A DNA stretch of 64,000 nt, taken from contig NZ_CAMLJP010000001.1 in NCBI RefSeq assembly GCF_946480385.1, positions 124,001-188,000 on the forward strand, written 5' to 3'. This document shows, piece by piece, positions 1 through 64,000 of the stretch. The notes below the pieces were generated by a model. That model worked only from the letters and a program-made list of their open reading frames with translations. It ran no database searches and was not told the DNA's origin. The position numbers were made by a program, and so were the translations under genes. Origin of the DNA: an uncultured Azospirillum sp. Its GTDB lineage: Bacteria; Pseudomonadota; Alphaproteobacteria; Azospirillales; Azospirillaceae. Position 1 is the stretch's first letter. Every line of letters begins with the position of its first letter.

Positions 1-1523
1 CCCGCCATCTCGCCGACCGAACTCGCCACCGTCACCACGAGGTCGAGACTGGCGATCAGTGCGGCGACGCCCTCCAGATCGTTCTTCAGGTCGGTGTCCG
101 GCCAGCGCCGGATGCGGATGCCCAGCCGCGTTTCGACTTCGGCGATCTCCGCCTCGCGCCCGTCATATTGCAGGGTGACCGGGATCAGGCCGGGCAGGGC
201 CAGCAGCGGCGCCCAGTCGGCCAGCGCGGTGTAGGAAGCCTTGCGCTCCCCCAGCATGTTCTGGCTGCCCCAGCAGATGCCGACGCGCAAACCCGGCCCC
301 AATGCCGCCAGCCGCTCCGCCCAAGCCGCGCCGCGCGCCGGGTCGGGCGTCAGCCAGGACGGCCGGGCGGGAAAATCGGCCAGGGTCGGGCGCAGCAGAC
401 GCGGCAGCGATCCCATCGGCAGATGAGCCTTGGCGCCGGTGGCGGCGTCTGTCGGATCGACGGTCTCCGCCCGCACCGTGACGCCGGGCAGGGCGCGGCC
501 GACCAGCCCGGTCAGACGGACATCGACCTCCACCACCAGCGCCGCCGGCCCCAGCCTTGCGGCGAGGTCGGGCAGGGCGGTGCCGAACATCAGCTCGTCG
601 CCCAGCCCCTGTTCGCGCCAGACAAGCACGCGCCGGCCGGCCGCGCCGTCCCAGGCCGGCAGGGCGATGCTGCGCCCGGCCGACACGCGGCGGGAGGCGA
701 AGCGGGCCTCATACTCGTCCCATCCCTCCGCCAGCCGGCCGCGGCCGAGCAGCCGCAGGGCAAGGTTCCAGCGCGCCAGCGCGAAGCCGGGGGCATGGAC
801 GAGAGCGTTGCGATAGAGCGCCTCCGCCTCCTCGCCAAGCCCCTGCGCCTCGCGCAGCAGGGCGAGGTTCACCATCGTCTCGGCATCGTCGGGGGCGAGG
901 CGCAGCGCCTCCAGATGCGCCGCCTCGGCCTCGTCGGCGCGGCCGGTCTCTTTCAGCACGACGCCGAGGTTGGTAAGGGCGGTGGCATGGCCGGGGTCGA
1001 GCCGCAGGGCGTGGCGCAGCGCCGCTTCCGCTTCGCCATAGTCATCCTGCGCCCGCAGCAGCGTGCCGAGATTGGCCCAGGCCTCGGCATAGCCGGCGTT
1101 GAGGTCGAGCGCGCGGCGGTAATGGCGTGCGGCCTCCGCCAGACGGTCCTGCTCCTGCAGGGCACTGCCCAGGCTGTTGTGCGCCTCCGCATAGGCCTCG
1201 CGCAGGGCGAGCGCCCGGCGGTATTCCGCCTCCGCCTCCTCCAGCCGGCCCAGAGCGTGGAGGGCGAGGCCGAGGTTGGCGTGCTGCTCCGCCATCTTCG
1301 GGCGCCGGGCGATGGCCTGCCCGATCAGGCGGACGGCGTCGGCATCCTGTCCGCGCTGATGGTGCAACACGCCCAGCAGATGCAGCGCGTCAGCGTTCCC
1401 GCCGTCGACCGCCAGCATGGCGCGATAGCCACGCTCCGCCCCGTCCAGATCGCCGGCACGGTGGTGGGCCAGCGCCTCGCGCAGGAGGGCGACCAGTTTG
1501 GCGGGTGCTGCGGGTGGCGGCAT
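1..1523 (-). CDS. TPR-repeat glycosyltransferase-like protein, 3' part beyond window
   Basis: The frame is open from base 1523 to the window edge (about 507 residues, no stop), so the C terminus is missing. The first ~270 residues are tandem 34-residue TPR units with the usual W/L-G-Y-A-A-P pattern (for example repeated 'YAEAHNSLG' and 'YAEAWANLG' helices). The rest reads like the glycosyltransferase domain fused to TPRs in bacterial O-GlcNAc-transferase-like proteins ('EQGLGDELMFG', 'GLRVGICWGS'). A protein of the same design lies at 42960-44360. ATG 1523 is the chosen start. An in-frame ATG near 1606 would add 28 residues, and neither has a clear ribosome site. The substrate is unknown. It is divergent from the chemosensory operon, so glycosylation of a surface or flagellar protein is only a guess. 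Confidence 0.8.
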   Translation of the reverse strand, partial: MPPPAAPAKLVALLREALAHHRAGDLDGAERGYRAMLAVDGGNADALHLLGVLHHQRGQDADAVRLIGQAIARRPKMAEQHANLGLALHALGRLEEAEAEYRRALALREAYAEAHNSLGSALQEQDRLAEAARHYRRALDLNAGYAEAWANLGTLLRAQDDYGEAEAALRHALRLDPGHATALTNLGVVLKETGRADEAEAAHLEALRLAPDDAETMVNLALLREAQGLGEEAEALYRNALVHAPGFALARWNLALRLLGRGRLAEGWDEYEARFASRRVSAGRSIALPAWDGAAGRRVLVWREQGLGDELMFGTALPDLAARLGPAALVVEVDVRLTGLVGRALPGVTVRAETVDPTDAATGAKAHLPMGSLPRLLRPTLADFPARPSWLTPDPARGAAWAERLAALGPGLRVGICWGSQNMLGERKASYTALADWAPLLALPGLIPVTLQYDGREAEIAEVETRLGIRIRRWPDTDLKNDLEGVAALIASLDLVVTVASSVGEMA

Positions 1524-1616
1524 GAGTGAGGGGCGCCAAGGGAAGGAGCGGGCCAATTCGATAGCATGAATCGGTCCGGCGGCGCGCAAGCAAAATCCCG
1601 AATGCATTTAAGAGGA

Positions 1617-1645
1617 CTGGCGTGGCTTTCTTCATCCTGTATACT
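1617..1645 (+). promoter_or_regulatory. Possible promoter of the chemosensory operon
   Basis: A good -10-like hexamer, TATACT, lies at 1640-1645, about 50 bases before the chosen start of the first receiver gene. The -35 region at the right spacing (CTGGCG, 1617-1622) is a poor match. The gap between the divergent TPR gene and the operon is only about 170 bases, so the promoter must be close by. Weak call. Confidence 0.25.
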
Positions 1646-1695
1646 TGCCCGCAATTCGGCTTCGCCGGCTGATATCCATCCAAAAGGCTTATATC

Positions 1696-2091
1696 TTGAG
1701 TAAGACTGCAATCATCGTCGACGACAGCAAGCTTTCGCGCATGCATGTGCGGGCCATGGTCTTGCGCAACAAGCCCGACTGGTCGGTGGTCGAGGCGGCG
1801 AACGGCGACGAACTCTTCAAGACCTTGCAGGGCACGCCGGTCGACGTCGCGATCATCGACTACAACATGCCCGGCGACAACGGCGTGGACACTGCGGCCA
1901 AGCTGCGCCAGAGCCACCCCGACGTCCACATCGCCATCATCACCGCCAACGCCCAGGACGCTGTGGTGTCCGGCATCCGCGCGGTCGGCGCCGCCTTCAT
2001 GCCCAAGCCGCTGGAGGAGGAGCAGGTCGCCCGCTTCCTGAACTCCACCGCCCTGCCGCCGCGCCGGCCTTCCCAGGCCCCTCAGGAGTGA
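1696..2091 (+). CDS. CheY-like single-domain response regulator
   Basis: A stand-alone receiver domain of about 131 residues. The acidic pair is in 'IIVDDSKLSR', the phospho-acceptor Asp is in 'VAIIDYNMPG', the switch Thr in 'IAIITANAQ', and the conserved Lys in 'AFMPKPLEE'. There is no output domain, so it probably acts by protein contact or as a phosphate sink for the CheA of this operon. I chose TTG 1696 because AAAGG sits about 8 bases upstream and the family motif begins right after it. An in-frame ATG at 1645 would add 17 residues not typical of the family. The stop overlaps the next gene's GTG start (GTGA). It is the first gene of the operon and one of two receivers in it. Confidence 0.85.
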   Translation: MSKTAIIVDDSKLSRMHVRAMVLRNKPDWSVVEAANGDELFKTLQGTPVDVAIIDYNMPGDNGVDTAAKLRQSHPDVHIAIITANAQDAVVSGIRAVGAAFMPKPLEEEQVARFLNSTALPPRRPSQAPQE

Positions 2092-2735
2092 TCGCAGCCC
2101 CCATGCTGAGCGAGCTGGAGCGCGACGCGCTGGCCGAACTGGGCAACATCGGCATCGGCCGGGCCTCGACGGCGCTTGGCCGCATGCTGGGCGGGCTGGT
2201 CACCCTGTCGGTCCCGTCGGTGGAGATGGTGCCGCCGGACGCGGTGGCCGGACTGCTGGACCGGGCGTTGACGCCGCCGCTGGTGGGCATCTCGGAAACG
2301 CTGGGCGGCCTGTTCGCGGGATGCGCCCTGCTGGTCTTCCCCCAGGCCGGCAGCCTGCCCCTGGTGCGCGCCGCCCTGCCGCCCGACGTGCCGGCGGAGG
2401 ATGTTCCCGAGCTGGAGGACGAGGTTCTGGCGGAACTGGGCAACGTCGTGCTGAACAGCGCGCTGGCCCTGGTCGCCAACCTGCTGGGCGAGTCGGTCGA
2501 AACCGGCCTGCCGGTGGTGTTCCGCGGCGGTGCGGCGGAGATCCTGCGGGGATGTTCGGGGGCGGCTCCAACCGCGGACGGCGCAGCCGTGCTGTTCCAC
2601 ATCGACCTGCGCACGACCCTGCCGGGGGGCGACGGGACGGCGGTGGCGGGACGGGTGGTCCTGCTGCTCGACGCCGGCTCCGCCGGAGCGCTGCAGGCGA
2701 CGCTCGGCCGCTATATCGGGCGGCTGGTGGCGTGA
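2088..2735 (+). CDS. cheC: CheC-type CheY-P phosphatase
   Basis: About 215 residues with two copies of the CheC/FliY/CheX catalytic pattern (E-x2-N with following small residues): '[13 protein letters not shown]' near residue 15 and '[13 protein letters not shown]' near residue 118. Two intact E..N pairs suggest active dephosphorylation of phospho-receivers, as known for CheC/FliY proteins. The likely substrates are the two receivers of this operon. GTG 2088 overlaps the preceding stop. ATG 2103 is an alternative, with AGGAG 14 bases upstream. It is cytoplasmic, with no membrane segment. Confidence 0.85.
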
Positions 2736-2775
2736 CGGCAACAAGAACAACCGGCTGGAAAGGCGGGTAAGGACC

Positions 2776-4752
2776 ATGGCACTCATCAAGAAGACAAAGA
2801 TCGACACGGCGCACACCGCCCGGAGCAAGTCCGGCGCCGCCGGCGATCCGGATCGGTCCGCCGCCGAAATCGAGGCTTCCACGACCGAAGCCGCGCCGCC
2901 GGCCGCCACGCCGGGCGCGCCGCAGCGCCGCAGGGCGCGTGCCGATTCGCGCCGCCGGCAGGCCGCCAGCGGCATCGCCGCCGCCGCCACCGAGCTGGCG
3001 AGCGGCGTCACCCAGGCGGCCTCTGCGGCGGAGGAACTGCGCCGGGCGATGGAGCAGATCGCCGCCGGGGCGGAGGAATCGGCCAGCGCCACCCAGCAGT
3101 CCCAGCGCATGATCGGCCGCGCGTCGGAGCTTCTGACCCGCTCGCGCGGCACGGCGGAGCAGGCGGTGCTGCGGGTCGAGGCGCTGCAGGCCACGCTGAA
3201 GGACGTCAGCGGCCAGATCCTGTCCTCCATCGACGGCATCGTCCGTGCCGCCGAACGGCAGGAGGCGTCGGTGCGGCTGGTGCGCGACCTGGAGGCCCGG
3301 GCGCAGGAGATCGGCACCATCGTCCAGAGCGTCGCCGCCATCGCCGACCAGACCAACCTGCTGGCGCTGAACGCCGCCATCGAGGCTGCGCGGGCGGGGG
3401 AGGCGGGCAAGGGCTTCGCCGTCGTCGCCGACGAGGTGCAGGCGCTGGCCGAACGGTCGGAACGCAGCGCCAACGACATCCAGGGGATGGTCGCGGAAAT
3501 CCAGGAGGCGGTGGCATCCATCGCCGCCGGCATCGTCGCTTCCGCCGACGCCGCCAAGGCGGAGGTGGAGCGCGGGCGCATGATCGTCCAGCAGCTGGAA
3601 GGCGTACGGTCGGACATGTCGACCATCGTCCAGGGCGCGCAGGAGACGATCCGCGCCGCCGTGGAGGCCGATCAGGCCGCCCGCGAGGCCCTGCGCGGGG
3701 CCGAGACCATCGCCGCCAGCGCCGAGGAGCAGTCCGCCGCCGCCGAGGAGGCGCTGAGGACGGCGGGCGAGCAGGCGCTTGCCCTGACCCAGAGCCAGCG
3801 CGCCGCCGGCCAGCTGTCCGAACTGGCCGAGGATCTGGAGGGAACCGCCGACCTTGCCGCCACCGCCGACGAGCTGGCCTCCGCTGCAGAGGAACTGTCG
3901 GCTGCCATCGAGGAGATCAACCGCGGCGCCGCCCAGATCATGACCGCCATCGGCCAGATCTCCGGCGGGGCGCAGGCGCAGAGCGCGGCCACTCACCAGC
4001 TGGCCTCGGCGATCGCGGAGATCGACGCCGCAGCGACGCTGGCCGCCGGGCGGGCGGGCGAGTCCGTCGATCGCTGCACCTCGATGGAAGGTCTGCTGGG
4101 CGAAACCCGCGACACCATCGGCCGACTGGCCGACGGCATGCTGGAGGCGGTCGACTCCTCCCGCCGGGCCGGTGAACGGCTGGACGCGCTGGAGCGGCTC
4201 GGCCGGCGCATCGACAAGGTGGTGGACGCCATCGCCACCGTCGCCATCCAGACCGGCATGCTGGCGGTCAGCGGCTCCATCGAGGCTGCGCGGGCGGGGG
4301 AGTTCGGCCGCGGCTTCACCGTGGTCAGCGGCGACATCCGCAAGCTGGCCGGCGACAGCGCGGAAAGCGCGGAGCGGGTGAAGGACATCGTCCGCGACAT
4401 CCAGGACCAGATGCTGCGGGTGCGCCGCGACGTGGATGAGGTCTCCGCGACGGCGGTGACGGAGATCGCGCGCCACCGCGCCTTCGGCGTCACCCTGACC
4501 GCCGGCACGCAGGAACTGCGGGTGGTCACCGCCGGCGGCCGCGAGATTCTGGACGCCGCCAACGAGACCACCGCCGCCCTGCGCGAGACCCGCGTCGGCG
4601 TGGAGCAGGTGGCCGCCGCCGCCGCCGCCGCGAACCTCTCCGGCTCCGAAGCGGCCAAGGCCGCGCGCGAACAGGCGAAGGGGGCCGAGGAGCTGGCGTC
4701 GGCGATCGAGGAGATCGCGGCGATGGCCGACAGCCTGCTGGGCGCGGTTTGA
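2776..4752 (+). CDS. Soluble chemoreceptor (MCP) with two signalling-tip regions
   Basis: 658 residues, Ala/Glu-rich and predicted coiled coil, with no transmembrane segment or recognisable ligand domain, so cytoplasmic. A canonical receptor hairpin tip lies at about residues 185-225 ('[18 protein letters not shown]'). A second, degenerate tip lies at about 480-525 ('[18 protein letters not shown]'), where several tip residues that contact CheA and CheW are changed. The first ~55 residues are basic, Pro/Ala-rich and probably disordered. ATG 2776 has AAGGA just upstream; the longer open frame from 2530 overlaps the previous gene and is not used. It presumably signals to the CheA and triple CheW encoded downstream. 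Its stop overlaps the TTG start of the CheW gene. Confidence 0.88.
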
Positions 4753-6302
4753 CCGCCGTGGCCCAAGACGTGGCCGGGAACCGTGCGGCGACAGGCGAGG
4801 CCGATGGCGCCCTCGCCTTCGTCACGGTGGCGGTCGGCGAGCTGCGCCTCGCGCTGCCGCTGTCGGCGGTCCGCGCGGTGATCCGGCTGCCGGAGCTGGT
4901 GCGCATTCCGCTGGGGCCGCCCAGCCTCGACGGGCTGGCGCAGTGGCATGGCGAGGCGGTGCCGGTGCTGGACCTTGCCAGGGCGTTGGACCGGCCGGCC
5001 GGTGGGGCCGCCACGCGGGAAACGCGCGCGGTGCTGGTCGGGCATCGCGGCCAGCCGGTGGGTCTGCGGGTGGACGCGATGGCCGGCATCCTGCGCAGCG
5101 ACCCCGACCGCATCGATCCGGTGACGCAGGAGGAGGGCGGGCTCGACCCCGCCATGCTGGACGGCCTGCTGCGCGACGGCCCGGCCACCATCCTGAAGCT
5201 CGACGCGCTGATCGACCGCCAGTTCGGCGACGGGACGGAGGCGGATCGACCGGAGCGGGGCACCGGTGGGTTCGGACATGTGATGGCGGGCGAGGCCGGC
5301 AAAGCGGCGGCCGGACCCGACCGTCAGGCCCTTCTGGTCTTCGAGGTCGCCGGGCAGGAATTCGCCCTGCCGGTGGATCGGGTGCGCGAGGTTCTGCCGG
5401 CTCCGCACGAGATCGCCCGCATGGCGCGGGCCAAGGCGCATCTGCTGGGCGTGATGGCGGTGCGCGACCGGCTGCTGCCGCTGGTGGGGTTGCGCGCCCT
5501 GTTCGGGCTGGACGGTGAACAGGGGGCCGGGCGCCGCGTCGTCGTGGTGCGGTCGGGGGCGGGGGAAGCGCCGGTCGGCGTGCTGGTGGACGAGGTGCGT
5601 GAGATCCTGCGGCTCGATCCCGCGCTGATCGACCCGGTGCCGCCGCTGCTGGCCCGCGAGCCGGAGTTCGAGGATCTGGACGGCATCGCCCGCGCGGATG
5701 GCGGGCGGCGGCTGGTGTCGGTGCTGTCGGCGGAGCGGCTGTTCCGCCATGGCGCGGCAATCGGCGCGGAAGCGGGCGGAGAGGGAGACGGCATGGAGCC
5801 GGCGCAGTCTGCGGAGGGGAGCGGAAACGTGGAACGCTTCGTCGTCTTCCGCCTCGCCGGGGCCGAATACGGCCTGCCGGTCGCCGCCGTGCGCGAGGTG
5901 CTGCGCCGGCCCGACGGCATCACGCCGCTTCCCAACGCACCCGATTTCGTCGCCGGCGTGCTGACCCTGCGCGGCGAGGTGCTGCCGCTGATCGACCAGC
6001 GCCGGTTGCTGAACCTGCCGGCCGCCACGGCCGGCCTCTCCGCCGGGCTCGAGCGCGGGCGGGTGGTGGTGGTCGGGCGCGACGGGCTGCTGGTCGGGCT
6101 GCTGGTCGACGGGCTGTCCGGCCTGCTGACGGTTCCGGTGGAGCGGATCGGGCCGGCACCGGCGGTGTCGGCGGCGCAGCGCCGGCTGATCCGCCGGGTC
6201 GCCACACTCGAGTCCGGCGGCGCCCGCCTGATCCTGCTGATGGACGCGGAAAGCCTGCTCGACATGGACCGGTTGGCCGACCTGCCTGTTATCCCGCAGT
6301 GA
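4749..6302 (+). CDS. Triple-CheW-domain coupling protein
   Basis: 517 residues holding three complete CheW-like domains: about 20-160 ('[19 protein letters not shown]'), 195-330 ('[20 protein letters not shown]') and 363-510 ('[20 protein letters not shown]'), joined by short Ala/Gly/Glu linkers. CheW domains couple receptors to CheA. Three in one chain is unusual and would give fixed stoichiometry in an array. TTG 4749 overlaps the MCP stop (TTGA); GTG 4758 is an alternative. The gene lies between the MCP and cheB genes, as expected of a dedicated adaptor. Confidence 0.85.
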
Positions 6303-6318
6303 CGGCTGGGAGCCTGGA

Positions 6319-7455
6319 GTGGGGGACGGCGTGCTGACGGTGCTGGTGGTGGACGATTCCGCGTTGATGCGCCGGCGCATCGCGGATCTGCTGACCGAGG
6401 CCGGATTCCGGGTGGAGACCGCCGCGACGGGGGAGGAGGCCCTGGCGCGCCTGCCGGTCGTCGATCCGGACGTGGTGACGTTGGACGTCACCATGCCGGG
6501 CATGGACGGGCTGACCTGCCTTGCCCGCATCATGGTGGAGCATCCCAAGCCGGTCGTCATGGTCTCCGCCCTTACCGGCGCGGGGGCGGAGGAGACGCTG
6601 GAGGCGCTTCGGCTTGGCGCGGTGGAGGCGGTGCAGAAGCCGGCCGCCGGCTCCATCGGCCGGATCGGGGAGGAATTGGTGGAGACGGTGCGCGCCGCCG
6701 CATCCTCCCGCCCGCGCCGGGTCCGCGGCCTGCGCGAACGGCTGCGGCTGGCCCGCGCCCGCATCGCCGGGGAGGATTTCGTGGCGCCCGAGGGGCTGCC
6801 GCCTGCGGTGCCGCCCATGGTGGCATCGCCCCCAGCCACGGCGTCGGGCGGCGCGGGCGAGGGGGTGGTGCTGGTGGGTGTCTCCACCGGCGGCCCCAGC
6901 ACGCTGGAAGACATCCTGCCCCTGCTGCCGGCCGGCTTTCCCTGGCCGGTGGTGGTGGCGCAGCACATGCCGGCCGCCTTCACCGCGACGCTGGCGCGCC
7001 GGCTGGACGAGTTGTGCGCGCTGAAGGTGGTGGAGGTGGAGCGGGCGACGGTGTTGGCGCCGGGCATGGTCTGCATCGCCCGCGGCAGCGCCGACGTCGA
7101 GCTGGCGCGGCGCGGCGGACGGCTTCAGGCGGTCTGCGTGCCGGCCTCGGCCGACCGGCCCTGGCATCCCAATGCCGACCGGCTGGTGACCAGCGCTCTA
7201 CGGCTGCTGCCCGCCGACCGGCTGGTGGGGGTGCTGCTGACCGGCATGGGGAATGACGGGGCGGCGGCGATGGCCGAGCTTCACGCCCGCGGTGGTCGCA
7301 CCATCGCGGAGTCGGAGGACAGCGCCGTCGTCTTCGGCATGCCGCAGGACCTGATCCGGCGCGGCGGCGCCGGCGTCGTGCTGCCGTCGGGCCGGATCGC
7401 CGGCCAGCTCACCCGCTGGCTGATGCCCGCCGCCCGGCGCGTCGGGATCGATTGA
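6319..7455 (+). CDS. cheB: CheB protein-glutamate methylesterase
   Basis: 378 residues. The N-terminal receiver (about 6-125) has 'VLVVDDSALMRRRI' and the acceptor Asp in 'VVTLDVTMPGMDG'. The C-terminal methylesterase (about 190-370) has the Ser of 'GVSTGGPSTL', the His of 'VAQHMP' and the Asp of 'GMGNDGAAAM' as the catalytic triad. It removes receptor methyl groups, and in the family also deamidates glutamines, opposing the CheR encoded two genes downstream. GTG 6319 follows a GGGAG-like site; GTG 6331 is also possible. Normal length for the family. Confidence 0.95.
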   Translation: MGDGVLTVLVVDDSALMRRRIADLLTEAGFRVETAATGEEALARLPVVDPDVVTLDVTMPGMDGLTCLARIMVEHPKPVVMVSALTGAGAEETLEALRLGAVEAVQKPAAGSIGRIGEELVETVRAAASSRPRRVRGLRERLRLARARIAGEDFVAPEGLPPAVPPMVASPPATASGGAGEGVVLVGVSTGGPSTLEDILPLLPAGFPWPVVVAQHMPAAFTATLARRLDELCALKVVEVERATVLAPGMVCIARGSADVELARRGGRLQAVCVPASADRPWHPNADRLVTSALRLLPADRLVGVLLTGMGNDGAAAMAELHARGGRTIAESEDSAVVFGMPQDLIRRGGAGVVLPSGRIAGQLTRWLMPAARRVGID

Positions 7456-7466
7456 GGAGTGACGCC

Positions 7467-8090
7467 ATGGGACTGGTGAAGAAAAAGGCCGCTCCGGACC
7501 CTGCGCCGGCCGCAACAGGCGCCCGGCTTGACCCGCTGGCCTCGCTCGAGGTTGCCGACGCCGCGGTGCGCCGTGACGCAGCCCACGCGCTGGGTCATGC
7601 GGCGCTGCCGGGTGCGGAGGCGGCGCTCGCCCGCCGGCTCCAGGCGGAGGGGGATGCCGGCGTGCGCGAGGCCATCCTGACCGCGCTCGCCCGCATCGCC
7701 ACGCCGGAGGCGGCGGCGGTGCTGGTGCCCTTCCTCGACAGTGAAGATGCGGCCTTGCGCAATGCGGCGCTGGAAAGCCTGCAGCAGATGCCGGCGGAGG
7801 TCGCCGCCCCGGCGCTGCTGCCGCTGCTCGACCATGCCGACGCCGACCTGCGCATCTTCGCGGTGCAGGGACTGGGCAGCCTTGCCCATCCCGTCCGGGC
7901 CGACTGGTTGGCAAGGGTGATGGAGCGCGATGCCGACGTGAATGTCTGCCTCGCCGCGGTGGAGGCGCTGGCCGAGGCCGGCAGTCCGGAGGCGCTGTCC
8001 AGCCTGGAGACTCTGGCCCGCCGCTTCCCCGGCGACGCCTTCGTCGCCTTCGCCGTCGACGCCGCCCGCTCCAGTTTCCACGGCCGGTGA
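7467..8090 (+). CDS. HEAT-repeat protein of the chemosensory operon
   Basis: 207 residues, with a short Lys/Ala/Pro leader followed by about five HEAT-like alpha-helical repeats of roughly 31 residues (Ala/Leu-rich helix pairs with 'DAAVRRDAAHALGHAAL', 'DADLRIFAVQGLGSLAH', 'DVNVCLAAVEALAEAG'). Such proteins are scaffolds and carry no enzymatic motif. ATG 7467 is preceded by GAGGAG at 7 bases. The TTG at 7452 that overlaps the cheB stop is less likely. Its place between cheB and cheR suggests a role in organising the adaptation enzymes or the array. HEAT proteins occur in some unorthodox chemosensory clusters, but I cannot assign a named orthologue. Confidence 0.85.
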   Translation: MGLVKKKAAPDPAPAATGARLDPLASLEVADAAVRRDAAHALGHAALPGAEAALARRLQAEGDAGVREAILTALARIATPEAAAVLVPFLDSEDAALRNAALESLQQMPAEVAAPALLPLLDHADADLRIFAVQGLGSLAHPVRADWLARVMERDADVNVCLAAVEALAEAGSPEALSSLETLARRFPGDAFVAFAVDAARSSFHGR

Positions 8091-8974
8091 ACGGAGTGAC
8101 CGACGCCGAGCCGGAAGGCCTGTCCCAGGAGGAGTATGCGACGCTCTGCGGATTCCTGCGGGACCGCACCGGTCTGTCCTTCACCGAGGCCAAGCGCTAT
8201 TTCGTCGACCGCCGCGTCGCCGCCCGCATGCAGGCGGTCGGCGCGCCGGGTCTGCGCGCCTATATGAATTTGCTGCGCTTCCAGGCATCGGGGGAGGAGC
8301 TTCAGCGGCTCGTCAACCTGATGACGGTGAACGAGACCTATTTCTTCCGCGAGAAGTATCAGCTCGATTGTCTGGTGAACTCCGTCCTCGACGAGCTGGT
8401 GCGGGCGCGGCCGAAGGGCTCGCGGCTGCGCATCTGGTCGGCCGGCTGCGCCACCGGGGAGGAACCCTATTCCATCGCGATCATGCTGCTGGAAAACTGG
8501 CACCGGGTGGACGATTACGAGATCGAGCTGCTGGCGTCCGACATCGACAGCGCCGTACTGGAACGCGCGCGCGAGGGCATCTATGACGAGCGCGCCCTGC
8601 AGGGGCTGCCGGCCCATCTGCGCGCCAAGTATTTCCAGCCCCTGCGCGGAGCGGCCGAGGCCGGGGGGCCACGCTGGCAGATCGTCGAGGATCTGCGGGA
8701 GTCCGTGGATTTCTCGCTGGTCAACATCGCCGACCCGCAGCAGGTGCGGGCCTTCCGCGGGATCGACGTGATCTTTTGCCGCAACCTGCTGATCTATTTC
8801 GACGATCTGGGCCGACGGGAGGCGGCGAGCATGTTCTACGATGCCCTGGCGCCGGGCGGCTTCGTCTGTCTCGGCCATTCGGAAAGCATGAGCCGCATGT
8901 CCTCGCTGTTCGTTCCACGCCGCTTCCCCGACGCCATCCTCTACCAGAAGCCGGTGGACGGGGGTGCGGCATGA
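8087..8974 (+). CDS. cheR: CheR protein-glutamate methyltransferase
   Basis: 295 residues with the CheR layout: an N-terminal helical domain (about 10-85, 'LRDRTGLSF' and 'NLMTVNETYFFRE') and a SAM-binding domain (about 95-280) with 'IWSAGCATGEEPYSIAI', 'LLASDIDSAVLERAREGIY' and 'DVIFCRNLLIYF'. It methylates receptor glutamates using S-adenosylmethionine. The likely target is the soluble MCP of this operon. The GTG start overlaps the previous stop (GTGA), indicating translational coupling. Confidence 0.95.
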   Translation: MNGVTDAEPEGLSQEEYATLCGFLRDRTGLSFTEAKRYFVDRRVAARMQAVGAPGLRAYMNLLRFQASGEELQRLVNLMTVNETYFFREKYQLDCLVNSVLDELVRARPKGSRLRIWSAGCATGEEPYSIAIMLLENWHRVDDYEIELLASDIDSAVLERAREGIYDERALQGLPAHLRAKYFQPLRGAAEAGGPRWQIVEDLRESVDFSLVNIADPQQVRAFRGIDVIFCRNLLIYFDDLGRREAASMFYDALAPGGFVCLGHSESMSRMSSLFVPRRFPDAILYQKPVDGGAA

Positions 8975-9366
8975 GCGGGCCGCGCATCCTGGTGGTGGAC
9001 GATGCCGTGACCGTGCGCGCCTTCAGCCGCCGCGTGCTGGAGGCGGACGGCTTCGTGGTGGACGAGGCGGTGAACGGCATCGAAGGGCTGGAACGCGCCA
9101 TGGCCGCGCCGCCGGATCTGGTGATCGTCGACGTCAACATGCGCAAGATGGATGGCTACACCATGCTGCGCGTCCTGCGCCGGGACCCGAGCCTGCGCGA
9201 CGTGCCCGCCATCATGATCAGCACCGAATCGAAGGACAGCGACCGCGAGCAGGCCCTGCTGGCCGGCGCCAACTGGTACATCGTGAAGCCGCCGCGGCCG
9301 GAGATGCTGATTGAGGCGGCCCGGCTGCTGACCGGACGGCCGCCCGACACGGAGGACGCGCCATGA
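8971..9366 (+). CDS. CheY-like single-domain response regulator
   Basis: 131 residues, a receiver domain only. The acidic pair is in 'ILVVDDAVTVRAF', the acceptor Asp in 'LVIVDVNMRKMDGY', the switch Ser/Thr in 'IMISTESKD' and the Lys in 'WYIVKPPRP'. It starts ATGA-overlapped with cheR and ends ATGA-overlapped with cheA, so it is very probably CheA's direct phospho-partner. It differs clearly from the receiver at 1696-2091, so the operon has two distinct outputs, or one output and one sink. Confidence 0.9.
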   Translation: MSGPRILVVDDAVTVRAFSRRVLEADGFVVDEAVNGIEGLERAMAAPPDLVIVDVNMRKMDGYTMLRVLRRDPSLRDVPAIMISTESKDSDREQALLAGANWYIVKPPRPEMLIEAARLLTGRPPDTEDAP

Positions 9367-11551
9367 GCGAGCTGTTCGACCAGTTCGTCGTCGAGGCGCA
9401 GGACTTGCTGGAGACCGCCGGCGCCGCCCTGCTGGCGCTGGAGCGCGACCCGGCCGACCGCGCGTCGGTGGACGAGCTGTTCCGTGCCTTCCACACGCTG
9501 AAGGGGGCGAGCGGCCTGTTCGACATGCCGCCCTTCACCCGGCTGGTCCATGCCGGGGAGGATACGCTGTCGCTGCTGCGCGACGGCCGACGCGGCATGA
9601 CGCCGGATCTCGCCGATTTGCTGTTCCGCGCGCTCGACCAGTGCGCCCGCTGGGTGGCGGCGCTGGAGGAGGCCGGCGCGCTGCCCGCCGATGCGGCGGA
9701 GGCGGCCGAGACGCTGGTCCGCGGGCTGGCGGGGGGAGAGGCGACGGCCGGTGCGGCAGCGTCTGCCGGAGCGGTGGACGCTTTCCCCTGGGTGGCGGCG
9801 CTGACGGAGGAGGAGCGCGCTGCCGTGGGCGAGGGCGCGCTGACCGCCATCGACTACACGCCCGATCCGGAGTGCTTCTTCACCGGCGACGATCCGCTGG
9901 CGCTGTTCCGCCGGGTGCCCGACCTGCGGCTGCTGCGGGTCGAGCCGTCGGAACCGCTGCCGCCCCTGGCGCAGATGGACCCCTACCGCTGCATCCTGCG
10001 CTTCCGCGCCCTAAGCGGTGCCGGGCTGGAGGCGGTGACGCCGGCCTTCCGCAGCGTGCCCGATCAGGTGCGGATCGGCAGCGTCACGCTGGCGCCTGCC
10101 GCCGTATCGCCCTCCGTGGCGGCTTCTGCCGCGCCGCCGGATTCGCTCGCGGCGGCGATGCTGGAGGAGCAGGCGCGCATCCTCGACCTGTCCGGCAACG
10201 CCGCCGAGCGAGACTCCCGCCGGGCCGCCGTGGCGCGGGCGGTCGCCGCGATCCTGACGGCGATGGGGCAGCCGACGGAGCGCGCCGCCGTCGAGTCCGC
10301 CTGTACCGACGCCGCGACGCTGCGCCGGTTTCTGGCCGATGGACCTGCGGCCAAGCCGGCGATGCCAGAGCCGCCGCCCGCCGCCGCTCCAGTCCCACGC
10401 CGTGCCCTGCGGGTGGAGCCGGAGCGGATGGACGCGCTGATGGCGCTGGTCGGCGAGCTGTCGGTGGTGAAGGGGCAGTTGGGGCCGCTGGTCCGCCGCG
10501 CCGGGGACGGCGAGATGGCCCGCGACTTGAAGAGCTTTTCCGCCCGGCTGGACAGTCTCGTCGGCGACCTGCGCCATGCGGCGTTGCGGCTCCGGCTGCT
10601 GCCGCTGGCGCGCGTGTTCGATCCGCTGCCCCGGCTGGTGCGCGACACCGCCCGCCGGCTGGACAAGACGGTCGAGCTTGTGCTGGAAGGCGCGGAGACG
10701 GAAGCCGACAAGGACATCCTCGACGTGCTGGGCGAGCCGCTGCTGCATCTGGTGCGCAACGCGCTGGACCACGGTATCGAGACGCCGGAGCGGCGGGCGG
10801 CTGCGGCCAAGCCGCCCGCCGGCACGCTGCGGGTCCGCGCTTATCAGGACAAGGGCGGCGTGGTGGTGGAGGTGTCGGACGACGGCGCCGGCATCGACCC
10901 GGCGGCGATGCGCCGCGCCGCCGTCGCCAAGGGGCTGCTGGAACCCGACGCCGCGGCGGCGCTGAGCGATACCGACGCGGTGCGGCTGGTCTTCGCCCCC
11001 GGCTTCAGCACCGCCGGCAGCGTGTCCGACCTGTCCGGCCGTGGCGTCGGCATGGATGCGGTGCGGGCGGCGGTGGAGCGGGCCGGCGGCCGGGTGGAGA
11101 TCGCGTCCACCCCCGGCAGCGGCACGCAGGTGCGGCTGTCGCTGCCGCTGACGCTCAGCATCACCCGCGTCGTGGTGGTGGAGGCGGCGGGATCGCTCTA
11201 CGGTATCCCGGTGGCGCTGGTCGGCGGCGTCCAACGGGTGCCGCGGACCGAGATCCGCTCGGTGAAGCGGGCGGAAAGCGTCGTGCTGCGCGATCGGGTG
11301 GTACCGCTGGTCCGCCTGCGCCGCCTGTTGGCCCAGCCCGACGACGAACGGGTGCGCGAGACTGTTTGCGTCGTGCTGGCCGAACTGGGCGACGGGCCGG
11401 TCGCGGTCGCGGTGGACGATGTCGGCGAGCGCGCCGACGTGGTTCTGCGGCCGATGACCGGGGTTCTGCGGGGTCTACGCGGCTATGCCGGCACGGCGGT
11501 GCTGGGCGACGGCCGGCTGATCCTGGTGCTCGATTTGCGGGAGCTGTTGTG

Positions 11552-11552
<1 letters not shown>
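9363..11552 (+). CDS. cheA: CheA chemotaxis histidine kinase
   Basis: 729 residues. The P1 phosphotransfer domain (about 1-110) has the phospho-His at residue 44 in 'FRAFHTLKGASGLF'. A middle region (about 150-240, 'DPECFFTGDDPLALFRRV') sits where P2 is expected. The dimerisation/ATPase core (about 350-600) shows the N box 'HLVRNALDHGIETP', 'VSDDGAGID' and 'GRGVGMDAVRAAVERAGG'. A C-terminal CheW-like domain (about 600-729) ends the protein. It phosphorylates the receivers and CheB of the operon. Start and stop codons overlap both neighbours, matching a single-transcript signalling complex. Confidence 0.95.
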
Positions 11553-12425
<873 letters not shown>

Positions 12426-13739
12426 TCATCCCCGCGCGATCAGGTGGACGAAGGACCCCAGCGCCAGCCCGCGCCGGCTGCCGAGCGCCCCCAGGTCGGT
12501 GCCGTCCGCCGCCGTCGCGGTCAGCAGCGGCGCGTCGCCGCCGCGGGACAGGGTCGAGGCATAGTGGAACTCGTGCCCCATCAGCGGAGATCCAGCCGCT
12601 CCCAGCGGCCCGTCGGCCAGCAGGGACGCGCGGCGATAGCCCAGATGCAGCCGCCGCTTGGCGAAGGAGGTGCGCACGCCCAGCAGCCCGGTCATCGGGT
12701 GGGTGACGCCGTCGGCATCCTCCAGCGTTTCGCCCATCACCATGTAGCCGCCGCATTCGCCAAAGACCGGCACCCGCTCCGCCGCCGCACGCAGGCCGTC
12801 GTGGAAGATGTGGTTGGCGGCGAGGCGGCCGGCATGCAACTCCGGATAGCCGCCGGGCAGATAGACGGCGTCCGCATCCGGCGGCGGCGCCTCGTCCGCT
12901 AGGGGGGAGAAGAAGCGCAGTTCCGCCCCCGAAGCTTGCCAGCCGGCGGTCAGGTGCGGATAGACGAAGGTGAAGGCGGCGTCCCGCGCGATGGCGATCC
13001 GCTGACCCAGCGGCGGCAGGGCGGGGGCGTCGCTGCCGCGCCCGGCCTGAGACGGCTTGGCCAGCGCGACGACACGGTCGAGATCGACATGCTCGGCGAC
13101 GAAGCGGCCCAACGCCGCCAGCCGGTCGGCCAGCCCCTCCGTCTCGTCGGCTTGGACGAGGCCGAGATGGCGTTCTGGCAGGCTGAGGTCGGGCGCGCGG
13201 GGCAGGGCACCCAGCAGGGGAATGCCCAGCGCCTCGATGGCATTGCCGGCGAGTGCGGTGTGGCGCGGACTGCCGACATTGTTCAGCACGACGCCGCCGA
13301 TGGTCACGTCGTCGCGGTAGGTGGCGAAGCCCTTGACCAGGGCCGCGGCCGACTGCGACTGGCCCTTGGCGTTCACCACCAGCAGGACCGGCCAGCCGGT
13401 GCGCGCCGCGATCTCCGCCGTCGAGCCGGTACCGGTGGCACCGACGCCGGCGACGCCGTCGAACAAACCCATCAGCGCTTCGCAGACCAGCAGGTCGGCG
13501 CACTCGGCGGCGCGGGCGGCCAGCCCGTCCAGCAGGTCCGGCCCCATCGCCCAGGTGTCGAGGTTGACGCTCGGCCGGCCGGTGGCGGCGCGGTGGAAGG
13601 CCGGGTCGATGTAGTCCGGCCCCGACTTCACCGCCCCCACCGCCACGCCGCGGCCGCGCAGCGCCGCCAGCAGGCCCAGCGTCAGCGTCGTCTTGCCGGT
13701 GCCCGAGGCCGGGGCGGCGATGATGAGACCATTAGCCAT
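12426..13739 (-). CDS. cobB: Cobyrinate a,c-diamide synthase CobB
   Basis: 437 residues. The N-terminal P-loop amidation domain (about 1-200) begins 'LIIAAPASGTGKTTLTLGLL'. The C-terminal class I glutamine amidotransferase domain (about 245-430) has the nucleophile Cys in 'PVFGECGGYMVMGETL' and a distal His in 'GHEFHYAS'. It uses ATP and glutamine to amidate carboxylates a and c of (hydrogeno)byrinate. In the aerobic pathway this comes before cobalt insertion by CobN, which is also encoded here. Its start overlaps the cobA stop by 8 bases. Confidence 0.95.
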   Translation of the reverse strand: MANGLIIAAPASGTGKTTLTLGLLAALRGRGVAVGAVKSGPDYIDPAFHRAATGRPSVNLDTWAMGPDLLDGLAARAAECADLLVCEALMGLFDGVAGVGATGTGSTAEIAARTGWPVLLVVNAKGQSQSAAALVKGFATYRDDVTIGGVVLNNVGSPRHTALAGNAIEALGIPLLGALPRAPDLSLPERHLGLVQADETEGLADRLAALGRFVAEHVDLDRVVALAKPSQAGRGSDAPALPPLGQRIAIARDAAFTFVYPHLTAGWQASGAELRFFSPLADEAPPPDADAVYLPGGYPELHAGRLAANHIFHDGLRAAAERVPVFGECGGYMVMGETLEDADGVTHPMTGLLGVRTSFAKRRLHLGYRRASLLADGPLGAAGSPLMGHEFHYASTLSRGGDAPLLTATAADGTDLGALGSRRGLALGSFVHLIARG

Positions 13740-14532
13740 TTTGCAGAGCCGTCTGGGCCGGCAGCCATTCCAGCGCCGGGCGCAGCCGCACCACCTCGCC
13801 GATCACGATGATGGCGGGCGGCTCCAGGTCGCTGGCCGCCAGATCGGCGACACAGGTGCCGAGGCTGGTGACGAGGCTCTTCTGGTTGGCGGTCGTCGCC
13901 TCCGTCACCACGCCGACGGGGGTATCGGCGGACAGGCCGCCGGCCATCAGCTCCGCCGCGATGGTCGGCAGCGCCTTCCAACCCATATAGAGGATCAGCG
14001 GCGCCTTGGTGGCCGCCAGCGCCCGCCAGTCCGGGCCGCCGCCCAGCGAATGGCCGGTCGCCAGGATCACCGCCTGGTTGGTGTCGCGGTGGGTCGCCGG
14101 GATGCCGGCATAGGCCGGGCCGGCGATGCCGGACGTGATGCCGGGAACGATGCGGAAGGGGATGCCCTCGGCCGCCAGCGCCTGGGCCTCCTCGCCGCCG
14201 CGGCCGAAGACGAAGGGGTCGCCGCCCTTCAGCCGCAGCACGCGGTGACCCTCCTTCGCCAGTTCGATCAGGCGGTTGGTGATGTCGTCCTGGTGGGCGG
14301 AGGGGCGGCCGCCGCGCTTTCCGGCGAACTCCAGCCTTGCCGACGGGCTGGCGAGCGCCATGATCCGTTCGCCGACCAGCGCGTCATGGACGATGACGTC
14401 GGCTTGCCTTAGACCTTGCAGGGCCAGCAGGGTGAGCAGGCCGGGGTCGCCGGGGCCGGACCCGGCCAGCCAGACGCTGCCGGGGGCGAAGGGGACCAGG
14501 ACGCTTTCGGGAATGGACGACTCAAACGACAT
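13732..14532 (-). CDS. cobA: Uroporphyrinogen-III C-methyltransferase CobA
   Basis: 266 residues, a single SUMT domain with no CysG-type dehydrogenase/ferrochelatase part. Motifs: 'VWLAGSGPGDPGLLTL' at the N terminus, 'VLRLKGGDPFVFGRGGEE' and 'PGITSGIAGPAYAGIP'. It methylates uroporphyrinogen III at C2 and C7 to precorrin-2, the entry to the corrin pathway. Start ATG 14532 matches the family length. The open frame runs further upstream but only across the divergent cbiD gene. The two divergent starts are about 52 bases apart. Confidence 0.93.
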   Translation of the reverse strand: MSFESSIPESVLVPFAPGSVWLAGSGPGDPGLLTLLALQGLRQADVIVHDALVGERIMALASPSARLEFAGKRGGRPSAHQDDITNRLIELAKEGHRVLRLKGGDPFVFGRGGEEAQALAAEGIPFRIVPGITSGIAGPAYAGIPATHRDTNQAVILATGHSLGGGPDWRALAATKAPLILYMGWKALPTIAAELMAGGLSADTPVGVVTEATTANQKSLVTSLGTCVADLAASDLEPPAIIVIGEVVRLRPALEWLPAQTALQNG

Positions 14533-14584
14533 GAACGCGGACTCGGGCTCGGAGAGGACGGGAGGCGGTGCGGAGGGCGCCGGC

Positions 14585-15706
14585 ATGCCGGAGCATGCTA
14601 CACCCTTGCGCCGCGGCTGGACGACGGGAACCTGCGCCACCGCCGCGGCGCGGGCGGCGGCAGAGGCTTTGTTCGGCGGGGAGTTCCCTGACCCGGTGAC
14701 CGTGACCCTGCCCGGCGGCCAGACCCCGGCCTTCGCCCTGGCGGTGACGGAGCGGGGGGAGGGGGCGGATGGACCCTGGGCCATGGCCGGCATTGTCAAG
14801 GATGCCGGCGACGATCCCGACGTGACCCATGGCGCGCTGGTGCGGGCGCGGGTCTGGCGCGGCGCGCCCGGCAGCGGCGTGGGTTTCCGCGCCGGACCCG
14901 GCGTCGGCACCGTGACCCTGCCCGGCCTGCCGCTGGCCGTCGGCGAGCCCGCCATCAACCCGGTGCCGCGCAGCATGATCGCGCAGGCGGTGGTGGAGGC
15001 GGCGAGCGCCGCCGGTCAGCCCGCGGACCTTGTGGTCGAGGTCGGGGTGGACAATGGCGAACAGCTCGCCAAGCGCACCATGAACGGGCGGCTCGGCATC
15101 CTCGGCGGGCTGTCGATCCTGGGGACGACGGGCATCGTCGTGCCCTATTCCTGCGCGGCCTGGATCGCGTCGATCCAGCGCGGCGTCGACGTGGCGCGCG
15201 CCGCTGGGCTGACCCATGTCGCGGCCTGCACCGGCGATCTGTCGGAAAAGGCGGTGGTGGCGCGCTACGGCCTGTCGGAACAGGCGCTGCTCGACATGGG
15301 CGATTTCGTCGGCGGCACGCTGAAGTATCTGCGCCGGCACCCCATTCCGCGCCTGACCCTGTGCGGCGGCTTCGCCAAGTTCGGCAAGCTGGCGCGCGGG
15401 CTGATGGATCTGCACAGCAAGCGCAACAGCGTTGATTTCGAGTGGCTGAGCGAAAGGCTGGCGGAGTTGGGCGCCGGACCAGACCTGATCGCCCAAGCGC
15501 GCGGCGCCAACACGGCGGCGCAGGTTCTGGGCATGGCGGACGCCGCCGGCCTCCGGCTGGCCGACCATGTGGCCGAGCTGGCCCGCCGGGCTGCGCAGGA
15601 GGTGCTGGAGGACGCGCCGGTCGCCGTCGAGGTGCTGGTCACCGACCGGCAGGGGCGCATCGTGGGAGAGGCTCACTCCCCCGCCTCCTGGCCCAGCCCC
15701 CGGTAG
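14585..15706 (+). CDS. cbiD: Cobalt-precorrin-5B (C1)-methyltransferase CbiD-like
   Basis: 373 residues from ATG 14585, which has GGAGG at 8 bases and brings the family signature '[18 protein letters not shown]' to the N terminus. In-frame ATGs at 14513 and 14531 lack good ribosome sites. Other CbiD features are '[12 protein letters not shown]', '[19 protein letters not shown]' and '[11 protein letters not shown]'. CbiD is the C1 methyltransferase of the anaerobic pathway. Its presence with CobG and without CobF in the window suggests it fills the CobF step, a pattern known in Pseudomonas aeruginosa. The 3' end overlaps convergent cobM by 34 bases. Confidence 0.92.
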
Positions 15707-16446
15707 CGCCGCACATGGCTGCCGTCATAGAGCGCGCTGCAGCGGAACTCCTCATGGCCCAGCGCCGGGCCGACCAGGATCAGCGCGGTGCGCTCCATCG
15801 GTGAGGCCGCGACCTGCGCCGCGATGTCGGCCAGCGTGCCGCGCAGAACCCGCTCGTCGGGCCATGTCGCGCGATAGACCACCGCCGCCGGGCAGTCGGC
15901 GCCGTAGAGCGGGGTCAGCCGCTCCACCACCCGGTCGATGACGTGGATCGACAGGTGGATCGCCAGCGTCGCGCCCGAGGCGCCCAGCACTTCCAGCGTT
16001 TCGTTGGCGGGCATGGCCGAGGCGCGCCCCTCGGTGCGGGTCAGGATCAGCGTCTGGCTGACCTCCGGCAGGGTCAATTCGCGCCCCAGCGCGGCCGACG
16101 CGGCGGCGAAAGCCGGCACGCCGGGGGTGATGGTGTAGGGAATGCCGAGTTCCCGCAATGCGCGGGTCTGCTCGCCCAGCGCGCTGTAGACCGACAGGTC
16201 GCCGGAATGCAGCCGCGCCACGTCCCGGCCGGCGGCATGGGCGGCCTGGAACTCGGCGACGATCTCCTCCAGCGTCAGCGGCGCGGTGTCGATGATCCGC
16301 GCATCGGCGGGGGCGTGGGCGATGATCTCCTTCGGGACCAGCGAGCCGGCATAGAGGCAGACCGGACAACGAGCGATCAGATCACGACCGCGCAGGGTCA
16401 GCAGGTCGGGAGCGCCCGGTCCGGCACCGATGAAATGGACGGTCAT
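15673..16446 (-). CDS. cobM: Precorrin-4 C11-methyltransferase CobM
   Basis: 257 residues of the tetrapyrrole methylase fold, beginning '[18 protein letters not shown]', with '[14 protein letters not shown]', '[14 protein letters not shown]' and '[14 protein letters not shown]'. It adds the C11 methyl group from SAM to precorrin-4. Its ATG overlaps the cobE stop (ATGA), in the group cobL-cobE-cobM. Length is normal for CobM/CbiF. Confidence 0.95.
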
Positions 16447-16886
16447 GAACGGGTCTCCAAAAGGGCGACGGCAGGCAGGGCGAGCGCTACGGTGGCGCGG
16501 GGGGTGGAGCGGCGCGGCAGCAGCAGGCGCGATCCCGGCCCGGCGGCGGCCAGTGCCGCGGCTTCCGCGACCGACGCCAGCCCGACGGCGGCTAGCACGG
16601 TGGCGGAGCGGGTGTGGACGCGGTCCTGCGCCGCCAGCATCGCGTCTTCCTCAATGAAGCGCAGCGGCAGGCCGAGGGCGCGGGCCGCCTCCGCCAATCC
16701 GGCTTCGTCGGCCTTCATCGCCGGGGCGGCGAGGGCAGCCAGCTGGCGCGCGGCGTCGGGCAGGGCCGCCTCGTCGAAGGCGGCGGCGACCAGATCGGCG
16801 ATCTCCTCCCACCCGCAGCCACGGCGGCAGCCGAGACCGACGAAGACCGGGCCAAACAGCAGGGCTTCCGACGTCATGCAGTCCAT
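16443..16886 (-). CDS. cobE: CobE, small CbiG C-terminal-type protein
   Basis: 147 residues with the CobE/CbiG C-terminal pattern: '[16 protein letters not shown]' (Gly-rich start), '[14 protein letters not shown]', and '[22 protein letters not shown]' before a basic C terminus. CobE is needed for aerobic cobalamin synthesis in Pseudomonas; its role is not well defined and may be intermediate binding. ATG 16886 has AGGAGG just upstream and overlaps cobL by 13 bases. ATG 16877 would make an ATGA overlap instead. Confidence 0.88.
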
Positions 16887-18121
16887 GTGCCCTCCTGATA
16901 CGGCTTTTCGGCCCGCCAGAGCGTGACCGGCATGGCGGCGCGCCAGCCGCGGAAGCCGCCGACCGCCGAGGCGCGGGCCACCGCGATCTGGGTCAGCTCG
17001 CCTCCCAGCCGCTTGTGCACGTCGATCAGCACCGCCTCGCTTTCCAGCGTCACCGCATTGGCGGCGATCCGGCCGCCGGGAGGCAGGGCGTCCCAGCAGG
17101 CCTCCAGCACGCCGTCCGTGGTCAGCCCGCCGCCGATGAAGATGGCGTCGGGCCGCTCCAACCCGCCCAGTGCCGCTGGGGCCTTGCCGCGCGCCAGCGC
17201 CAAGCCGGGCACGCCGAAGGTCGCGGCGTTGGCAAGAATGCGGGCGATGCGGTCCGGGTGATGTTCGACGGCGATGGCGCGGTTGGCGGGATCACGCAGC
17301 ATCCATTCGATGCCGATCGACCCCGACCCGGCGCCGACATCCCACAGCAGCTCGCCCCGGCGCGGCGCCAGGAAGGACAGGGTGACGGCGCGCACCTCGC
17401 GCTTGGTGATCTGGCCGTCATGCTCGAACCAGTCGTCGGGCAGGCCGGGGGCCAGCGGCAGGATGCGGGCGCCGGGGGCGGCGACGCAGTTCAGAGCGAT
17501 GGTGTTGAGGTCGGCGACCCGCTCTGCGCTCCAGGCATCGGCGGTCGCATCCTGCCGGGCTTCGCGCGGGCCGCCCATCGCCTCCAGCACCGTCAGGCGC
17601 GAGGCGCCGAAGCCGCGGGCGCGCAGCAGGGCGGCGAGCTTGGCCGGAGTCGTTCCGTCCCAGGAAAGAAGCAGCAGCTTGCAGTTCGGGTGCAGATGCG
17701 GAACGACCTGCTCAAGCGGTCGGCCATGGACGGTCAGGCACCGGCAGTCCTGCACCGGCCAGCCCAGCCGGGATGCGGCGAGGCTGAAGGCGGAAGCGGC
17801 CGGGATCACCGTCGTTTCCGCAGCCGGAACGAGCCGCGACAGCGTTGCGCCCACCCCGTACCAGGACGGATCGCCGCTGGCCAGCACGCAGACCCGCTGC
17901 CCGCGCCGGGCAATCAGGCCGGGGAAGGCATCGGTCATCGGCGACGGCCAGGGCAGCCGTTCCTGTCCCGCAACGACCGGCACGAGATCGAGGTGGCGGG
18001 CGCCGCCATAGAGGATTGTCGCGCCTTCGACCGCCGCTCGGGCTGCAGGCGACAAACCGTCCCAGCCATCCTCGCCGATGCCGACGATGGTGAGCCAGCG
18101 GGCGGTTCCCGTGCTATCCAT
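16874..18121 (-). CDS. cobL: Precorrin-6Y C5,15-methyltransferase (decarboxylating) CobL
   Basis: 415 residues, a CbiE-CbiT fusion. The N-terminal CbiE-like methylase (about 8-210) has 'LTIVGIGEDGWDGLSP', 'VLASGDPSWYGVGATL' and 'CRCLTVHGRP'. The C-terminal CbiT-like domain (about 230-400) has the SAM loop 'LLWDVGAGSGSIGIEWML' and 'AIFIGGGLTTDG'-like strands. It methylates C5 and C15 and removes the ring C acetate carboxyl. Start ATG 18121 is adopted. The frame continues upstream only over the divergent cobK 5' region. Confidence 0.95.
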   Translation of the reverse strand: MDSTGTARWLTIVGIGEDGWDGLSPAARAAVEGATILYGGARHLDLVPVVAGQERLPWPSPMTDAFPGLIARRGQRVCVLASGDPSWYGVGATLSRLVPAAETTVIPAASAFSLAASRLGWPVQDCRCLTVHGRPLEQVVPHLHPNCKLLLLSWDGTTPAKLAALLRARGFGASRLTVLEAMGGPREARQDATADAWSAERVADLNTIALNCVAAPGARILPLAPGLPDDWFEHDGQITKREVRAVTLSFLAPRRGELLWDVGAGSGSIGIEWMLRDPANRAIAVEHHPDRIARILANAATFGVPGLALARGKAPAALGGLERPDAIFIGGGLTTDGVLEACWDALPPGGRIAANAVTLESEAVLIDVHKRLGGELTQIAVARASAVGGFRGWRAAMPVTLWRAEKPYQEGTWTA

Positions 18122-18167
18122 GGCGCCGATCCTGACGGGTGGGGAGGGGGAATTGGTCAAGGTGCTG

Positions 18168-18908
18168 ATGGTCAAAGTACTGATCCTGGGCGGCACGACG
18201 GAGGCGACGGCGCTGGCAAAACGGCTGGCCGGCCATCCGCGCATCGACGCCCGCGTGTCGCTGGCCGGCCGCACGAAGAACCCGGTGCTGCCGCCGCTGC
18301 CGACCCGTATCGGCGGCTTCGGCGGGGTGGAAGGCTTGGCCGATTACCTGCGCGCCGAGGGGATCGGCGCGGTGATCGATGCGACCCATCCCTTTGCGGA
18401 CCAGATCTCCGCCAATGCCGCCGTGGCCTGCGCGCGGGTCGGCGTGCCGTTGCGCCTGCTGACCCGGCCGGCCTGGGTGGCGGGGCCGGGCGACCGCTGG
18501 ATCGGCGTGCCGGACATGGATGCGGCGGCGCTGGCCTTGCGCGACCTGGGCGACACCGTGTTCCTGACCATCGGCCGGCAGGAGGTCGCGGCCTTCGAGG
18601 CGATGCCCGACAAACGCTACCTGATCCGTGCCGTCGATCCGCCGGAGCCGATGCCGGCGCTGCCGCACATGAGCCTGATCCTCGACCGCGGGCCGTTCAC
18701 CCTGGAGGGCGAACTGGCGCTGATGCGCGGGGAACGGATTGAGGTCGTGGTGAGCAAGAACAGCGGCGGACGCGCCACCGATGCGAAGCTGGAGGCCGCA
18801 CGGGAATTGGGCCTGCCGGTGGTGATGGTGGAGCGGCCGGCGGGCAACGGTGTGGCGGAACTGCACGACGTGGGCGAGGCGGTGGAGTGGCTGGAGGGGA
18901 TGGGCTGA
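18168..18908 (+). CDS. cobK: Precorrin-6A reductase CobK
   Basis: 246 residues from ATG 18168. The N terminus 'VLILGGTTEATALAKRLAG' is the NADPH-binding start typical of CobK/CbiJ. It is followed by 'VIDATHPFADQISANAA', 'LRLLTRPAW', 'DTVFLTIGRQEVAAF' and 'VVSKNSGG'. It reduces precorrin-6A to precorrin-6B, just before the CobL step. TTG 18153 with a strong GGGGAGGGG site is an alternative start. The codons at 18156-18185 contain a near-perfect 15-base duplication around these starts. It is divergent from cobL. Confidence 0.93.
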   Translation: MVKVLILGGTTEATALAKRLAGHPRIDARVSLAGRTKNPVLPPLPTRIGGFGGVEGLADYLRAEGIGAVIDATHPFADQISANAAVACARVGVPLRLLTRPAWVAGPGDRWIGVPDMDAAALALRDLGDTVFLTIGRQEVAAFEAMPDKRYLIRAVDPPEPMPALPHMSLILDRGPFTLEGELALMRGERIEVVVSKNSGGRATDAKLEAARELGLPVVMVERPAGNGVAELHDVGEAVEWLEGMG

Positions 18909-19056
18909 CTCCTCTCCCCGCGGAATCACCCTCTCCCCCCCAGGGAGAGGGGCGGGGTGAGGGGGATGCATTCCGGGATTTTCGCAAAAGTCCTGCGGCG
19001 CGTCCCCCTCACCCAGCCCTCTCCCCAGGGGGGAGAGGGCTGCTCGCGGCGGATTG
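18908..19056. repeat. C/G-rich paired-palindrome interspersed repeat, copy 1
   Basis: Two imperfect hairpins facing each other between the ends of cobK and cobJ. The first arm (about 18901-18965) pairs 'CCCTCTCCCCCCCAGGGAG' with the following GGGGCGGGGTGAGGGGG. The second (about 19003-19045) has CCCCCTCACCCAGCCCTCTC with 'GGGGGGAGAGGGC'. Four more elements of the same architecture occur at about 21713, 25975, 31590 and 57838. Here it sits between two convergent genes, where it could also help end transcription. Confidence 0.75.
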
Positions 19057-19072
19057 GTCGTCACGCCCATCC

Positions 19073-19831
19073 TCACCCCCGATAATGCCGGGGCGTATAC
19101 ACCCAGCGCCCGCCATCAGCCTTGGGTACGAACCGCGTGTGCGAGGCGCCGATGATGACCAGCGTGCGCATGTCCGCCTGCTCCGCCCGCACCTCTCCCA
19201 GCGTGGTGACGGTCAGTTCCTCATCCGCGCGACCCACGGCGCGGCCCAGCACGATCGGGGTCTCGGGCGCACGTATGTCGCGCAGGGCGTCGAAAGCCGC
19301 CCCCAGCTGCCAGGGCCGGGCGCGGGAGATCGGGTTGTAGAGCGCGATGACGAAATCCGCCTCCGCCGCCAGACGCAGGCGCCGCAGCACCACCTCCCAC
19401 GGCTTCAGATTGTCCGACAGGGAGATGGCGCAGAAATCATGCCCCAGCGGCGCCCCGGCCCGCGCCGCGGCGGCTTGCATCGCGGACACGCCGGGATCGA
19501 CCGACAGCGGAACCGCATGCCACGCCTCGGGAGCGTCGGGATCGTCCAGCGCCTCGAAGATGGCGGCGGCCATGGCGAAGATACCGGGGTCGCCGCCCGA
19601 CACCACCGCCACCCGCCGGCCCTGCGCCGCCAGATCCAGCGCGAAACGGGCGCGGTCCAGTTCCACCCGGTTGTCGGAGGCGTGGCGCACCTGATTGCCC
19701 GGCGGCACGCGCTCGACATAGGGGAAATAGCCGACGAGGTCGGTCGCCTCGGCCAGATCGCGCCGGGCCTCCGGCGTCAGCCATTCCTCAGGTCCAGGGC
19801 CAAGGCCCACCACTTTAAGCCAGCCGCTCAT
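19073..19831 (-). CDS. cobJ: Precorrin-3B C17-methyltransferase CobJ
   Basis: 252 residues of the tetrapyrrole methylase fold: 'LKVVGLGPGPEEWLTPEA', 'VAVVSGGDPGIFAMAAA', 'DFVIALYNPISRARPWQL' and 'LVIIGASHTRFV'. In the aerobic pathway it methylates C17 with ring contraction of precorrin-3B made by CobG. ATG 19831 overlaps the cobI stop (ATGA); the open frame upstream of this is only antisense noise within cobI. It is the last gene of the long riboswitch-led run cbtB-cbtA-cobW-cobN-cobG-cobH-cobI-cobJ. Confidence 0.95.
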   Translation of the reverse strand: MSGWLKVVGLGPGPEEWLTPEARRDLAEATDLVGYFPYVERVPPGNQVRHASDNRVELDRARFALDLAAQGRRVAVVSGGDPGIFAMAAAIFEALDDPDAPEAWHAVPLSVDPGVSAMQAAAARAGAPLGHDFCAISLSDNLKPWEVVLRRLRLAAEADFVIALYNPISRARPWQLGAAFDALRDIRAPETPIVLGRAVGRADEELTVTTLGEVRAEQADMRTLVIIGASHTRFVPKADGGRWVYTPRHYRG

Positions 19832-20571
19832 CCGCGCTTTCCCTCGCCCGGAATGACGATCTGGGAGAAGTAGGGGGCGACGTCCGGCGCCTCCAGGAAG
19901 GGCATGAAGCGCTGTTCGTCCATGCTGGCGCGCTCCACATACCACGCCCGTTCGGCCAGCCCGGCGGCGGCGATGGCGCGGCGGACCTTCGGCAGGTTCT
20001 GGCCCAGCTTCATCACCACGCAGGCATCGGCGGCAGTCAGGGCGCGGACCAGCGCCGCCTCGTCCAGCGTGCCGGGAATCACCGACAGCACGTCGTCGCG
20101 CAGCATCAGCGGGCGCGGCAGCAGGGACGCGCTGCACACCATGCTGGTGACGCCGGGAATGACCTCCGAGCGGAAGCGGCCGGACAGCCGCAGAAACAGA
20201 TGCATGAAGGAGCCGTAGAAGAACGGATCCCCCTCGTTCAATGCCGCGACGGAGCGGCCGGCGGCGAGATGCTCCGCGATGCGCTCGGCCGATTCGTCGA
20301 AGAAGGCCTCGATCTGGCGGCCATAGTCGGGGTGGGTCGGCGGCAGCTCCACCGTCACCGGATAGACCATCGGCAGCTCGATCTGGTCAGGCCTGATGGC
20401 CTGATCGGCGATGCGGCGGGCTTGGCCCCTGGTGCCGCGCTTGCAGAAATAGGCGACGACCGGGCAGGCGCCGATGGTGCGCACCGCCTTCAGCGTCATC
20501 AACTCCGGATCGCCGGGCCCGACGCCGACGCCGAACAGGGTGCCGGGGGTGGGGGAGGTCTCGCCGCTCAT
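19828..20571 (-). CDS. cobI: Precorrin-2 C20-methyltransferase CobI
   Basis: 247 residues: 'LFGVGVGPGDPELMTLKA', 'VAALNEGDPFFYGSFMHL', 'VIPGVTSMVCSASLLPRPL' and 'ACVVMKLGQNLPKVRRAI'. It transfers the C20 methyl group to precorrin-2, giving precorrin-3A, the substrate of CobG. Both ends overlap neighbours at ATGA (cobH upstream, cobJ downstream). The chosen ATG 20571 matches the family length. Confidence 0.95.
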   Translation of the reverse strand: MSGETSPTPGTLFGVGVGPGDPELMTLKAVRTIGACPVVAYFCKRGTRGQARRIADQAIRPDQIELPMVYPVTVELPPTHPDYGRQIEAFFDESAERIAEHLAAGRSVAALNEGDPFFYGSFMHLFLRLSGRFRSEVIPGVTSMVCSASLLPRPLMLRDDVLSVIPGTLDEAALVRALTAADACVVMKLGQNLPKVRRAIAAAGLAERAWYVERASMDEQRFMPFLEAPDVAPYFSQIVIPGEGKRG

Positions 20572-21206
20572 TCGACGTCGCTCGCCAGGGCGTTGACGGC
20601 GGCTGCGGCCATGGCGCTGCCGCCGCGCCGGCCCCGGATCGCCAGATAGGGCACGCCGAAGGGGTTCTCGGCCAGGGCATCCTTGCTTTCCATCGCGCCG
20701 ACGAAGCCGACGGGGAAGCCCAGGATCGCCGCCGGTTTCGGCGCACCGGCCGCCAGCATCTCCAGCAGGTAGAACAGCGCGGTCGGCGCGTTGCCGATGG
20801 CGACCACCGATCCGCCCAACCGGTCGCCCCACAGGTCCAGCGCCGCGGCGGAGCGGGTGTTGCCGATGCTCTTGGCCAAATCCGGCACGGCGGGATCGCG
20901 GAGCGTGCAGACCACCGCATTGTCGGCCGGCAGGCGGGCGCGGGTCACGCCATGGGCGACCATCTCGCTGTCGCAAAGGATCGGCGCGCCCGATCGCAGG
21001 GCCATACGGGCGGCGCTGCCGACATCGGTGGAGAACAGCAGGTCCTGGGTCGCATCGACCATGCCGCAGGCGTGGATGACGCGCACCGCCACCGGCTTCA
21101 GGTCGTCGGGGATGGCGGACAGGTCGGCCTCCGCCCGGATGGTGGCGAAGGACTGGCGGTAGATGGCCGCTCCGTCGCGGATATAGTCGTAGAGCGGCTC
21201 AGGCAC
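20568..21206 (-). CDS. cobH: Precorrin-8X methylmutase CobH
   Basis: 212 residues with the CobH/CbiC pattern: 'YDYIRDGAAIYRQSFATIR', 'VRVIHACGMVDATQDL' (catalytic His), 'ILCDSEMVAHGVTRARLP' and 'ILGFPVGFVGAMESKDAL'. It moves the C11 methyl group to C12, producing hydrogenobyrinate. Its start overlaps the end of cobG by 8 bases, and its stop overlaps cobI at ATGA. Confidence 0.96.
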   Translation of the reverse strand: MPEPLYDYIRDGAAIYRQSFATIRAEADLSAIPDDLKPVAVRVIHACGMVDATQDLLFSTDVGSAARMALRSGAPILCDSEMVAHGVTRARLPADNAVVCTLRDPAVPDLAKSIGNTRSAAALDLWGDRLGGSVVAIGNAPTALFYLLEMLAAGAPKPAAILGFPVGFVGAMESKDALAENPFGVPYLAIRGRRGGSAMAAAAVNALASDVE

Positions 21207-22545
21207 CGGTGGACTCCTCGGTCAACAGATCCGCGACGCGGGCCACGGCGTCGGCGGGAGACAGGCCGGTATGCGGGGCGGCATCACCGGGTTTGGCGTT
21301 CAGGGCGACGTCATACACGCCGTCGCGGGCGGTCAGGGTGACATCGGCGATGGCGGGATGGGCGCAGCCCTTGGCGCAGCCCGACACATGCACCATTCGG
21401 ACATGGTCCAGCAAGGGGCCTGCGCGCTCGGCGATGGCGAGCGCCGTCGCATGGGTGTCAGTGGTGCCGACATCGCAGCCGCCGGCCCCGCTGCAGGCGG
21501 TCAGTTTCAGCCGGCGGTCGGTGTGCGAAAGGATGGCGCCGTGGGCTTCGGCGATGTGCTGTGCGTCCGCGGACGGAGCGTCGAGGAGCAGCGCGCGCCA
21601 GGGGGTGATGCGGATCTCGGCGCAGGCGGCGGCGAGGGCCGCGAGGGTCTCGGCGGTCAGACGGCCGAAGGGGAAGGCGGTTGTGAGAAAGGCCGGCGTC
21701 TCCCCAACGCGGGATCCCTTCTCCCCCCCGGGGAGAAGGTTAGGATGAGGGGGTTCGGCGGAGCCGAAGACATCCATGAGGTGCGGCACTTGCCCCCACC
21801 CCGGCCCTCCCCCGCTGGGCGGGGGAGGGGGTATCAGCGGGGAGAGGCGCTTGCCTATCTCCTCAATGCCGATTGCCGCGACCAAACCGGCCATGCGGCG
21901 CGGCGGCTCCGGCAGCGTCGCGCGCAACTCCAGAAACGCCCGCCCCAGCGCCGACGCCACGTCCGCCACATCCTCCACCCGGCACAGTCCCAGCGGCGCA
22001 GCCTTCGCCAACGTGCCGCCCAAGGACACCCGGAAGTGTTCCGCGTCCAGCGCGTCGAAGCGTACGTCCGTGCTGCTGGCCGCCAGATGCCCGATTCCGC
22101 CGCCGCAGACCAGCCAGCCAAACTTCGGCGGCAGGCCGTGCAGAGCAGTATCCTCGGCCAGCCGCGCGTCGAGCGTACGCGCCACCCCCCGTACGTTCAT
22201 CAGCGCGGTGGGATCCAGCCCGGCGGTGGGGGAGCACAGCACATTGCGCACTGCCTCGCTCGCCGCATCGGCGGAGACATAACCCATCGCGCGCAGGGCG
22301 TCGGTCACCGGCTCCAGCGCGTCGGCGGCGATGCCGCGAAGCTGCAGGTTGCCGCGCTGACTGAGGTCGATCAAACCGTTGCCGTAACGATCCCCCAACT
22401 CGGCGATGCGGCGGGCGTGTTCAGCCGACAGCACCCCAGCGGGGACGCGGACCCGCAGCAGGAACCCGTCGCCGACCTGCATCGGCGCCAGCACGCCGGG
22501 GCAGGTGCCGCGGCGTCTCGGCTGGGTGGTGACAGGGTTGGTCAT
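21199..22545 (-). CDS. cobG: Precorrin-3B synthase CobG with an in-frame repeat-derived insert
   Basis: 448 residues from ATG 22545 (ATGA overlap with cobN). It is an oxygen-dependent monooxygenase of the nitrite/sulfite reductase fold. The N-terminal half has 'GLIDLSQRGNLQLRGI' and 'PKFGWLVCGGGIG'. The C-terminal half has the iron-sulfur/siroheme-type Cys motif 'TACSGAGGCDVG' ... 'HVSGCAKGCAHP'. Between them, at about residues 236-285, is a Pro/Gly-rich segment ('LIPPPPPSGGGPGW', 'PPHPNLLPGGEKGS') encoded by an interspersed palindromic repeat (21713-21838). The frame is kept and the flanking motifs are intact, so the enzyme may still work; the insert falls at a domain linker. Confidence 0.93.
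   Translation of the reverse strand: MTNPVTTQPRRRGTCPGVLAPMQVGDGFLLRVRVPAGVLSAEHARRIAELGDRYGNGLIDLSQRGNLQLRGIAADALEPVTDALRAMGYVSADAASEAVRNVLCSPTAGLDPTALMNVRGVARTLDARLAEDTALHGLPPKFGWLVCGGGIGHLAASSTDVRFDALDAEHFRVSLGGTLAKAAPLGLCRVEDVADVASALGRAFLELRATLPEPPRRMAGLVAAIGIEEIGKRLSPLIPPPPPSGGGPGWGQVPHLMDVFGSAEPPHPNLLPGGEKGSRVGETPAFLTTAFPFGRLTAETLAALAAACAEIRITPWRALLLDAPSADAQHIAEAHGAILSHTDRRLKLTACSGAGGCDVGTTDTHATALAIAERAGPLLDHVRMVHVSGCAKGCAHPAIADVTLTARDGVYDVALNAKPGDAAPHTGLSPADAVARVADLLTEESTGA
21713..21838. repeat. Paired-palindrome interspersed repeat, copy 2, inside cobG
   Basis: Same architecture as the intergenic copies: a CTTCTCCCCCCCGGGGAGAAG hairpin at about 21719-21739 followed by GGTTAGGATGAGGGGG, a short unique centre, then TTGCCCCCACCCCGGCCC, and a second hairpin around CCCTCCCCCGCTGGGCGGGG (about 21808-21827). 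It lies wholly inside cobG without stop codons in the cobG frame, and accounts for the Pro/Gly-rich insert of the protein. Confidence 0.85.
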
Positions 22546-25500
22546 GCTGCGGTCTCCCGGAGGCGCCGCAGATCCTCCGCGGTGGAGTTGCGGCGGGGAT
22601 GCCACATACCGCGGTCGAGCGCCTCGCTCATGCGCGCCAGAATGTGCCGGGCGGCGGCAGGATTGGCATGCGACAGGAAGTCCCACACCTCCTCATCCTC
22701 GACGTACGCGTCATACAGCTGGTCGAAATGGGCGGGACGTACGGCGTCGGTGGTGGCGGCGAAGGCGAACAGCGTGTCGACGCCGGCCGCCAGTTCCGCC
22801 GCCCCGCGATAGCCGTGGCGCATCATGCCCTGGATCCAGCGCGGGTTGGCCGTCCGGCCGCGCAGGGTGCGGGCGATCTCCTCCGCCAGGGTGCGGACCG
22901 CGAGTTTTTCCGGATCGGCGCTGTCGAGATGGTAAAGCGCCGGTTCGGAGTCCTCCAGCGCCGCCGCCGCCGCGAACCCGCCCTCGAACTGCATGAAGCC
23001 GTCGGTGGACAGCACGTCATGCTCGCGCTGGTCCTGGTGGTGGACAAGGGCGTCGGCGCCGCCGACCCGGCGGCGGAACAGGGCCGGCAGCGGCACCCCC
23101 TCCAGCCCGGCGCCATAGGCGTGACAGCCGCCCTCAAGATAGGCGGCGCCGAAATCGGCCCGCGCGGTCCAGTCGCCGCGCGCGATCATGCCGGACAACG
23201 CCGTGCCGTAGATTCCGGGGGCGGCGCCGAAAATGCGGGCAGTGGCCCAGCGGCGGGCGTCCTCGGCAGTGGTGCCGGATGCTGCAAGGCGCTGTTCCTC
23301 GGCCCGCGCGGTGGTGGCCAGCGGGTTGGTGTCGTCGGGCTCGTCCAGCCCGGCGACGGCGCGCACCGCCTGATCGAACAGGGCGATCTGCTGCGGGAAG
23401 ACGTCGCGGAACAGGCCGGAGATGCGCAGCGTCACGTCCACACGGGGGCGGCCGATCACGCCGGCCGGCATGATCTCATAGCCGGTGACGCGGCCGGAGC
23501 CGTTCTCCCAGATCGGGCGGACGCCGAGCAGGGCGAGCGCCTGGGCCAGCTCGTCGCCGCCGGTGCGCATGGCGGGCGTGCCCCAGCAATCCACCACCAG
23601 CCGGCGCGGCCAGTCACCATGGTCTTGCAGATAGCGGGTGATCAGCGCGTCCGCCGCCTGCCAGCCCAGCGTCCAGGCGGTCGGCGTCGGCACGCCGCGC
23701 GGATCGAGCGCATAAAGGTTGCGCCCAGTCGGCAGCGTATCCGCCCGTCCGCGCGCCGGCGAGCCGCCGGGGCCGGGGCGGACGAAACGACCGTCCAGCC
23801 CGTCGAGCAGCGCCCGCATCTCCGCCTCGCCGCAAGCATCGACAGCGGTGGCGACAGCAATCGGATCGGCGGTGCGGGCGACGGCGACGGTCAGGCGGTC
23901 GCGGCGCTCGCCGGTCGGGCTGTGGCCGAAGACATGCAGGCCGTCGCGGATCTGCAGTTCCTTGATGTCGCAGAGATGAGCGTCCAGCCGCGACAGGATG
24001 GCGTCGGGATCGTCGTCGGGGCGCAGGTTGCAGTCGGCGGCGACGCCGGATTTCCAGGCGAGGTCGAGGATCGTCTCGCGCAGCATGCCCAGCCGCCGCG
24101 GGTCGAGGCCGGTCGCCTGCGAATACTCGTCGATGGCGGTTTCCAGCGCGGCGAGGTCGCCGTAGAGGCCGGATTCCACCGGAGGCGGGGTCAGGTGGCC
24201 GATCAGAACGGCGCCCAGGCGGCGGCGGGCCTGCACGCCCTCGCCGGGGTTGTTGACGATGAAGGGATAGAGGGTCGGCAGGGCGCCGCCGACGATCTCC
24301 GGCCAGCAGTCGGCCGACAGCGCCACCGCCTTGCCCGGCAACCATTCCAGCGTGCCATGGGCGCCGATCTGCACCAGGGTATGGATGCCGGCCGCATGGC
24401 GCAGCCACAGGTAAAAGGCGAGATAGCCGTGGCTGGGGGGCGTATCGGGATCGTGGTGCTGGGCAGTGGTCAGGGCACCGTGGCCGCGGCTGGGCTGTAC
24501 CGCCACCATCGCGTTGCCACAGGGCAGAATTCGGAAGGCGAAGACGCCATCGTGGCAGGCGGGATCGGCGGCGGGCTCGCCCCAGGTCTCGGTGATACGG
24601 GCGCGCAGATCCGGCGGAGCGAGGCATTCGTACTCGGCCAGCGACAGGGTCGGGGTGGGGGCGGCGGTCAGTGCCGCCATCAGTTCGGCGGCGCTGTCCG
24701 GGACGGCGGACAGGCCGTAGCCTTCGGCGGACAGGCGCTGGAGCATCGCGATGGTGCTGGCCGGGCTGTCGAGGCCCACCGCATGGCCGATGCCACCGCC
24801 GGGGCCGGGATAATCGGACAGCACCAGCGCCACGCGGCGCTCCGCCCGCGGGGTGCGGGACAGGCGGACCCAGCTTGCCGCGAGATCGGCGGTGAAGGCC
24901 ACCCGGTCGGGGATCGGGCGCAGAGTGGGCGCGGCGAATTGCAGGTCGGGGTCGGGGGCGCCCGCCGTCTTGAAGGCGATGGCGCGGGCGATGATGCGGC
25001 CGTCCATTTCCGGCAGCACGACGTTCATCGCGAGGTCGGATGGTCCCAACCCGCGCGATGAGGCCTGCCAGCCGGTTTCCGGCGTGGTGGAGAGGATGGC
25101 CTGCAGGACCGGGCTGCCATTCGCCTCCAGCGGCGAACCGTCGTCGCGTGCGGCCGAGAAGGCGGTGGTGTTGACGACCACGGCGGCGTTCTGCGCGGTC
25201 AGGCTGGCGCGCATCCAGGCAGCGCAGTCCGGCTCCTTCAGGCTGGCGACGAACAGCGGGCGGGGGGCGAGGCCACGGGCGGCCAGCGCGTCGCACAAAG
25301 CATGGACCGGGGCGAGGTCTCCGGCCAGCAGGTGGGAACGGTAGAAGACGACGGCGGCAGTCGGGGCGTCGGCGGGTGTGGGGCCGCTCCAGCCGTCATA
25401 GGCGCCGAATCGCGGCACCGGGGCGGGGTCGTCATGGGGCAGGGGCATCCCGGCCAGCGTCGCGGCGCAGGCCAGCAGATGGGCCATGTTGGCCGGGCCG

Positions 25501-25934
25501 CCCTCGGTGAAGTAGCGCCACAGGCGGTCGGCGGTCTCGGATGGGATGGTGCCGTAGGCGGTGAGATTCGGGTCGGGCTGTGCCTCTCCCGGCAGGACGG
25601 CCAGCAGGATGTTGCGTTCACGGCAGAGGGCGGAGAGGCGGTCGAGGCCGTAGCGCCAGTAGCCGCTGCCGCCGAGCAGGCGCAGGACCACCAGTTTCGC
25701 CTTGGCAACGATGTTCTCGGCGTAGAGGTCGACCGACAGCGGGTGGCCGAGCCGGTTGAGGTTGGCAAGGCGGAGGCTGGGCAAGCGGTCGCGTGCCGCC
25801 TGCCACGCGGCGGCGAGCGCGGTCAGGTCGCTGTCGGAGAAGGACAGCACGACGAGGTCGGCCGGCGTCTGCCCCAGATCTTCCGCCTGGGGGCCGGCGT
25901 CCAGTTCGTCCTGGCGGGCGGCGAGCAGGTGCAT
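22542..25934 (-). CDS. cobN: Cobaltochelatase large subunit CobN
   Basis: 1130 residues of the CobN/BchH family: 'LVVLRLLGGSGYWRYGL' (about 75-92), 'LVQIGAHGTLEWLPGKAV' (mid, metal-chelatase core), 'YPFIVNNPGEGVQARRR', 'VDCWGTPAMRTGGDELAQ' and, near the C terminus, 'LYDAYVEDEEVWDFL'. It inserts Co2+ into hydrogenobyrinate a,c-diamide with ATP, together with CobS/CobT or ChlI/D-type partners that are not in this window. It is somewhat shorter than the ~1270 residues of the Pseudomonas denitrificans protein. Its stop overlaps the start of cobG. A repeat separates it from cobW upstream. Confidence 0.96.
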   Translation of the reverse strand: MHLLAARQDELDAGPQAEDLGQTPADLVVLSFSDSDLTALAAAWQAARDRLPSLRLANLNRLGHPLSVDLYAENIVAKAKLVVLRLLGGSGYWRYGLDRLSALCRERNILLAVLPGEAQPDPNLTAYGTIPSETADRLWRYFTEGGPANMAHLLACAATLAGMPLPHDDPAPVPRFGAYDGWSGPTPADAPTAAVVFYRSHLLAGDLAPVHALCDALAARGLAPRPLFVASLKEPDCAAWMRASLTAQNAAVVVNTTAFSAARDDGSPLEANGSPVLQAILSTTPETGWQASSRGLGPSDLAMNVVLPEMDGRIIARAIAFKTAGAPDPDLQFAAPTLRPIPDRVAFTADLAASWVRLSRTPRAERRVALVLSDYPGPGGGIGHAVGLDSPASTIAMLQRLSAEGYGLSAVPDSAAELMAALTAAPTPTLSLAEYECLAPPDLRARITETWGEPAADPACHDGVFAFRILPCGNAMVAVQPSRGHGALTTAQHHDPDTPPSHGYLAFYLWLRHAAGIHTLVQIGAHGTLEWLPGKAVALSADCWPEIVGGALPTLYPFIVNNPGEGVQARRRLGAVLIGHLTPPPVESGLYGDLAALETAIDEYSQATGLDPRRLGMLRETILDLAWKSGVAADCNLRPDDDPDAILSRLDAHLCDIKELQIRDGLHVFGHSPTGERRDRLTVAVARTADPIAVATAVDACGEAEMRALLDGLDGRFVRPGPGGSPARGRADTLPTGRNLYALDPRGVPTPTAWTLGWQAADALITRYLQDHGDWPRRLVVDCWGTPAMRTGGDELAQALALLGVRPIWENGSGRVTGYEIMPAGVIGRPRVDVTLRISGLFRDVFPQQIALFDQAVRAVAGLDEPDDTNPLATTARAEEQRLAASGTTAEDARRWATARIFGAAPGIYGTALSGMIARGDWTARADFGAAYLEGGCHAYGAGLEGVPLPALFRRRVGGADALVHHQDQREHDVLSTDGFMQFEGGFAAAAALEDSEPALYHLDSADPEKLAVRTLAEEIARTLRGRTANPRWIQGMMRHGYRGAAELAAGVDTLFAFAATTDAVRPAHFDQLYDAYVEDEEVWDFLSHANPAAARHILARMSEALDRGMWHPRRNSTAEDLRRLRETAA

Positions 25935-25969
25935 GGTTTGACGTCCAGGGGGGCGGCGGCGCCCCTCCC

Positions 25970-26092
25970 TCCCACGGCTACGCCGCGGGTCCCTCCCTCC
26001 CCCTCTTCGAGGGAGAGGGGAAGATTTGCAGAGCGGCAGCAGTTCCCTCTCCCACCGAAGGTGGGGGAGGGTTAGGGAGGGGGCATACGCCG
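25970..26092. repeat. Paired-palindrome interspersed repeat, copy 3, between cobW and cobN
   Basis: The second half (about 26043-26087) contains CCCTCTCCCACCGAAGGTGG followed by GGGAGGGTTAGGGAGGGGGCA. This is nearly identical to the second half of copy 4 at about 31699-31738. The first half has CCCTCCCTCCCCCTCTTCGA with GGGAGAGGGG. It is the only long gap inside the riboswitch-led operon, so it may affect expression of cobN and downstream genes relative to cbtBA-cobW. Confidence 0.85.
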
Positions 26093-26106
26093 CAACATCC
26101 TAACTC

Positions 26107-27168
26107 TTACCCAACAACCGCCCTGGTCACCGCATCACGGTCCAGCCCGGTCTCGCCGATCACCACCAGACGGCTGCGGCGCTCCTCGTCGGGCTTCCAC
26201 AGGCGGTCGTAGTGGGTCTGGATTCGGGTGCCGACGCCCTGGACCAGCAGGCGCATCGGCTTGCCGGGCACGTCGATGAAGCCCTTCAGACGGAGCACGC
26301 CATGCAGGCCGGCGACCTTCTCCAGCGTCATCGCCAGAGCGGCGGGGTCGGACTGCGACGGCAGTTCCACCACGAAGCTGGTGAAGTCGTCGTGGTCGTG
26401 GCCCTCTTCGTCGTCATGATGACTGGGACGGTTGGCGAGGTCGTCCTCCACCGCCGCACCGACGCCGAGCAGGACCAGCGGATCGACGGCGCCCTGGGAG
26501 GCGCGGACCAGCTTGGCGTCACGGCCGACCGTGTGGTTCAGCGCGCCGCGGATCAGCTCCTCGACACGGGCGAGGTCGCCGGCGGCGACCAGATCGGTCT
26601 TGTTGACGACGATCAGGTCGGCGCAGAGCAGCTGGTCCTCGAACACTTCTTCGATCGGCGTTTCGTGATCGACGGTGCCGGCGGCGTCGCGCTGGGCTTC
26701 CAGCGCGGCAGGATCGGGGGCGAAACGACCCTCCGCCGCCGCCGCGGCATCCACCACGGCGATGACGCCGTCGACGGTGACGCGGGTCTTGATCGCCGGC
26801 CAGTGGAAGGCCTGGACCAGCGGCTTCGGCAGGGCGAGACCGCTGGTCTCGATCACGATGTGCTCGGGCGGCTCCGGCCGGGCCAGCAGCTTTTCGATGG
26901 CCGGGACGAAGTCGTCGGCGACGGTGCAGCACAGGCAGCCGTTCGCCAGCTCGATCACGTCGTCTTCGGTGCAGGTTGGGTTGCCGCAGGCGCGCAGGAT
27001 GTCGCCGTCGATGCCAACGTCGCCGAACTCGTTGATGATGAGGGCCAAGCGTCGGCCGTCGGCCTTTTCCAGCAGGCCACGGATCAGCGTGGTCTTGCCG
27101 GCACCGAGGAAGCCGGTGATGACGGTCGCCGGAACCTTGCCGGCGGCCGTTTTCGCAAGTGCGGACAT
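26107..27168 (-). CDS. cobW: CobW-type G3E GTPase (metal chaperone)
   Basis: 353 residues. Walker A is 'VITGFLGAGKTTLIRGLL' (residues ~16-33), the metal-binding CxCC is in 'ANGCLCCTVADDF', the GTP specificity motif in 'LIVVNKTDLV', and a His/Asp-rich loop 'HHDDEEGHDHDD' lies near residue 250. The C-terminal CobW_C domain follows (about 258-350). CobW proteins are thought to deliver cobalt for cobalamin synthesis. It lies between cbtA and cobN, which agrees with handing cobalt to the chelatase. Confidence 0.95.
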   Translation of the reverse strand: MSALAKTAAGKVPATVITGFLGAGKTTLIRGLLEKADGRRLALIINEFGDVGIDGDILRACGNPTCTEDDVIELANGCLCCTVADDFVPAIEKLLARPEPPEHIVIETSGLALPKPLVQAFHWPAIKTRVTVDGVIAVVDAAAAAEGRFAPDPAALEAQRDAAGTVDHETPIEEVFEDQLLCADLIVVNKTDLVAAGDLARVEELIRGALNHTVGRDAKLVRASQGAVDPLVLLGVGAAVEDDLANRPSHHDDEEGHDHDDFTSFVVELPSQSDPAALAMTLEKVAGLHGVLRLKGFIDVPGKPMRLLVQGVGTRIQTHYDRLWKPDEERRSRLVVIGETGLDRDAVTRAVVG

Positions 27169-27180
27169 GGGCTTGTTTCC

Positions 27181-27942
27181 TTAACGCGCGCCGGGCTGGA
27201 CCCGCAGGGCCGGGCGGGACTCGGTCTCGCGGACCAGACCGCTCATCAGCCAGCCGCAGGCCGAGCCCAGGATCGCCCAGAACAGGGCGGCCCCGCCAAG
27301 AGAGGCGGTGACGAAGCGGGCGGCCAATTCCGGCGGAACCGCACCTTCGGCGCTTTCCGGATGGGGCGCGCCGATCAGATGGGGCAATGCTGCGGCCAGG
27401 ATGGCGGCGGCGACGACCAGACGGTTGCGGGCGAAGGCGAGCGCGGCCATGCCGACGCCGGCCCCGGCGGCGGCGGACAGCCACCAGAGCTGACGAAGCT
27501 CAAGCTCCGCCCCGGCCATGCCCGGCAGTTCGGGGGCCAAGCCGAAGGACGGCGCCAGCGAGACGGCGACGAAGCCGCCCATGCCCCACACCAGCCCGCG
27601 CCGCGCATCGACCGGCCGGCCGGCCAGCAGGATCCCCGCCCCCAACAGCAGCGCATAGGCGACACCGGTCAGCAGGTTGGCGACGATGGTCAGGCCGATG
27701 CGCTGCATCGCCTCGTCCAGCGTCGTCGGCACCCCTTCGCCGATCTCGCGCACGGGACCGTGCTGGTGCGCAGTCGCGCCGGCAGGCGCCACCGAAGGCG
27801 CCGGAGGCGGAGTGACCACCTCGTATTTCTCGGCTTCGAGGATCAGCGGGACGGTCGTCGCCTGCTGAACGACGGACGCGGCCGTGCCGGAGAGCACGCC
27901 CGCGACCAAAGCGGCTGTGAACAGCCGCCGGATCAGATCCAT
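27181..27942 (-). CDS. cbtA: Cobalt transporter subunit CbtA
   Basis: 253 residues, an inner-membrane protein with about six hydrophobic segments ('LFTAALVAGVLSGTAASVV' at the N terminus, 'LTIVANLLTGVAYALLLGAG', 'GLVWGMGGFVAVSLAPSFGL', 'WWLSAAAGAGVGMAALAFA' and a final 'FWAILGSACGWLMSGLV'). Gly/Pro-containing helices such as 'LAPSFGLAPELPG' are typical of CbtA. ATG 27942 is used; the frame extends upstream through cbtB only as noise. It acts with CbtB in B12-regulated cobalt uptake, a predicted system. It lies 12 bases before cobW. Confidence 0.92.
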   Translation of the reverse strand: MDLIRRLFTAALVAGVLSGTAASVVQQATTVPLILEAEKYEVVTPPPAPSVAPAGATAHQHGPVREIGEGVPTTLDEAMQRIGLTIVANLLTGVAYALLLGAGILLAGRPVDARRGLVWGMGGFVAVSLAPSFGLAPELPGMAGAELELRQLWWLSAAAGAGVGMAALAFARNRLVVAAAILAAALPHLIGAPHPESAEGAVPPELAARFVTASLGGAALFWAILGSACGWLMSGLVRETESRPALRVQPGAR

Positions 27943-27952
27943 GACCCGCTGC

Positions 27953-28147
27953 TTAGTGGCAGGGGAACGCGAAGGAATGACGCGTGTCGTGGGCCGCGTC
28001 GTGGATCTGCTGCGGCTGGGCGAAGCCGACGCCGTACAGCAGGAAGCTGCCGAGCAGGATCGCGGCGAAGGCGGCGACCGCGGTCTGGGCGGCGCTGCGG
28101 GTCGCGGAACCGGCGGCATTCATGGAATGAGTGGTCATCGAAGACAT
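27953..28147 (-). CDS. cbtB: Cobalt transporter subunit CbtB
   Basis: 64 residues with one transmembrane helix ('AAFAAILLGSFLLYGVGFAQ') and a C-terminal His-containing tail ending 'DTRHSFAFPCH', the CbtB hallmark. It is the first gene after the cobalamin riboswitch. ATG 28147 has GGGAG about 8 bases upstream; ATG 28138 is an alternative. The ribosome site lies in a hairpin (28157-28174). Confidence 0.92.
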   Translation of the reverse strand: MSSMTTHSMNAAGSATRSAAQTAVAAFAAILLGSFLLYGVGFAQPQQIHDAAHDTRHSFAFPCH

Positions 28148-28154
28148 CCTTGCT

Positions 28155-28174
28155 CTCCCGCCACACCCGGCGGG
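28155..28174 (-). promoter_or_regulatory. Hairpin enclosing the cbtB ribosome-binding site
   Basis: On the minus strand CCCGCC-GGGTGT-GGCGGG forms a 6-bp GC stem whose 3' arm runs into the GGGAG that serves cbtB. It lies between the riboswitch B12 box and the start codon, the place expected of a ligand-dependent sequester stem. There is no U tract, so translational control is favoured over termination. Inferred by eye. Confidence 0.6.
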
Positions 28175-28198
28175 GTTGGGAAAGGTTGGTACGTCCGT

Positions 28199-28395
28199 CG
28201 GCAGGTTTCCTGGCTCGCGGGTCGCCGCATCGCCGTCCGCCTTCCCGGCCCATAAAGGACCAGTGGCATGATGGACGGGACGCTCGCCGCTTACAGTTGC
28301 GGGGGCAGCCGCGGCATTGGCGCTTCCAAAGAAGCACCGCACCGCATTCCCTATTATCCCCGCCGCCCGTCAGGACGGGCAGGGCACCGTCGGAC
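28199..28395 (-). ncRNA. Cobalamin (AdoCbl) riboswitch upstream of cbtB
   Basis: Minus-strand order matches the conserved cobalamin element: GGTGCC (about 28383-28388), GGGATAATAGGGAATGCGGTG, the core GCTGCCCCCGCAACTGTAAG (about 28290-28309), CCACTGG (about 28259-28265) and the B12 box GAGCCAGGAAACCTGCC (28201-28217). All signature blocks are present in order. It controls cbtB-cbtA-cobW-cobN-cobG-cobH-cobI-cobJ, repressing cobalt uptake and corrin synthesis when cobalamin is abundant. Confidence 0.95.
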
Positions 28396-28504
28396 GGCCA
28401 CCATCGCAGTGCCGCGCGCGTTTGGCAAGCCCACAATAAGGCGTCTGCCGCACGGACGATCTTGCGCACCGACATTTTGGATGCTGTCATGTTTGGCGGA
28501 CAGA

Positions 28505-28530
28505 GTGTCCGGAAATCCGACACTTTCCGG
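28505..28530 (+). promoter_or_regulatory. Dyad-symmetric candidate activator site upstream of livG
   Basis: CCGGAAA-N8-TTTCCGG (28509-28530) is a perfect 7-bp inverted repeat. It overlaps GTGTC-N9-GACAC (28505-28523). It lies about 95 bases before the candidate sigma-54 -24 element, the usual distance for an enhancer-binding protein. The sigma-54 activator gene at 34045 directly follows this transporter operon. The pairing is inference. Confidence 0.5.
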
Positions 28531-28620
28531 TGCTGAGGTGAGCGATTGGATAGAGGGCGCCGCAGCAAAACCGGAGGAGAAACAACGGGGCCGGGGCCCC
28601 GATCGAAGCGAACCCGGCCG

Positions 28621-28635
28621 TGGCACGCTTCGTGC
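28621..28635 (+). promoter_or_regulatory. Candidate sigma-54 (-24/-12) promoter of the liv operon
   Basis: TGGCACGCTTCGTGC matches TGGCAC-N5-TTGC at every fixed position but one (G for the first T of the -12 block), with correct spacing between the GG and GC. It is about 90 bases before the ATG of livG, leaving a leader of roughly 80 bases. Confidence 0.55.
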
Positions 28636-28725
28636 GTACAACAATAGGTGAAACGTCCCGCCGCATGGCGGCTCCTGGGCTCGAAGCCCGGTCATAAGGA
28701 CGAACGGGAGGAGAATTCGCGACCG

Positions 28726-29485
28726 ATGAACGCCGCACCGAACGACGACATCATCCTGGAAGCGCGCAACCTGACGAAGGAGTTCAAGGGGTTCGTGGCG
28801 GTGAAGGAGGTGAACCTGCAGGTTCGCCGCGGCACCATCCACGCGCTGATCGGCCCGAACGGCGCCGGCAAGAGCACGGTGTTCAACCTGCTGACCAAGT
28901 TCCTGACGCCGACGCGCGGCCAGATCCTCTACAAGGGCCGCGACATCACCCGCACCAAGCCGGCCGACATCGCGTTGATGGGGCTGGTGCGCTCCTTCCA
29001 GATCTCGGCCGTCTTCCCGCATCTCAGCGTGCTGGAGAATGTCCGCGTCGCCTTGCAGCGGCCGCTCGGCACCAGCTTCCATTTCTGGAAGTCCGAATCG
29101 TCGCTCTACGACCTGCATCACCGGGCGCTGGAGCTGATCGAGGCGGTGAACCTCACCCCCTGGGCCGGCCACACCGCCGCCGAACTGCCCTATGGCCGCA
29201 AGCGCGCGCTGGAGATCGCCACCACGCTGGCGCTCGACCCGGAGGTGATGCTGCTCGACGAGCCGCTGGCCGGCATGGGCCATGAGGACATCGAGGGCAC
29301 GGCGGCTCTCATCAAGCGCGTCGCCGCCGACCGCACCGTGCTGATGGTGGAGCACAACCTGTCGGTCGTCGCCCACCTGTCGGACACCATCACCGTTCTG
29401 CGCCGCGGCGAGATCCTGGCGGAGGGGCCGTACGAGGTCGTCTCCAAGAACCCGCAGGTGATGGAAGCATATATGGGGACCGGAC

Positions 29486-29493
<8 letters not shown>
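28726..29493 (+). CDS. livG: Branched-chain amino acid-type ABC transporter ATPase LivG
   Basis: 255 residues. Walker A is in 'ALIGPNGAGKSTVFNLL', the signature region 'ELPYGRKRALEIATTLAL' replaces LSGGQ, as is usual for LivG, and Walker B is 'PEVMLLDEPLAGMG'. The H-loop is in 'MVEHNLSVVAHL'. ATG 28726 follows GGGAGGAG. It is the first gene of livG-livF-binding protein-livH-livM; livF starts 8 bases before its stop. It powers uptake of an amino acid or amide-type solute; the exact substrate cannot be read from the sequence. Confidence 0.9.
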
Positions 29494-30208
<715 letters not shown>

Positions 30209-30361
30209 GGCGTCCAGCCATCTGACATCGCCGGCATGAACGTCGCCTTGGCCCGCAATTCGGGGCCGGGGCGGCGAACTGCCGCAGCTTGCCCGATTAC
30301 GGCCACAGGGACCCGCGAAGGGAACCGGCCGACAATAAAACCAAGAGGGAGAGACCTTCTG

Positions 30362-31570
30362 ATGCGCACGCTTCTTCTCGCCGGCACCGCCCTGCTGACG
30401 CTCGCCGGAACCGCGCTTCCGGCCTCGGCACAGGTGTCGGACAACGTCATCCGCATCGGCGTGCTGAACGACCGTTCCGGCATCTACGCCGATCTCGCCG
30501 GCGAAGGCTCCGCCATCGCCGCCCGGATGGCGGCGGAGGAGTTCGGCAACAAGGTCGCCGGCGCCCCGGTCGAGATCGTCGTCGCCGACCACCAGAACAA
30601 GGCCGACATTGCCGCGTCGAAGGCGCGCGAGTGGGTGGACACCGGCGGCGTCGACGTCATCGCCGACGTGCCGAACTCCGCCGCCGCCCTGGCGGTGCAG
30701 GGCATCGCCAAGGACAAGAAGCGCATCTTCCTGATGTCCGGCCCGGGCGCCACCGCGCTGAGCGGCGCGCAGTGCAGCCCCTACGGCTTCCAGTGGACCT
30801 ACGACAACTACGCCATGGCCGCCGGTACCGGCCGCGCCCTGTATGAGCAGGGCAAGAAGAAGTGGTTCTTCGTGACCGCCGACTACGCCTTCGGCCAGTC
30901 GCTGGAGGAGGAGACCACCAAGATGGTGAAGTCGCTGGGCGGCACCATCGTCGGATCGGTGCGCCATCCGCTCGGCACCTCCGACTTCTCGTCCTTCCTG
31001 CTGCAGGCGCAGGGGTCGGGCGCCGACGTGATCGGTCTGGCCAATGCCGGCGGCGACACCGTCAACGCCGTCAAGCAGGCGTCCGAGTTCGGCATCACCC
31101 AGGCGGGCCAGAGCCTGGCCGGTCTGCTGATGTTCATCACCGACGTGAATGCGCTGGGGCTGCAGTCGGCGCAGGGCCTGATGCTGACCACCGGCTTCTA
31201 CTGGGACATGGACGACCAGACCCGCGAATGGTCGAAGAAGTTCGAGGCCAAGGCCGGCAAGAAGCCGACCATGGTGCAGGCCGGCGTCTATTCGGCGGTG
31301 AAGCATTACCTGAAGGCGGTCGAGGCGGCGAAGACCGACGACGCCGACAAGGTCGCCGCCAAGATGCGCGAACTGCCGGTCGAGGACATGTTCGCCAAGA
31401 AGGGCAAGGTCGCCGCCAACGGCCGCATGTTCCACGACATGTATCTGGCCCAGGTGAAGACCCCGGCCGAATCGAAGGGCCCGTGGGATTATTACAAGAT
31501 CGTCAAGACCATCCCGGCCGACACCGCCTTCATGGACCCGAAGCAGAGCGGCTGCCCGCTGGTGAAGTGA
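30362..31570 (+). CDS. Periplasmic substrate-binding protein of the liv-type transporter
   Basis: 402 residues. A signal peptide, 'MRTLLLAGTALLTLAGTALP', is followed by a likely cleavage at 'ASA-QVSD'. The mature part has the type I periplasmic-binding fold: 'VIRIGVLNDRSGIYADLAGE', 'DVIADVPNSAAALAVQGIA', 'KWFFVTADYAFGQSLEEE' and 'SDFSSFLLQAQGSGADVIGL'. The last residues are 'QSGCPLVK'. ATG 30362 has GAGGGAGAG upstream. The 'R-S-G-x-Y' stretch and long C-terminal part resemble the amide/urea/branched-chain group, but the ligand is not assignable. Confidence 0.88.
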   Translation: MRTLLLAGTALLTLAGTALPASAQVSDNVIRIGVLNDRSGIYADLAGEGSAIAARMAAEEFGNKVAGAPVEIVVADHQNKADIAASKAREWVDTGGVDVIADVPNSAAALAVQGIAKDKKRIFLMSGPGATALSGAQCSPYGFQWTYDNYAMAAGTGRALYEQGKKKWFFVTADYAFGQSLEEETTKMVKSLGGTIVGSVRHPLGTSDFSSFLLQAQGSGADVIGLANAGGDTVNAVKQASEFGITQAGQSLAGLLMFITDVNALGLQSAQGLMLTTGFYWDMDDQTREWSKKFEAKAGKKPTMVQAGVYSAVKHYLKAVEAAKTDDADKVAAKMRELPVEDMFAKKGKVAANGRMFHDMYLAQVKTPAESKGPWDYYKIVKTIPADTAFMDPKQSGCPLVK

Positions 31571-31587
31571 GGGGGCGGGCGCATCTT

Positions 31588-31738
31588 GCTCCCTCCCTAA
31601 CCCTCCCCCGCTCTCGGCCGGCCGAAGGCCGGTCCGATCGAGGGAGAGGGGACTGCCGCCGCTTCGGCATTTACGTTTCGCTGACAAGCGTCCTGCCCCC
31701 TCTCCCACCGAAGGTGGGGGAGGGATGGGGAGGGGGCA
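31588..31738. repeat. Paired-palindrome interspersed repeat, copy 4, inside the liv operon
   Basis: First half: CTCCCTCCCTAACCCTCCCC then GATCGAGGGAGAGGGG, with an inner GGCCGGCCGAAGGCCGG hairpin. Second half: CCCCTCTCCCACCGAAGGTG then GGGGAGGGATGGGGAGGGGGC, nearly the same as in copy 3. It lies in the 229-base gap between the binding-protein gene and livH. Such a structure could stabilise the upstream mRNA and so give more binding protein than permease. Confidence 0.85.
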
Positions 31739-31798
31739 ACGGCGGCAACCACTTACCAAAACCAAAAACAACACCAACGAACCGGGAGAAATGCGGAG

Positions 31799-32686
31799 AT
31801 GGTCAGCCTGCTGGGAATCCCGCCCCAAGTGCTGTTCGGGCAGCTTCTGCTCGGCCTGATCAATGGGTCCTTCTATGCGCTGCTCAGCCTCGGGCTGGCG
31901 GTGATCTTCGGCATGTTGAACGTCATCAACTTCGCCCACGGCGCGCTCTACATGGTCGGCGCCTTTGTGGCGTGGCTGCTGCTGACCTATGCCGGCATCG
32001 GCTATTGGGGGGCGCTGGTGATCGCGCCGGTGGTCGTCGGGCTGCTCGGCATCGCGCTGGAAAAGACGCTGCTGTCGCGGCTCTACAAGCTGGACCATCT
32101 CTATGGGCTGTTGCTGACCTTCGGGCTGGCGCTGATCCTGGAGGGGGCGTTCCGCCACCAGTACGGCGTCTCCGGCCAGCCCTACCCGATTCCCGCAGCC
32201 CTCCAGGGCGGGCAGAATCTGGGCTTCATGTTCCTGCCCAACTATCGCGGCTGGGTCGTCGTCGCCTCGCTGGTCATCTGCTTCGGCACCTGGTTCGCCA
32301 TCGAGCGGACGAAGCTGGGCGCCTATCTGCGCGCGGCGACGGAGAACCCGACGCTGGTCCAGGCCTTCGGCATCAACGTGCCGGTGATGGTGTCGCTGAC
32401 CTACGGCTTCGGCGTGGCGCTGGCCGGGCTGGCCGGCGTGCTGGCGGCGCCGATCTATCAGGTGTCGCCACTGATGGGGACCAACCTGATCATCATCGTC
32501 TTCGCCGTGGTGGTGATCGGCGGCATGGGCTCGATCCTGGGCGCCATCGTCACCGGCCTCGGGTTGGGGATGCTGGAGGGGTTGACCAAGGTCTTCTATC
32601 CCGAAGCGTCCAACATCGTCGTATTCGTCGTGATGGCGATCGTCCTTCTCATCAAGCCCGCAGGCCTCTTCGGACGGGAGCGTTGA
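31799..32686 (+). CDS. livH: Branched-chain amino acid-type ABC permease LivH
   Basis: 295 residues, with about eight membrane segments. The N-terminal 'LLLGLINGSFYALLSLGLA' and 'VINFAHGALYMVGAFVAW' are the LivH hallmark. The EAA-like loop is at 'YLRAATENPTLVQAFGINV', followed by 'IIIVFAVVVIGGMGSILGA'. ATG 31799 has GCGGAG just upstream. It forms the membrane channel with LivM. Confidence 0.92.
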   Translation: MVSLLGIPPQVLFGQLLLGLINGSFYALLSLGLAVIFGMLNVINFAHGALYMVGAFVAWLLLTYAGIGYWGALVIAPVVVGLLGIALEKTLLSRLYKLDHLYGLLLTFGLALILEGAFRHQYGVSGQPYPIPAALQGGQNLGFMFLPNYRGWVVVASLVICFGTWFAIERTKLGAYLRAATENPTLVQAFGINVPVMVSLTYGFGVALAGLAGVLAAPIYQVSPLMGTNLIIIVFAVVVIGGMGSILGAIVTGLGLGMLEGLTKVFYPEASNIVVFVVMAIVLLIKPAGLFGRER

Positions 32687-32690
32687 TCCA

Positions 32691-33659
32691 ATGACCGTCG
32701 CCAGCAATTCCACCCGCGTCGCGGTTCGGGGTCCGGCCATCGGCACGGCGCTGATCGCCGCCGTCCTGCTGCTGCTCGCGCTCGCGGCACCCTTCGTGCT
32801 GTATCCCGTCTTCCTGATGAAGGTGCTGTGCTTCGCGCTGTTCGCCTGCGCCTTCAACCTGCTGATCGGCTTCGCCGGCCTGCTCAGCTTCGGCCATGCC
32901 GCCTTCTTCGGCGGGGCGGCCTACATCGCCGCCCACACGGTGAAGGAATGGGGCTGGGCGCCCGAATTCGGGCTGCTCGCCGCCACGATCGTCGCCGGGC
33001 TGATGGGGCTGGTCTTCGGCCTGATCGCCATCCGCCGCCAGGGCATCTATTTCGCCATGATCACACTGGCGCTGTCGCAGATGGTGTTCTTCCTGGCGCT
33101 GCAGCTGCCCTTCACCCATGGCGAGGACGGCATCCAGGGCGTGCCGCGCGGCCTGCTGTTCGGGCTGTTCGACCTCAGCCAGCCGCTGACCATGTACTAC
33201 ACCGTGCTGGCGATCTTCGTCGCCGGCTTCGCCCTGATCTGGCGCACGGTCCATTCGCCCTTCGGCCAGGTGCTGAAGGCGATCCGCGAGAACGAGCCGC
33301 GCGCGGTGTCGCTCGGCTACCGCACCGACCGCTACAAGCTGGTCGCCTTCGTGCTGTCGGCCTCGCTGGCCGGGCTCGCCGGCGGGACCAAGGCGATCGT
33401 CTTCCAGCTTGCCAGCCTGACCGACGTGACGTGGCAGATGTCGGGCGAGGTGGTGCTGATGACGCTCTTGGGCGGCATGGGCACGCTGTTCGGGCCGGTG
33501 GTGGGTGCCGGGCTGGTGGTGACGCTGGAAAGCTACCTCGCCTCCACCAGCCTGCCGGTGCCGGTGGTGATCGGCTGCATCTTCGTCGTCTGCGTCCTGC
33601 TCTTCCGCCGCGGCATCGTCGGCGAGCTGATGGCCCGCCTGCCCAAGCGGGGACACTGA
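32691..33659 (+). CDS. livM: Branched-chain amino acid-type ABC permease LivM
   Basis: 322 residues with about nine membrane segments: 'VLLLLALAAPFVLYPVFL', 'NLLIGFAGLLSFGHAAFFGG', 'GIYFAMITLALSQMVFFL', the EAA-like loop 'VLKAIRENEPRAVSLGY', and 'MTLLGGMGTLFGPVVGAGLV'. It begins 5 bases after livH and ends the operon. A rho-independent terminator lies 43 bases downstream. Confidence 0.92.
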   Translation: MTVASNSTRVAVRGPAIGTALIAAVLLLLALAAPFVLYPVFLMKVLCFALFACAFNLLIGFAGLLSFGHAAFFGGAAYIAAHTVKEWGWAPEFGLLAATIVAGLMGLVFGLIAIRRQGIYFAMITLALSQMVFFLALQLPFTHGEDGIQGVPRGLLFGLFDLSQPLTMYYTVLAIFVAGFALIWRTVHSPFGQVLKAIRENEPRAVSLGYRTDRYKLVAFVLSASLAGLAGGTKAIVFQLASLTDVTWQMSGEVVLMTLLGGMGTLFGPVVGAGLVVTLESYLASTSLPVPVVIGCIFVVCVLLFRRGIVGELMARLPKRGH

Positions 33660-33700
33660 GCGGGGCATCGAGTCTGCCGTCTTCTCCGTAAACTCCCCCA

Positions 33701-33729
33701 GGGGGGACCGGAAGGTCCCCCTCTTTTTC
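33701..33729 (+). terminator. Rho-independent terminator of the liv operon
   Basis: GGGGGACC-GGAA-GGTCCCCC stem-loop (33702-33721) followed by TCTTTTT. Strong GC stem, tetraloop and T tract, placed just after livM. Confidence 0.9.
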
Positions 33730-34044
33730 CCTGCCCGTCCGGGTTGAAAGACCCAAAGAGAAACGGGGCTATGGCGGAGGATGTAGAGAACTCGTCCGGA
33801 TTGCCTTTTTAAAAAGCGGTCAGAACCGGCATGCGGCAAAGCTTTGATCTGATGAACGGGTGCGGATCGACCCCACGCACCCGAACGAACCTGCACGCCT
33901 TCCCTTTAATCCGACGGATGGGCTACTATGTTGACCTCTGATATTGTTGGCAAATTGCGTTGCAATGCAGCAGGCCCAAAAGCCGGCATCGCAAGAGGCC
34001 TCGACACCGGGACGACGAAGATCGGTCCCGTTTGGGAGGGTGAC

Positions 34045-35460
<1,416 letters not shown>

Positions 35461-35572
35461 TGCGGGCATAGCCTGCCGGTCATAAATTCCGTATCGCGAA
35501 ACCTTGTTCCATTGACGTGCTGTCCCGCCGCTGGCAGGATCATCCCGCGATCTTTTGCGGGAGGGTTCGAGC

Positions 35573-36385
35573 ATGCGCAGGCGGGAAGAGGCTCTGGTCG
35601 CCGACGATCTGGCGGACGACGAGAAGGACCCGCGCTTCGTCACGGCGCTGGCCCGCGGGCTGGAACTGCTGCGTGCCTTCCGCCGCAACGAATCGATGCT
35701 CGGCAATCTGGAACTGGCGCAGCGCACCGGCCTGCCCAAGCCGACGGTGTCGCGGCTGACCTACACGCTGTCGAAGCTGGGCTATCTCGCCTACGACCAG
35801 AACACCGGGAAATACCGGCTCGGCACCTCGGTGCTGGCGCTCGGCTATGCCAGCCTGTCGGGCATGGGCATCCGGCAGGTCGCCCGGCCGCTGATGCAGG
35901 AGCTGGCCGACCAGACCGGTCTTGCCGTTGCGCTCGGCGGCCGCGACCGGCTGAGCATGATCTATCTGGAATGCTGCAAGGCGACCGGGCCGATCACCCT
36001 GTCGCTCGACGTCGGCTCCCACATCAAGCTGTCGACCACCGGCATGGGCCGCGCCTATCTGGCCGCCTTGCCGGAGGCGGAGCGCGCGCCGCTGATGGCG
36101 AAGCTGGAAGAGCATGAGGGGGAGCGCTGGCCCGAGATCCGCGACGGCATCCTCCAGGCCATCGAGGATTACCGGACGCGCGGCTATTGCCGGTCCATCG
36201 GCGCCTGGAAGTCGGAGGTGCATGCCGTCGGCGTCCCCTTCGTGCCGCGCGACGGGTCGCAGGTTCTGGCCTTCAACTGCGGCGGGCCGGCCTTCATGGT
36301 CGATCTGAAGAAGCTGGAGGAGGAGTTCGCGCCCCGGCTGGTGGCGATGGTCCGGCGGATCGACGCGGCGCTGTTCAACGGGTGA
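35573..36385 (+). CDS. IclR-family transcription regulator
   Basis: 270 residues. A winged helix-turn-helix at about 20-85 ('ALARGLELLRAF', 'LAQRTGLPKPTVSRLTYTL', 'LGYLAYDQNTGKYRLGTSV') is followed by the IclR effector domain (about 95-265, 'LADQTGLAVALGGRDRLSMI', 'LSTTGMGRAYLAALPE', 'GVPFVPRDGSQVLAFNCGG'). ATG 35573 has GGAGGG at 8 bases. It has no obvious partner gene. It stands alone between the sigma-54 activator and a DedA gene, so its target is unknown; IclR proteins often control aromatic or small-acid catabolism. Confidence 0.92.
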   Translation: MRRREEALVADDLADDEKDPRFVTALARGLELLRAFRRNESMLGNLELAQRTGLPKPTVSRLTYTLSKLGYLAYDQNTGKYRLGTSVLALGYASLSGMGIRQVARPLMQELADQTGLAVALGGRDRLSMIYLECCKATGPITLSLDVGSHIKLSTTGMGRAYLAALPEAERAPLMAKLEEHEGERWPEIRDGILQAIEDYRTRGYCRSIGAWKSEVHAVGVPFVPRDGSQVLAFNCGGPAFMVDLKKLEEEFAPRLVAMVRRIDAALFNG

Positions 36386-36505
36386 GGCTAAGCGCGGCAT
36401 TCGAAGCCGACACCCCGCCCTGTCGCAGCCCAAGGGAACCCCAAACCGCAACGAACCGTTTTCCCGATACGGGTCATTTCGACCGGTGGGGAAGGACGGA
36501 ACGGC

Positions 36506-37165
36506 ATGGATGGTGGGTTGACGGACTGGCTGGTGCAGGTGATGCACCATCTTCACTATATCGGGATCTTCCTGCTGGTGGCGCTGGCGCGGGTGTTCCC
36601 GCCGCTCCCCGCCGAGTCGGTGATCCCGCTGGCCGGCATCGGGGCGGCGACCGGCGAATTCTCGCTGGTGGGGATCGCCATCGCCGGCGGGCTCGGTTCG
36701 CTGGCCGGGCAATTGGTGTGGTTCCTGCCGAGTCGCCTGATGGGGCGCGAGCGGCTTGAGGCGTTCCTGAAGAAATACGGTCCCTGGCTGACCATCAACC
36801 CGAAGAAGGTGCGGCGGAGCACCGACTGGTTCGCCAAGCGCGGCGGGCTGGCCGTGCTGTTCTCGCAGCCGGTACCGGGGGTGCGGACGCTGATCTCCAT
36901 CCCCGCCGGCGCCTGCAAGATGTCGATCCTGAACTATTCGCTGGCGTCGGGCATCGGGTCGGTGCTGTGGACGCTGCTGCTGGCCTGGACCGGCTACATG
37001 CTGTCGACCTGGCCCTTCGCCCACCGGCTGGTCGGCTATTTCACCGTCGGGCTGCTGGTGGTGCTGGTGGGCCTGTATCTCTGGCGGCTGTTCAGCCACC
37101 TGCATCTGCTGCGCAAGGACCGTGCGGCAGGGAAGGCGGCATCCGTCACGCCCTCCGCCGGCTGA
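36506..37165 (+). CDS. DedA-family membrane protein
   Basis: 219 residues with about five hydrophobic segments. Family features: 'ARVFPPLPAESVIPLAG' near residue 27 (the acidic/Pro motif), 'LAGQLVWFLPSRLMGRERL' and 'FSQPVPGVRTLISIPAG' (replacing the F-x-R-x-x-P-G-x-R motif; the first Arg is absent). DedA proteins are inner-membrane proteins thought to move lipid carriers or phospholipids. Convergent with the next gene, with only 12 bases between stops. Confidence 0.88.
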   Translation: MDGGLTDWLVQVMHHLHYIGIFLLVALARVFPPLPAESVIPLAGIGAATGEFSLVGIAIAGGLGSLAGQLVWFLPSRLMGRERLEAFLKKYGPWLTINPKKVRRSTDWFAKRGGLAVLFSQPVPGVRTLISIPAGACKMSILNYSLASGIGSVLWTLLLAWTGYMLSTWPFAHRLVGYFTVGLLVVLVGLYLWRLFSHLHLLRKDRAAGKAASVTPSAG

Positions 37166-37177
37166 AAGGCGGTATCG

Positions 37178-37831
37178 TCAGGCCGTCGCCATGCCGACGA
37201 TGCCGGTGGCGGCCATGCCCAGCGCCCACAGGCCGAAGACGCCCAGCGCCACGCCGGTGCAGTGGTTCAGCATGGTCAGGCCACGGTCGGAGATGCGGTG
37301 ACGCACGGCGGCCACTCCCATCGCCAGCGTCATCCACCACAGCGACGACCCGATGAAGACACCCAGCACCAGGGTTGACGCTTCCAGGCGGTTCAGCGTG
37401 CCGCCCAGCCCGAATCCGGCGAAGATGGCGATGAAGGCCATGATGGTCGCCGGGTTGGTCAGGGTCAGCGACAGGCCGGTCATGAACCCGGTGAACCAGG
37501 ATTTGCTGTCGGGAGCGGCCGCGGCCTCCCGCTCCTCCGCTTCGGGCTGCTGGCGGAAGGTGCGGATCGCCACCACCAGCAGGAAGATGCCGCCGACCAG
37601 CTGGAAGGCGATCTCGTGCCCGCGCAGGAAGCTGAGCGCCGCCGACACGCCGAAGGCGGCGATGGCGCCGTAGAAGGTATCGGCCACCGCAGCACCGAAT
37701 CCGGTGAAGAAGCCCATCAGGGGCCCATGCTGCAGGGTGCGGCGGATGCACAGCAGACCGATCGGCCCGACGGGTGCGGCGATGGCGAATCCGAGAACGA
37801 TTCCCTGCAAAAGCACCCAGACTTCGTCCAC
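37178..37831 (-). CDS. LysE/RhtB-family exporter
   Basis: 217 residues from GTG 37831 (GGGGGA 9 bases upstream); the open frame goes 36 residues further without family similarity. About six membrane helices. The N terminus 'GIVLGFAIAAPVGPIGLLCI' and the second half 'TGLSLTLTNPATIMAFIAIF' are the LysE/RhtB signatures. Probable exporter of amino acids or similar small molecules; specificity unknown. Confidence 0.88.
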   Translation of the reverse strand: MDEVWVLLQGIVLGFAIAAPVGPIGLLCIRRTLQHGPLMGFFTGFGAAVADTFYGAIAAFGVSAALSFLRGHEIAFQLVGGIFLLVVAIRTFRQQPEAEEREAAAAPDSKSWFTGFMTGLSLTLTNPATIMAFIAIFAGFGLGGTLNRLEASTLVLGVFIGSSLWWMTLAMGVAAVRHRISDRGLTMLNHCTGVALGVFGLWALGMAATGIVGMATA

Positions 37832-38048
37832 CGAGCGTCGTCCCCCGAATTCCTGTGGCCGGTCGTGCCGGTTTCTCGCGACCAGTTCGTCGCAAAGACC
37901 ATCGGCGGGGGTGATAAACGCCCCCGCCCCTGTCGTCAACCGGGGGCGCCGCGATTCGCTGCACCGTTTTGTCCGCTTTCCCTGTTGTGCGGAATGATGG
38001 CGCGGTTATCCTTTGGGTCAAGTTTCCGCAGTCGGGAGTGGGTGGGAC

Positions 38049-39035
38049 ATGAAGACGCGTATTCTTGCCGGCATGCTGGCGATGACGGCGATCACGGCGG
38101 CCGGCGTTCCGGCGCTGGCCGACGACTTCTCGCCGGCGGTGGTGTTCGACCAGGGCGGCAAGTTCGACAAGTCCTTCAACGAGGCGGCCTATAACGGCGC
38201 CGAGCGGTTCAAGAAGGAAACCGGCACCGCCTACCGCGAGTTCGAGATCACCAACGAGGGCCAGCGCGAGCAGGCGATGCGCACGCTGGTCCGCCGCGGC
38301 GCCTCGGTGATCGTCGCCGTCGGCTTCTCGCAGACCGCGGCTGTGGACAAGGTGGCGAAGGAATCGCCCAAGACCAAGTTCTGCCTGATCGACGACAAGC
38401 TGGACGCCCCCAACGTCCAGTCCGTGACCTTCAAGGAGGAAGAGGGATCCTATCTGGTCGGCATGGCGGCGGCGCTCGCCTCGAAGACCGGCAAGGTCGG
38501 CTTCGTCGGCGGCATGGACATCCCGCTGATCCGCAACTTCCTGACCGGCTACGAGCAGGGCGTGAAGCATGTCGCGCCGAACGACGAGGTGTTCGTCAAC
38601 ATGACCGGCACCACCCCGGCCGCCTGGAACGACCCCGGCCGCGGCGCCGAGTTGGCCAAGAGCCAGTTCTCGCGCGGCGCCGACGTGGTCTTCGCCGCGG
38701 CGGGCGCCACCGGTCTCGGCGTGCTGCAGGCGGCGGCCGATGCCGGCAAGCTGTCGATCGGCGTCGACAGCAACCAGAACCATGTCCATCCCGGCAGCGT
38801 CCTGACCTCCATGGTCAAGCGGGTGGACGTCGTCGTCTATGACTGCATGAAGGCGGCAAAGGACGGCAGCTGGAAGCCCGGCCACCGCGTCGTCGGCCTG
38901 AAGGAGGACGGCGTCGGCTATGCGCTGGACGACAACAACCGCAAGCTGATCACGCCGGAGATGGAAGCGAAGCTGGAAGAGGCGAAGAAGCAGATCATCG
39001 CGGGCTCGCTGACGGTCAAGCCGTACCAGCCGTAA
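38049..39035 (+). CDS. BMP-family ABC substrate-binding lipoprotein-like protein
   Basis: 328 residues. The signal peptide 'MKTRILAGMLAMTAITAAGV' ends near 'PALA-DD'; there is no lipobox Cys, unlike many BMP proteins. Family features are 'PAVVFDQGGKFDKSFNEAAY' (characteristic G-x-x-D-x-S-F-N), 'VGFVGGMDIPLIRNFLTGY', 'ADVVFAAAGATGLGVLQAA' and 'IGVDSNQNHVHPGSVLTSM'. BMP/PnrA proteins bind purine nucleosides. The gene is followed after 10 bases by its ATPase gene, but no permease genes follow. Confidence 0.9.
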   Translation: MKTRILAGMLAMTAITAAGVPALADDFSPAVVFDQGGKFDKSFNEAAYNGAERFKKETGTAYREFEITNEGQREQAMRTLVRRGASVIVAVGFSQTAAVDKVAKESPKTKFCLIDDKLDAPNVQSVTFKEEEGSYLVGMAAALASKTGKVGFVGGMDIPLIRNFLTGYEQGVKHVAPNDEVFVNMTGTTPAAWNDPGRGAELAKSQFSRGADVVFAAAGATGLGVLQAAADAGKLSIGVDSNQNHVHPGSVLTSMVKRVDVVVYDCMKAAKDGSWKPGHRVVGLKEDGVGYALDDNNRKLITPEMEAKLEEAKKQIIAGSLTVKPYQP

Positions 39036-39045
39036 GCGGGTCTTC

Positions 39046-40593
39046 ATGACGCAGGCAAACGCGCCGGCCATCCGGTCGGAAGTCGCCCTGGAAACGGTGG
39101 CGATCAACAAGTGGTTCGGCGCCAACCACGCCAACCGCGACGTGTCGCTGTCGGTGCCGGCCGGGACGATCCACGGGGTGATCGGCGAGAACGGCGCCGG
39201 CAAGTCGACGATCATGAGCATCGTCTACGGCTATCTGCGCGCAGACAGCGGGGAAATCCGGGTGAACGGCCGGCAGGCCGCCATCCGGACCCCGCGCGAC
39301 GCGCTGGCAGCCGGCATCGGCATGGTCCACCAGCACTTCATGCTGGTCGACCCATTCAGCGTGCTGGAAAACGTGCTGCTGGGGGCGGAAGGCGGGGTCA
39401 CCCTGGCGGGCGGCCTTGCCCGCGCACGCACAGAGCTGACCCGGCTGACCCGCGACTATGGGCTGGAGGTCGATCTCGACAGCCCGGTCGGCGATCTGCC
39501 GGTCGGCGCCCAGCAGCGGGTGGAGATTCTGAAGGCGCTCTACCGTGGCGCCGACATCCTGATCCTGGACGAGCCCACCGGCGTGCTGACCCCGCAGGAG
39601 GCCGACCATCTGTTCCGCATCCTGCGGGCGCTGCGCCAGCAGGGCAAGACGGTCATCATCATCACCCACAAGCTCCGCGAGATCATGGAGCTGACCGACA
39701 ACGTCACGGTGATGCGGCGTGGGCAGGTGGTGGCCAACGTCGCCACCGCCGACACCAGCCGGGAGCAGCTGGCCGAGCTGATGGTCGGCCGCAAGGTGCT
39801 GCTGCGCGTCGACAAGGCGCCGGCCAATCCTGGGGCGGAGGTGCTGCGGGTCGAGGGGTTGCGGGTGCGCGATCCGTCGGGTGTTGAGCGGGTGAAGGGG
39901 GTTGGCCTGTCGGTGCGGGCCGGCGAGATCGTCGGCATCGCCGGCGTGTCCGGCAACGGCCAGTCCGAACTGCTGGAGGCGCTGGCCGGCATGCGGCCCA
40001 TCGCCGGCGGCTCCGTCCGCCTGCGCGGCGAGGAGCTTGCCGGGCATCCGGATCGCTTCAACGCCCGCGCACTGCGGGGGTTGGGCGTGGGCCATGTGCC
40101 GGAGGACCGGCAGAAGGTCGGCCTCGTCACCAGCTTCTCGGCGGAGGAATGCTCGATCCTGGGGTTCCAGGACGATCCGGCCTGGAACGGACGGGTGCTG
40201 ATGGACCGCGACGCCATCGCCGCCGACTGCGCCCGCCGGATGGAGGACTACGACACCCGCCCGCGCGACGGGTCGCTGGCGGCGGCCAACTTCTCCGGCG
40301 GCAACCAGCAGAAGATCGTGCTGGCCCGCGAGATCGAACGGAACCCCGACCTGCTGCTGGTCGGCCAGCCCACCCGCGGCGTCGACATCGGCGCCATCGA
40401 GTTCATCCACCGCCGGCTGGTGGCCCTGCGCGACCAGGGCAAGGCGATCCTGCTGGTGTCGGTGGAGCTGGACGAGATCCGCGCCCTGTCCGACCGCATC
40501 GTCGTGATGTTCGACGGCCACATCGTCGGCGAGGTGATGCCGGATCAGGCGGACGAGAAGACGCTGGGGCTGATGATGGCTGGGTGTGGGTGA
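39046..40593 (+). CDS. Fused two-domain ABC ATPase of a BMP/nucleoside-type importer
   Basis: 515 residues, two nucleotide-binding halves as in YufO/RbsA. The first half (about 8-245) has Walker A 'IGENGAGKSTIMSIVYGYL', the non-standard signature 'LPVGAQQRVEILKALYRGA' and Walker B 'ILILDEPTGVLTPQEA'. The second half (about 265-510) has the reduced P-loop 'GVSGNGQSELLEALAG', as is normal in this group, with 'FSGGNQQKIVLAREI' and 'LLLVGQPTRGVDIGAIE' (Gln in place of the Walker-B Glu). It ends next to a convergent VOC gene, so the two permeases normally following are absent here. Confidence 0.9.
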   Translation: MTQANAPAIRSEVALETVAINKWFGANHANRDVSLSVPAGTIHGVIGENGAGKSTIMSIVYGYLRADSGEIRVNGRQAAIRTPRDALAAGIGMVHQHFMLVDPFSVLENVLLGAEGGVTLAGGLARARTELTRLTRDYGLEVDLDSPVGDLPVGAQQRVEILKALYRGADILILDEPTGVLTPQEADHLFRILRALRQQGKTVIIITHKLREIMELTDNVTVMRRGQVVANVATADTSREQLAELMVGRKVLLRVDKAPANPGAEVLRVEGLRVRDPSGVERVKGVGLSVRAGEIVGIAGVSGNGQSELLEALAGMRPIAGGSVRLRGEELAGHPDRFNARALRGLGVGHVPEDRQKVGLVTSFSAEECSILGFQDDPAWNGRVLMDRDAIAADCARRMEDYDTRPRDGSLAAANFSGGNQQKIVLAREIERNPDLLLVGQPTRGVDIGAIEFIHRRLVALRDQGKAILLVSVELDEIRALSDRIVVMFDGHIVGEVMPDQADEKTLGLMMAGCG

Positions 40594-40624
40594 GGGGGCT
40601 GACACCGCAAGGAGCCAGCCCCCC
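40594..40624. terminator. Hairpin between convergent genes
   Basis: GGGGGCTG (40594-40601) pairs with CAGCCCCC (40616-40623) across a 14-base loop, filling the 36-base gap between the ATPase gene and the convergent VOC gene. There is no T tract. It probably serves as a bidirectional transcription end. Confidence 0.5.
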
Positions 40625-40629
40625 ACTCC

Positions 40630-41058
40630 TCACTTCGCGAACAGCTGCGACATGTCGGCGAAGGCCTTGAACTCCAGCGCGTTGCCGGCGGGGTCGAGGA
40701 AGAACATGGTGGACTGTTCGCCGACCTGACCCTTGAAGCGGGTGTAGGGCTCGATCACGAACTTCACGCCGGCGGCCTTCAGCTTTTCGGCCAGGGCGTC
40801 CCAATCGGCTGGCTGGAGCACGACTCCAAAATGCGGGACCGGCACGTCGTGGCCGTCCACCGGGTTGTGGTGGGCCGGGGCGGCGTTCGGGTCGCGCGGC
40901 TTCAGATGGGCGACGATCTGATGGCCGAACAGGTCGAAATCGATCCATTCGTCGCTGCTGCGCCCCTCCGGGCAGCCCAGGACGGTGCCGTAGAAATGGC
41001 GGGCGGCGGCGAGATCGTCGACCGGGAAGGCGATGTGGAAGGGCGTCAGCGTCGTCAT
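40630..41058 (-). CDS. VOC-family (glyoxalase/dioxygenase fold) protein
   Basis: 142 residues of the vicinal oxygen chelate fold. '[18 protein letters not shown]' at the N terminus supplies the first metal His. '[15 protein letters not shown]' and '[18 protein letters not shown]' contain further His. '[17 protein letters not shown]' supplies the C-terminal Glu. The substrate is unknown. Divergent from a LysR-type regulator 118 bases away, which may control it. Confidence 0.88.
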
Positions 41059-41117
41059 CGGAGGGTGGCCTTCAGGGATGGCTGTTGGTGTACCCAGCAG
41101 AGCCTATCGCCGCAGAC

Positions 41118-41161
41118 TTGACAAACGAGTTCTCGGGCAGAGATTTATGAGTTCAACTCAT
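41118..41161 (+). promoter_or_regulatory. Promoter-like element and LysR-type palindrome
   Basis: TTGACA (41118-41123) is followed at 17-18 bases by AT-rich GATTTAT as a possible -10. Overlapping it is the perfect palindrome ATGAGTT-C-AACTCAT (41147-41161), which ends 14 bases before the regulator's ATG. This fits an autoregulatory LysR operator in the divergent VOC/LysR gap. Confidence 0.55.
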
Positions 41162-41175
41162 GATTCGGTTTGTCC

Positions 41176-42060
41176 ATGCCTGACCGCGCCTTGCCGTCGC
41201 TCAACGCCGTCCGCAGCTTCGTCGCGGTGGCCCGCCATCTCAGCTTCACCAGGGCGGCCGACGAGCTGGCGGTGACCCAGGGGGCGGTCAGCCGCATGAT
41301 GCAGACCCTGCAGGCGGATCTGGGCGTCGAGCTGATCCGGCGGGTCGGCCGGGGGATCGAACTGACGCCGACCGGCGCCGCTTTCTTTGGCGAGGCGTCG
41401 GCGGCGCTCGACCGCATCGCCGCGGCGGCGCGGGCGGCCCGCGCGCAGGAGGGCGGGGTGCTGCGGGTCAGCGCGCTGCCGACCCTGACGCAACGCTGGC
41501 TGATCCCAAGGCTGAAGGGCTTCCAGGCGGAAAACCCCGACATCCAGGTCGAGGTCAGCATCGGCGAGCATCGCGTCGATTTCGCCAAGGAGCGCATCGA
41601 CGTCGCCATCCGCTATGGCGTGGAGGACTGGCCGGGGGCCGAGACGGCGACGCTGATGCCGGAGACGATGGGCGTCTTCTGCGCACCGTCGCTGCTGGAA
41701 CAGGGGCCACCGTTGCGCCATCCCGCCGATCTGGCGCAGCACCGGCTTTTGCAGCACACCACCCGGCCCGATTCCTGGCGCGTCTATCTCGGCGCTTTCG
41801 GCCTGCCGCTGCCGGAATCGGCCCTGTCGCTGGCCTTCGAGCATTTCTTCATGATCATCGAGGCGGCGTCGGCCGGCATGGGGGTGGCCCTGCTGCCGGT
41901 CTTTCTGGTGCGGGAGGATGTGGCCTCGGGCCGGCTGGTCCAGCCGATGCCCGAGACCCTGCGCCCGCGCGGCTGCTACCTGATCGCCCACGCGCCGGGC
42001 GCCGAGCGGGCCCGGCGCGTGCGCCGCTTCAAGGACTGGCTGCTGACCGAGGTGGAGTAG
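41176..42060 (+). CDS. LysR-family regulator (GcvA-like)
   Basis: 294 residues from ATG 41176; TTG 41170 would add two. An N-terminal winged helix-turn-helix (about 5-65) reads 'LNAVRSFVAVARHLSFTRAA' and 'VTQGAVSRMMQTLQADLGV'. The effector domain (about 90-290) contains 'RVSALPTLTQRWLIPRLKGF' and 'VDFAKERIDVAIRYG', strongly like the GcvA/AmpR group. It is divergent from the VOC gene with a palindrome between them. Its stop is 13 bases from the convergent DUF1989 gene. Confidence 0.92.
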   Translation: MPDRALPSLNAVRSFVAVARHLSFTRAADELAVTQGAVSRMMQTLQADLGVELIRRVGRGIELTPTGAAFFGEASAALDRIAAAARAARAQEGGVLRVSALPTLTQRWLIPRLKGFQAENPDIQVEVSIGEHRVDFAKERIDVAIRYGVEDWPGAETATLMPETMGVFCAPSLLEQGPPLRHPADLAQHRLLQHTTRPDSWRVYLGAFGLPLPESALSLAFEHFFMIIEAASAGMGVALLPVFLVREDVASGRLVQPMPETLRPRGCYLIAHAPGAERARRVRRFKDWLLTEVE

Positions 42061-42072
42061 GGCTTCACGCCA

Positions 42073-42930
42073 TTATGCCGAATCCTTCTCCCAGGGCGGG
42101 GTCGGCAGCGTCATGCCGTGGTTGCCGCGATAGGCCGCGACCTCCGGCGATGACCAGCCCGCCAGCAGCGCCGGATCCAGCCGGTAGACCTCGACGCCCA
42201 GCGGACGGCAGACCTCCAGCGGATCGCGGGCGTCCGGACCCCACAAGGGCACGCTGAGGTCGCCGCCGGGGCAGGTCGACAGGGCGCAGAGCAGGTCGAT
42301 CTCGGCGAAGAACTCCAGGAAATCGCCCTTCTTGGCCGGGCAGGCCTTCATGAAATACTTGTCCTCGGCGTTGAGCCCGGTGACCTGGAAGACGTTCAGC
42401 ACGTCATGCACGTCGAACTCGGTCAAGCCATAGGGGGCGACGGCGCGGGTCAGGTTGGAATGGCAGTGGTGGTGGAAATCCTCGCCGGTCAGCATGCGGT
42501 TGACATAGGGATCGCAGCGGGTGCCCAGCAGGTCGTGGACCCGGCCGCCATACTCGTCGATGCCGTAATCGGCCAGCGTGTCGTGGGTGATCGTCGCCAG
42601 CGGCCGCAGATAGGGCAGGGTCGACCACAGCCGGTCATATGTGCTGACATGCGCCTGCTGGAGCTGCCGGGTGCGCGATGCCCAGAAGCGTTCGCGCGGG
42701 TTGTGGCGGTTCCAGAGGTTGAGGTCGGCGACCTGCGGCCCTTCGATGGTGACGATGCGGAAGACATGGCCGGCCGGCACGGTCCAGGCACGGCCGGAGC
42801 GGATCGGCACCACGAAGCTGTCCACCAGTTCCCGTCCCCCGGTCTCGGACCCGATGCGCCCGTAAAAGGCGCGGTCGACGTCGAGCGCCGACCCTTTGCT
42901 GGCCTGATAGGCGGCGGGATAGCTGGGCAT
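42073..42930 (-). CDS. DUF1989 (urea carboxylase-associated-type) protein
   Basis: 285 residues from ATG 42930, with AAGGAG 6 bases upstream. The N terminus has 'VPAGHVFRIVTIEGPQVADL'. The middle has 'HVSTYDRLWSTLPYLRPLAT', 'NRMLTGEDFHHHCHSNLTRA', 'HDVLNVFQVTGLNAEDKYFM' and 'KGDFLEFFAEIDLLCALSTC'. These His/Cys/Glu clusters are typical of the DUF1989 family, often linked to urea carboxylase or aminomethyltransferase-like genes. No urea carboxylase is nearby. Reaction unknown. Confidence 0.85.
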   Translation of the reverse strand: MPSYPAAYQASKGSALDVDRAFYGRIGSETGGRELVDSFVVPIRSGRAWTVPAGHVFRIVTIEGPQVADLNLWNRHNPRERFWASRTRQLQQAHVSTYDRLWSTLPYLRPLATITHDTLADYGIDEYGGRVHDLLGTRCDPYVNRMLTGEDFHHHCHSNLTRAVAPYGLTEFDVHDVLNVFQVTGLNAEDKYFMKACPAKKGDFLEFFAEIDLLCALSTCPGGDLSVPLWGPDARDPLEVCRPLGVEVYRLDPALLAGWSSPEVAAYRGNHGMTLPTPPWEKDSA

Positions 42931-42959
42931 CGCGGACTCCTTGAGGGCATTCACTCTGT

Positions 42960-44360
42960 TCAAGCCGGACCGCGATCATGGCGAGGGAGACGCACCCTGT
43001 GCAACAGCTCTTCGCGCACCCGCGCCACCACCGGGGCCCAATCGCCGGGGCGCTGCTGGCGGAAGAGACGCAGCGTCGGGTACCAGGGGCTGTCGTCGCG
43101 GTCGAGCAGCCAGCGCCAGCAACCGCTGAACCGCGACAGCACCCAGACCGGCACGCCCAAGGCCCCGGCAAGATGCACGACGGCGGTGTCCACCCCGATC
43201 ACCAGATCGAGTTGCCGAACGATGGCGGCGGTGTCGGCGAAGTCGGCCACGCCGGCCATCGGGTCATGGATCGCCACGCCATCCAACTGCGCCGCCGCCG
43301 GTCCCTTCTGCAGGCTGACCCAGCGCACGCCCGGCACAGTCAGCAGCGGCGCGAGCTGGGCGAGGGCTAGGCTGCGGCGGGTATCGGTGCGGCTGGCGGC
43401 GGCATGGCCCAGTCTCGGGTCGCCGGCCCAGACCAGTCCGACCCGCAAGCCGTCTGTTTCCGGCAGCGCTTCGGCCCACTGCCGGGCGGCGTCCGGCGGC
43501 GGCTTGAGATAGGGCACGGGCGCTGGAATGCGGTCGGGCTCCACCCCCAGCCGCTGCATCAGCGACATCAGCGGCACCCAGAGATCGTAGGCGCCGGCAT
43601 CGGACAGGGCGGTGGTCACCGCATCGACGCCCTCGACCTCCGCCAGCAGACGGACCAGCGGTGCCCGGCAGTGCACGATCACCCGACGGGCGCCGCGGGC
43701 CTTCACCAACGGGATCAGGCGGATGAATTGCAGGGTGTCGCCGAAGCCCTGCTCCTCCACCACCAGCAGGGTCTTGCCGGTCAGGTCCTGCTCCGCCCAT
43801 TCCGGATTGGCGCAGGCGGGCCGGGTCAGCGCCAGTTCCCGCGCCTGCCAGCGCGCCTCATAGGCCTGCCAGCCCTCCTCGAACAGCCCGTGCTGGAGCA
43901 GCGCCTCGGCCAGATTGTAGCGCACGCTGGGCGTTGCCGGGGCGAGCGCTGCCGCACGGCGCAGCAGGGTCAGTGCGGCGGCATGGTCGCCACGGTCCTG
44001 CGCCGCATGGGCCATCGCCAGATAGGGGGTGTAGAGGCCGGGCGACAGCGCGATGGCCCGGCGGCAGGCGTCGAGCGCCGCCAGCGGGTGGTCGGCTTCC
44101 TGCAGGATCGCGCCGATGTTGGCATAGGCCTCCGCCAGTTCCGGGCAGCGGACCAGCGCCTCGAAGCAGGAGGCCACCGCCTCGTCGGCCCGGCCGAGCC
44201 GGCGCAGTGCCGCCCCCCGGTTCGTGTAAGCCTGTGCCGCCTGGACGGGATCCAGCCGCGGGTCACCCAGCAGCCGGTCATAGGCCGCCACCGCCTGTGC
44301 CCAGCTTCCGGCACGGTGCAGGCGCAGGGCAGCCGCGAAGGCAGTCTCCGCCGTGCTCAT
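42960..44360 (-). CDS. TPR-repeat glycosyltransferase-family protein
   Basis: 466 residues. TPR units fill about 1-190 ('AAQAYTNRGAALRRLGRADE', 'LAEAYANIGAILQEADHPL'). A GT-B-like domain follows: 'LLVVEEQGFGDTLQFIRLIP', 'VIVHCRAPLVRLLAEVEGV', 'LRVGLVWAGDPRLGHA', and the sugar-nucleotide site region 'VIGVDTAVVHLAGALGVPVW' as in family 9-type transferases. ATG 44360 overlaps the preceding small ORF (ATGA). Its relative at 1-1523 has the same design. The acceptor is unknown. Confidence 0.9.
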   Translation of the reverse strand: MSTAETAFAAALRLHRAGSWAQAVAAYDRLLGDPRLDPVQAAQAYTNRGAALRRLGRADEAVASCFEALVRCPELAEAYANIGAILQEADHPLAALDACRRAIALSPGLYTPYLAMAHAAQDRGDHAAALTLLRRAAALAPATPSVRYNLAEALLQHGLFEEGWQAYEARWQARELALTRPACANPEWAEQDLTGKTLLVVEEQGFGDTLQFIRLIPLVKARGARRVIVHCRAPLVRLLAEVEGVDAVTTALSDAGAYDLWVPLMSLMQRLGVEPDRIPAPVPYLKPPPDAARQWAEALPETDGLRVGLVWAGDPRLGHAAASRTDTRRSLALAQLAPLLTVPGVRWVSLQKGPAAAQLDGVAIHDPMAGVADFADTAAIVRQLDLVIGVDTAVVHLAGALGVPVWVLSRFSGCWRWLLDRDDSPWYPTLRLFRQQRPGDWAPVVARVREELLHRVRLPRHDRGPA

Positions 44361-44560
44361 CGGCGCAGAACGCCAAGGCCGCTCAGGATGTGGGGCGGGA
44401 TGCTGCCATGGTCGGCGATGGTGTTGGCGTCGTCGGGCGAGAGACCGAGATGGATCAGGCGGTTGATGACCTGCCAGCGGCTGATCCTGTTGCTTTCGTA
44501 CAGGGTCAGCGCGTCCTTGATGACCTCGATCGTCGAGGTTCGGGAAATGCTTTTCGACAT
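44357..44560 (-). CDS. Small protein translationally coupled to TPR glycosyltransferase
   Basis: 67 residues from ATG 44560 (GGAGG at 9 bases; GTG 44575 would add five). Sequence features: 'STIEVIKDALTLYESNRIS' and 'VINRLIHLGLSPDDANTIAD', mainly helical, with no signal peptide or known motif. Its stop overlaps the glycosyltransferase start (ATGA), so the two are probably made together. Function unknown. Confidence 0.75.
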   Translation of the reverse strand: MSKSISRTSTIEVIKDALTLYESNRISRWQVINRLIHLGLSPDDANTIADHGSIPPHILSGLGVLRR

Positions 44561-44674
44561 GGGAGCCGCCTCCACGAGGGCCGGCGGACACCGCCGGCGC
44601 TGATGGAGGGGTTACACGGCGCTTCCCGCCGAAGCTGGCGCGGAGTCCGAACGCAGCGTCCCGCCTCTTCCCGG

Positions 44675-45556
44675 TCAGGCCGCGACGGCGGCGGCCAGGA
44701 CGCGGGTCTGGCGGGCGACCTTCTCGAAGGCCTTTTCCTCGATCTGGCGGATGCGCTCGCGGCTGACGCCGTAGCGGACCGACAGATCTTCCAGGGTCAG
44801 CGGGCTGTCGGACAGGCGGCGGCTGGTCAGGATGTCGCGCTCGCGGTCGTTCAGCACGCCCATCGCCTCATGCAGCAGGGCGCTGCGCTGACGGGCCTCG
44901 CCGCGCTCGACCAGCGACTCTTCCACCGAGGGACGCTCGTCGGCCAGCAGGTCCTGCCATTCGCCGGAATCGCCGTCGGCGCTCATCGGCGCGTTCAGCG
45001 AGGCCACCGGTCCCGACAGGCGGCGGTTCATGGCGACCACGTCCTCTTCCGGCACCGACAGGTCGTTGGCGATGCTGGTGACGCTGTCGGGCTGCAGGTC
45101 GCCGCTGCCGTACTCGCCCAGCTTCCGCTTCAGGCGGCCCAGGCTGAAGAACAGCTTCTTCTGCGCGGCGGTGGTGCCGATCTTCACGAGGCTCCAGGAC
45201 CGCAGGATGTAATCCTGGATCGAGGCCTTGATCCACCACATCGCGTAGGTGGACAGGCGGAAGCCGCGTTCCGGTTCGAATTTCTTGACCGCGGTCATCA
45301 GGCCGAGATTGCCCTCGGCGATCAGGTCGGACAGCGGCAGGCCGTAGCCGCGGTAACCGCCGGCGATCTTGACGACGAGACGGAGATGGCTGGTGACCAG
45401 CTTGTGCGCCGCATCGACGTCGCCATGCTCGGTCCAGGCCTTGGCCAGCATGTATTCGTCCTCGGCCGGCAGGACCGGGTAACGATGCGTGTCGTTGATG
45501 TAGCGGGACAGCGATTCGCCGGAATCGGGCGAACGGAGGGCGATGGCGGTGCTCAT
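44675..45556 (-). CDS. rpoH: RNA polymerase heat-shock-type sigma factor RpoH
   Basis: 293 residues. Region 1.2 'YPVLPAEDEYMLAKAW', region 2 'HLRLVVKIAGGYRGYGLPLS' with 'DLIAEGNLGLMTAVKKFEPE' and 'FRLSTYAMWWIKASIQDYIL', the RpoH-box-like stretch 'KIGTTAAQKKLFFSLGRLKR', and region 4 helix-turn-helix 'TLEDLSVRYGVSRERIRQIE'. It directs polymerase to heat-shock-type promoters. Alphaproteobacteria of this group often have several rpoH copies, so this need not be the main one. ATG 45556 has AGGA at 8 bases and a good sigma-70-type promoter behind it. Confidence 0.94.
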   Translation of the reverse strand: MSTAIALRSPDSGESLSRYINDTHRYPVLPAEDEYMLAKAWTEHGDVDAAHKLVTSHLRLVVKIAGGYRGYGLPLSDLIAEGNLGLMTAVKKFEPERGFRLSTYAMWWIKASIQDYILRSWSLVKIGTTAAQKKLFFSLGRLKRKLGEYGSGDLQPDSVTSIANDLSVPEEDVVAMNRRLSGPVASLNAPMSADGDSGEWQDLLADERPSVEESLVERGEARQRSALLHEAMGVLNDRERDILTSRRLSDSPLTLEDLSVRYGVSRERIRQIEEKAFEKVARQTRVLAAAVAA

Positions 45557-45640
45557 GTCACATCCTCGTGCAAAGCGATATGACGGGTACAAGGCCCCCA
45601 ATCGGCAGGCCCAGGCCTCTCCGGCGGAGCAGGCAGGCAT

Positions 45641-45668
45641 ATAGTACAAAATCGGTGCTGAAAGTCAA
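45641..45668 (-). promoter_or_regulatory. Sigma-70-type promoter of rpoH
   Basis: On the minus strand TTGACT (45668-45663) and TACTAT (45646-45641) are 16 bases apart, 85-110 bases before the rpoH start codon. It is one of the clearest housekeeping-type promoters in the window. Confidence 0.7.
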
Positions 45669-45765
45669 GCGTGGCGGTCGGGTATAGGGGGCGCAGGTTC
45701 GGAACCGGGAGGAGTCGACCGGCGCTAATTCTGTTGCCCGGCGGGGGTGGGGCGCTTACGGTCGC

Positions 45766-46575
45766 ATGTCACACCATATGAGAAATTCCCAGTCCGGTCA
45801 CTTTGCCCAGATGCCGCGCCCCGTGATCCGCCGCCTGATCGATGCCGTGCCGACCGCCGTCCTGCCGATGGCGGCGGGGGTGGGGCTGTCGGCGCTGGTG
45901 GCGCCGCAGCCGGACGCCGCGATGTCGCTGCTGCGCGGGCTGGTGGTCACGCTTCTGCTGACCCTGCCGTCGCTGGCGGTCGGCACCGCGCTGGGGACGC
46001 TGGCGGGTTCCTGGGCGGCGGTGGCGCCGCGGTCGGCCGGCGGGCTGGTCGGGCGGCTGCTGGCCGGGGCAGGGCCGCTGCTGCCGGGATTCCTGCTGGC
46101 CGCCGTCGCGGCGCTCGCGGTGCGGGCGGGGGCGTCGGCGGCGCCGCTGGCCTGGACCGCCCTGTCGATTCCCGCCGCCTGCCAGGCCGCCCGGCTGGCG
46201 CGCCCGGCGATGGGCCGTGCCCTGGGCTCCGGGCCGGAGGGCGGGGCGGTGCGCATGGCGCGCGGGCTGGGGCTGGACGAACGCACCGTGCTGCGCCACC
46301 ACGCCCTGCCGCAGGCGGTCGCCCCGGTGATGGGCGGCCTGCGCGCCGCGGTGCTGGCGGCGATGGTCGGGGCGGTGGCTCTGGAAAGCCTGCTGGACCT
46401 GCCGGGGGCCGGGGTGCTGATGATCGATGCCGCCCGTGCCGGCTCGGCCGCCGGGGCGGTGCCGGCCCTGCTGGCGCTGGGCGGGCTGACCGCATTGCTG
46501 AACGCGCTGGGCCTTGGGGTGCGCGACTGGATCGACCCGGCCAACCACAGCTCCACGCCCTATGAGGGGGCGTGA
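45766..46575 (+). CDS. ABC permease, DppB-like, diverged
   Basis: 269 residues, very rich in Ala, Gly and Leu, with about six membrane segments ('SLLRGLVVTLLLTLPSLAVG', 'LLPGFLLAAVAALAVRAGA', 'VLAAMVGAVALESLLDLPGA'). The EAA-type loop is recognisable as 'MARGLGLDERTVLRHHALPQ'. It matches peptide/nickel-type binding-protein-dependent permeases. ATG 45766; ATG 45778 is possible. First of three genes (two permeases and a fused ATPase). No binding protein is encoded with them. Confidence 0.75.
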   Translation: MSHHMRNSQSGHFAQMPRPVIRRLIDAVPTAVLPMAAGVGLSALVAPQPDAAMSLLRGLVVTLLLTLPSLAVGTALGTLAGSWAAVAPRSAGGLVGRLLAGAGPLLPGFLLAAVAALAVRAGASAAPLAWTALSIPAACQAARLARPAMGRALGSGPEGGAVRMARGLGLDERTVLRHHALPQAVAPVMGGLRAAVLAAMVGAVALESLLDLPGAGVLMIDAARAGSAAGAVPALLALGGLTALLNALGLGVRDWIDPANHSSTPYEGA

Positions 46576-46593
46576 CCGCCGCGAAGGACCCTG

Positions 46594-47394
46594 ATGGCCG
46601 AGTTCGACCAATCGCCGCTTTCCCACCCGGTGCCGCCGGAGCCGCCGCGCGCCGGCTTCGGCCGCCAGCTGTCCGGTGCCGCCGTGCTTGCCGCCCTGGC
46701 GCTCGCCTGCGCCGCGGCGCCGCTGATGGCGGACGGCAGCGCGGTCCACCGGCTGGACGCCGACCCGGTCGCCGCGGCACTGCTCGACGGGCGGGGCAGC
46801 CTGTCCTTCGCGCTGCTGGCCGCGGTGCTGGGCGGAGCGCTGGGCATCGGCTGGGCATTGTTGGCCGGGCTGCTCGGCAATCTGGTCGGCAACCGGGTGG
46901 AGCGGCGCGTCATCGCCGCCGCCCACCGCATGGCCGGCTGGCCGCTCGCCCTGCTGGTTCCGCTGGCCGGCGGGCTGATGGGCAAGGTCTGGCTGCTGGC
47001 CCTGGTCACCGCGCTGACCGCCGCGCCTGCGGTCGCCGCACTCGCCCATGCCGAACTGTCGACCCTGTTGCGGGCGGAGTTCCTGACCGCCGCCCGCGCC
47101 GCCGGCCTGCCGGAGGGCGAGGTGCTGCGCCGGCACCTGATCCCCAACCTGACGCGCCCGCTGCTGGCTGCCGGAATGCTGGCCCTGCCGCGCGTGCTGG
47201 CGGCGGAGAGTTTCGCCAGCCTGCTCGGTCTCGGCCTGCCGCCGGCGCTGGGCAGCTGGGGCGCCTCGGTCGGGCTGGCGGCGCGGCTGGGCGACCCGGT
47301 GGCCTTCGCCCCGCCGGCCCTGCTGCTGGCACTCGCCCTCTGGGCCGCCTGCGCCATCGCCGACGGAATGGCGGCCGGAAACCGCAAGCCATGA
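46594..47394 (+). CDS. ABC permease, DppC-like, diverged
   Basis: 266 residues, with an N-terminal cytoplasmic stretch and then about six membrane segments. The EAA loop is 'TAARAAGLPEGEVLRRHLIP', followed by 'ESFASLLGLGLPPALGSWG', a stretch typical of DppC/OppC permeases. It starts 18 bases after the first permease and overlaps the ATPase gene at ATGA. It pairs with the preceding permease. Confidence 0.8.
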   Translation: MAEFDQSPLSHPVPPEPPRAGFGRQLSGAAVLAALALACAAAPLMADGSAVHRLDADPVAAALLDGRGSLSFALLAAVLGGALGIGWALLAGLLGNLVGNRVERRVIAAAHRMAGWPLALLVPLAGGLMGKVWLLALVTALTAAPAVAALAHAELSTLLRAEFLTAARAAGLPEGEVLRRHLIPNLTRPLLAAGMLALPRVLAAESFASLLGLGLPPALGSWGASVGLAARLGDPVAFAPPALLLALALWAACAIADGMAAGNRKP

Positions 47395-49103
47395 ATCACA
47401 TCTCCGCAAAGCCCGCGCCGGTGGAGACCGAGGCGCTGACCCTGATGCTGGGCGACCGCGTCCTGCTCGACCGCGCGAGCCTGCGGGTGGAGCGGGGGGA
47501 GGTGCTGGCCATCACCGGGGGGACCGGCAGCGGCAAGACCGCCCTGCTGGGTGCGCTCGCCGGCCAGCCTCCGGCCGGAGTCGATGTGGCCGGCGGCATC
47601 CGTGTCGACGGGCATCTGCTGATCGCCCAGGGCGGACGGCTGGCGCCGCGCCGGCCGCTGGCCCTGCAGGTGGCGGAGGTCGTCGGCCACCACCTTGGGC
47701 TGGATCTGCGGTCGGCGCTGCGCCGGACCGCCGATGGGCTGGACCGCATGGGCGTCCCCGCCGCCGCCCGCCGCTTCGACCTGCCACCGGAACAGCTGCC
47801 GGACTCCCTGCGCTGGGCCTGCCTGTTCGCCATGGCGGTGGCGGTGGGGCCCGCGGTGCTGCTGGCCGACGCGCCGGCCGCCGGGCTGGATCCGACGGTG
47901 CGGCTGCGGCTTCTCCATCGGCTGGCGGACTGGGCGCGGGCCGACGGGGTGGCGCTGATCCTCGCCGGCCGGCCGGAGGACGGGGTGGCCGGTCCCGCTG
48001 ACCATGTGCTTGCGCTCCGCCGCGGCCGTCTGCTGCCGCCGAGGACTCCGCGCACCGCCCCGTTGACGCCGCTGGAACCGCCGGGCACCGCCCGCCTGCA
48101 TGCCCGCGGCGTCGGCATGTCTTATCCGCTCTCCCCCGGCCCGCGGGGGGAGGTGCGGACGCTGGCCGTCCTGCATGGCATCGACCTGGATCTGCGGACG
48201 GGGGAGACGCTGGCCCTGCTGGGCGAGACCGGCAGCGCCAAGGCGACGCTCGCCCGCTCGCTGCTCTGCCTGCCGCCGCCGACGGCGGGGGCGGTGGTGT
48301 GGATGGGCCGCGACCTGATGGCCGCCTCGACGCCGCCGGTCGCGGGGGAGGACCCCGACCGCGGCGGCCTCGACCAAAGCAGGCCCGATCATGTCGGCTT
48401 GCGCCGCGCCCGCCGCGACCTGCAGCCGCTGTTCCCCGACCCGGCCGCGTCCTTCGACCCGGCCATGACCGTCGGCGCCCAGTTCGACCTCGCGCTGGAG
48501 AGCCTGCGCCCCGACATCGCCGCCGACCGCCGCGACCATCGCATCGACGAGGCGCTGGAGGAAGCCGGCCTGCGTCCCGAGGCGGCGCTGCGTTGGCCCG
48601 CCGCGCTGACGGTGGCGGAGGCCGCCCATGCCGGCCTTGCCCGCGCCATCCTGCCGGAGCCGCGGGTGCTGATCGCCGACGAACCGGCCGCCAGCCTGAC
48701 GGCGGAGGAGCGCGAGACCTTCCTCGACACGCTGATGGCAGTGCGCGACCGCCGCCGCCTGTCGCTGGTGCTGGCGACCGACCGCTATGACGAGGGTCTG
48801 CGCGACGCCCATCGCGGCATCGTGATGCTGGCCGGCCGGGTGGTGGAGAGCGCCGACGCCGAGACCCTGCGCACCGCGCCGCTGCATCCCTACAGCCTCG
48901 CGATGCTGGCGGCGTCCCGTGGCGAGCGCCCGGCGCTGGAGGGCGATGCGCCGTCCGCCTTCGGCCAGCCGACCGGCTGTCCGCTGCGCCGCCGCTGCCC
49001 GCTGGCGCGGGAGTTCTGCGCCCAGGCGGTACCGGCGCTGGAGGAGGTGGCGCCCGGCCACCATGTCGCCTGCCATTACTGGGACACGCCTGCGGACGGG
49101 TGA
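47391..49103 (+). CDS. Fused dual ABC ATPase with degraded catalytic motifs
   Basis: 570 residues, two ATP-binding halves as in DppD-DppF fusions. Half 1 (about 10-220): Walker A 'ITGGTGSGKTALLGAL' is intact. The signature region 'LPDSLRWACLFAMAVAVGPA' has no LSGGQ, and Walker B 'AVLLADAPAAGLD' has Ala where the catalytic Glu should be. Half 2 (about 240-565): the P-loop is 'LLGETGSAKATLAR', the signature region 'RWPAALTVAEAAHAGLARAI' again lacks LSGGQ, and Walker B 'RVLIADEPAASL' keeps Glu. The oligopeptide-type C-terminal Cys-rich tail is present ('GCPLRRRCPLAREFC'). The frame is intact, so it is not a simple pseudogene. Confidence 0.85.
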   Translation: MNHISAKPAPVETEALTLMLGDRVLLDRASLRVERGEVLAITGGTGSGKTALLGALAGQPPAGVDVAGGIRVDGHLLIAQGGRLAPRRPLALQVAEVVGHHLGLDLRSALRRTADGLDRMGVPAAARRFDLPPEQLPDSLRWACLFAMAVAVGPAVLLADAPAAGLDPTVRLRLLHRLADWARADGVALILAGRPEDGVAGPADHVLALRRGRLLPPRTPRTAPLTPLEPPGTARLHARGVGMSYPLSPGPRGEVRTLAVLHGIDLDLRTGETLALLGETGSAKATLARSLLCLPPPTAGAVVWMGRDLMAASTPPVAGEDPDRGGLDQSRPDHVGLRRARRDLQPLFPDPAASFDPAMTVGAQFDLALESLRPDIAADRRDHRIDEALEEAGLRPEAALRWPAALTVAEAAHAGLARAILPEPRVLIADEPAASLTAEERETFLDTLMAVRDRRRLSLVLATDRYDEGLRDAHRGIVMLAGRVVESADAETLRTAPLHPYSLAMLAASRGERPALEGDAPSAFGQPTGCPLRRRCPLAREFCAQAVPALEEVAPGHHVACHYWDTPADG

Positions 49104-49200
49104 GCGGTCGCGACTCAACGGCTGGCTGTTTTCATGCCGTCGTGCTATCTTTCCACGACGCGACAGATCCCTGTCCGGAACGCCTGCCGCCGGGGAGCCG

Positions 49201-51033
49201 ATGCCGTCCCTGTCCGCCACGATGCCCGCCTTGCCGGACCTGACTCTGCTGACCGGTCTTGCCACGCCGCTGTGGCTGGCGCGGGCGGAGGATGGCGGCG
49301 TGGTGTGGCTGAACCGGGCGGCCCGTAAGCTGCTCGACCCCAATGCGGCGGGCGGAACCCTGCGCATGACACCTGCGGGACCGGCGCCGACGGCGGCCGC
49401 CGAGCGCGCCGTGACCATCCGCGGCGGCGGCGGTGAAGCGCTCTCGCTGACCGTCCGCATCGGCCCTGTTCCGGGATGCGATCTCATGCTGGTGGAGGCG
49501 CCGGCCGATCTTGCCACCCGGCAGGAGGTGGCGCGGCTGAACGAACAGCTGGTCGCCCTGTCCTACGCCTATCCCGATTTGCGGTTCGAGCTGCGGCGCG
49601 ACGGCAGCATCCTTGACTTCGCCGCCGGCAGCCCCGCCGACCTCGGCATCCCGGCCCAGCGCTTCCTGAACGGCCGCATCCAGGAGGTGCTGCCCGAAGC
49701 CGCCGCCGGACCACTGATGGAGGCGCTGGAGCGGGTGGCGGCCGGCGCCGCAACCGCCAGTGTCGTCATCCGCCTGCCCGTCAATGGGGCAACTGGCGGG
49801 GAAACCGGCGGAGAGGGCGACGCGGTGTTCGAGGCCCGGCTGGTCGCCCTTTCCGACGACGGCGACCGTATCCTCGGCATCCTGCGCAACATCACCGGCC
49901 GGGCACGGGCGGAGCAGCGGGCGGAACGGGCGCACCGGCTGCTGCTGGACGCCATCGACAGCATCGGCGAGGGCTTCGTCCTGTATGACGCCGACGACCG
50001 GCTGGTGCTGTTCAACCGGCGCTACCGCGACCTGAAGATCTCCGACCCCGACCTGGCGCAGCCCGGCACGCCGTTCGAGTGTCTGCTGCGCGACGGGATG
50101 CGGCGCGGCCTCTACCGGGTCCCGCCGGAGCGGGCGGAGGAGTGGTTCGCCGAACGGCTGGCCCTGCACCGCCAGGGCGGCCCGCCGATGGAGGTGCAGC
50201 TGGCCGATGGCCGCTGGCTGCGGATCGAGGAGCGGCGGACCTGCGACGGCGGAACCGTCGGCCTGCGCACCGACATCACCGACCTGAAGGCCCAGGCCCT
50301 GGAACTGGCCGCCGCCAACCGCCGCAAGTCCGACTATGTCCATCACCTGAGCCACGAGCTGCGCACGCCGCTGACCGCGGTGATGGGGTTTGCCGAGATT
50401 CTGCGCGATCAGCTGCTGGGACCGCCGGGCAGCCCGCGCTATGGCGAGGCGGCGGCGCAGATCGTCGCGGCCGGCGAGTATATGCTGGAGCTGATCAACA
50501 ACCTGCTCGACCTCGCCCGCATCGAGGCCGGGCGGCTGGAGTTGCATGAGGAGGATTGCCCGCCCGCCCTGATCGTCGACGCCACCTTGTCGATGATGGC
50601 GGCGCGAGCCGATCAGGCGGGTGTGGCGCTGTCGGCCCGCCTGCCGGCCGACCTGCCGGTGCTGTGGGCCGATCCGTCGCTGGTCCGGCAGATGCTGACC
50701 AACCTCGTCGGCAACGCCCTGAAATTCACCGATTCCGGCGGCCATGTGACGGTGTCGGCGGAGCGCGACGCGGCCGGCGGCCTGATCCTGGCGGTCGCCG
50801 ACGATGGCCGCGGCATGCCGCCGAACCGTATCCCGCAGGCGCTGACCGCCTTCGCCCAGATCCATGATCCGACCCGCGAGCGGATGACGGCGACACAGCA
50901 CGGCTCAGGCCTCGGCCTGCCGCTGACCGCCGCGCTGGTGGAGCTGCATGGCGGCGGCATCGCCATCGACAGCGCGCCCGGACGCGGCACCACGGTGCGG
51001 CTGCGCTTCCCGCCGGAGCGGGTGATCGGATAG
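49201..51033 (+). CDS. PAS-domain sensor histidine kinase
   Basis: 610 residues, soluble. PAS-like domains lie at about 15-105 ('WLARAEDGGVVWLNRAARKL') and 245-365 ('IDSIGEGFVLYDADDRLVLF'). The dimerisation/phospho-His motif is 'KSDYVHHLSHELRTPLTAVM' (about 376-395), followed by the N box 'MLTNLVGNALKFTDSGG', G1 'VADDGRGMPP' and G2 'GSGLGLPLTAALVELHGG'. The second PAS resembles PAS-7/PAS-12 kinases common in Rhodospirillales. No response regulator is adjacent, so it is an orphan. ATG 49201 has GGGGAG upstream. A strong terminator follows. Confidence 0.9.
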   Translation: MPSLSATMPALPDLTLLTGLATPLWLARAEDGGVVWLNRAARKLLDPNAAGGTLRMTPAGPAPTAAAERAVTIRGGGGEALSLTVRIGPVPGCDLMLVEAPADLATRQEVARLNEQLVALSYAYPDLRFELRRDGSILDFAAGSPADLGIPAQRFLNGRIQEVLPEAAAGPLMEALERVAAGAATASVVIRLPVNGATGGETGGEGDAVFEARLVALSDDGDRILGILRNITGRARAEQRAERAHRLLLDAIDSIGEGFVLYDADDRLVLFNRRYRDLKISDPDLAQPGTPFECLLRDGMRRGLYRVPPERAEEWFAERLALHRQGGPPMEVQLADGRWLRIEERRTCDGGTVGLRTDITDLKAQALELAAANRRKSDYVHHLSHELRTPLTAVMGFAEILRDQLLGPPGSPRYGEAAAQIVAAGEYMLELINNLLDLARIEAGRLELHEEDCPPALIVDATLSMMAARADQAGVALSARLPADLPVLWADPSLVRQMLTNLVGNALKFTDSGGHVTVSAERDAAGGLILAVADDGRGMPPNRIPQALTAFAQIHDPTRERMTATQHGSGLGLPLTAALVELHGGGIAIDSAPGRGTTVRLRFPPERVIG

Positions 51034-51066
51034 GCGCGCCGGCGCCCTTCGCCCGCAGCCAAAAAA

Positions 51067-51101
51067 GAAAAACCCCCGCTCCGGTTGGAGCGGGGGTTTT
51101 T
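51067..51101. terminator. Bidirectional rho-independent terminator
   Basis: AACCCCCGCTCC-GGTT-GGAGCGGGGGTT (51071-51098), a perfect 12-bp stem with A and T tracts on either side. It serves the histidine kinase gene (+) and the convergent cold-shock gene (-). Confidence 0.93.
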
Positions 51102-51125
51102 CACATCACAACGACCGATGAGAGA

Positions 51126-51737
51126 TCAGGCCATCTCGATGCGCTGAGCCTCGGGACCCTTGGCGCCCTGGCGGATGGTGACGCGGACCTGCGCACCGTC
51201 GTCCAGACCGCTGATGCCCGACCGCTCCAGCGCACGGATGTGCACGAAGATGTCCTTGCCGCCGGTCGACGGGGCGATGAAGCCGAAGCCCTTCGACACG
51301 TTGAACCACTTCACCGTGCCGTCGACGGTCTCGCCGCTGTCCGAATCGCCGTAGCTGTCGGCGCCGTAGCCGCCGCGGCTGCCGCCGTAGCTGTTGCCGC
51401 CGCCGTAGCCGCCGTCGTTGCCCCAGCTGTCACGCTCGCGCGGGGCGCGCGACGGACGGCTCGGAGCGGCGGTCGAGGTGTCGACCGCGTGGATGGTGGC
51501 GACCTGCGGGCCCTTCGGGCCGCGCGACAGGTCGCAGGTGATGGTGGCGCCTTCGGGCAGGCTGTCGTGTCCGCAGAACTGCAGAACCGTGGAGTGCAGG
51601 AAAGCGTCGGGCGACCCATCGTCGGGGGTGACGAAGCCGAAGCCCTTGGTTGCGTTGAACCACTTGACGGTGGCGCGGATGTCGCGCTGGGTGATCTCAG
51701 GAGCGCGGAAGGAAGAGCGCTGCGGACGGTCGAACAT
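51126..51737 (-). CDS. Tandem cold-shock-domain protein
   Basis: 203 residues with two cold-shock domains. The first (about 20-87) is 'ATVKWFNATKGFGFVTPDDG' with 'DAFLHSTVLQ'. The second (about 135-200) is 'GTVKWFNVSKGFGFIAPSTG' with 'DIFVHIRALERSG'. Both keep the RNP1 (K-G-F-G-F) and RNP2 (F-V/L-H) aromatic motifs. A Gly/Ser/Tyr-rich linker of about 45 residues joins them ('YGGGNSYGGSRGGYGADSYG'). It is an RNA/ssDNA-binding protein typical of alphaproteobacteria. ATG 51737 is used but its ribosome site is weak; an in-frame start at about 51770 is possible. Confidence 0.9.
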   Translation of the reverse strand: MFDRPQRSSFRAPEITQRDIRATVKWFNATKGFGFVTPDDGSPDAFLHSTVLQFCGHDSLPEGATITCDLSRGPKGPQVATIHAVDTSTAAPSRPSRAPRERDSWGNDGGYGGGNSYGGSRGGYGADSYGDSDSGETVDGTVKWFNVSKGFGFIAPSTGGKDIFVHIRALERSGISGLDDGAQVRVTIRQGAKGPEAQRIEMA

Positions 51738-51980
51738 CAGTATCGTCTCATCTGTCGTGTTAAACCCCATCCCGGCAAGAACCAAAGAAGGGAGACCCGG
51801 AACAGGGCCAGCGAAGGATGATCGGTTCCGACCCATAATTCAATCGCGATTGCGCACTTTCTCGATTCGCACACAACAAAAGCACCGCCGCCGCCTGTCG
51901 GTCAGGCGGGGCGGGTGCGATTTCGCCAAAATTGTGCAGGTGCAGCGTGACGATTCAGCCGCGACTCAGGGCCGGCAGGC

Positions 51981-52478
<498 letters not shown>

Positions 52479-52594
52479 GGCCTGCTCTCGGGTGATGGCG
52501 GGGCGGGTTGTGGCGTGGTCCGGCTTTCACTGGTCCGGCAAATCGGGGCGCATCCATAGCGCAGCCGCGCTTCGCTTCTCAAGAGCTTGCTTGA

Positions 52595-54517
<1,923 letters not shown>

Positions 54518-54605
54518 CTCCGCCCCAGACCTGTCCGTCCGGCATAGGGGTTGGCGGGGACGGCGGCTTGGCAGCGGTGGCGCCGCCGTGTTAGGGCTGT
54601 CGCCC

Positions 54606-54989
54606 ATGAACAAGCTCTTCGCCACCGTTACCGCCCCGGTGCCGCGTTCGGCCCCGGCGGCGCTGTCCACCCGTTGTTTCGTCCGCGATCTGGTGATGGA
54701 CGCGCTGATCGGCGTCTATGCCCATGAACGGCTGAAGCCCCAGCGCATCCGCCTGAACCTCGACCTCGACGTGATCGCCCCTGGCGTCACCGGCGAGGAC
54801 ATGGCGACCATCGTCAAGGGCGTGGTCACCCAGGGCCATGTCACGCTGGTGGAAACGCTGGCCGAACGCATCGCCGAGCGCTGCCTTGCCGACGCGCGGG
54901 TGACGATGGCCAAGGTGCGGGTGGAGAAGCTGGACGTCTTCCCCGACGCCGCCAGCGTCGGCGTGGAGATCGAGCGCGCCCGCGCCTGA
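54606..54989 (+). CDS. folB: Dihydroneopterin aldolase FolB
   Basis: 127 residues with the FolB/DHNA epimerase fold: 'RDLVMDALIGVYAHERLKPQ' (substrate-binding start with Glu in 'HERLK'), 'HVTLVETLAERIAERCLAD' (conserved Glu) and 'KVRVEKLDVFPDAASVGVEI', where a Lys is usual in 'EKP'. It makes 6-hydroxymethyl-dihydropterin for folate. The open frame starts earlier, but ATG 54606 matches the family. It stands apart from other folate genes. Confidence 0.88.
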   Translation: MNKLFATVTAPVPRSAPAALSTRCFVRDLVMDALIGVYAHERLKPQRIRLNLDLDVIAPGVTGEDMATIVKGVVTQGHVTLVETLAERIAERCLADARVTMAKVRVEKLDVFPDAASVGVEIERARA

Positions 54990-55024
54990 CCGTTTCACCA
55001 CTTACAGAGAGGAAGCCGCTCCCT

Positions 55025-55930
55025 GTGTCGTCGCTCGCCGTCCTCACCGCCGAACAGACCGCCGCCCGGCTTCCTTTTCCTGCATTGTGCGACGCGGTGG
55101 CCGCAGCAGCCCGCGACTATACCGCCGGCCGCATCACCAGCCCGGAGCGGCAGGTACTGCCACTGCCTGACGGCGGCGTGCTGCTGTCGATGCCGGCAAC
55201 GGCGGCGGACATCGCCATCCACAAGCTGGTCAACGTCAATCCCGGCAACGGCGCCCGCGGGCTGCCGACCATCCATGGCGTGGTCAGCGCCTTCGACGCC
55301 CTGACCGGCGCGCCGCAGGTGATCCTGGACGGCCCGACCGTCACCGCGCGCCGCACCGCCGCCGTGTCGATGCTGGCGATCCGGACGCTGGCCCCGGCGC
55401 CGCGCCATGTCGCGCTGCTCGGCGCCGGAACCCAGTCGGCCGGCCATGTGGCGGCGCTGGCATCGCTCTATCCCGGCATCCGCATCGACATCCACAGCCG
55501 CAGCCTGGAGACGGCCACGGCCTTCTGCGCCAGGCAGGACGGGCAGGGGGTGGAGTTGCGGCCGATGAGCGGTCCGGTCGATCCGGCGGCCGAGGTGGTG
55601 ATCGCGCTGACCACCAGCCTGTCGCCCATCTATGACGAGGCGCCGCGCCCGGACCGCCTGCTGGTCGGCGTCGGCGCCTTCAAGCCGGACATGGTGGAGT
55701 TCGGCCCGACCGCCGTCCATGGCAGCGAGTTGTTCGTCGACGACCCCGCCGGCGCCCACCACGAGGCCGGCGACTTCATCCAGGCCGGGGTGGAGTGGGG
55801 CACCGTCAAATCGCTGGTCGATGCGCTGGATGGCCGCGCCACGCCGGGCCGTCCGCGCCTGTTCAAGAGCGTCGGCTGCGCCGCGTGGGATTTGGCCGCG
55901 GCGCGCTGTGCGCTGGGGCAGGGCGCCTGA
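55025..55930 (+). CDS. Ornithine cyclodeaminase/mu-crystallin family reductase
   Basis: 301 residues from GTG 55025, with GAGAGGAAG 13 bases upstream. The N-terminal half has 'ITSPERQVLPLPDGGVLLSM' and 'IAIHKLVNVNPGNGARGLPT' (substrate Lys/Asn region). The Rossmann half has 'RHVALLGAGTQSAGHVAALA' and 'DPAAEVVIALTTSLSPIYDE'. It fits the delta-1-pyrroline/piperideine-2-carboxylate reductase subgroup (trans-3-hydroxyproline or pipecolate breakdown) better than true ornithine cyclodeaminase. No proline racemase-type gene is nearby to confirm this. Confidence 0.85.
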   Translation: MSSLAVLTAEQTAARLPFPALCDAVAAAARDYTAGRITSPERQVLPLPDGGVLLSMPATAADIAIHKLVNVNPGNGARGLPTIHGVVSAFDALTGAPQVILDGPTVTARRTAAVSMLAIRTLAPAPRHVALLGAGTQSAGHVAALASLYPGIRIDIHSRSLETATAFCARQDGQGVELRPMSGPVDPAAEVVIALTTSLSPIYDEAPRPDRLLVGVGAFKPDMVEFGPTAVHGSELFVDDPAGAHHEAGDFIQAGVEWGTVKSLVDALDGRATPGRPRLFKSVGCAAWDLAAARCALGQGA

Positions 55931-55951
55931 CCGCGCCCCTCACCGCCCCCA

Positions 55952-56530
55952 TCACCGCCGTAGCGGCACCGCGCGTTTGACCAGCCGGCGGTCCATGTCG
56001 GCCGCGGCCACCGTCGGCTCGCCCAGGCTGCGCATGACGAAGGCGAAGGTGTCCATCACCCGGTCCAGCACGATCTCGTTGTCGTCCGGACGGCGGCTGA
56101 CCGACACAACGGCATAGCCGGCGGCGCGGGCCACCGCCGGTTCGCCGCGCAGGCCGCGCACGCCCCAGCCGGCCAGTGCGTCCTTGCAGCGGAACAGCTC
56201 GGCGGCGAAGCCGCCGGCCGACTGGGTGCGGCCGACCACATAGGCGGCGGAGACCGCCAGCGGCGCCAGCAGCCCGTCCCAGTCCAGGCAATCCTCCCGC
56301 CCGACCCACACCCCGCCGACCGAGCAGGCGGCGGCACCGATCGCCTCGCCCAGCCCGGCGCGGAAGGCGCGCAGCGACTCCACCGCCTCGGCCGCCGGCA
56401 TCGGTTCCACACGGCGCCCCTCCGGCATCAGCATCAGCCGGCCCGCCCATTCCGACGAAGGCGGCAGCTGTTCGGTCAGGCGCGCGAGCAGCGCCTCGCG
56501 GGCGGCGGCGAAGGGGACGACCTCGGACAT
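55952..56530 (-). CDS. Hypothetical protein
   Basis: 192 residues from ATG 56530; ATG 56545 would add five. Soluble and Ala/Arg-rich, with 'GGVWVGREDCLDWDGLLAPL' and 'FRCKDALAGWGVRGLRG' as distinctive parts and no signal peptide. I do not recognise a family. Convergent with the preceding reductase gene (21-base gap). Confidence 0.65.
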   Translation of the reverse strand: MSEVVPFAAAREALLARLTEQLPPSSEWAGRLMLMPEGRRVEPMPAAEAVESLRAFRAGLGEAIGAAACSVGGVWVGREDCLDWDGLLAPLAVSAAYVVGRTQSAGGFAAELFRCKDALAGWGVRGLRGEPAVARAAGYAVVSVSRRPDDNEIVLDRVMDTFAFVMRSLGEPTVAAADMDRRLVKRAVPLRR

Positions 56531-56747
56531 CGGGGCCTGCGGCAATGGTGGGGTGGGGAGGCGAGAAGAAGCCTGAGAAGCCCCGAACTGTCAAGAGCAA
56601 GCCTGCGCGGCGGCAACCCATGGCTGCGCCCGGTGCGCGTTGTCACAGGCCAGGGGCGCGAAACCAGCCCCGTCCGGAAAAAATGCGGGGCTTTGCGTTT
56701 TTCCGCTTGCCAGGATTCGTCATCGGCCATATAAGGCGGGCCTCCGT

Positions 56748-56823
56748 TCCCGGTTAGCTCAGTTGGTAGAGCAGCGGACTGTTAATCCGCTTGTCGCTGG
56801 TTCGAGTCCAGCACCGGGAGCCA
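56748..56823 (+). tRNA. tRNA-Asn (anticodon GTT)
   Basis: Full cloverleaf of 76 bases: acceptor TCCCGGT/ACCGGGA, D-loop AGCTCAGTTGGTAGAGC, anticodon arm GCGGACT-GTT-AATCCGC, T-arm GCTGGTTCGAGTCCAGC, discriminator G and encoded CCA. Confidence 0.97.
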
Positions 56824-56827
56824 TCGC

Positions 56828-56904
<77 letters not shown>

Positions 56905-57079
56905 TTTTCTCCTATATCTCCCCAATTGGATGTAGCGGATGATGGCGACTGCCCCACCGGGCGGCTTCGCGCTATCATGCGTTCATCGCCGCGTCCACGA
57001 TGCGGCCGATGGCGCCGGTTCCCTGTTGTACGGAGTCCGCGCGCCGAACGGCCGCGCAACAGCCGGGGAGGAACCGCTC

Positions 57080-57826
57080 ATGCGTTTGTCTGACAAGGTC
57101 GCCGTCGTCACCGGCGGGGGATCGGGCTTCGGCGAGGGCATCGCCCGCCGCTTCGCCGCCGAAGGAGCCCGCGTCATCGTCGCCGATCTGGACGAGGCGG
57201 CCGCCGGCCGCGTCGCCGACAGCCTGGGCGAGACGGCGCTCGCCGTCCGCGCCGACGTCGCGGTGGGGGAGGATTACGAGGCCATCGTCTCGGCGGCGCT
57301 CGGCGAGTTCGGCCGGCTCGACATCCTGGTCAACAATGCCGGCTACACCCACCGCTACGGCTCGATGCTGGACGTGGACGAGGCCACCTTCGACCGCATC
57401 TATGCCGTCAACGTGAAGTCGATCTATCACAGCGCCATCCACGCCGTGCCGGTGTTCCGCGCCCAGGGCGGCGGCGTGATCCTGAACATCGCCTCCACCG
57501 CCGGGCTGCGTCCCCGGCCGAACCTGACCTGGTACAACGGCTCCAAGGGCGCGGTCATCACCCTGACCAAGTCGATGGCGGCGGAACTGGCGGCCGACAA
57601 TGTCCGCGTCTGCGCCATCGCGCCCGTGGCGGGCGAGACCGGCATGCTCCACCGCTTCATGGGCCAGGACACGCCGGAACGCCGCGAACAGTTCCGCAGC
57701 AGCATCCCGCTGGGGCGCCTGTCGACGCCGGGCGACATTGCCAACGCGGCGCTGTACCTGTGCTCCGACGAAGGGAGCTTCCTGACCGGCGTGTGCCTGG
57801 AGGTCGATGGCGGGCGGTGTATTTGA
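57080..57826 (+). CDS. Short-chain dehydrogenase/reductase
   Basis: 248 residues of the classical SDR fold: cofactor motif 'VAVVTGGGSGFGEGIARRFA', Asp 38-type residue in 'VIVADLDEAAA' (favouring NAD), 'ILVNNAGYTHRYGSM', catalytic Ser in 'LNIASTAGLRPRP', and Tyr/Lys in 'WYNGSKGAVI'. It ends with 'FLTGVCLEVDGGRCI'. ATG 57080 has GGGGAGGAA upstream; the frame extends further upstream without family similarity. Substrate unknown; close to 3-oxoacyl-reductase/glucose-dehydrogenase-like SDRs. Confidence 0.92.
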   Translation: MRLSDKVAVVTGGGSGFGEGIARRFAAEGARVIVADLDEAAAGRVADSLGETALAVRADVAVGEDYEAIVSAALGEFGRLDILVNNAGYTHRYGSMLDVDEATFDRIYAVNVKSIYHSAIHAVPVFRAQGGGVILNIASTAGLRPRPNLTWYNGSKGAVITLTKSMAAELAADNVRVCAIAPVAGETGMLHRFMGQDTPERREQFRSSIPLGRLSTPGDIANAALYLCSDEGSFLTGVCLEVDGGRCI

Positions 57827-57837
57827 GAGAGCGCCGA

Positions 57838-57968
57838 TTGCCCCCTCCCTAACCCTCCCCCGCCTTTGGCGGGAGAGGGAACTCCGCTGCTCTGGCACTT
57901 AACTCCCTCTCCCGCGATCGGACCGGCTCAGGCCGGCCGAGGGCGGGGGAGGGTTGGGGAGGGGGCAA
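57838..57968. repeat. Paired-palindrome interspersed repeat, copy 5, overlapping a gene end
   Basis: First half: CCCCTCCCTAACCCTCCCCC then GCCTTTGGCGGGAGAGGGAA. Second half: CTCCCTCTCCCGCGATCGG, an inner CCGGCTCAGGCCGG hairpin, then GGCGGGGGAGGGTTGGGGAG. It fills the space after the SDR gene and provides the last ~38 codons of the DUF3306 gene on the other strand. Confidence 0.87.
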
Positions 57969-58460
57969 GGTCGGCAAATCCTCTGCTTCCACGGATTGCT
58001 GAGCCACCACCACCTCCTCAACCACCTCTTCCTCCTCCCGCTTCTCGTCCGGCAGCACGGCGTCCAGCAGGCGGGCGATGTCGTCGGTCGGCAGCAGGGC
58101 GCCATAGCCCGGCGCGTTGTAGTCCCAGTCATATTCAGCGAAGCCGCGAAACCCGGCGATGACCGGGTCGCTGGACCATGCCTTCCTCAAGGCCTGGCGG
58201 CGTAGCTCCGCCGGCACGTCGGGGCGGAGGAAGCCGGTGTAGTCGCTGCCGGAATCCAGACTGTCCAACGAAGGCAGTTCCGGCGCCTCTTCCTCGACGA
58301 ACTCTTCCTCGGCGACCTCGGCCTCGGCCGCTTCCGCCGGCAGCAGGACGGGCGCCTCCGGCACCACCGGCTCGGCGACCGGCTCCTCTCGCCGCGCCTC
58401 GCGCTTCAGCCGCGACCAGCGGCCGAGGAAGCCGGTCTCCTCCTCCATCCGCTCAGTCAT
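57849..58460 (-). CDS. DUF3306 protein with repeat-derived C terminus
   Basis: 203 residues. The N-terminal 'ETGFLGRWSRLKREARREEP' is the DUF3306 start, followed by an acidic Ala/Glu/Val-rich low-complexity part. The conserved region is 'LRRQALRKAWSSDPVIAGF' with 'FAEYDWDYNAPGYGALLP'. The last ~38 residues ('LPPPQPSPALGRPEPVRSRE' onward to 'FPLPPKAGEG') come from an interspersed repeat and replace the native end. DUF3306 genes are known next to formate dehydrogenase genes with DUF3305. DUF3305 overlaps its start here by 8 bases, but no formate dehydrogenase is seen. Confidence 0.88.
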   Translation of the reverse strand: MTERMEEETGFLGRWSRLKREARREEPVAEPVVPEAPVLLPAEAAEAEVAEEEFVEEEAPELPSLDSLDSGSDYTGFLRPDVPAELRRQALRKAWSSDPVIAGFRGFAEYDWDYNAPGYGALLPTDDIARLLDAVLPDEKREEEEVVEEVVVAQQSVEAEDLPTLPPPQPSPALGRPEPVRSRERELSARAAEFPLPPKAGEG

Positions 58461-59031
58461 GCTGCGGCCCCCCGGTGCGGCGGCGGAGCGCCAGGGCTTC
58501 CGGGTCGGCGCGGTCGCGCTTGCGCTTGTGGAAGGGGCGCTCGATGAAATGGCGGGCGACGAAGCCGTCCATCCACAGCACCAGCGGGATCGGCAGCGGC
58601 AGCGCCTCGATCACGTCGTCGCCGGCTTCGGCATGGGCGTCGATCTCGCCAGGGTCGGCGGTGACGGCCAGCAGCCGGATGCCCGGCGCCGGGCCGCCCG
58701 GCCGCAGGATGACGTAGGCGCTGGGACTGCCGCCGTCGAGGTTGTGCTTGTAGTTCTCCGCCTCGGTCGGGAACAGGGAGATCTCGGCGGTGCCGGCGTA
58801 ATGGCGGGTCCAGTCCGGCCCTTCGGCCAGCACGCTCCAGTCCGGCAGGGTGGGGTCGGCCGGGACCAGCATCACCGGCTGCCAACGCGCCTCGATCCAG
58901 GGGTTATCGACGCGCCGCCGCTCCACCACCACGCCGACGCTGCGCCGCTCGGCGCGGTCGGGCAGCGAAGGCGGCGCCGTGGAGATGGCAGTGGAGATGG
59001 AGGTGGGGGAGAACGGGAACTCGCTGGGCAT
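58453..59031 (-). CDS. DUF3305 protein
   Basis: 192 residues from ATG 59031. Conserved parts: 'RRSVGVVVERRRVDNPWIEA', 'WQPVMLVPADP', 'AEISLFPTEAENYKHNLDGG', 'AYVILRPGGPAPGIRLLAVT' and 'EALPLPIPLVLWMDGFVARH'. DUF3305 proteins occur with DUF3306 in formate dehydrogenase clusters and may help maturation of the enzyme. This pair lacks such partners within the window. Soluble, no signal peptide. Confidence 0.88.
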   Translation of the reverse strand: MPSEFPFSPTSISTAISTAPPSLPDRAERRSVGVVVERRRVDNPWIEARWQPVMLVPADPTLPDWSVLAEGPDWTRHYAGTAEISLFPTEAENYKHNLDGGSPSAYVILRPGGPAPGIRLLAVTADPGEIDAHAEAGDDVIEALPLPIPLVLWMDGFVARHFIERPFHKRKRDRADPEALALRRRTGGPQHD

Positions 59032-59172
59032 TGTCGGTGTTCCTGATGGGCTGGGACCGGACGGCAGAAGCCGGACTCCGTCCCCGGTACAACGCGCCAA
59101 AGGCCGATTGGTGCCGCCGCACGCCGTGCTCCGACGGATTCCCCCGACGGTCGCCCAAAGGAAGGATGCGCC

Positions 59173-59619
59173 ATGCGCAAGATCGCCGCCGCCCTGCTCC
59201 TGTCGGGGCTCTTGTCCGGCCTGCCGCTGCTCGGCGTCGCCGCACAGCAGGCGGATCAGCAACAGCCTCCGCAGCAGTCCCAATCCGGACAGGCCCAATC
59301 GGGACAGGCTGGAGCGGCTCCGGTGGAATCAGGGTCGAAGGAGTCCGCCGGCGATGCCCTTGCGCGCGATGCCGGGGTTCAGAAAAGCCAGGATCCACAC
59401 CCCACGCCGCAAGGCACCCGGCCGCCCGACGCGTCCAGTTCCCCCGCCACCGGCAGCAGCGAGTTGCAGCAGGCGCTCGCCGCCGTGCGCAGGGCGCCGC
59501 CCGACCTGAACGGCACCCCGGTGCCGCGCCCCAATCAGTGGGCGAGCGAGCCCGACCAGCCGAACGAACCGACGCGCTCGCAGAACCCCTCCGACCTGAG
59601 CAGCCAGGAGGTGAAATGA
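59173..59619 (+). CDS. Small exported Gln/Ser/Pro-rich protein
   Basis: 148 residues. A clear signal peptide 'MRKIAAALLLSGLLSGLPLL' is cleaved near 'GVAA-QQ'. The mature part is low-complexity: Gln/Ser repeats ('QSQSGQAQSGQAGAAP'), then Pro/Ser-rich sequence ending 'NQWASEPDQPNEPT'. No Cys and no domain seen. Probably disordered and periplasmic or secreted. Ends 8 bases from the convergent protease-like gene. Function unknown. Confidence 0.75.
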   Translation: MRKIAAALLLSGLLSGLPLLGVAAQQADQQQPPQQSQSGQAQSGQAGAAPVESGSKESAGDALARDAGVQKSQDPHPTPQGTRPPDASSSPATGSSELQQALAAVRRAPPDLNGTPVPRPNQWASEPDQPNEPTRSQNPSDLSSQEVK

Positions 59620-59626
59620 ACGGAGG

Positions 59627-60403
59627 TCAGCCGGACACCCGGCGGCTGCGGATGCGGATCAGGCCGCTGCCCTCCGGATCGGCGCGGTCCGGCTTCAGCA
59701 TGGCGTCCAGCAGACGGGCGTCGCTGGTCCAATAGGGCACGTACCAGGTGCGGTCGGGGTCCATCACCAGCGCACGCTTCGTCGCGACGTCATAGGCACC
59801 CAGCGGCGCGACATGGCCGACGCCGACGTCGCCGGTCAGCGTACCCTGGTCGAAGGCCAGCAGGATGATGTCGTCGGCGCTGCGCTCGTTCCCGGCCAGG
59901 ATGCGGCGCAACTCGGCCAGCGTGGCGGGAGAGGCATCGCGCGGGCGCCAGACCTCCACCTCTGCGTCGATGTTGTAGGCGGCGAGGCTGCGGCGGACAT
60001 AGTCGATCAGCTCGCCGAACGAGACGCCTTCGCCGTCGTCGGCAGTGGCGGCGCGCCAGTGGTCGTCGTCGAGCCGGTCGAGCAGCTGCCTGCCCGTCAC
60101 CAGCCGTTCCGAGGCCAAGGCGGGCAGCCCGCGCAGCGCGTTCAGCATCATCGTCACGCTGGCCAGCGAGCAGGAGGCGCCGGTCGTCTGCGGCACGTAA
60201 TAGGGGCTGAGCGCCCAATAGTCCGGCGCTGCGGCGGTGCGGACATAGTCGCTGGACCGGGTGATCGGCACAGCGTCCGGGCCGAACTTCGGCCTCAACT
60301 CCTCCTGCGCCCAGGCGGGCGCCGCCATGCAGGCGGTCCACAGCAGAAGGCCGCCTCCCAGGAGGCTCGCCAAGGTCCCTGCGCTCCTCGTCGCTTGCGT
60401 CAT
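59627..60403 (-). CDS. Exported phytochelatin synthase-like (papain-fold) protein
   Basis: 258 residues. The signal peptide 'ASLLGGGLLLWTACMAAPAW' is cleaved near 'AWA-QEE'. The phytochelatin synthase-type triad is visible: Cys78 in 'PQTTGASCSLASVTMMLNAL', His197 in 'GDVGVGHVAPLGAYD' and Asp215 in 'ALVMDPDRTW'. Bacterial members usually cleave glutathione or act as gamma-glutamyl-Cys peptidases, and most make no phytochelatins. An exported form acting on a periplasmic thiol peptide is plausible but unproven. Confidence 0.87.
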   Translation of the reverse strand: MTQATRSAGTLASLLGGGLLLWTACMAAPAWAQEELRPKFGPDAVPITRSSDYVRTAAAPDYWALSPYYVPQTTGASCSLASVTMMLNALRGLPALASERLVTGRQLLDRLDDDHWRAATADDGEGVSFGELIDYVRRSLAAYNIDAEVEVWRPRDASPATLAELRRILAGNERSADDIILLAFDQGTLTGDVGVGHVAPLGAYDVATKRALVMDPDRTWYVPYWTSDARLLDAMLKPDRADPEGSGLIRIRSRRVSG

Positions 60404-60580
60404 CGGAAAACGGTCTCGGCTCGTCTGGTCTGAAAGGAAGATGCGCCCCGCTCCGTCACCGGGGGCGTGGCCTGCATATGGTGCGCTGCAGTGCGGGAGC
60501 CAAGCAGCGGAAAGTCCGAAGCGGGTTCCTCCAAAACGCAGATGGGCGGAGCCCGCGCCGCCCGATCATCGAGCGAAACG

Positions 60581-60603
60581 GGCCCCGCCCATGCAACGGG
60601 GCC
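60581..60603 (-). terminator. Hairpin downstream of the beta-helix gene
   Basis: GGCCCCG (60581-60587) pairs with CGGGGCC (60597-60603), a 7-bp GC stem with a 9-base loop, about 46 bases after the stop of the minus-strand gene at 60649. There is no T tract. The rest of the 246-base gap (60404-60648) shows nothing else I can name. Confidence 0.45.
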
Positions 60604-60648
60604 GGCGCGTCGAAGGCGTACCTCCGATGCGCCGTATCCGGGCTTTGG

Positions 60649-63600
60649 TCAGACGGCGTCCCAGAAATGCTCCAGACCGACCGCGGCGACGCCGTCGGCG
60701 CCCATCTTCGCCCAGGCGAGGTCGTGGATGCCCATGGCGAAGGCCGGCGAGGACGCCTGCAGCGAATAGTCGCCCCAATAGGCGTTGGTGAACATCGGCT
60801 TGCCAATCACATCGTGATCGCCGTATTTCGGCACGTTGTAGACAAGGTTGTTGTCGATGACGAAGTCGTTGGCGCTCAGCAGCTCGGTATAGTCGTCGAG
60901 CGGCAGGGTGCCCATGACCACGTTCTTGGTGATCGTGTTGTTGTGCGGATCGCCGGCGGTGCCGTGAACCGGCTGCCATTCGATGCGGATGAAGTCTTCC
61001 TTGTTGTTGGCGATGACCGAGAAGTTGTTGGTCACCACGTTGTTGTCGCCGCCATGGATCTGCACCGAGGCCCAGTCGGCATCCTTGATGAAGTTGTCCT
61101 TGACGGTGATGCCGCCGGCCATGTCGTCCAGATAGATGCCGAAGCCCTTCTGGCCATACATCCAGGTATCCTGCGCGCTGGTGGCCAGACCGTTGGCGTG
61201 CTCGATCCAGTTGCCCTGGATGACCATGCCGGTGTTGGCGCTGGACCGGCCCAGGATCTCGATGGCGCCGTCGTCGGCGGTCTCCAGCCCGGTGTAGGAG
61301 ATGTGGTTGTACTGGATGATGTTGTTGTGGTTCACCGTGTTGGTGGTGCCGCCGTAATCCTTGAACGAGATGCCGTAGCGCGCGCTGTGGTCGATGTCGT
61401 TGTTGGAGATCAGGTTGTTGTCCACCCCGGTGCCGATGATGCCGGCCACCGCCTTGCGCACTTCGCCGATGTTGCTGATCGTGTTGGCATAGATGCTGTT
61501 GCCGTTGCTGCGGCCATCCATCTCGATGCCGTTCTCGGCCATATGGTTCAGCGTGTTGTGGGCGATCTGGTTGTTGGAGGAGCCGGCGGTCAGCTTGATC
61601 GCCGAACCGACGTTCAGGAAGCTGTTGTCGCTGATGTGGTTGCCGTCGGCATTGGTCAGCAGCAGGGCGTCGCCGCCGGTGATGGTGTTCTTGAAGGTCA
61701 GCCCGTCGATGGTCACGTCGCTGGCGCCGTTCAGCTTGACCAGCGTGCCCAGCCGCGGCACCTCGACCCCGCTGGAGACGAAGCCGGAGCTGGCCGCCTT
61801 GTAGAGCAGCTTGCCGTCGGTCGACCGCCACGCGAACTCGCCGGCCTGATCGACGTAGGACGCGTTGTTCAGCAGCTTGTAGGTGGTGCCTTCCGCAAAC
61901 GGCAGGGAGGCGCCGTTCTTCAGCATGATGGTGCGGGTGGAGGCGTTGAAGCTGGCGATGCCGGTCAGCGTGTCGCCCAGCCGCTCGGCGTCCATCACCT
62001 GGATCAGCGTGTTCGGCTGGATGTCGGTGCTGGTCACGTCGGTGCCGTGGGAGCGGATGTACCAGCCGCTCGGCCCGCCGGAGGCCGCATCGGCGAAATG
62101 CCAGCCGCTGGTGACGTCGGCGGCGTCATAGGCGAACTTCTCCGCCAGATGCTGACGCACGTCGCCGACGACCAGGTCGAGGTTGCTGGCGGTGGCGAGC
62201 TTGGCCGAATAGAGGCCGTTGCCCTCGCTGGTGAAGCTCTTCACCACCTCGCCGCCGCTCAGCACCGGCTTCTCGCCGGGATAGTTCTGGAAGCTGTGGC
62301 CGTTGTCGAGCGAGGTGAGCTCCAGCGTCTTGGTCAGGTGATAGGTGCCCTCGCGGACATAGGTGGTGTCGATTGTCGAGCTGGCCCGCATGGCGGCCTG
62401 CGCCTTCTCCAGGCTGGCGAAGGGGCCGTCGGTGCCGTCGGCGTTGGGGGCCGCCAGCTTGCCGGACCAGCTATCCTTGCCGTTGGCGGCGACATAGAAG
62501 GCCGGCTTGGTCGGAGCGGTCGGGACCGGGGTCTGGTTGACCGGGGCGTCGCCGAACAGATCGGCGCCGGCCTTGACGTTCAGGGCGCCGCCCCAATAGA
62601 GCCCTTCCTGGCCCTTGACCACGTCCTTGCCGTCAACCACGCCCTTGTCGTAGGTGACGATGCTGTCGGTGGCGGCGACGGTGTGGCCGTTGATGGCGAC
62701 CGACTTGACGAACAGGTTGCGGTCGACGCCGTTCACGGTGGCGTCGTTGTCGTACCAGACCTGGACGGTGTGGGCCTTGGTCGGGTCGATGTTTGCGGTG
62801 AATTTGTAGGCGGCGGTGGTGGCGGCGGCCTTGGCGTCGCCGATCACCTGCCCGTCGACCAGCAGCTTGAAATGCGCCGCCTGTCCGCCAGCCGAGGTGC
62901 CGTAGGCGTTGACGACGATGTCCACCGCCTTGCTCGGCGGCGGCGGGGGCGGGGGGACATAGGCGCCGCCGAAATATTCCTCCGGCACGCCGAAGGTCAG
63001 GGCGCCGCCCCAATAGAGGGCCTCCTGGCCGCCGACGACATATTTGCCGTCCACCGGGCCCTTGTCGTAGGACGCCATGCTGGAGGTCGAGGCGATGGTC
63101 TGGCCGTCGATGTTGATCGACTTGACGAATAGGTTGCGGTCGATGCCGTTCACGGTGGCGTCGTTGTCGTACCAGACCTGGATCTTGTGGGCCTCGTTCG
63201 GATCCACCTTGGCGGTGAAGGTGTAGTCGGTGGCCGAGGTCGCGCTGACCCAGGCGTCACCCACCACCTGATCGTCGACCAGCAGCTTGAAGTGCGGGGC
63301 CTGTCCGCCGGCGCTGATGCCATAGGCCTTGACCTTGATGGTCGTGGTCATGCTGGCGGCGGTTTCCGCATCCGGGGACGTGGCGGCGGACGAGAACATC
63401 GTGGCGGGCAGCGGCACGTTCAGCGCGCCCGGCCAATACATCTCGGTCTGTCCGCCGATGACGTTCAGGCCATCGATTTTGCCGGTGTCGTATTTGACCG
63501 ACGGGTCGATCGACAGGATGGTGCTGTCGTTCACCTCGAACGACTTGACGAACAGGTTGCGGTCCACGCCGTTAACCGTGTCGTCGTTGTCATAGACCAG

Positions 63601-63801
63601 CTGCAGCGCGTGCGCCTTGTCGGCCGGCACGTTGGCGGTGAAGACGTAACGCGACTGGGTGGCGGAGGAGACGGTGGCCTCGCCGATGCTGGTACCGTCC
63701 AAAAGCAGTTGAAAATGCGGCCATTTTCCGTCCGCGGGCGTGCCCCAGGCATTGACCGCGAAGGTGACCTGGATCGTGCCGTCGGTGTTGGTGGTAGCCA
63801 T
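60649..63801 (-). CDS. Large protein with three CBM60-like modules and a parallel beta-helix
   Basis: 1050 residues. Three homologous N-terminal modules at about 1-140, 150-280 and 292-430 share 'HFKLLVDGQVIGDA', 'VWYDNDATVNGVDRNLFVKS' and 'YWGGALN'. They resemble calcium-dependent xylan-binding modules (CBM60/CBM36 type). A Pro-rich linker separates modules 2 and 3. From about 434 on ('FYVAANGKDSWSGKL') comes a right-handed parallel beta-helix with Asn/Asp-rich turns ('NTISNIGE', 'NNIIQYNHISYTG', 'NWIEHAN'), as in polysaccharide lyases, epimerases and related enzymes. There is no N-terminal signal peptide, so export would need a type I or other route. Likely acts on a polysaccharide; catalytic residues not identified. 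Confidence 0.85.
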   Translation of the reverse strand: MATTNTDGTIQVTFAVNAWGTPADGKWPHFQLLLDGTSIGEATVSSATQSRYVFTANVPADKAHALQLVYDNDDTVNGVDRNLFVKSFEVNDSTILSIDPSVKYDTGKIDGLNVIGGQTEMYWPGALNVPLPATMFSSAATSPDAETAASMTTTIKVKAYGISAGGQAPHFKLLVDDQVVGDAWVSATSATDYTFTAKVDPNEAHKIQVWYDNDATVNGIDRNLFVKSINIDGQTIASTSSMASYDKGPVDGKYVVGGQEALYWGGALTFGVPEEYFGGAYVPPPPPPPSKAVDIVVNAYGTSAGGQAAHFKLLVDGQVIGDAKAAATTAAYKFTANIDPTKAHTVQVWYDNDATVNGVDRNLFVKSVAINGHTVAATDSIVTYDKGVVDGKDVVKGQEGLYWGGALNVKAGADLFGDAPVNQTPVPTAPTKPAFYVAANGKDSWSGKLAAPNADGTDGPFASLEKAQAAMRASSTIDTTYVREGTYHLTKTLELTSLDNGHSFQNYPGEKPVLSGGEVVKSFTSEGNGLYSAKLATASNLDLVVGDVRQHLAEKFAYDAADVTSGWHFADAASGGPSGWYIRSHGTDVTSTDIQPNTLIQVMDAERLGDTLTGIASFNASTRTIMLKNGASLPFAEGTTYKLLNNASYVDQAGEFAWRSTDGKLLYKAASSGFVSSGVEVPRLGTLVKLNGASDVTIDGLTFKNTITGGDALLLTNADGNHISDNSFLNVGSAIKLTAGSSNNQIAHNTLNHMAENGIEMDGRSNGNSIYANTISNIGEVRKAVAGIIGTGVDNNLISNNDIDHSARYGISFKDYGGTTNTVNHNNIIQYNHISYTGLETADDGAIEILGRSSANTGMVIQGNWIEHANGLATSAQDTWMYGQKGFGIYLDDMAGGITVKDNFIKDADWASVQIHGGDNNVVTNNFSVIANNKEDFIRIEWQPVHGTAGDPHNNTITKNVVMGTLPLDDYTELLSANDFVIDNNLVYNVPKYGDHDVIGKPMFTNAYWGDYSLQASSPAFAMGIHDLAWAKMGADGVAAVGLEHFWDAV

Positions 63802-63940
63802 TTTGGAACTCCGCTTTATGGGTATCGCCTTGTTCCGCAGGCTCGTCCGTTAGCCTTAATCGCGTACTAACACTTATGGTTAGGAAATTATGAATGAGGG
63901 TGTTTCCCGTGGCAGAACTGAGACAAATGTGAGACGACAA

Positions 63941-64000
63941 AAAAGTCTGCACCCAGACAAAATAGTCTGCACTTAGGCAAAAATGTCTGCTCCTAGCTGA
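63941..64000. repeat. Three 20-bp tandem repeats upstream of the beta-helix gene, running to the window edge
   Basis: Units at 63941-63960, 63961-63980 and 63981-64000 share AAWAGTCTGCACYYAGRCAA, the third less exact. Each first unit contains GTCT-N6-AGAC, a short dyad. They lie 140-200 bases before the start codon of the 1050-residue protein, beyond an AT-rich, promoter-like stretch (63840-63900). The array may continue beyond the window. Possible multi-site operator. Confidence 0.7.

What the first reader, a model, noticed from the sequence alone, without database searches (positions are those of the whole stretch)
21199..22545. Interspersed palindromic repeat inserted in frame inside cobG
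The only part of CobG that looks out of place is a Pro/Gly-rich stretch at about residues 236-285. It coincides exactly with a 126-base paired palindrome of the type found between genes at four other places in the window. The insert has no stop, keeps the frame, and falls between the two halves of the enzyme, with the Cys cluster intact. This is the situation described for Rickettsia palindromic elements, but here in an alphaproteobacterial vitamin enzyme.
Basis: partly seen in the sequence, partly recalled or inferred. Interest (0 to 1): 0.75.

Follow-up and report, generated by a model that had tools for sequence, protein, structure and literature searches.

The report
Triplex-type DNA repeat inside vitamin gene
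A short palindromic DNA repeat that normally lies between genes sits in frame inside a vitamin B12 enzyme gene of an Azospirillum bacterium, where it would be read as a floppy linker between the enzyme's two halves, and in relatives it has been exchanged, duplicated and trimmed there with the reading frame kept.

Summary
Window cobG (21199-22545, minus strand) carries, in frame between its two halves, a paired palindrome whose kin lie between genes at four other window sites. The genome is an Azospirillum of the lipoferum side. Each half is a hairpin plus purine-rich tail built like the intrastrand triplex motif (TM) of Holder et al. 2015, reported as always intergenic in E. coli K-12. It is not a Rickettsia palindromic element, and no RAYT link was found. 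The insert is old: 46 of 48 lipoferum-side CobG rows have it; the brasilense side has a differently arranged one. Within it synonymous sites are unusually conserved (fourfold third positions 16 of 17 invariant, against 88 of 143 elsewhere). Half-unit type and loop length switch repeatedly; an A. cavernae-type gene has an exact 84-nt tandem duplication with a hybrid middle hairpin. The same kind of doublet lies in frame in two more genes of relatives, a CobC-like phosphatase and the error-prone polymerase DnaE2, with full, single-hairpin and empty alleles. Best reading: TM doublets occasionally land in tolerant coding loops and keep recombining there, filtered for reading frame. Translation and activity are untested. 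Known repeat, known kind of event, apparently new combination.

The parts
21199..22545 (-). cobG, precorrin-3B synthase, 448 aa
   Evidence: TIGR02435 above cut-off
21714..21832 (-). TM-type doublet read in frame, about residues 238-278
   Evidence: half-unit model; relatives
21789..21832 (-). left half-unit (type II): hairpin 21805-21829 and its tail, read PPPPPSGGGPGWGQ
21757..21788 (-). 32-nt spacer between the two half-units
21714..21756 (-). right half-unit: tail and hairpin 21717-21739, read EPPHPNLLPGGEKG; lies in the opposite orientation to the left half
22542..25934 (-). cobN, overlaps the cobG start by 4 bases; no gap in which a repeat could lie
   Evidence: same overlap annotated in A. 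lipoferum 4B and A. oryzae
20568..21206 (-). precorrin-8X methylmutase gene, overlaps the cobG end by 8 bases
18927..19039 (.). intergenic TM doublet, orthologous doublets compared in 6 relatives; holds the window's one strict TM_ECO match
25990..26088 (.). intergenic TM-type pair
31695..31741 (+). intergenic TM-type half-unit
57836..57882 (-). TM-type half-unit

Best explanation
A doublet of G/C-rich triplex-motif (TM) repeats, an abundant dispersed repeat of Azospirillum, became part of cobG in an ancestor of the A. lipoferum side of the genus, in the loop between the enzyme's two halves, where it would be read as a disordered Pro/Gly-rich linker. The gene stayed intact, and the repeat went on behaving as a repeat. 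Each hairpin is its own reverse complement, so the two hairpins of a doublet are also direct repeats of each other and of other TMs in the genome. Slippage or recombination between them duplicates or deletes one period, and exchange with other TMs swaps the half-unit type or the loop. Events that keep the reading frame survive. Shown by comparison: in-frame presence, inheritance, conservation of synonymous sites, switching of type and loop, a hybrid hairpin at an exact 84-nt duplication, and full, single-hairpin and empty alleles in two other genes. Inferred: that recombination or slippage does this, that the linker is translated and tolerated, and how the first doublet arrived.
For: Inheritance. 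Disordered linker between two confident halves. Third-position divergence, type II set of 4 and type I short set of 7: left half-unit 0.036 and 0.022, right half-unit 0.071 and 0.099, against N half 0.267 and 0.263 and C half 0.146 and 0.181, while amino-acid divergence in the half-units (0.07-0.27) is like that of the enzyme halves (0.09-0.15) or higher; residues just outside the element change fastest (0.29-0.62). Fourfold sites with fixed residue, element against rest of cobG, invariant/variable: 16/1 vs 88/55, 8/1 vs 54/63, 14/1 vs 92/62; p 0.0065, 0.016, 0.01, uncorrected. On a tree built without the linker, left type needs at least 7 and loop length at least 8 changes among 46 rows. Orthologous intergenic doublets look alike: conserved half-units, variable spacer and flanks, long loop gained in G001. 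G037 (A. cavernae type): exact 84-nt tandem copy, middle hairpin with arms CCGTCTCCCC/GGGGAGAGGG. CobC-like phosphatase: 4 full, 1 with an N between two hairpins, 2 single-hairpin, 5 without, of 12 read. DnaE2: about 11 with two hairpins, about 11 with one, 8 without, all 30 read in frame. 28 doublets in 2.0 Mb of G001 show no period preference modulo 3 (9, 7 and 12 for remainders 0, 1, 2).
Against: No RNA, protein or activity data. No target-site duplication or exact insertion point could be read; adjoining codons diverge too fast. Many branches of the CobG tree are weak (41 of 93 under 80), so some switches may be tree error; starred branches alone force 2 to 4 changes per class. The synonymous-site test rests on 9 to 17 codons per set, and restricted to Pro/Gly codons the type I set is not significant (6/1 vs 22/26, p 0.1). 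Single hairpins in dnaE2 and the CobC-like gene could be separate insertions rather than collapsed doublets. Several right hairpins in cobG carry uncompensated changes (G008, G024, G025, G027), so neither homogenisation nor structure selection is strict. Two lipoferum-side rows (P0051, P0052) have lost or eroded the insert, and in G030 and G032 it is degraded.
Confidence: 0.72

Rival explanations
1. The hairpins are kept by selection for a structure in the cobN-cobG-cobH-cobI message or DNA (pausing, stability, gyrase or other binding). Because the genes overlap, the CobG linker is the only place where such a structure can sit.
For: Synonymous sites in the element are conserved. Neighbouring genes overlap by 4 and 8 bases. 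TM-type sequence lies in the same linker on both sides of the genus, in different order. TM pairs also recur at operon borders of the cob cluster.
Against: Losses and degraded copies (P0051, P0052, G030, G032), uncompensated stem changes, and the same behaviour of intergenic copies and of doublets in dnaE2 and the CobC-like gene, which are in other surroundings. Holder et al. found no hint of a general regulatory role in E. coli (passage).
Confidence: 0.15
2. The doublet is a REPIN-like non-autonomous element moved by a RAYT-type tyrosine transposase, and allele changes are repeated transposition and excision.
For: Inverted pairs dispersed as units (24 of 71 groups); PF01797 genes exist in 14 of 61 genomes searched, G001 included.
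Against: PF01797 is absent from G008, G016 and G017, which are rich in copies; no half-unit near 10 PF01797 loci; no GTAG or CGTC tag seen by eye; the hybrid hairpin at the G037 duplication is a recombination or slippage product.
Confidence: 0.07
3. The segment is an ordinary low-complexity Pro/Gly linker of CobG, or an ORF or assembly artefact.
For: The flanking linker residues are fast-evolving, and assemblies do stumble here (N in G012).
Against: DNA matches to dispersed copies in 7 of 8 relatives searched, two hairpins with mirror tails, inheritance in dozens of independently sequenced CobG rows, intact CobG model score and cysteines.
Confidence: 0.03

Closest known systems
G/C-rich intrastrand triplex motif TM / TM_ECO (Holder et al. 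2015, PMC4666352; outline, found passages and section 15 seen)
   Same: Hairpin of about 10 bp, 3-nt second loop (TTA, CCG, TCG) and mirror-symmetric purine tail; occurs in inverted pairs; abundant; sites vary, and inverted pairs can lose parts so that a stem-loop remains (their 'palindrome effect')
   Different: Reported as always intergenic in E. coli K-12 MG1655; here in frame inside conserved genes and kept across a clade. The cobG right half has a T:A stem pair with A in the tail, the left half a longer G/C stem; neither meets the strict E. coli consensus
Rickettsia palindromic elements (passages seen in PMC2229807 and PMC3733652)
   Same: Palindromic repeats read in frame inside conserved proteins, also present between genes
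   Different: Different sequence and host; 19 reading frames were reported for the first RPE (PMC2229807 passage), whereas here 1-2 of 82 repeat groups in 2.0 Mb of G001 are in frame; the unit here is a triplex-type doublet
GTAG and CGTC REPs inside genes (PMC3733652; found passages seen, part of the abstract among them)
   Same: REP dimers adding 20-30 residues to proteins, many of them replication and repair proteins (DnaE2 would fit)
   Different: No GTAG or CGTC tag seen by eye; the word Azospirillum does not occur in that text
REPINs with RAYT transposases (PMC3116915, search listing only)
   Same: Inverted repeat pairs dispersed as units
   Different: No RAYT link found here

Membership tests
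Triplex motif (TM) | Hairpin stem 6-15 nt, loops 1-6 nt, third strand mirror-symmetric to the purine arm (search rules as given in PMC4666352) | tested here: met
   By eye on the sequence: right half CCTTCTCCCC-CCC-GGGGAGAAGG-TTA-GGATGAGGGG; left half CCCTCCCCCGC-CCA-GCGGGGGAGGG-CCG-GGGTGGGGGC; one T opposite A in each. The ITxF program itself was not run
Triplex motif (TM) | Strict E. coli TM_ECO consensus | tested here: not met
   one strict match in the window, in the 18927-19039 group, none in the cobG element; 24 strict matches in 2.0 Mb of G001. So the cobG copy is TM-type, not TM_ECO in the strict sense
Triplex motif (TM) | Stem pair and third-strand base change together | tested here: met
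   45 Azospirillum genomes at one position: C:G with tail G 1806, C:G with A 9, T:A with G 1, T:A with A 187 (summed). Two spreading subfamilies would give the same table, so this supports but does not prove triplex constraint
Triplex motif (TM) | Folds as a triplex (CD, NMR, footprint) | not testable with these tools
   -
Rickettsia palindromic element | RPE sequence family with a CGTC end (PMC3733652 passage), in Rickettsia | tested here: not met
   No CGTC end seen by eye; host is Azospirillum. No alignment to RPE sequences was made
Rickettsia palindromic element | Works like one: palindromic repeat in frame inside conserved genes and also between genes | tested here: met
REPIN/RAYT | Cognate tyrosine transposase in copy-rich genomes, flanked by the repeat | tested here: not met
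   PF01797 absent from G008, G016 and G017, which are rich in copies; no half-unit within about 1.5 kb of 10 PF01797 loci
REPIN/RAYT | Inverted pair of short palindromes | tested here: met
   24 of 71 groups are tail-to-tail pairs

The most novel reading that the evidence does not exclude
TM doublets in coding loops act as self-adjusting linker cassettes: hairpin-mediated slippage adds or removes about 28-30 codons, and exchange with genomic copies rewrites the linker, faster than point mutation would. Azospirillum would thus carry hypervariable but frame-safe linkers in at least three conserved enzymes (CobG, a CobC-like phosphatase, the error-prone polymerase DnaE2), a source of protein length variation within populations.
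Probability: 0.3. Interest if true: 0.8.

Novelty: new variant of a known kind. Interest (0 to 1): 0.62.

Why it matters
Palindromic repeats read inside proteins are known from Rickettsia and some REP families. Here a triplex-type repeat, reported as intergenic in E. coli K-12, lies in frame in conserved enzymes, and a series of alleles (empty, single hairpin, doublet, exact duplication with a hybrid hairpin, long loop) is laid out across one genus. That makes the turnover mechanism directly testable, and offers a natural case in which DNA-level conservation overrides synonymous drift inside a gene.

Tried and rejected
Rickettsia element: rejected on host and by eye on sequence. RAYT-driven REPIN: PF01797 search and flank scan gave no link. 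Rfam on window 18000-32500: one match above its gathering score, the cobalamin riboswitch at 28183-28406; 23 matches below theirs, nearly all microRNA models on the G/C-rich palindromes, taken as chance. Papers: RIME1 search 0 papers; Azospirillum with palindromic and repetitive extragenic 17 papers, none on this by title and abstract start; Azospirillum with triplex or palindromic repeat 417 papers, 8 listed, none on this by title; Azospirillum with precorrin-3B synthase and insertion 0 papers. Most subscription literature is not held. The first nhmmer attempt with single queries was too insensitive and was replaced by a half-unit model. The protein search with the type II linker found only CobG (24 hits), which suggested uniqueness; the type I linker then found five phosphatases among 42 hits, so that idea was dropped. 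These searches cover only candidate lengths of about 245-780 aa and one reading frame, so further host genes may exist. Compensatory change in cobG stems was looked at by eye only; uncompensated changes were seen. In one search a frame at C7:359132 was open but had near-zero coding scores and one search showed a gene end there; not counted as coding. The 20 cob-cluster loci and 30 element loci were chosen for likeness to cobG or its element and are no unbiased sample. Dropped rows: 5 of 49 loci without linker anchors; 4 of 16 CobC-like loci unread; 1 of 31 dnaE2 loci unread; of 120 protein rows 24 are not in the tree (7 without anchors, 17 beyond P0103).

Full report
What is there. Window cobG (21199-22545, minus strand) encodes a 448-residue precorrin-3B synthase without a stop that passes the CobG cut-off of NCBIfam. 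Between its halves lies an inverted pair of repeat units at 21714-21832, each a perfect hairpin with a purine tail, the tails facing each other across a 32-nt spacer. Four other groups of such units lie in the window.

Where it is from. The best relatives are Azospirillum of the A. lipoferum side. The window's own assembly is not held, so genome-wide counts come from G001 and other unnamed relatives.

How rare coding copies are. In 2.0 Mb of G001 the half-unit model found 82 groups. One (a single hairpin in a CobC-like gene) lies in frame inside a gene; one lies in an open frame that runs from the end of a RuvC-like sequence into a DUF559-like one and is unresolved; one more open frame was discounted; the rest were not open and coding-like on both sides. 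A first pass on 1.6 Mb plus the window found one of 71 (the window's cobG), while 47% of 2000 random positions in G001 were coding-like and open. The names RuvC and DUF559 are recalled from the look of the sequence, not from a call.

What the repeat is. The half-units are built like the intrastrand triplex motif of Holder et al. 2015 (PMC4666352; outline, passages and section 15 seen): stem, 3-nt second loop (TTA, TCG, CCG) and a mirror-symmetric tail. The strict E. coli consensus is met 24 times in 2.0 Mb of G001 and once in the window, but not by the two cobG halves, which are variants. At one variable position in 45 Azospirillum genomes the stem pair and the tail base go together: 1806 C:G with G and 187 T:A with A, against 9 and 1 mixed. 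This fits a three-strand constraint, but two spreading subfamilies would give the same table. Outside the genus the canonical pattern was found 30 times, in 6 of 55 genomes, and no match to the whole cobG element was found in sister-genus genome G046.

Age and site. 46 of 48 lipoferum-side CobG rows carry the insert; two have lost or eroded it. The brasilense side has TM-type sequence in the same linker with the half-units in the other order, so it is probably a separate event. Linkers of G011, G028 and G033 lack it, as does the Nitrospirillum row P0105. AlphaFold2 on the 53-row alignment gives both halves high confidence and residues 244-257 and 259-282 under 50.

How it evolves. Inside the element third codon positions diverge little (0.02-0.10 in the half-units, against about 0.26 in the N half and 0.15-0.18 in the C half), while amino acids differ about as much as elsewhere or more; the residues just outside change fastest. 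At fourfold sites with fixed residue the contrast is 16/1 vs 88/55, 8/1 vs 54/63 and 14/1 vs 92/62 invariant/variable (few codons, uncorrected; with Pro/Gly codons alone the type I set gives p 0.1). The left half comes as type I or type II, each with a short loop or with a loop about 60 nt longer that contains small palindromes. On a tree built without the linker these states need at least 15 changes among 46 rows (7 in type, 8 in loop), though many branches are weak. Orthologous intergenic doublets at the place of window 18927-19039 show the same pattern in six relatives, with the long loop gained in G001. So the coding copy behaves as the non-coding ones do.

Footprint of the mechanism. In the A. 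cavernae-type gene of G037 an 84-nt period is duplicated exactly, and the middle hairpin joins the left arm of the right hairpin to the right arm of the left one. A hairpin reads alike on both strands, so the two hairpins of a pair are also direct repeats; slippage or unequal exchange between them gives this product and its reciprocal, a single hairpin. This step is inference from the products.

Other genes. Searching with the type I linker found five histidine phosphatases (P0121-P0125) with the same doublet. Their Pfam match stops just before the insert, at about profile position 138 of 194, and the piece after it resumes with the conserved TH.GV.R stretch. The best NCBIfam model is alpha-ribazole phosphatase CobC, below its cut-off, hence 'CobC-like' (three of the five scanned). 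Of 12 alleles read at DNA level 4 are full, 1 has an N between two hairpins, 2 keep one hairpin and 5 have none. The scan of loci also found the doublet, in two relatives, in the error-prone DNA polymerase DnaE2 (NF004225 above cut-off; found). Of 30 dnaE2 alleles read all are in frame: about 11 with two hairpins, about 11 with one, 8 without, four of these short and clean (G001, G008, G010, G012). The sorting is by eye, for most alleles from the peptide. Holder et al. report in E. coli that inverted pairs can lose parts so that a stem-loop remains (passages), which is what the single-hairpin alleles look like.

Frame filter. 28 doublets in 2.0 Mb of G001 show no preference for periods divisible by three (9, 7 and 12 for remainders 0, 1 and 2), and 27 of 28 have at least one of six frames open. 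Coding alleles are in frame in 43 of 44 (cobG), 11 of 12 (CobC-like) and 30 of 30 (dnaE2); both exceptions are G012, with an N in the stretch.

Gene context. cobG overlaps cobN by 4 bases and the methylmutase gene by 8, in the window and in two annotated relatives, so a hairpin needed inside this operon could only lie in a coding stretch. That keeps the functional-structure rival alive, though losses, uncompensated stem changes and the dnaE2 alleles speak against a strong need.

Verdict. A TM-type doublet lies in frame in a vitamin enzyme; it works like a Rickettsia palindromic element, is not one, and is part of a wider habit of this genus. Insertion, inheritance and turnover are shown by comparison; translation, tolerance and the molecular mechanism are inferred.

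Noticed in passing
L233 (G001 C5:984406-984545): A RuvC-like frame runs without a stop through a TM doublet into a DUF559-like frame: C-terminal extension, fusion or chance read-through (names recalled).
   Followed up: partly
window 28183-28406 (-): Cobalamin riboswitch (RF00174, 126 bits) in the cob region.
   Followed up: no
L198, L184, L185, L202: A loop module about 60 nt long with two small palindromes swaps in and out of TM loops, in coding and intergenic copies; the CobG row P0030 seems to have it in the right half.
   Followed up: partly
L199, L252 (G012): An N stands in the element in both cobG and the CobC-like gene: assemblies seem to stumble at these hairpins, so frameshifts there should not be called pseudogenes.
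   Followed up: yes
L274-L303 and L063 (dnaE2 of relatives): Error-prone polymerase DnaE2 has doublets, single hairpins or neither in one loop, in frame in all 30 alleles read.
   Followed up: yes
cob cluster of 20 relatives (L202-L221): TM-type units recur at the same gene borders in many of the species, so intergenic copies also look old at their sites.
   Followed up: partly
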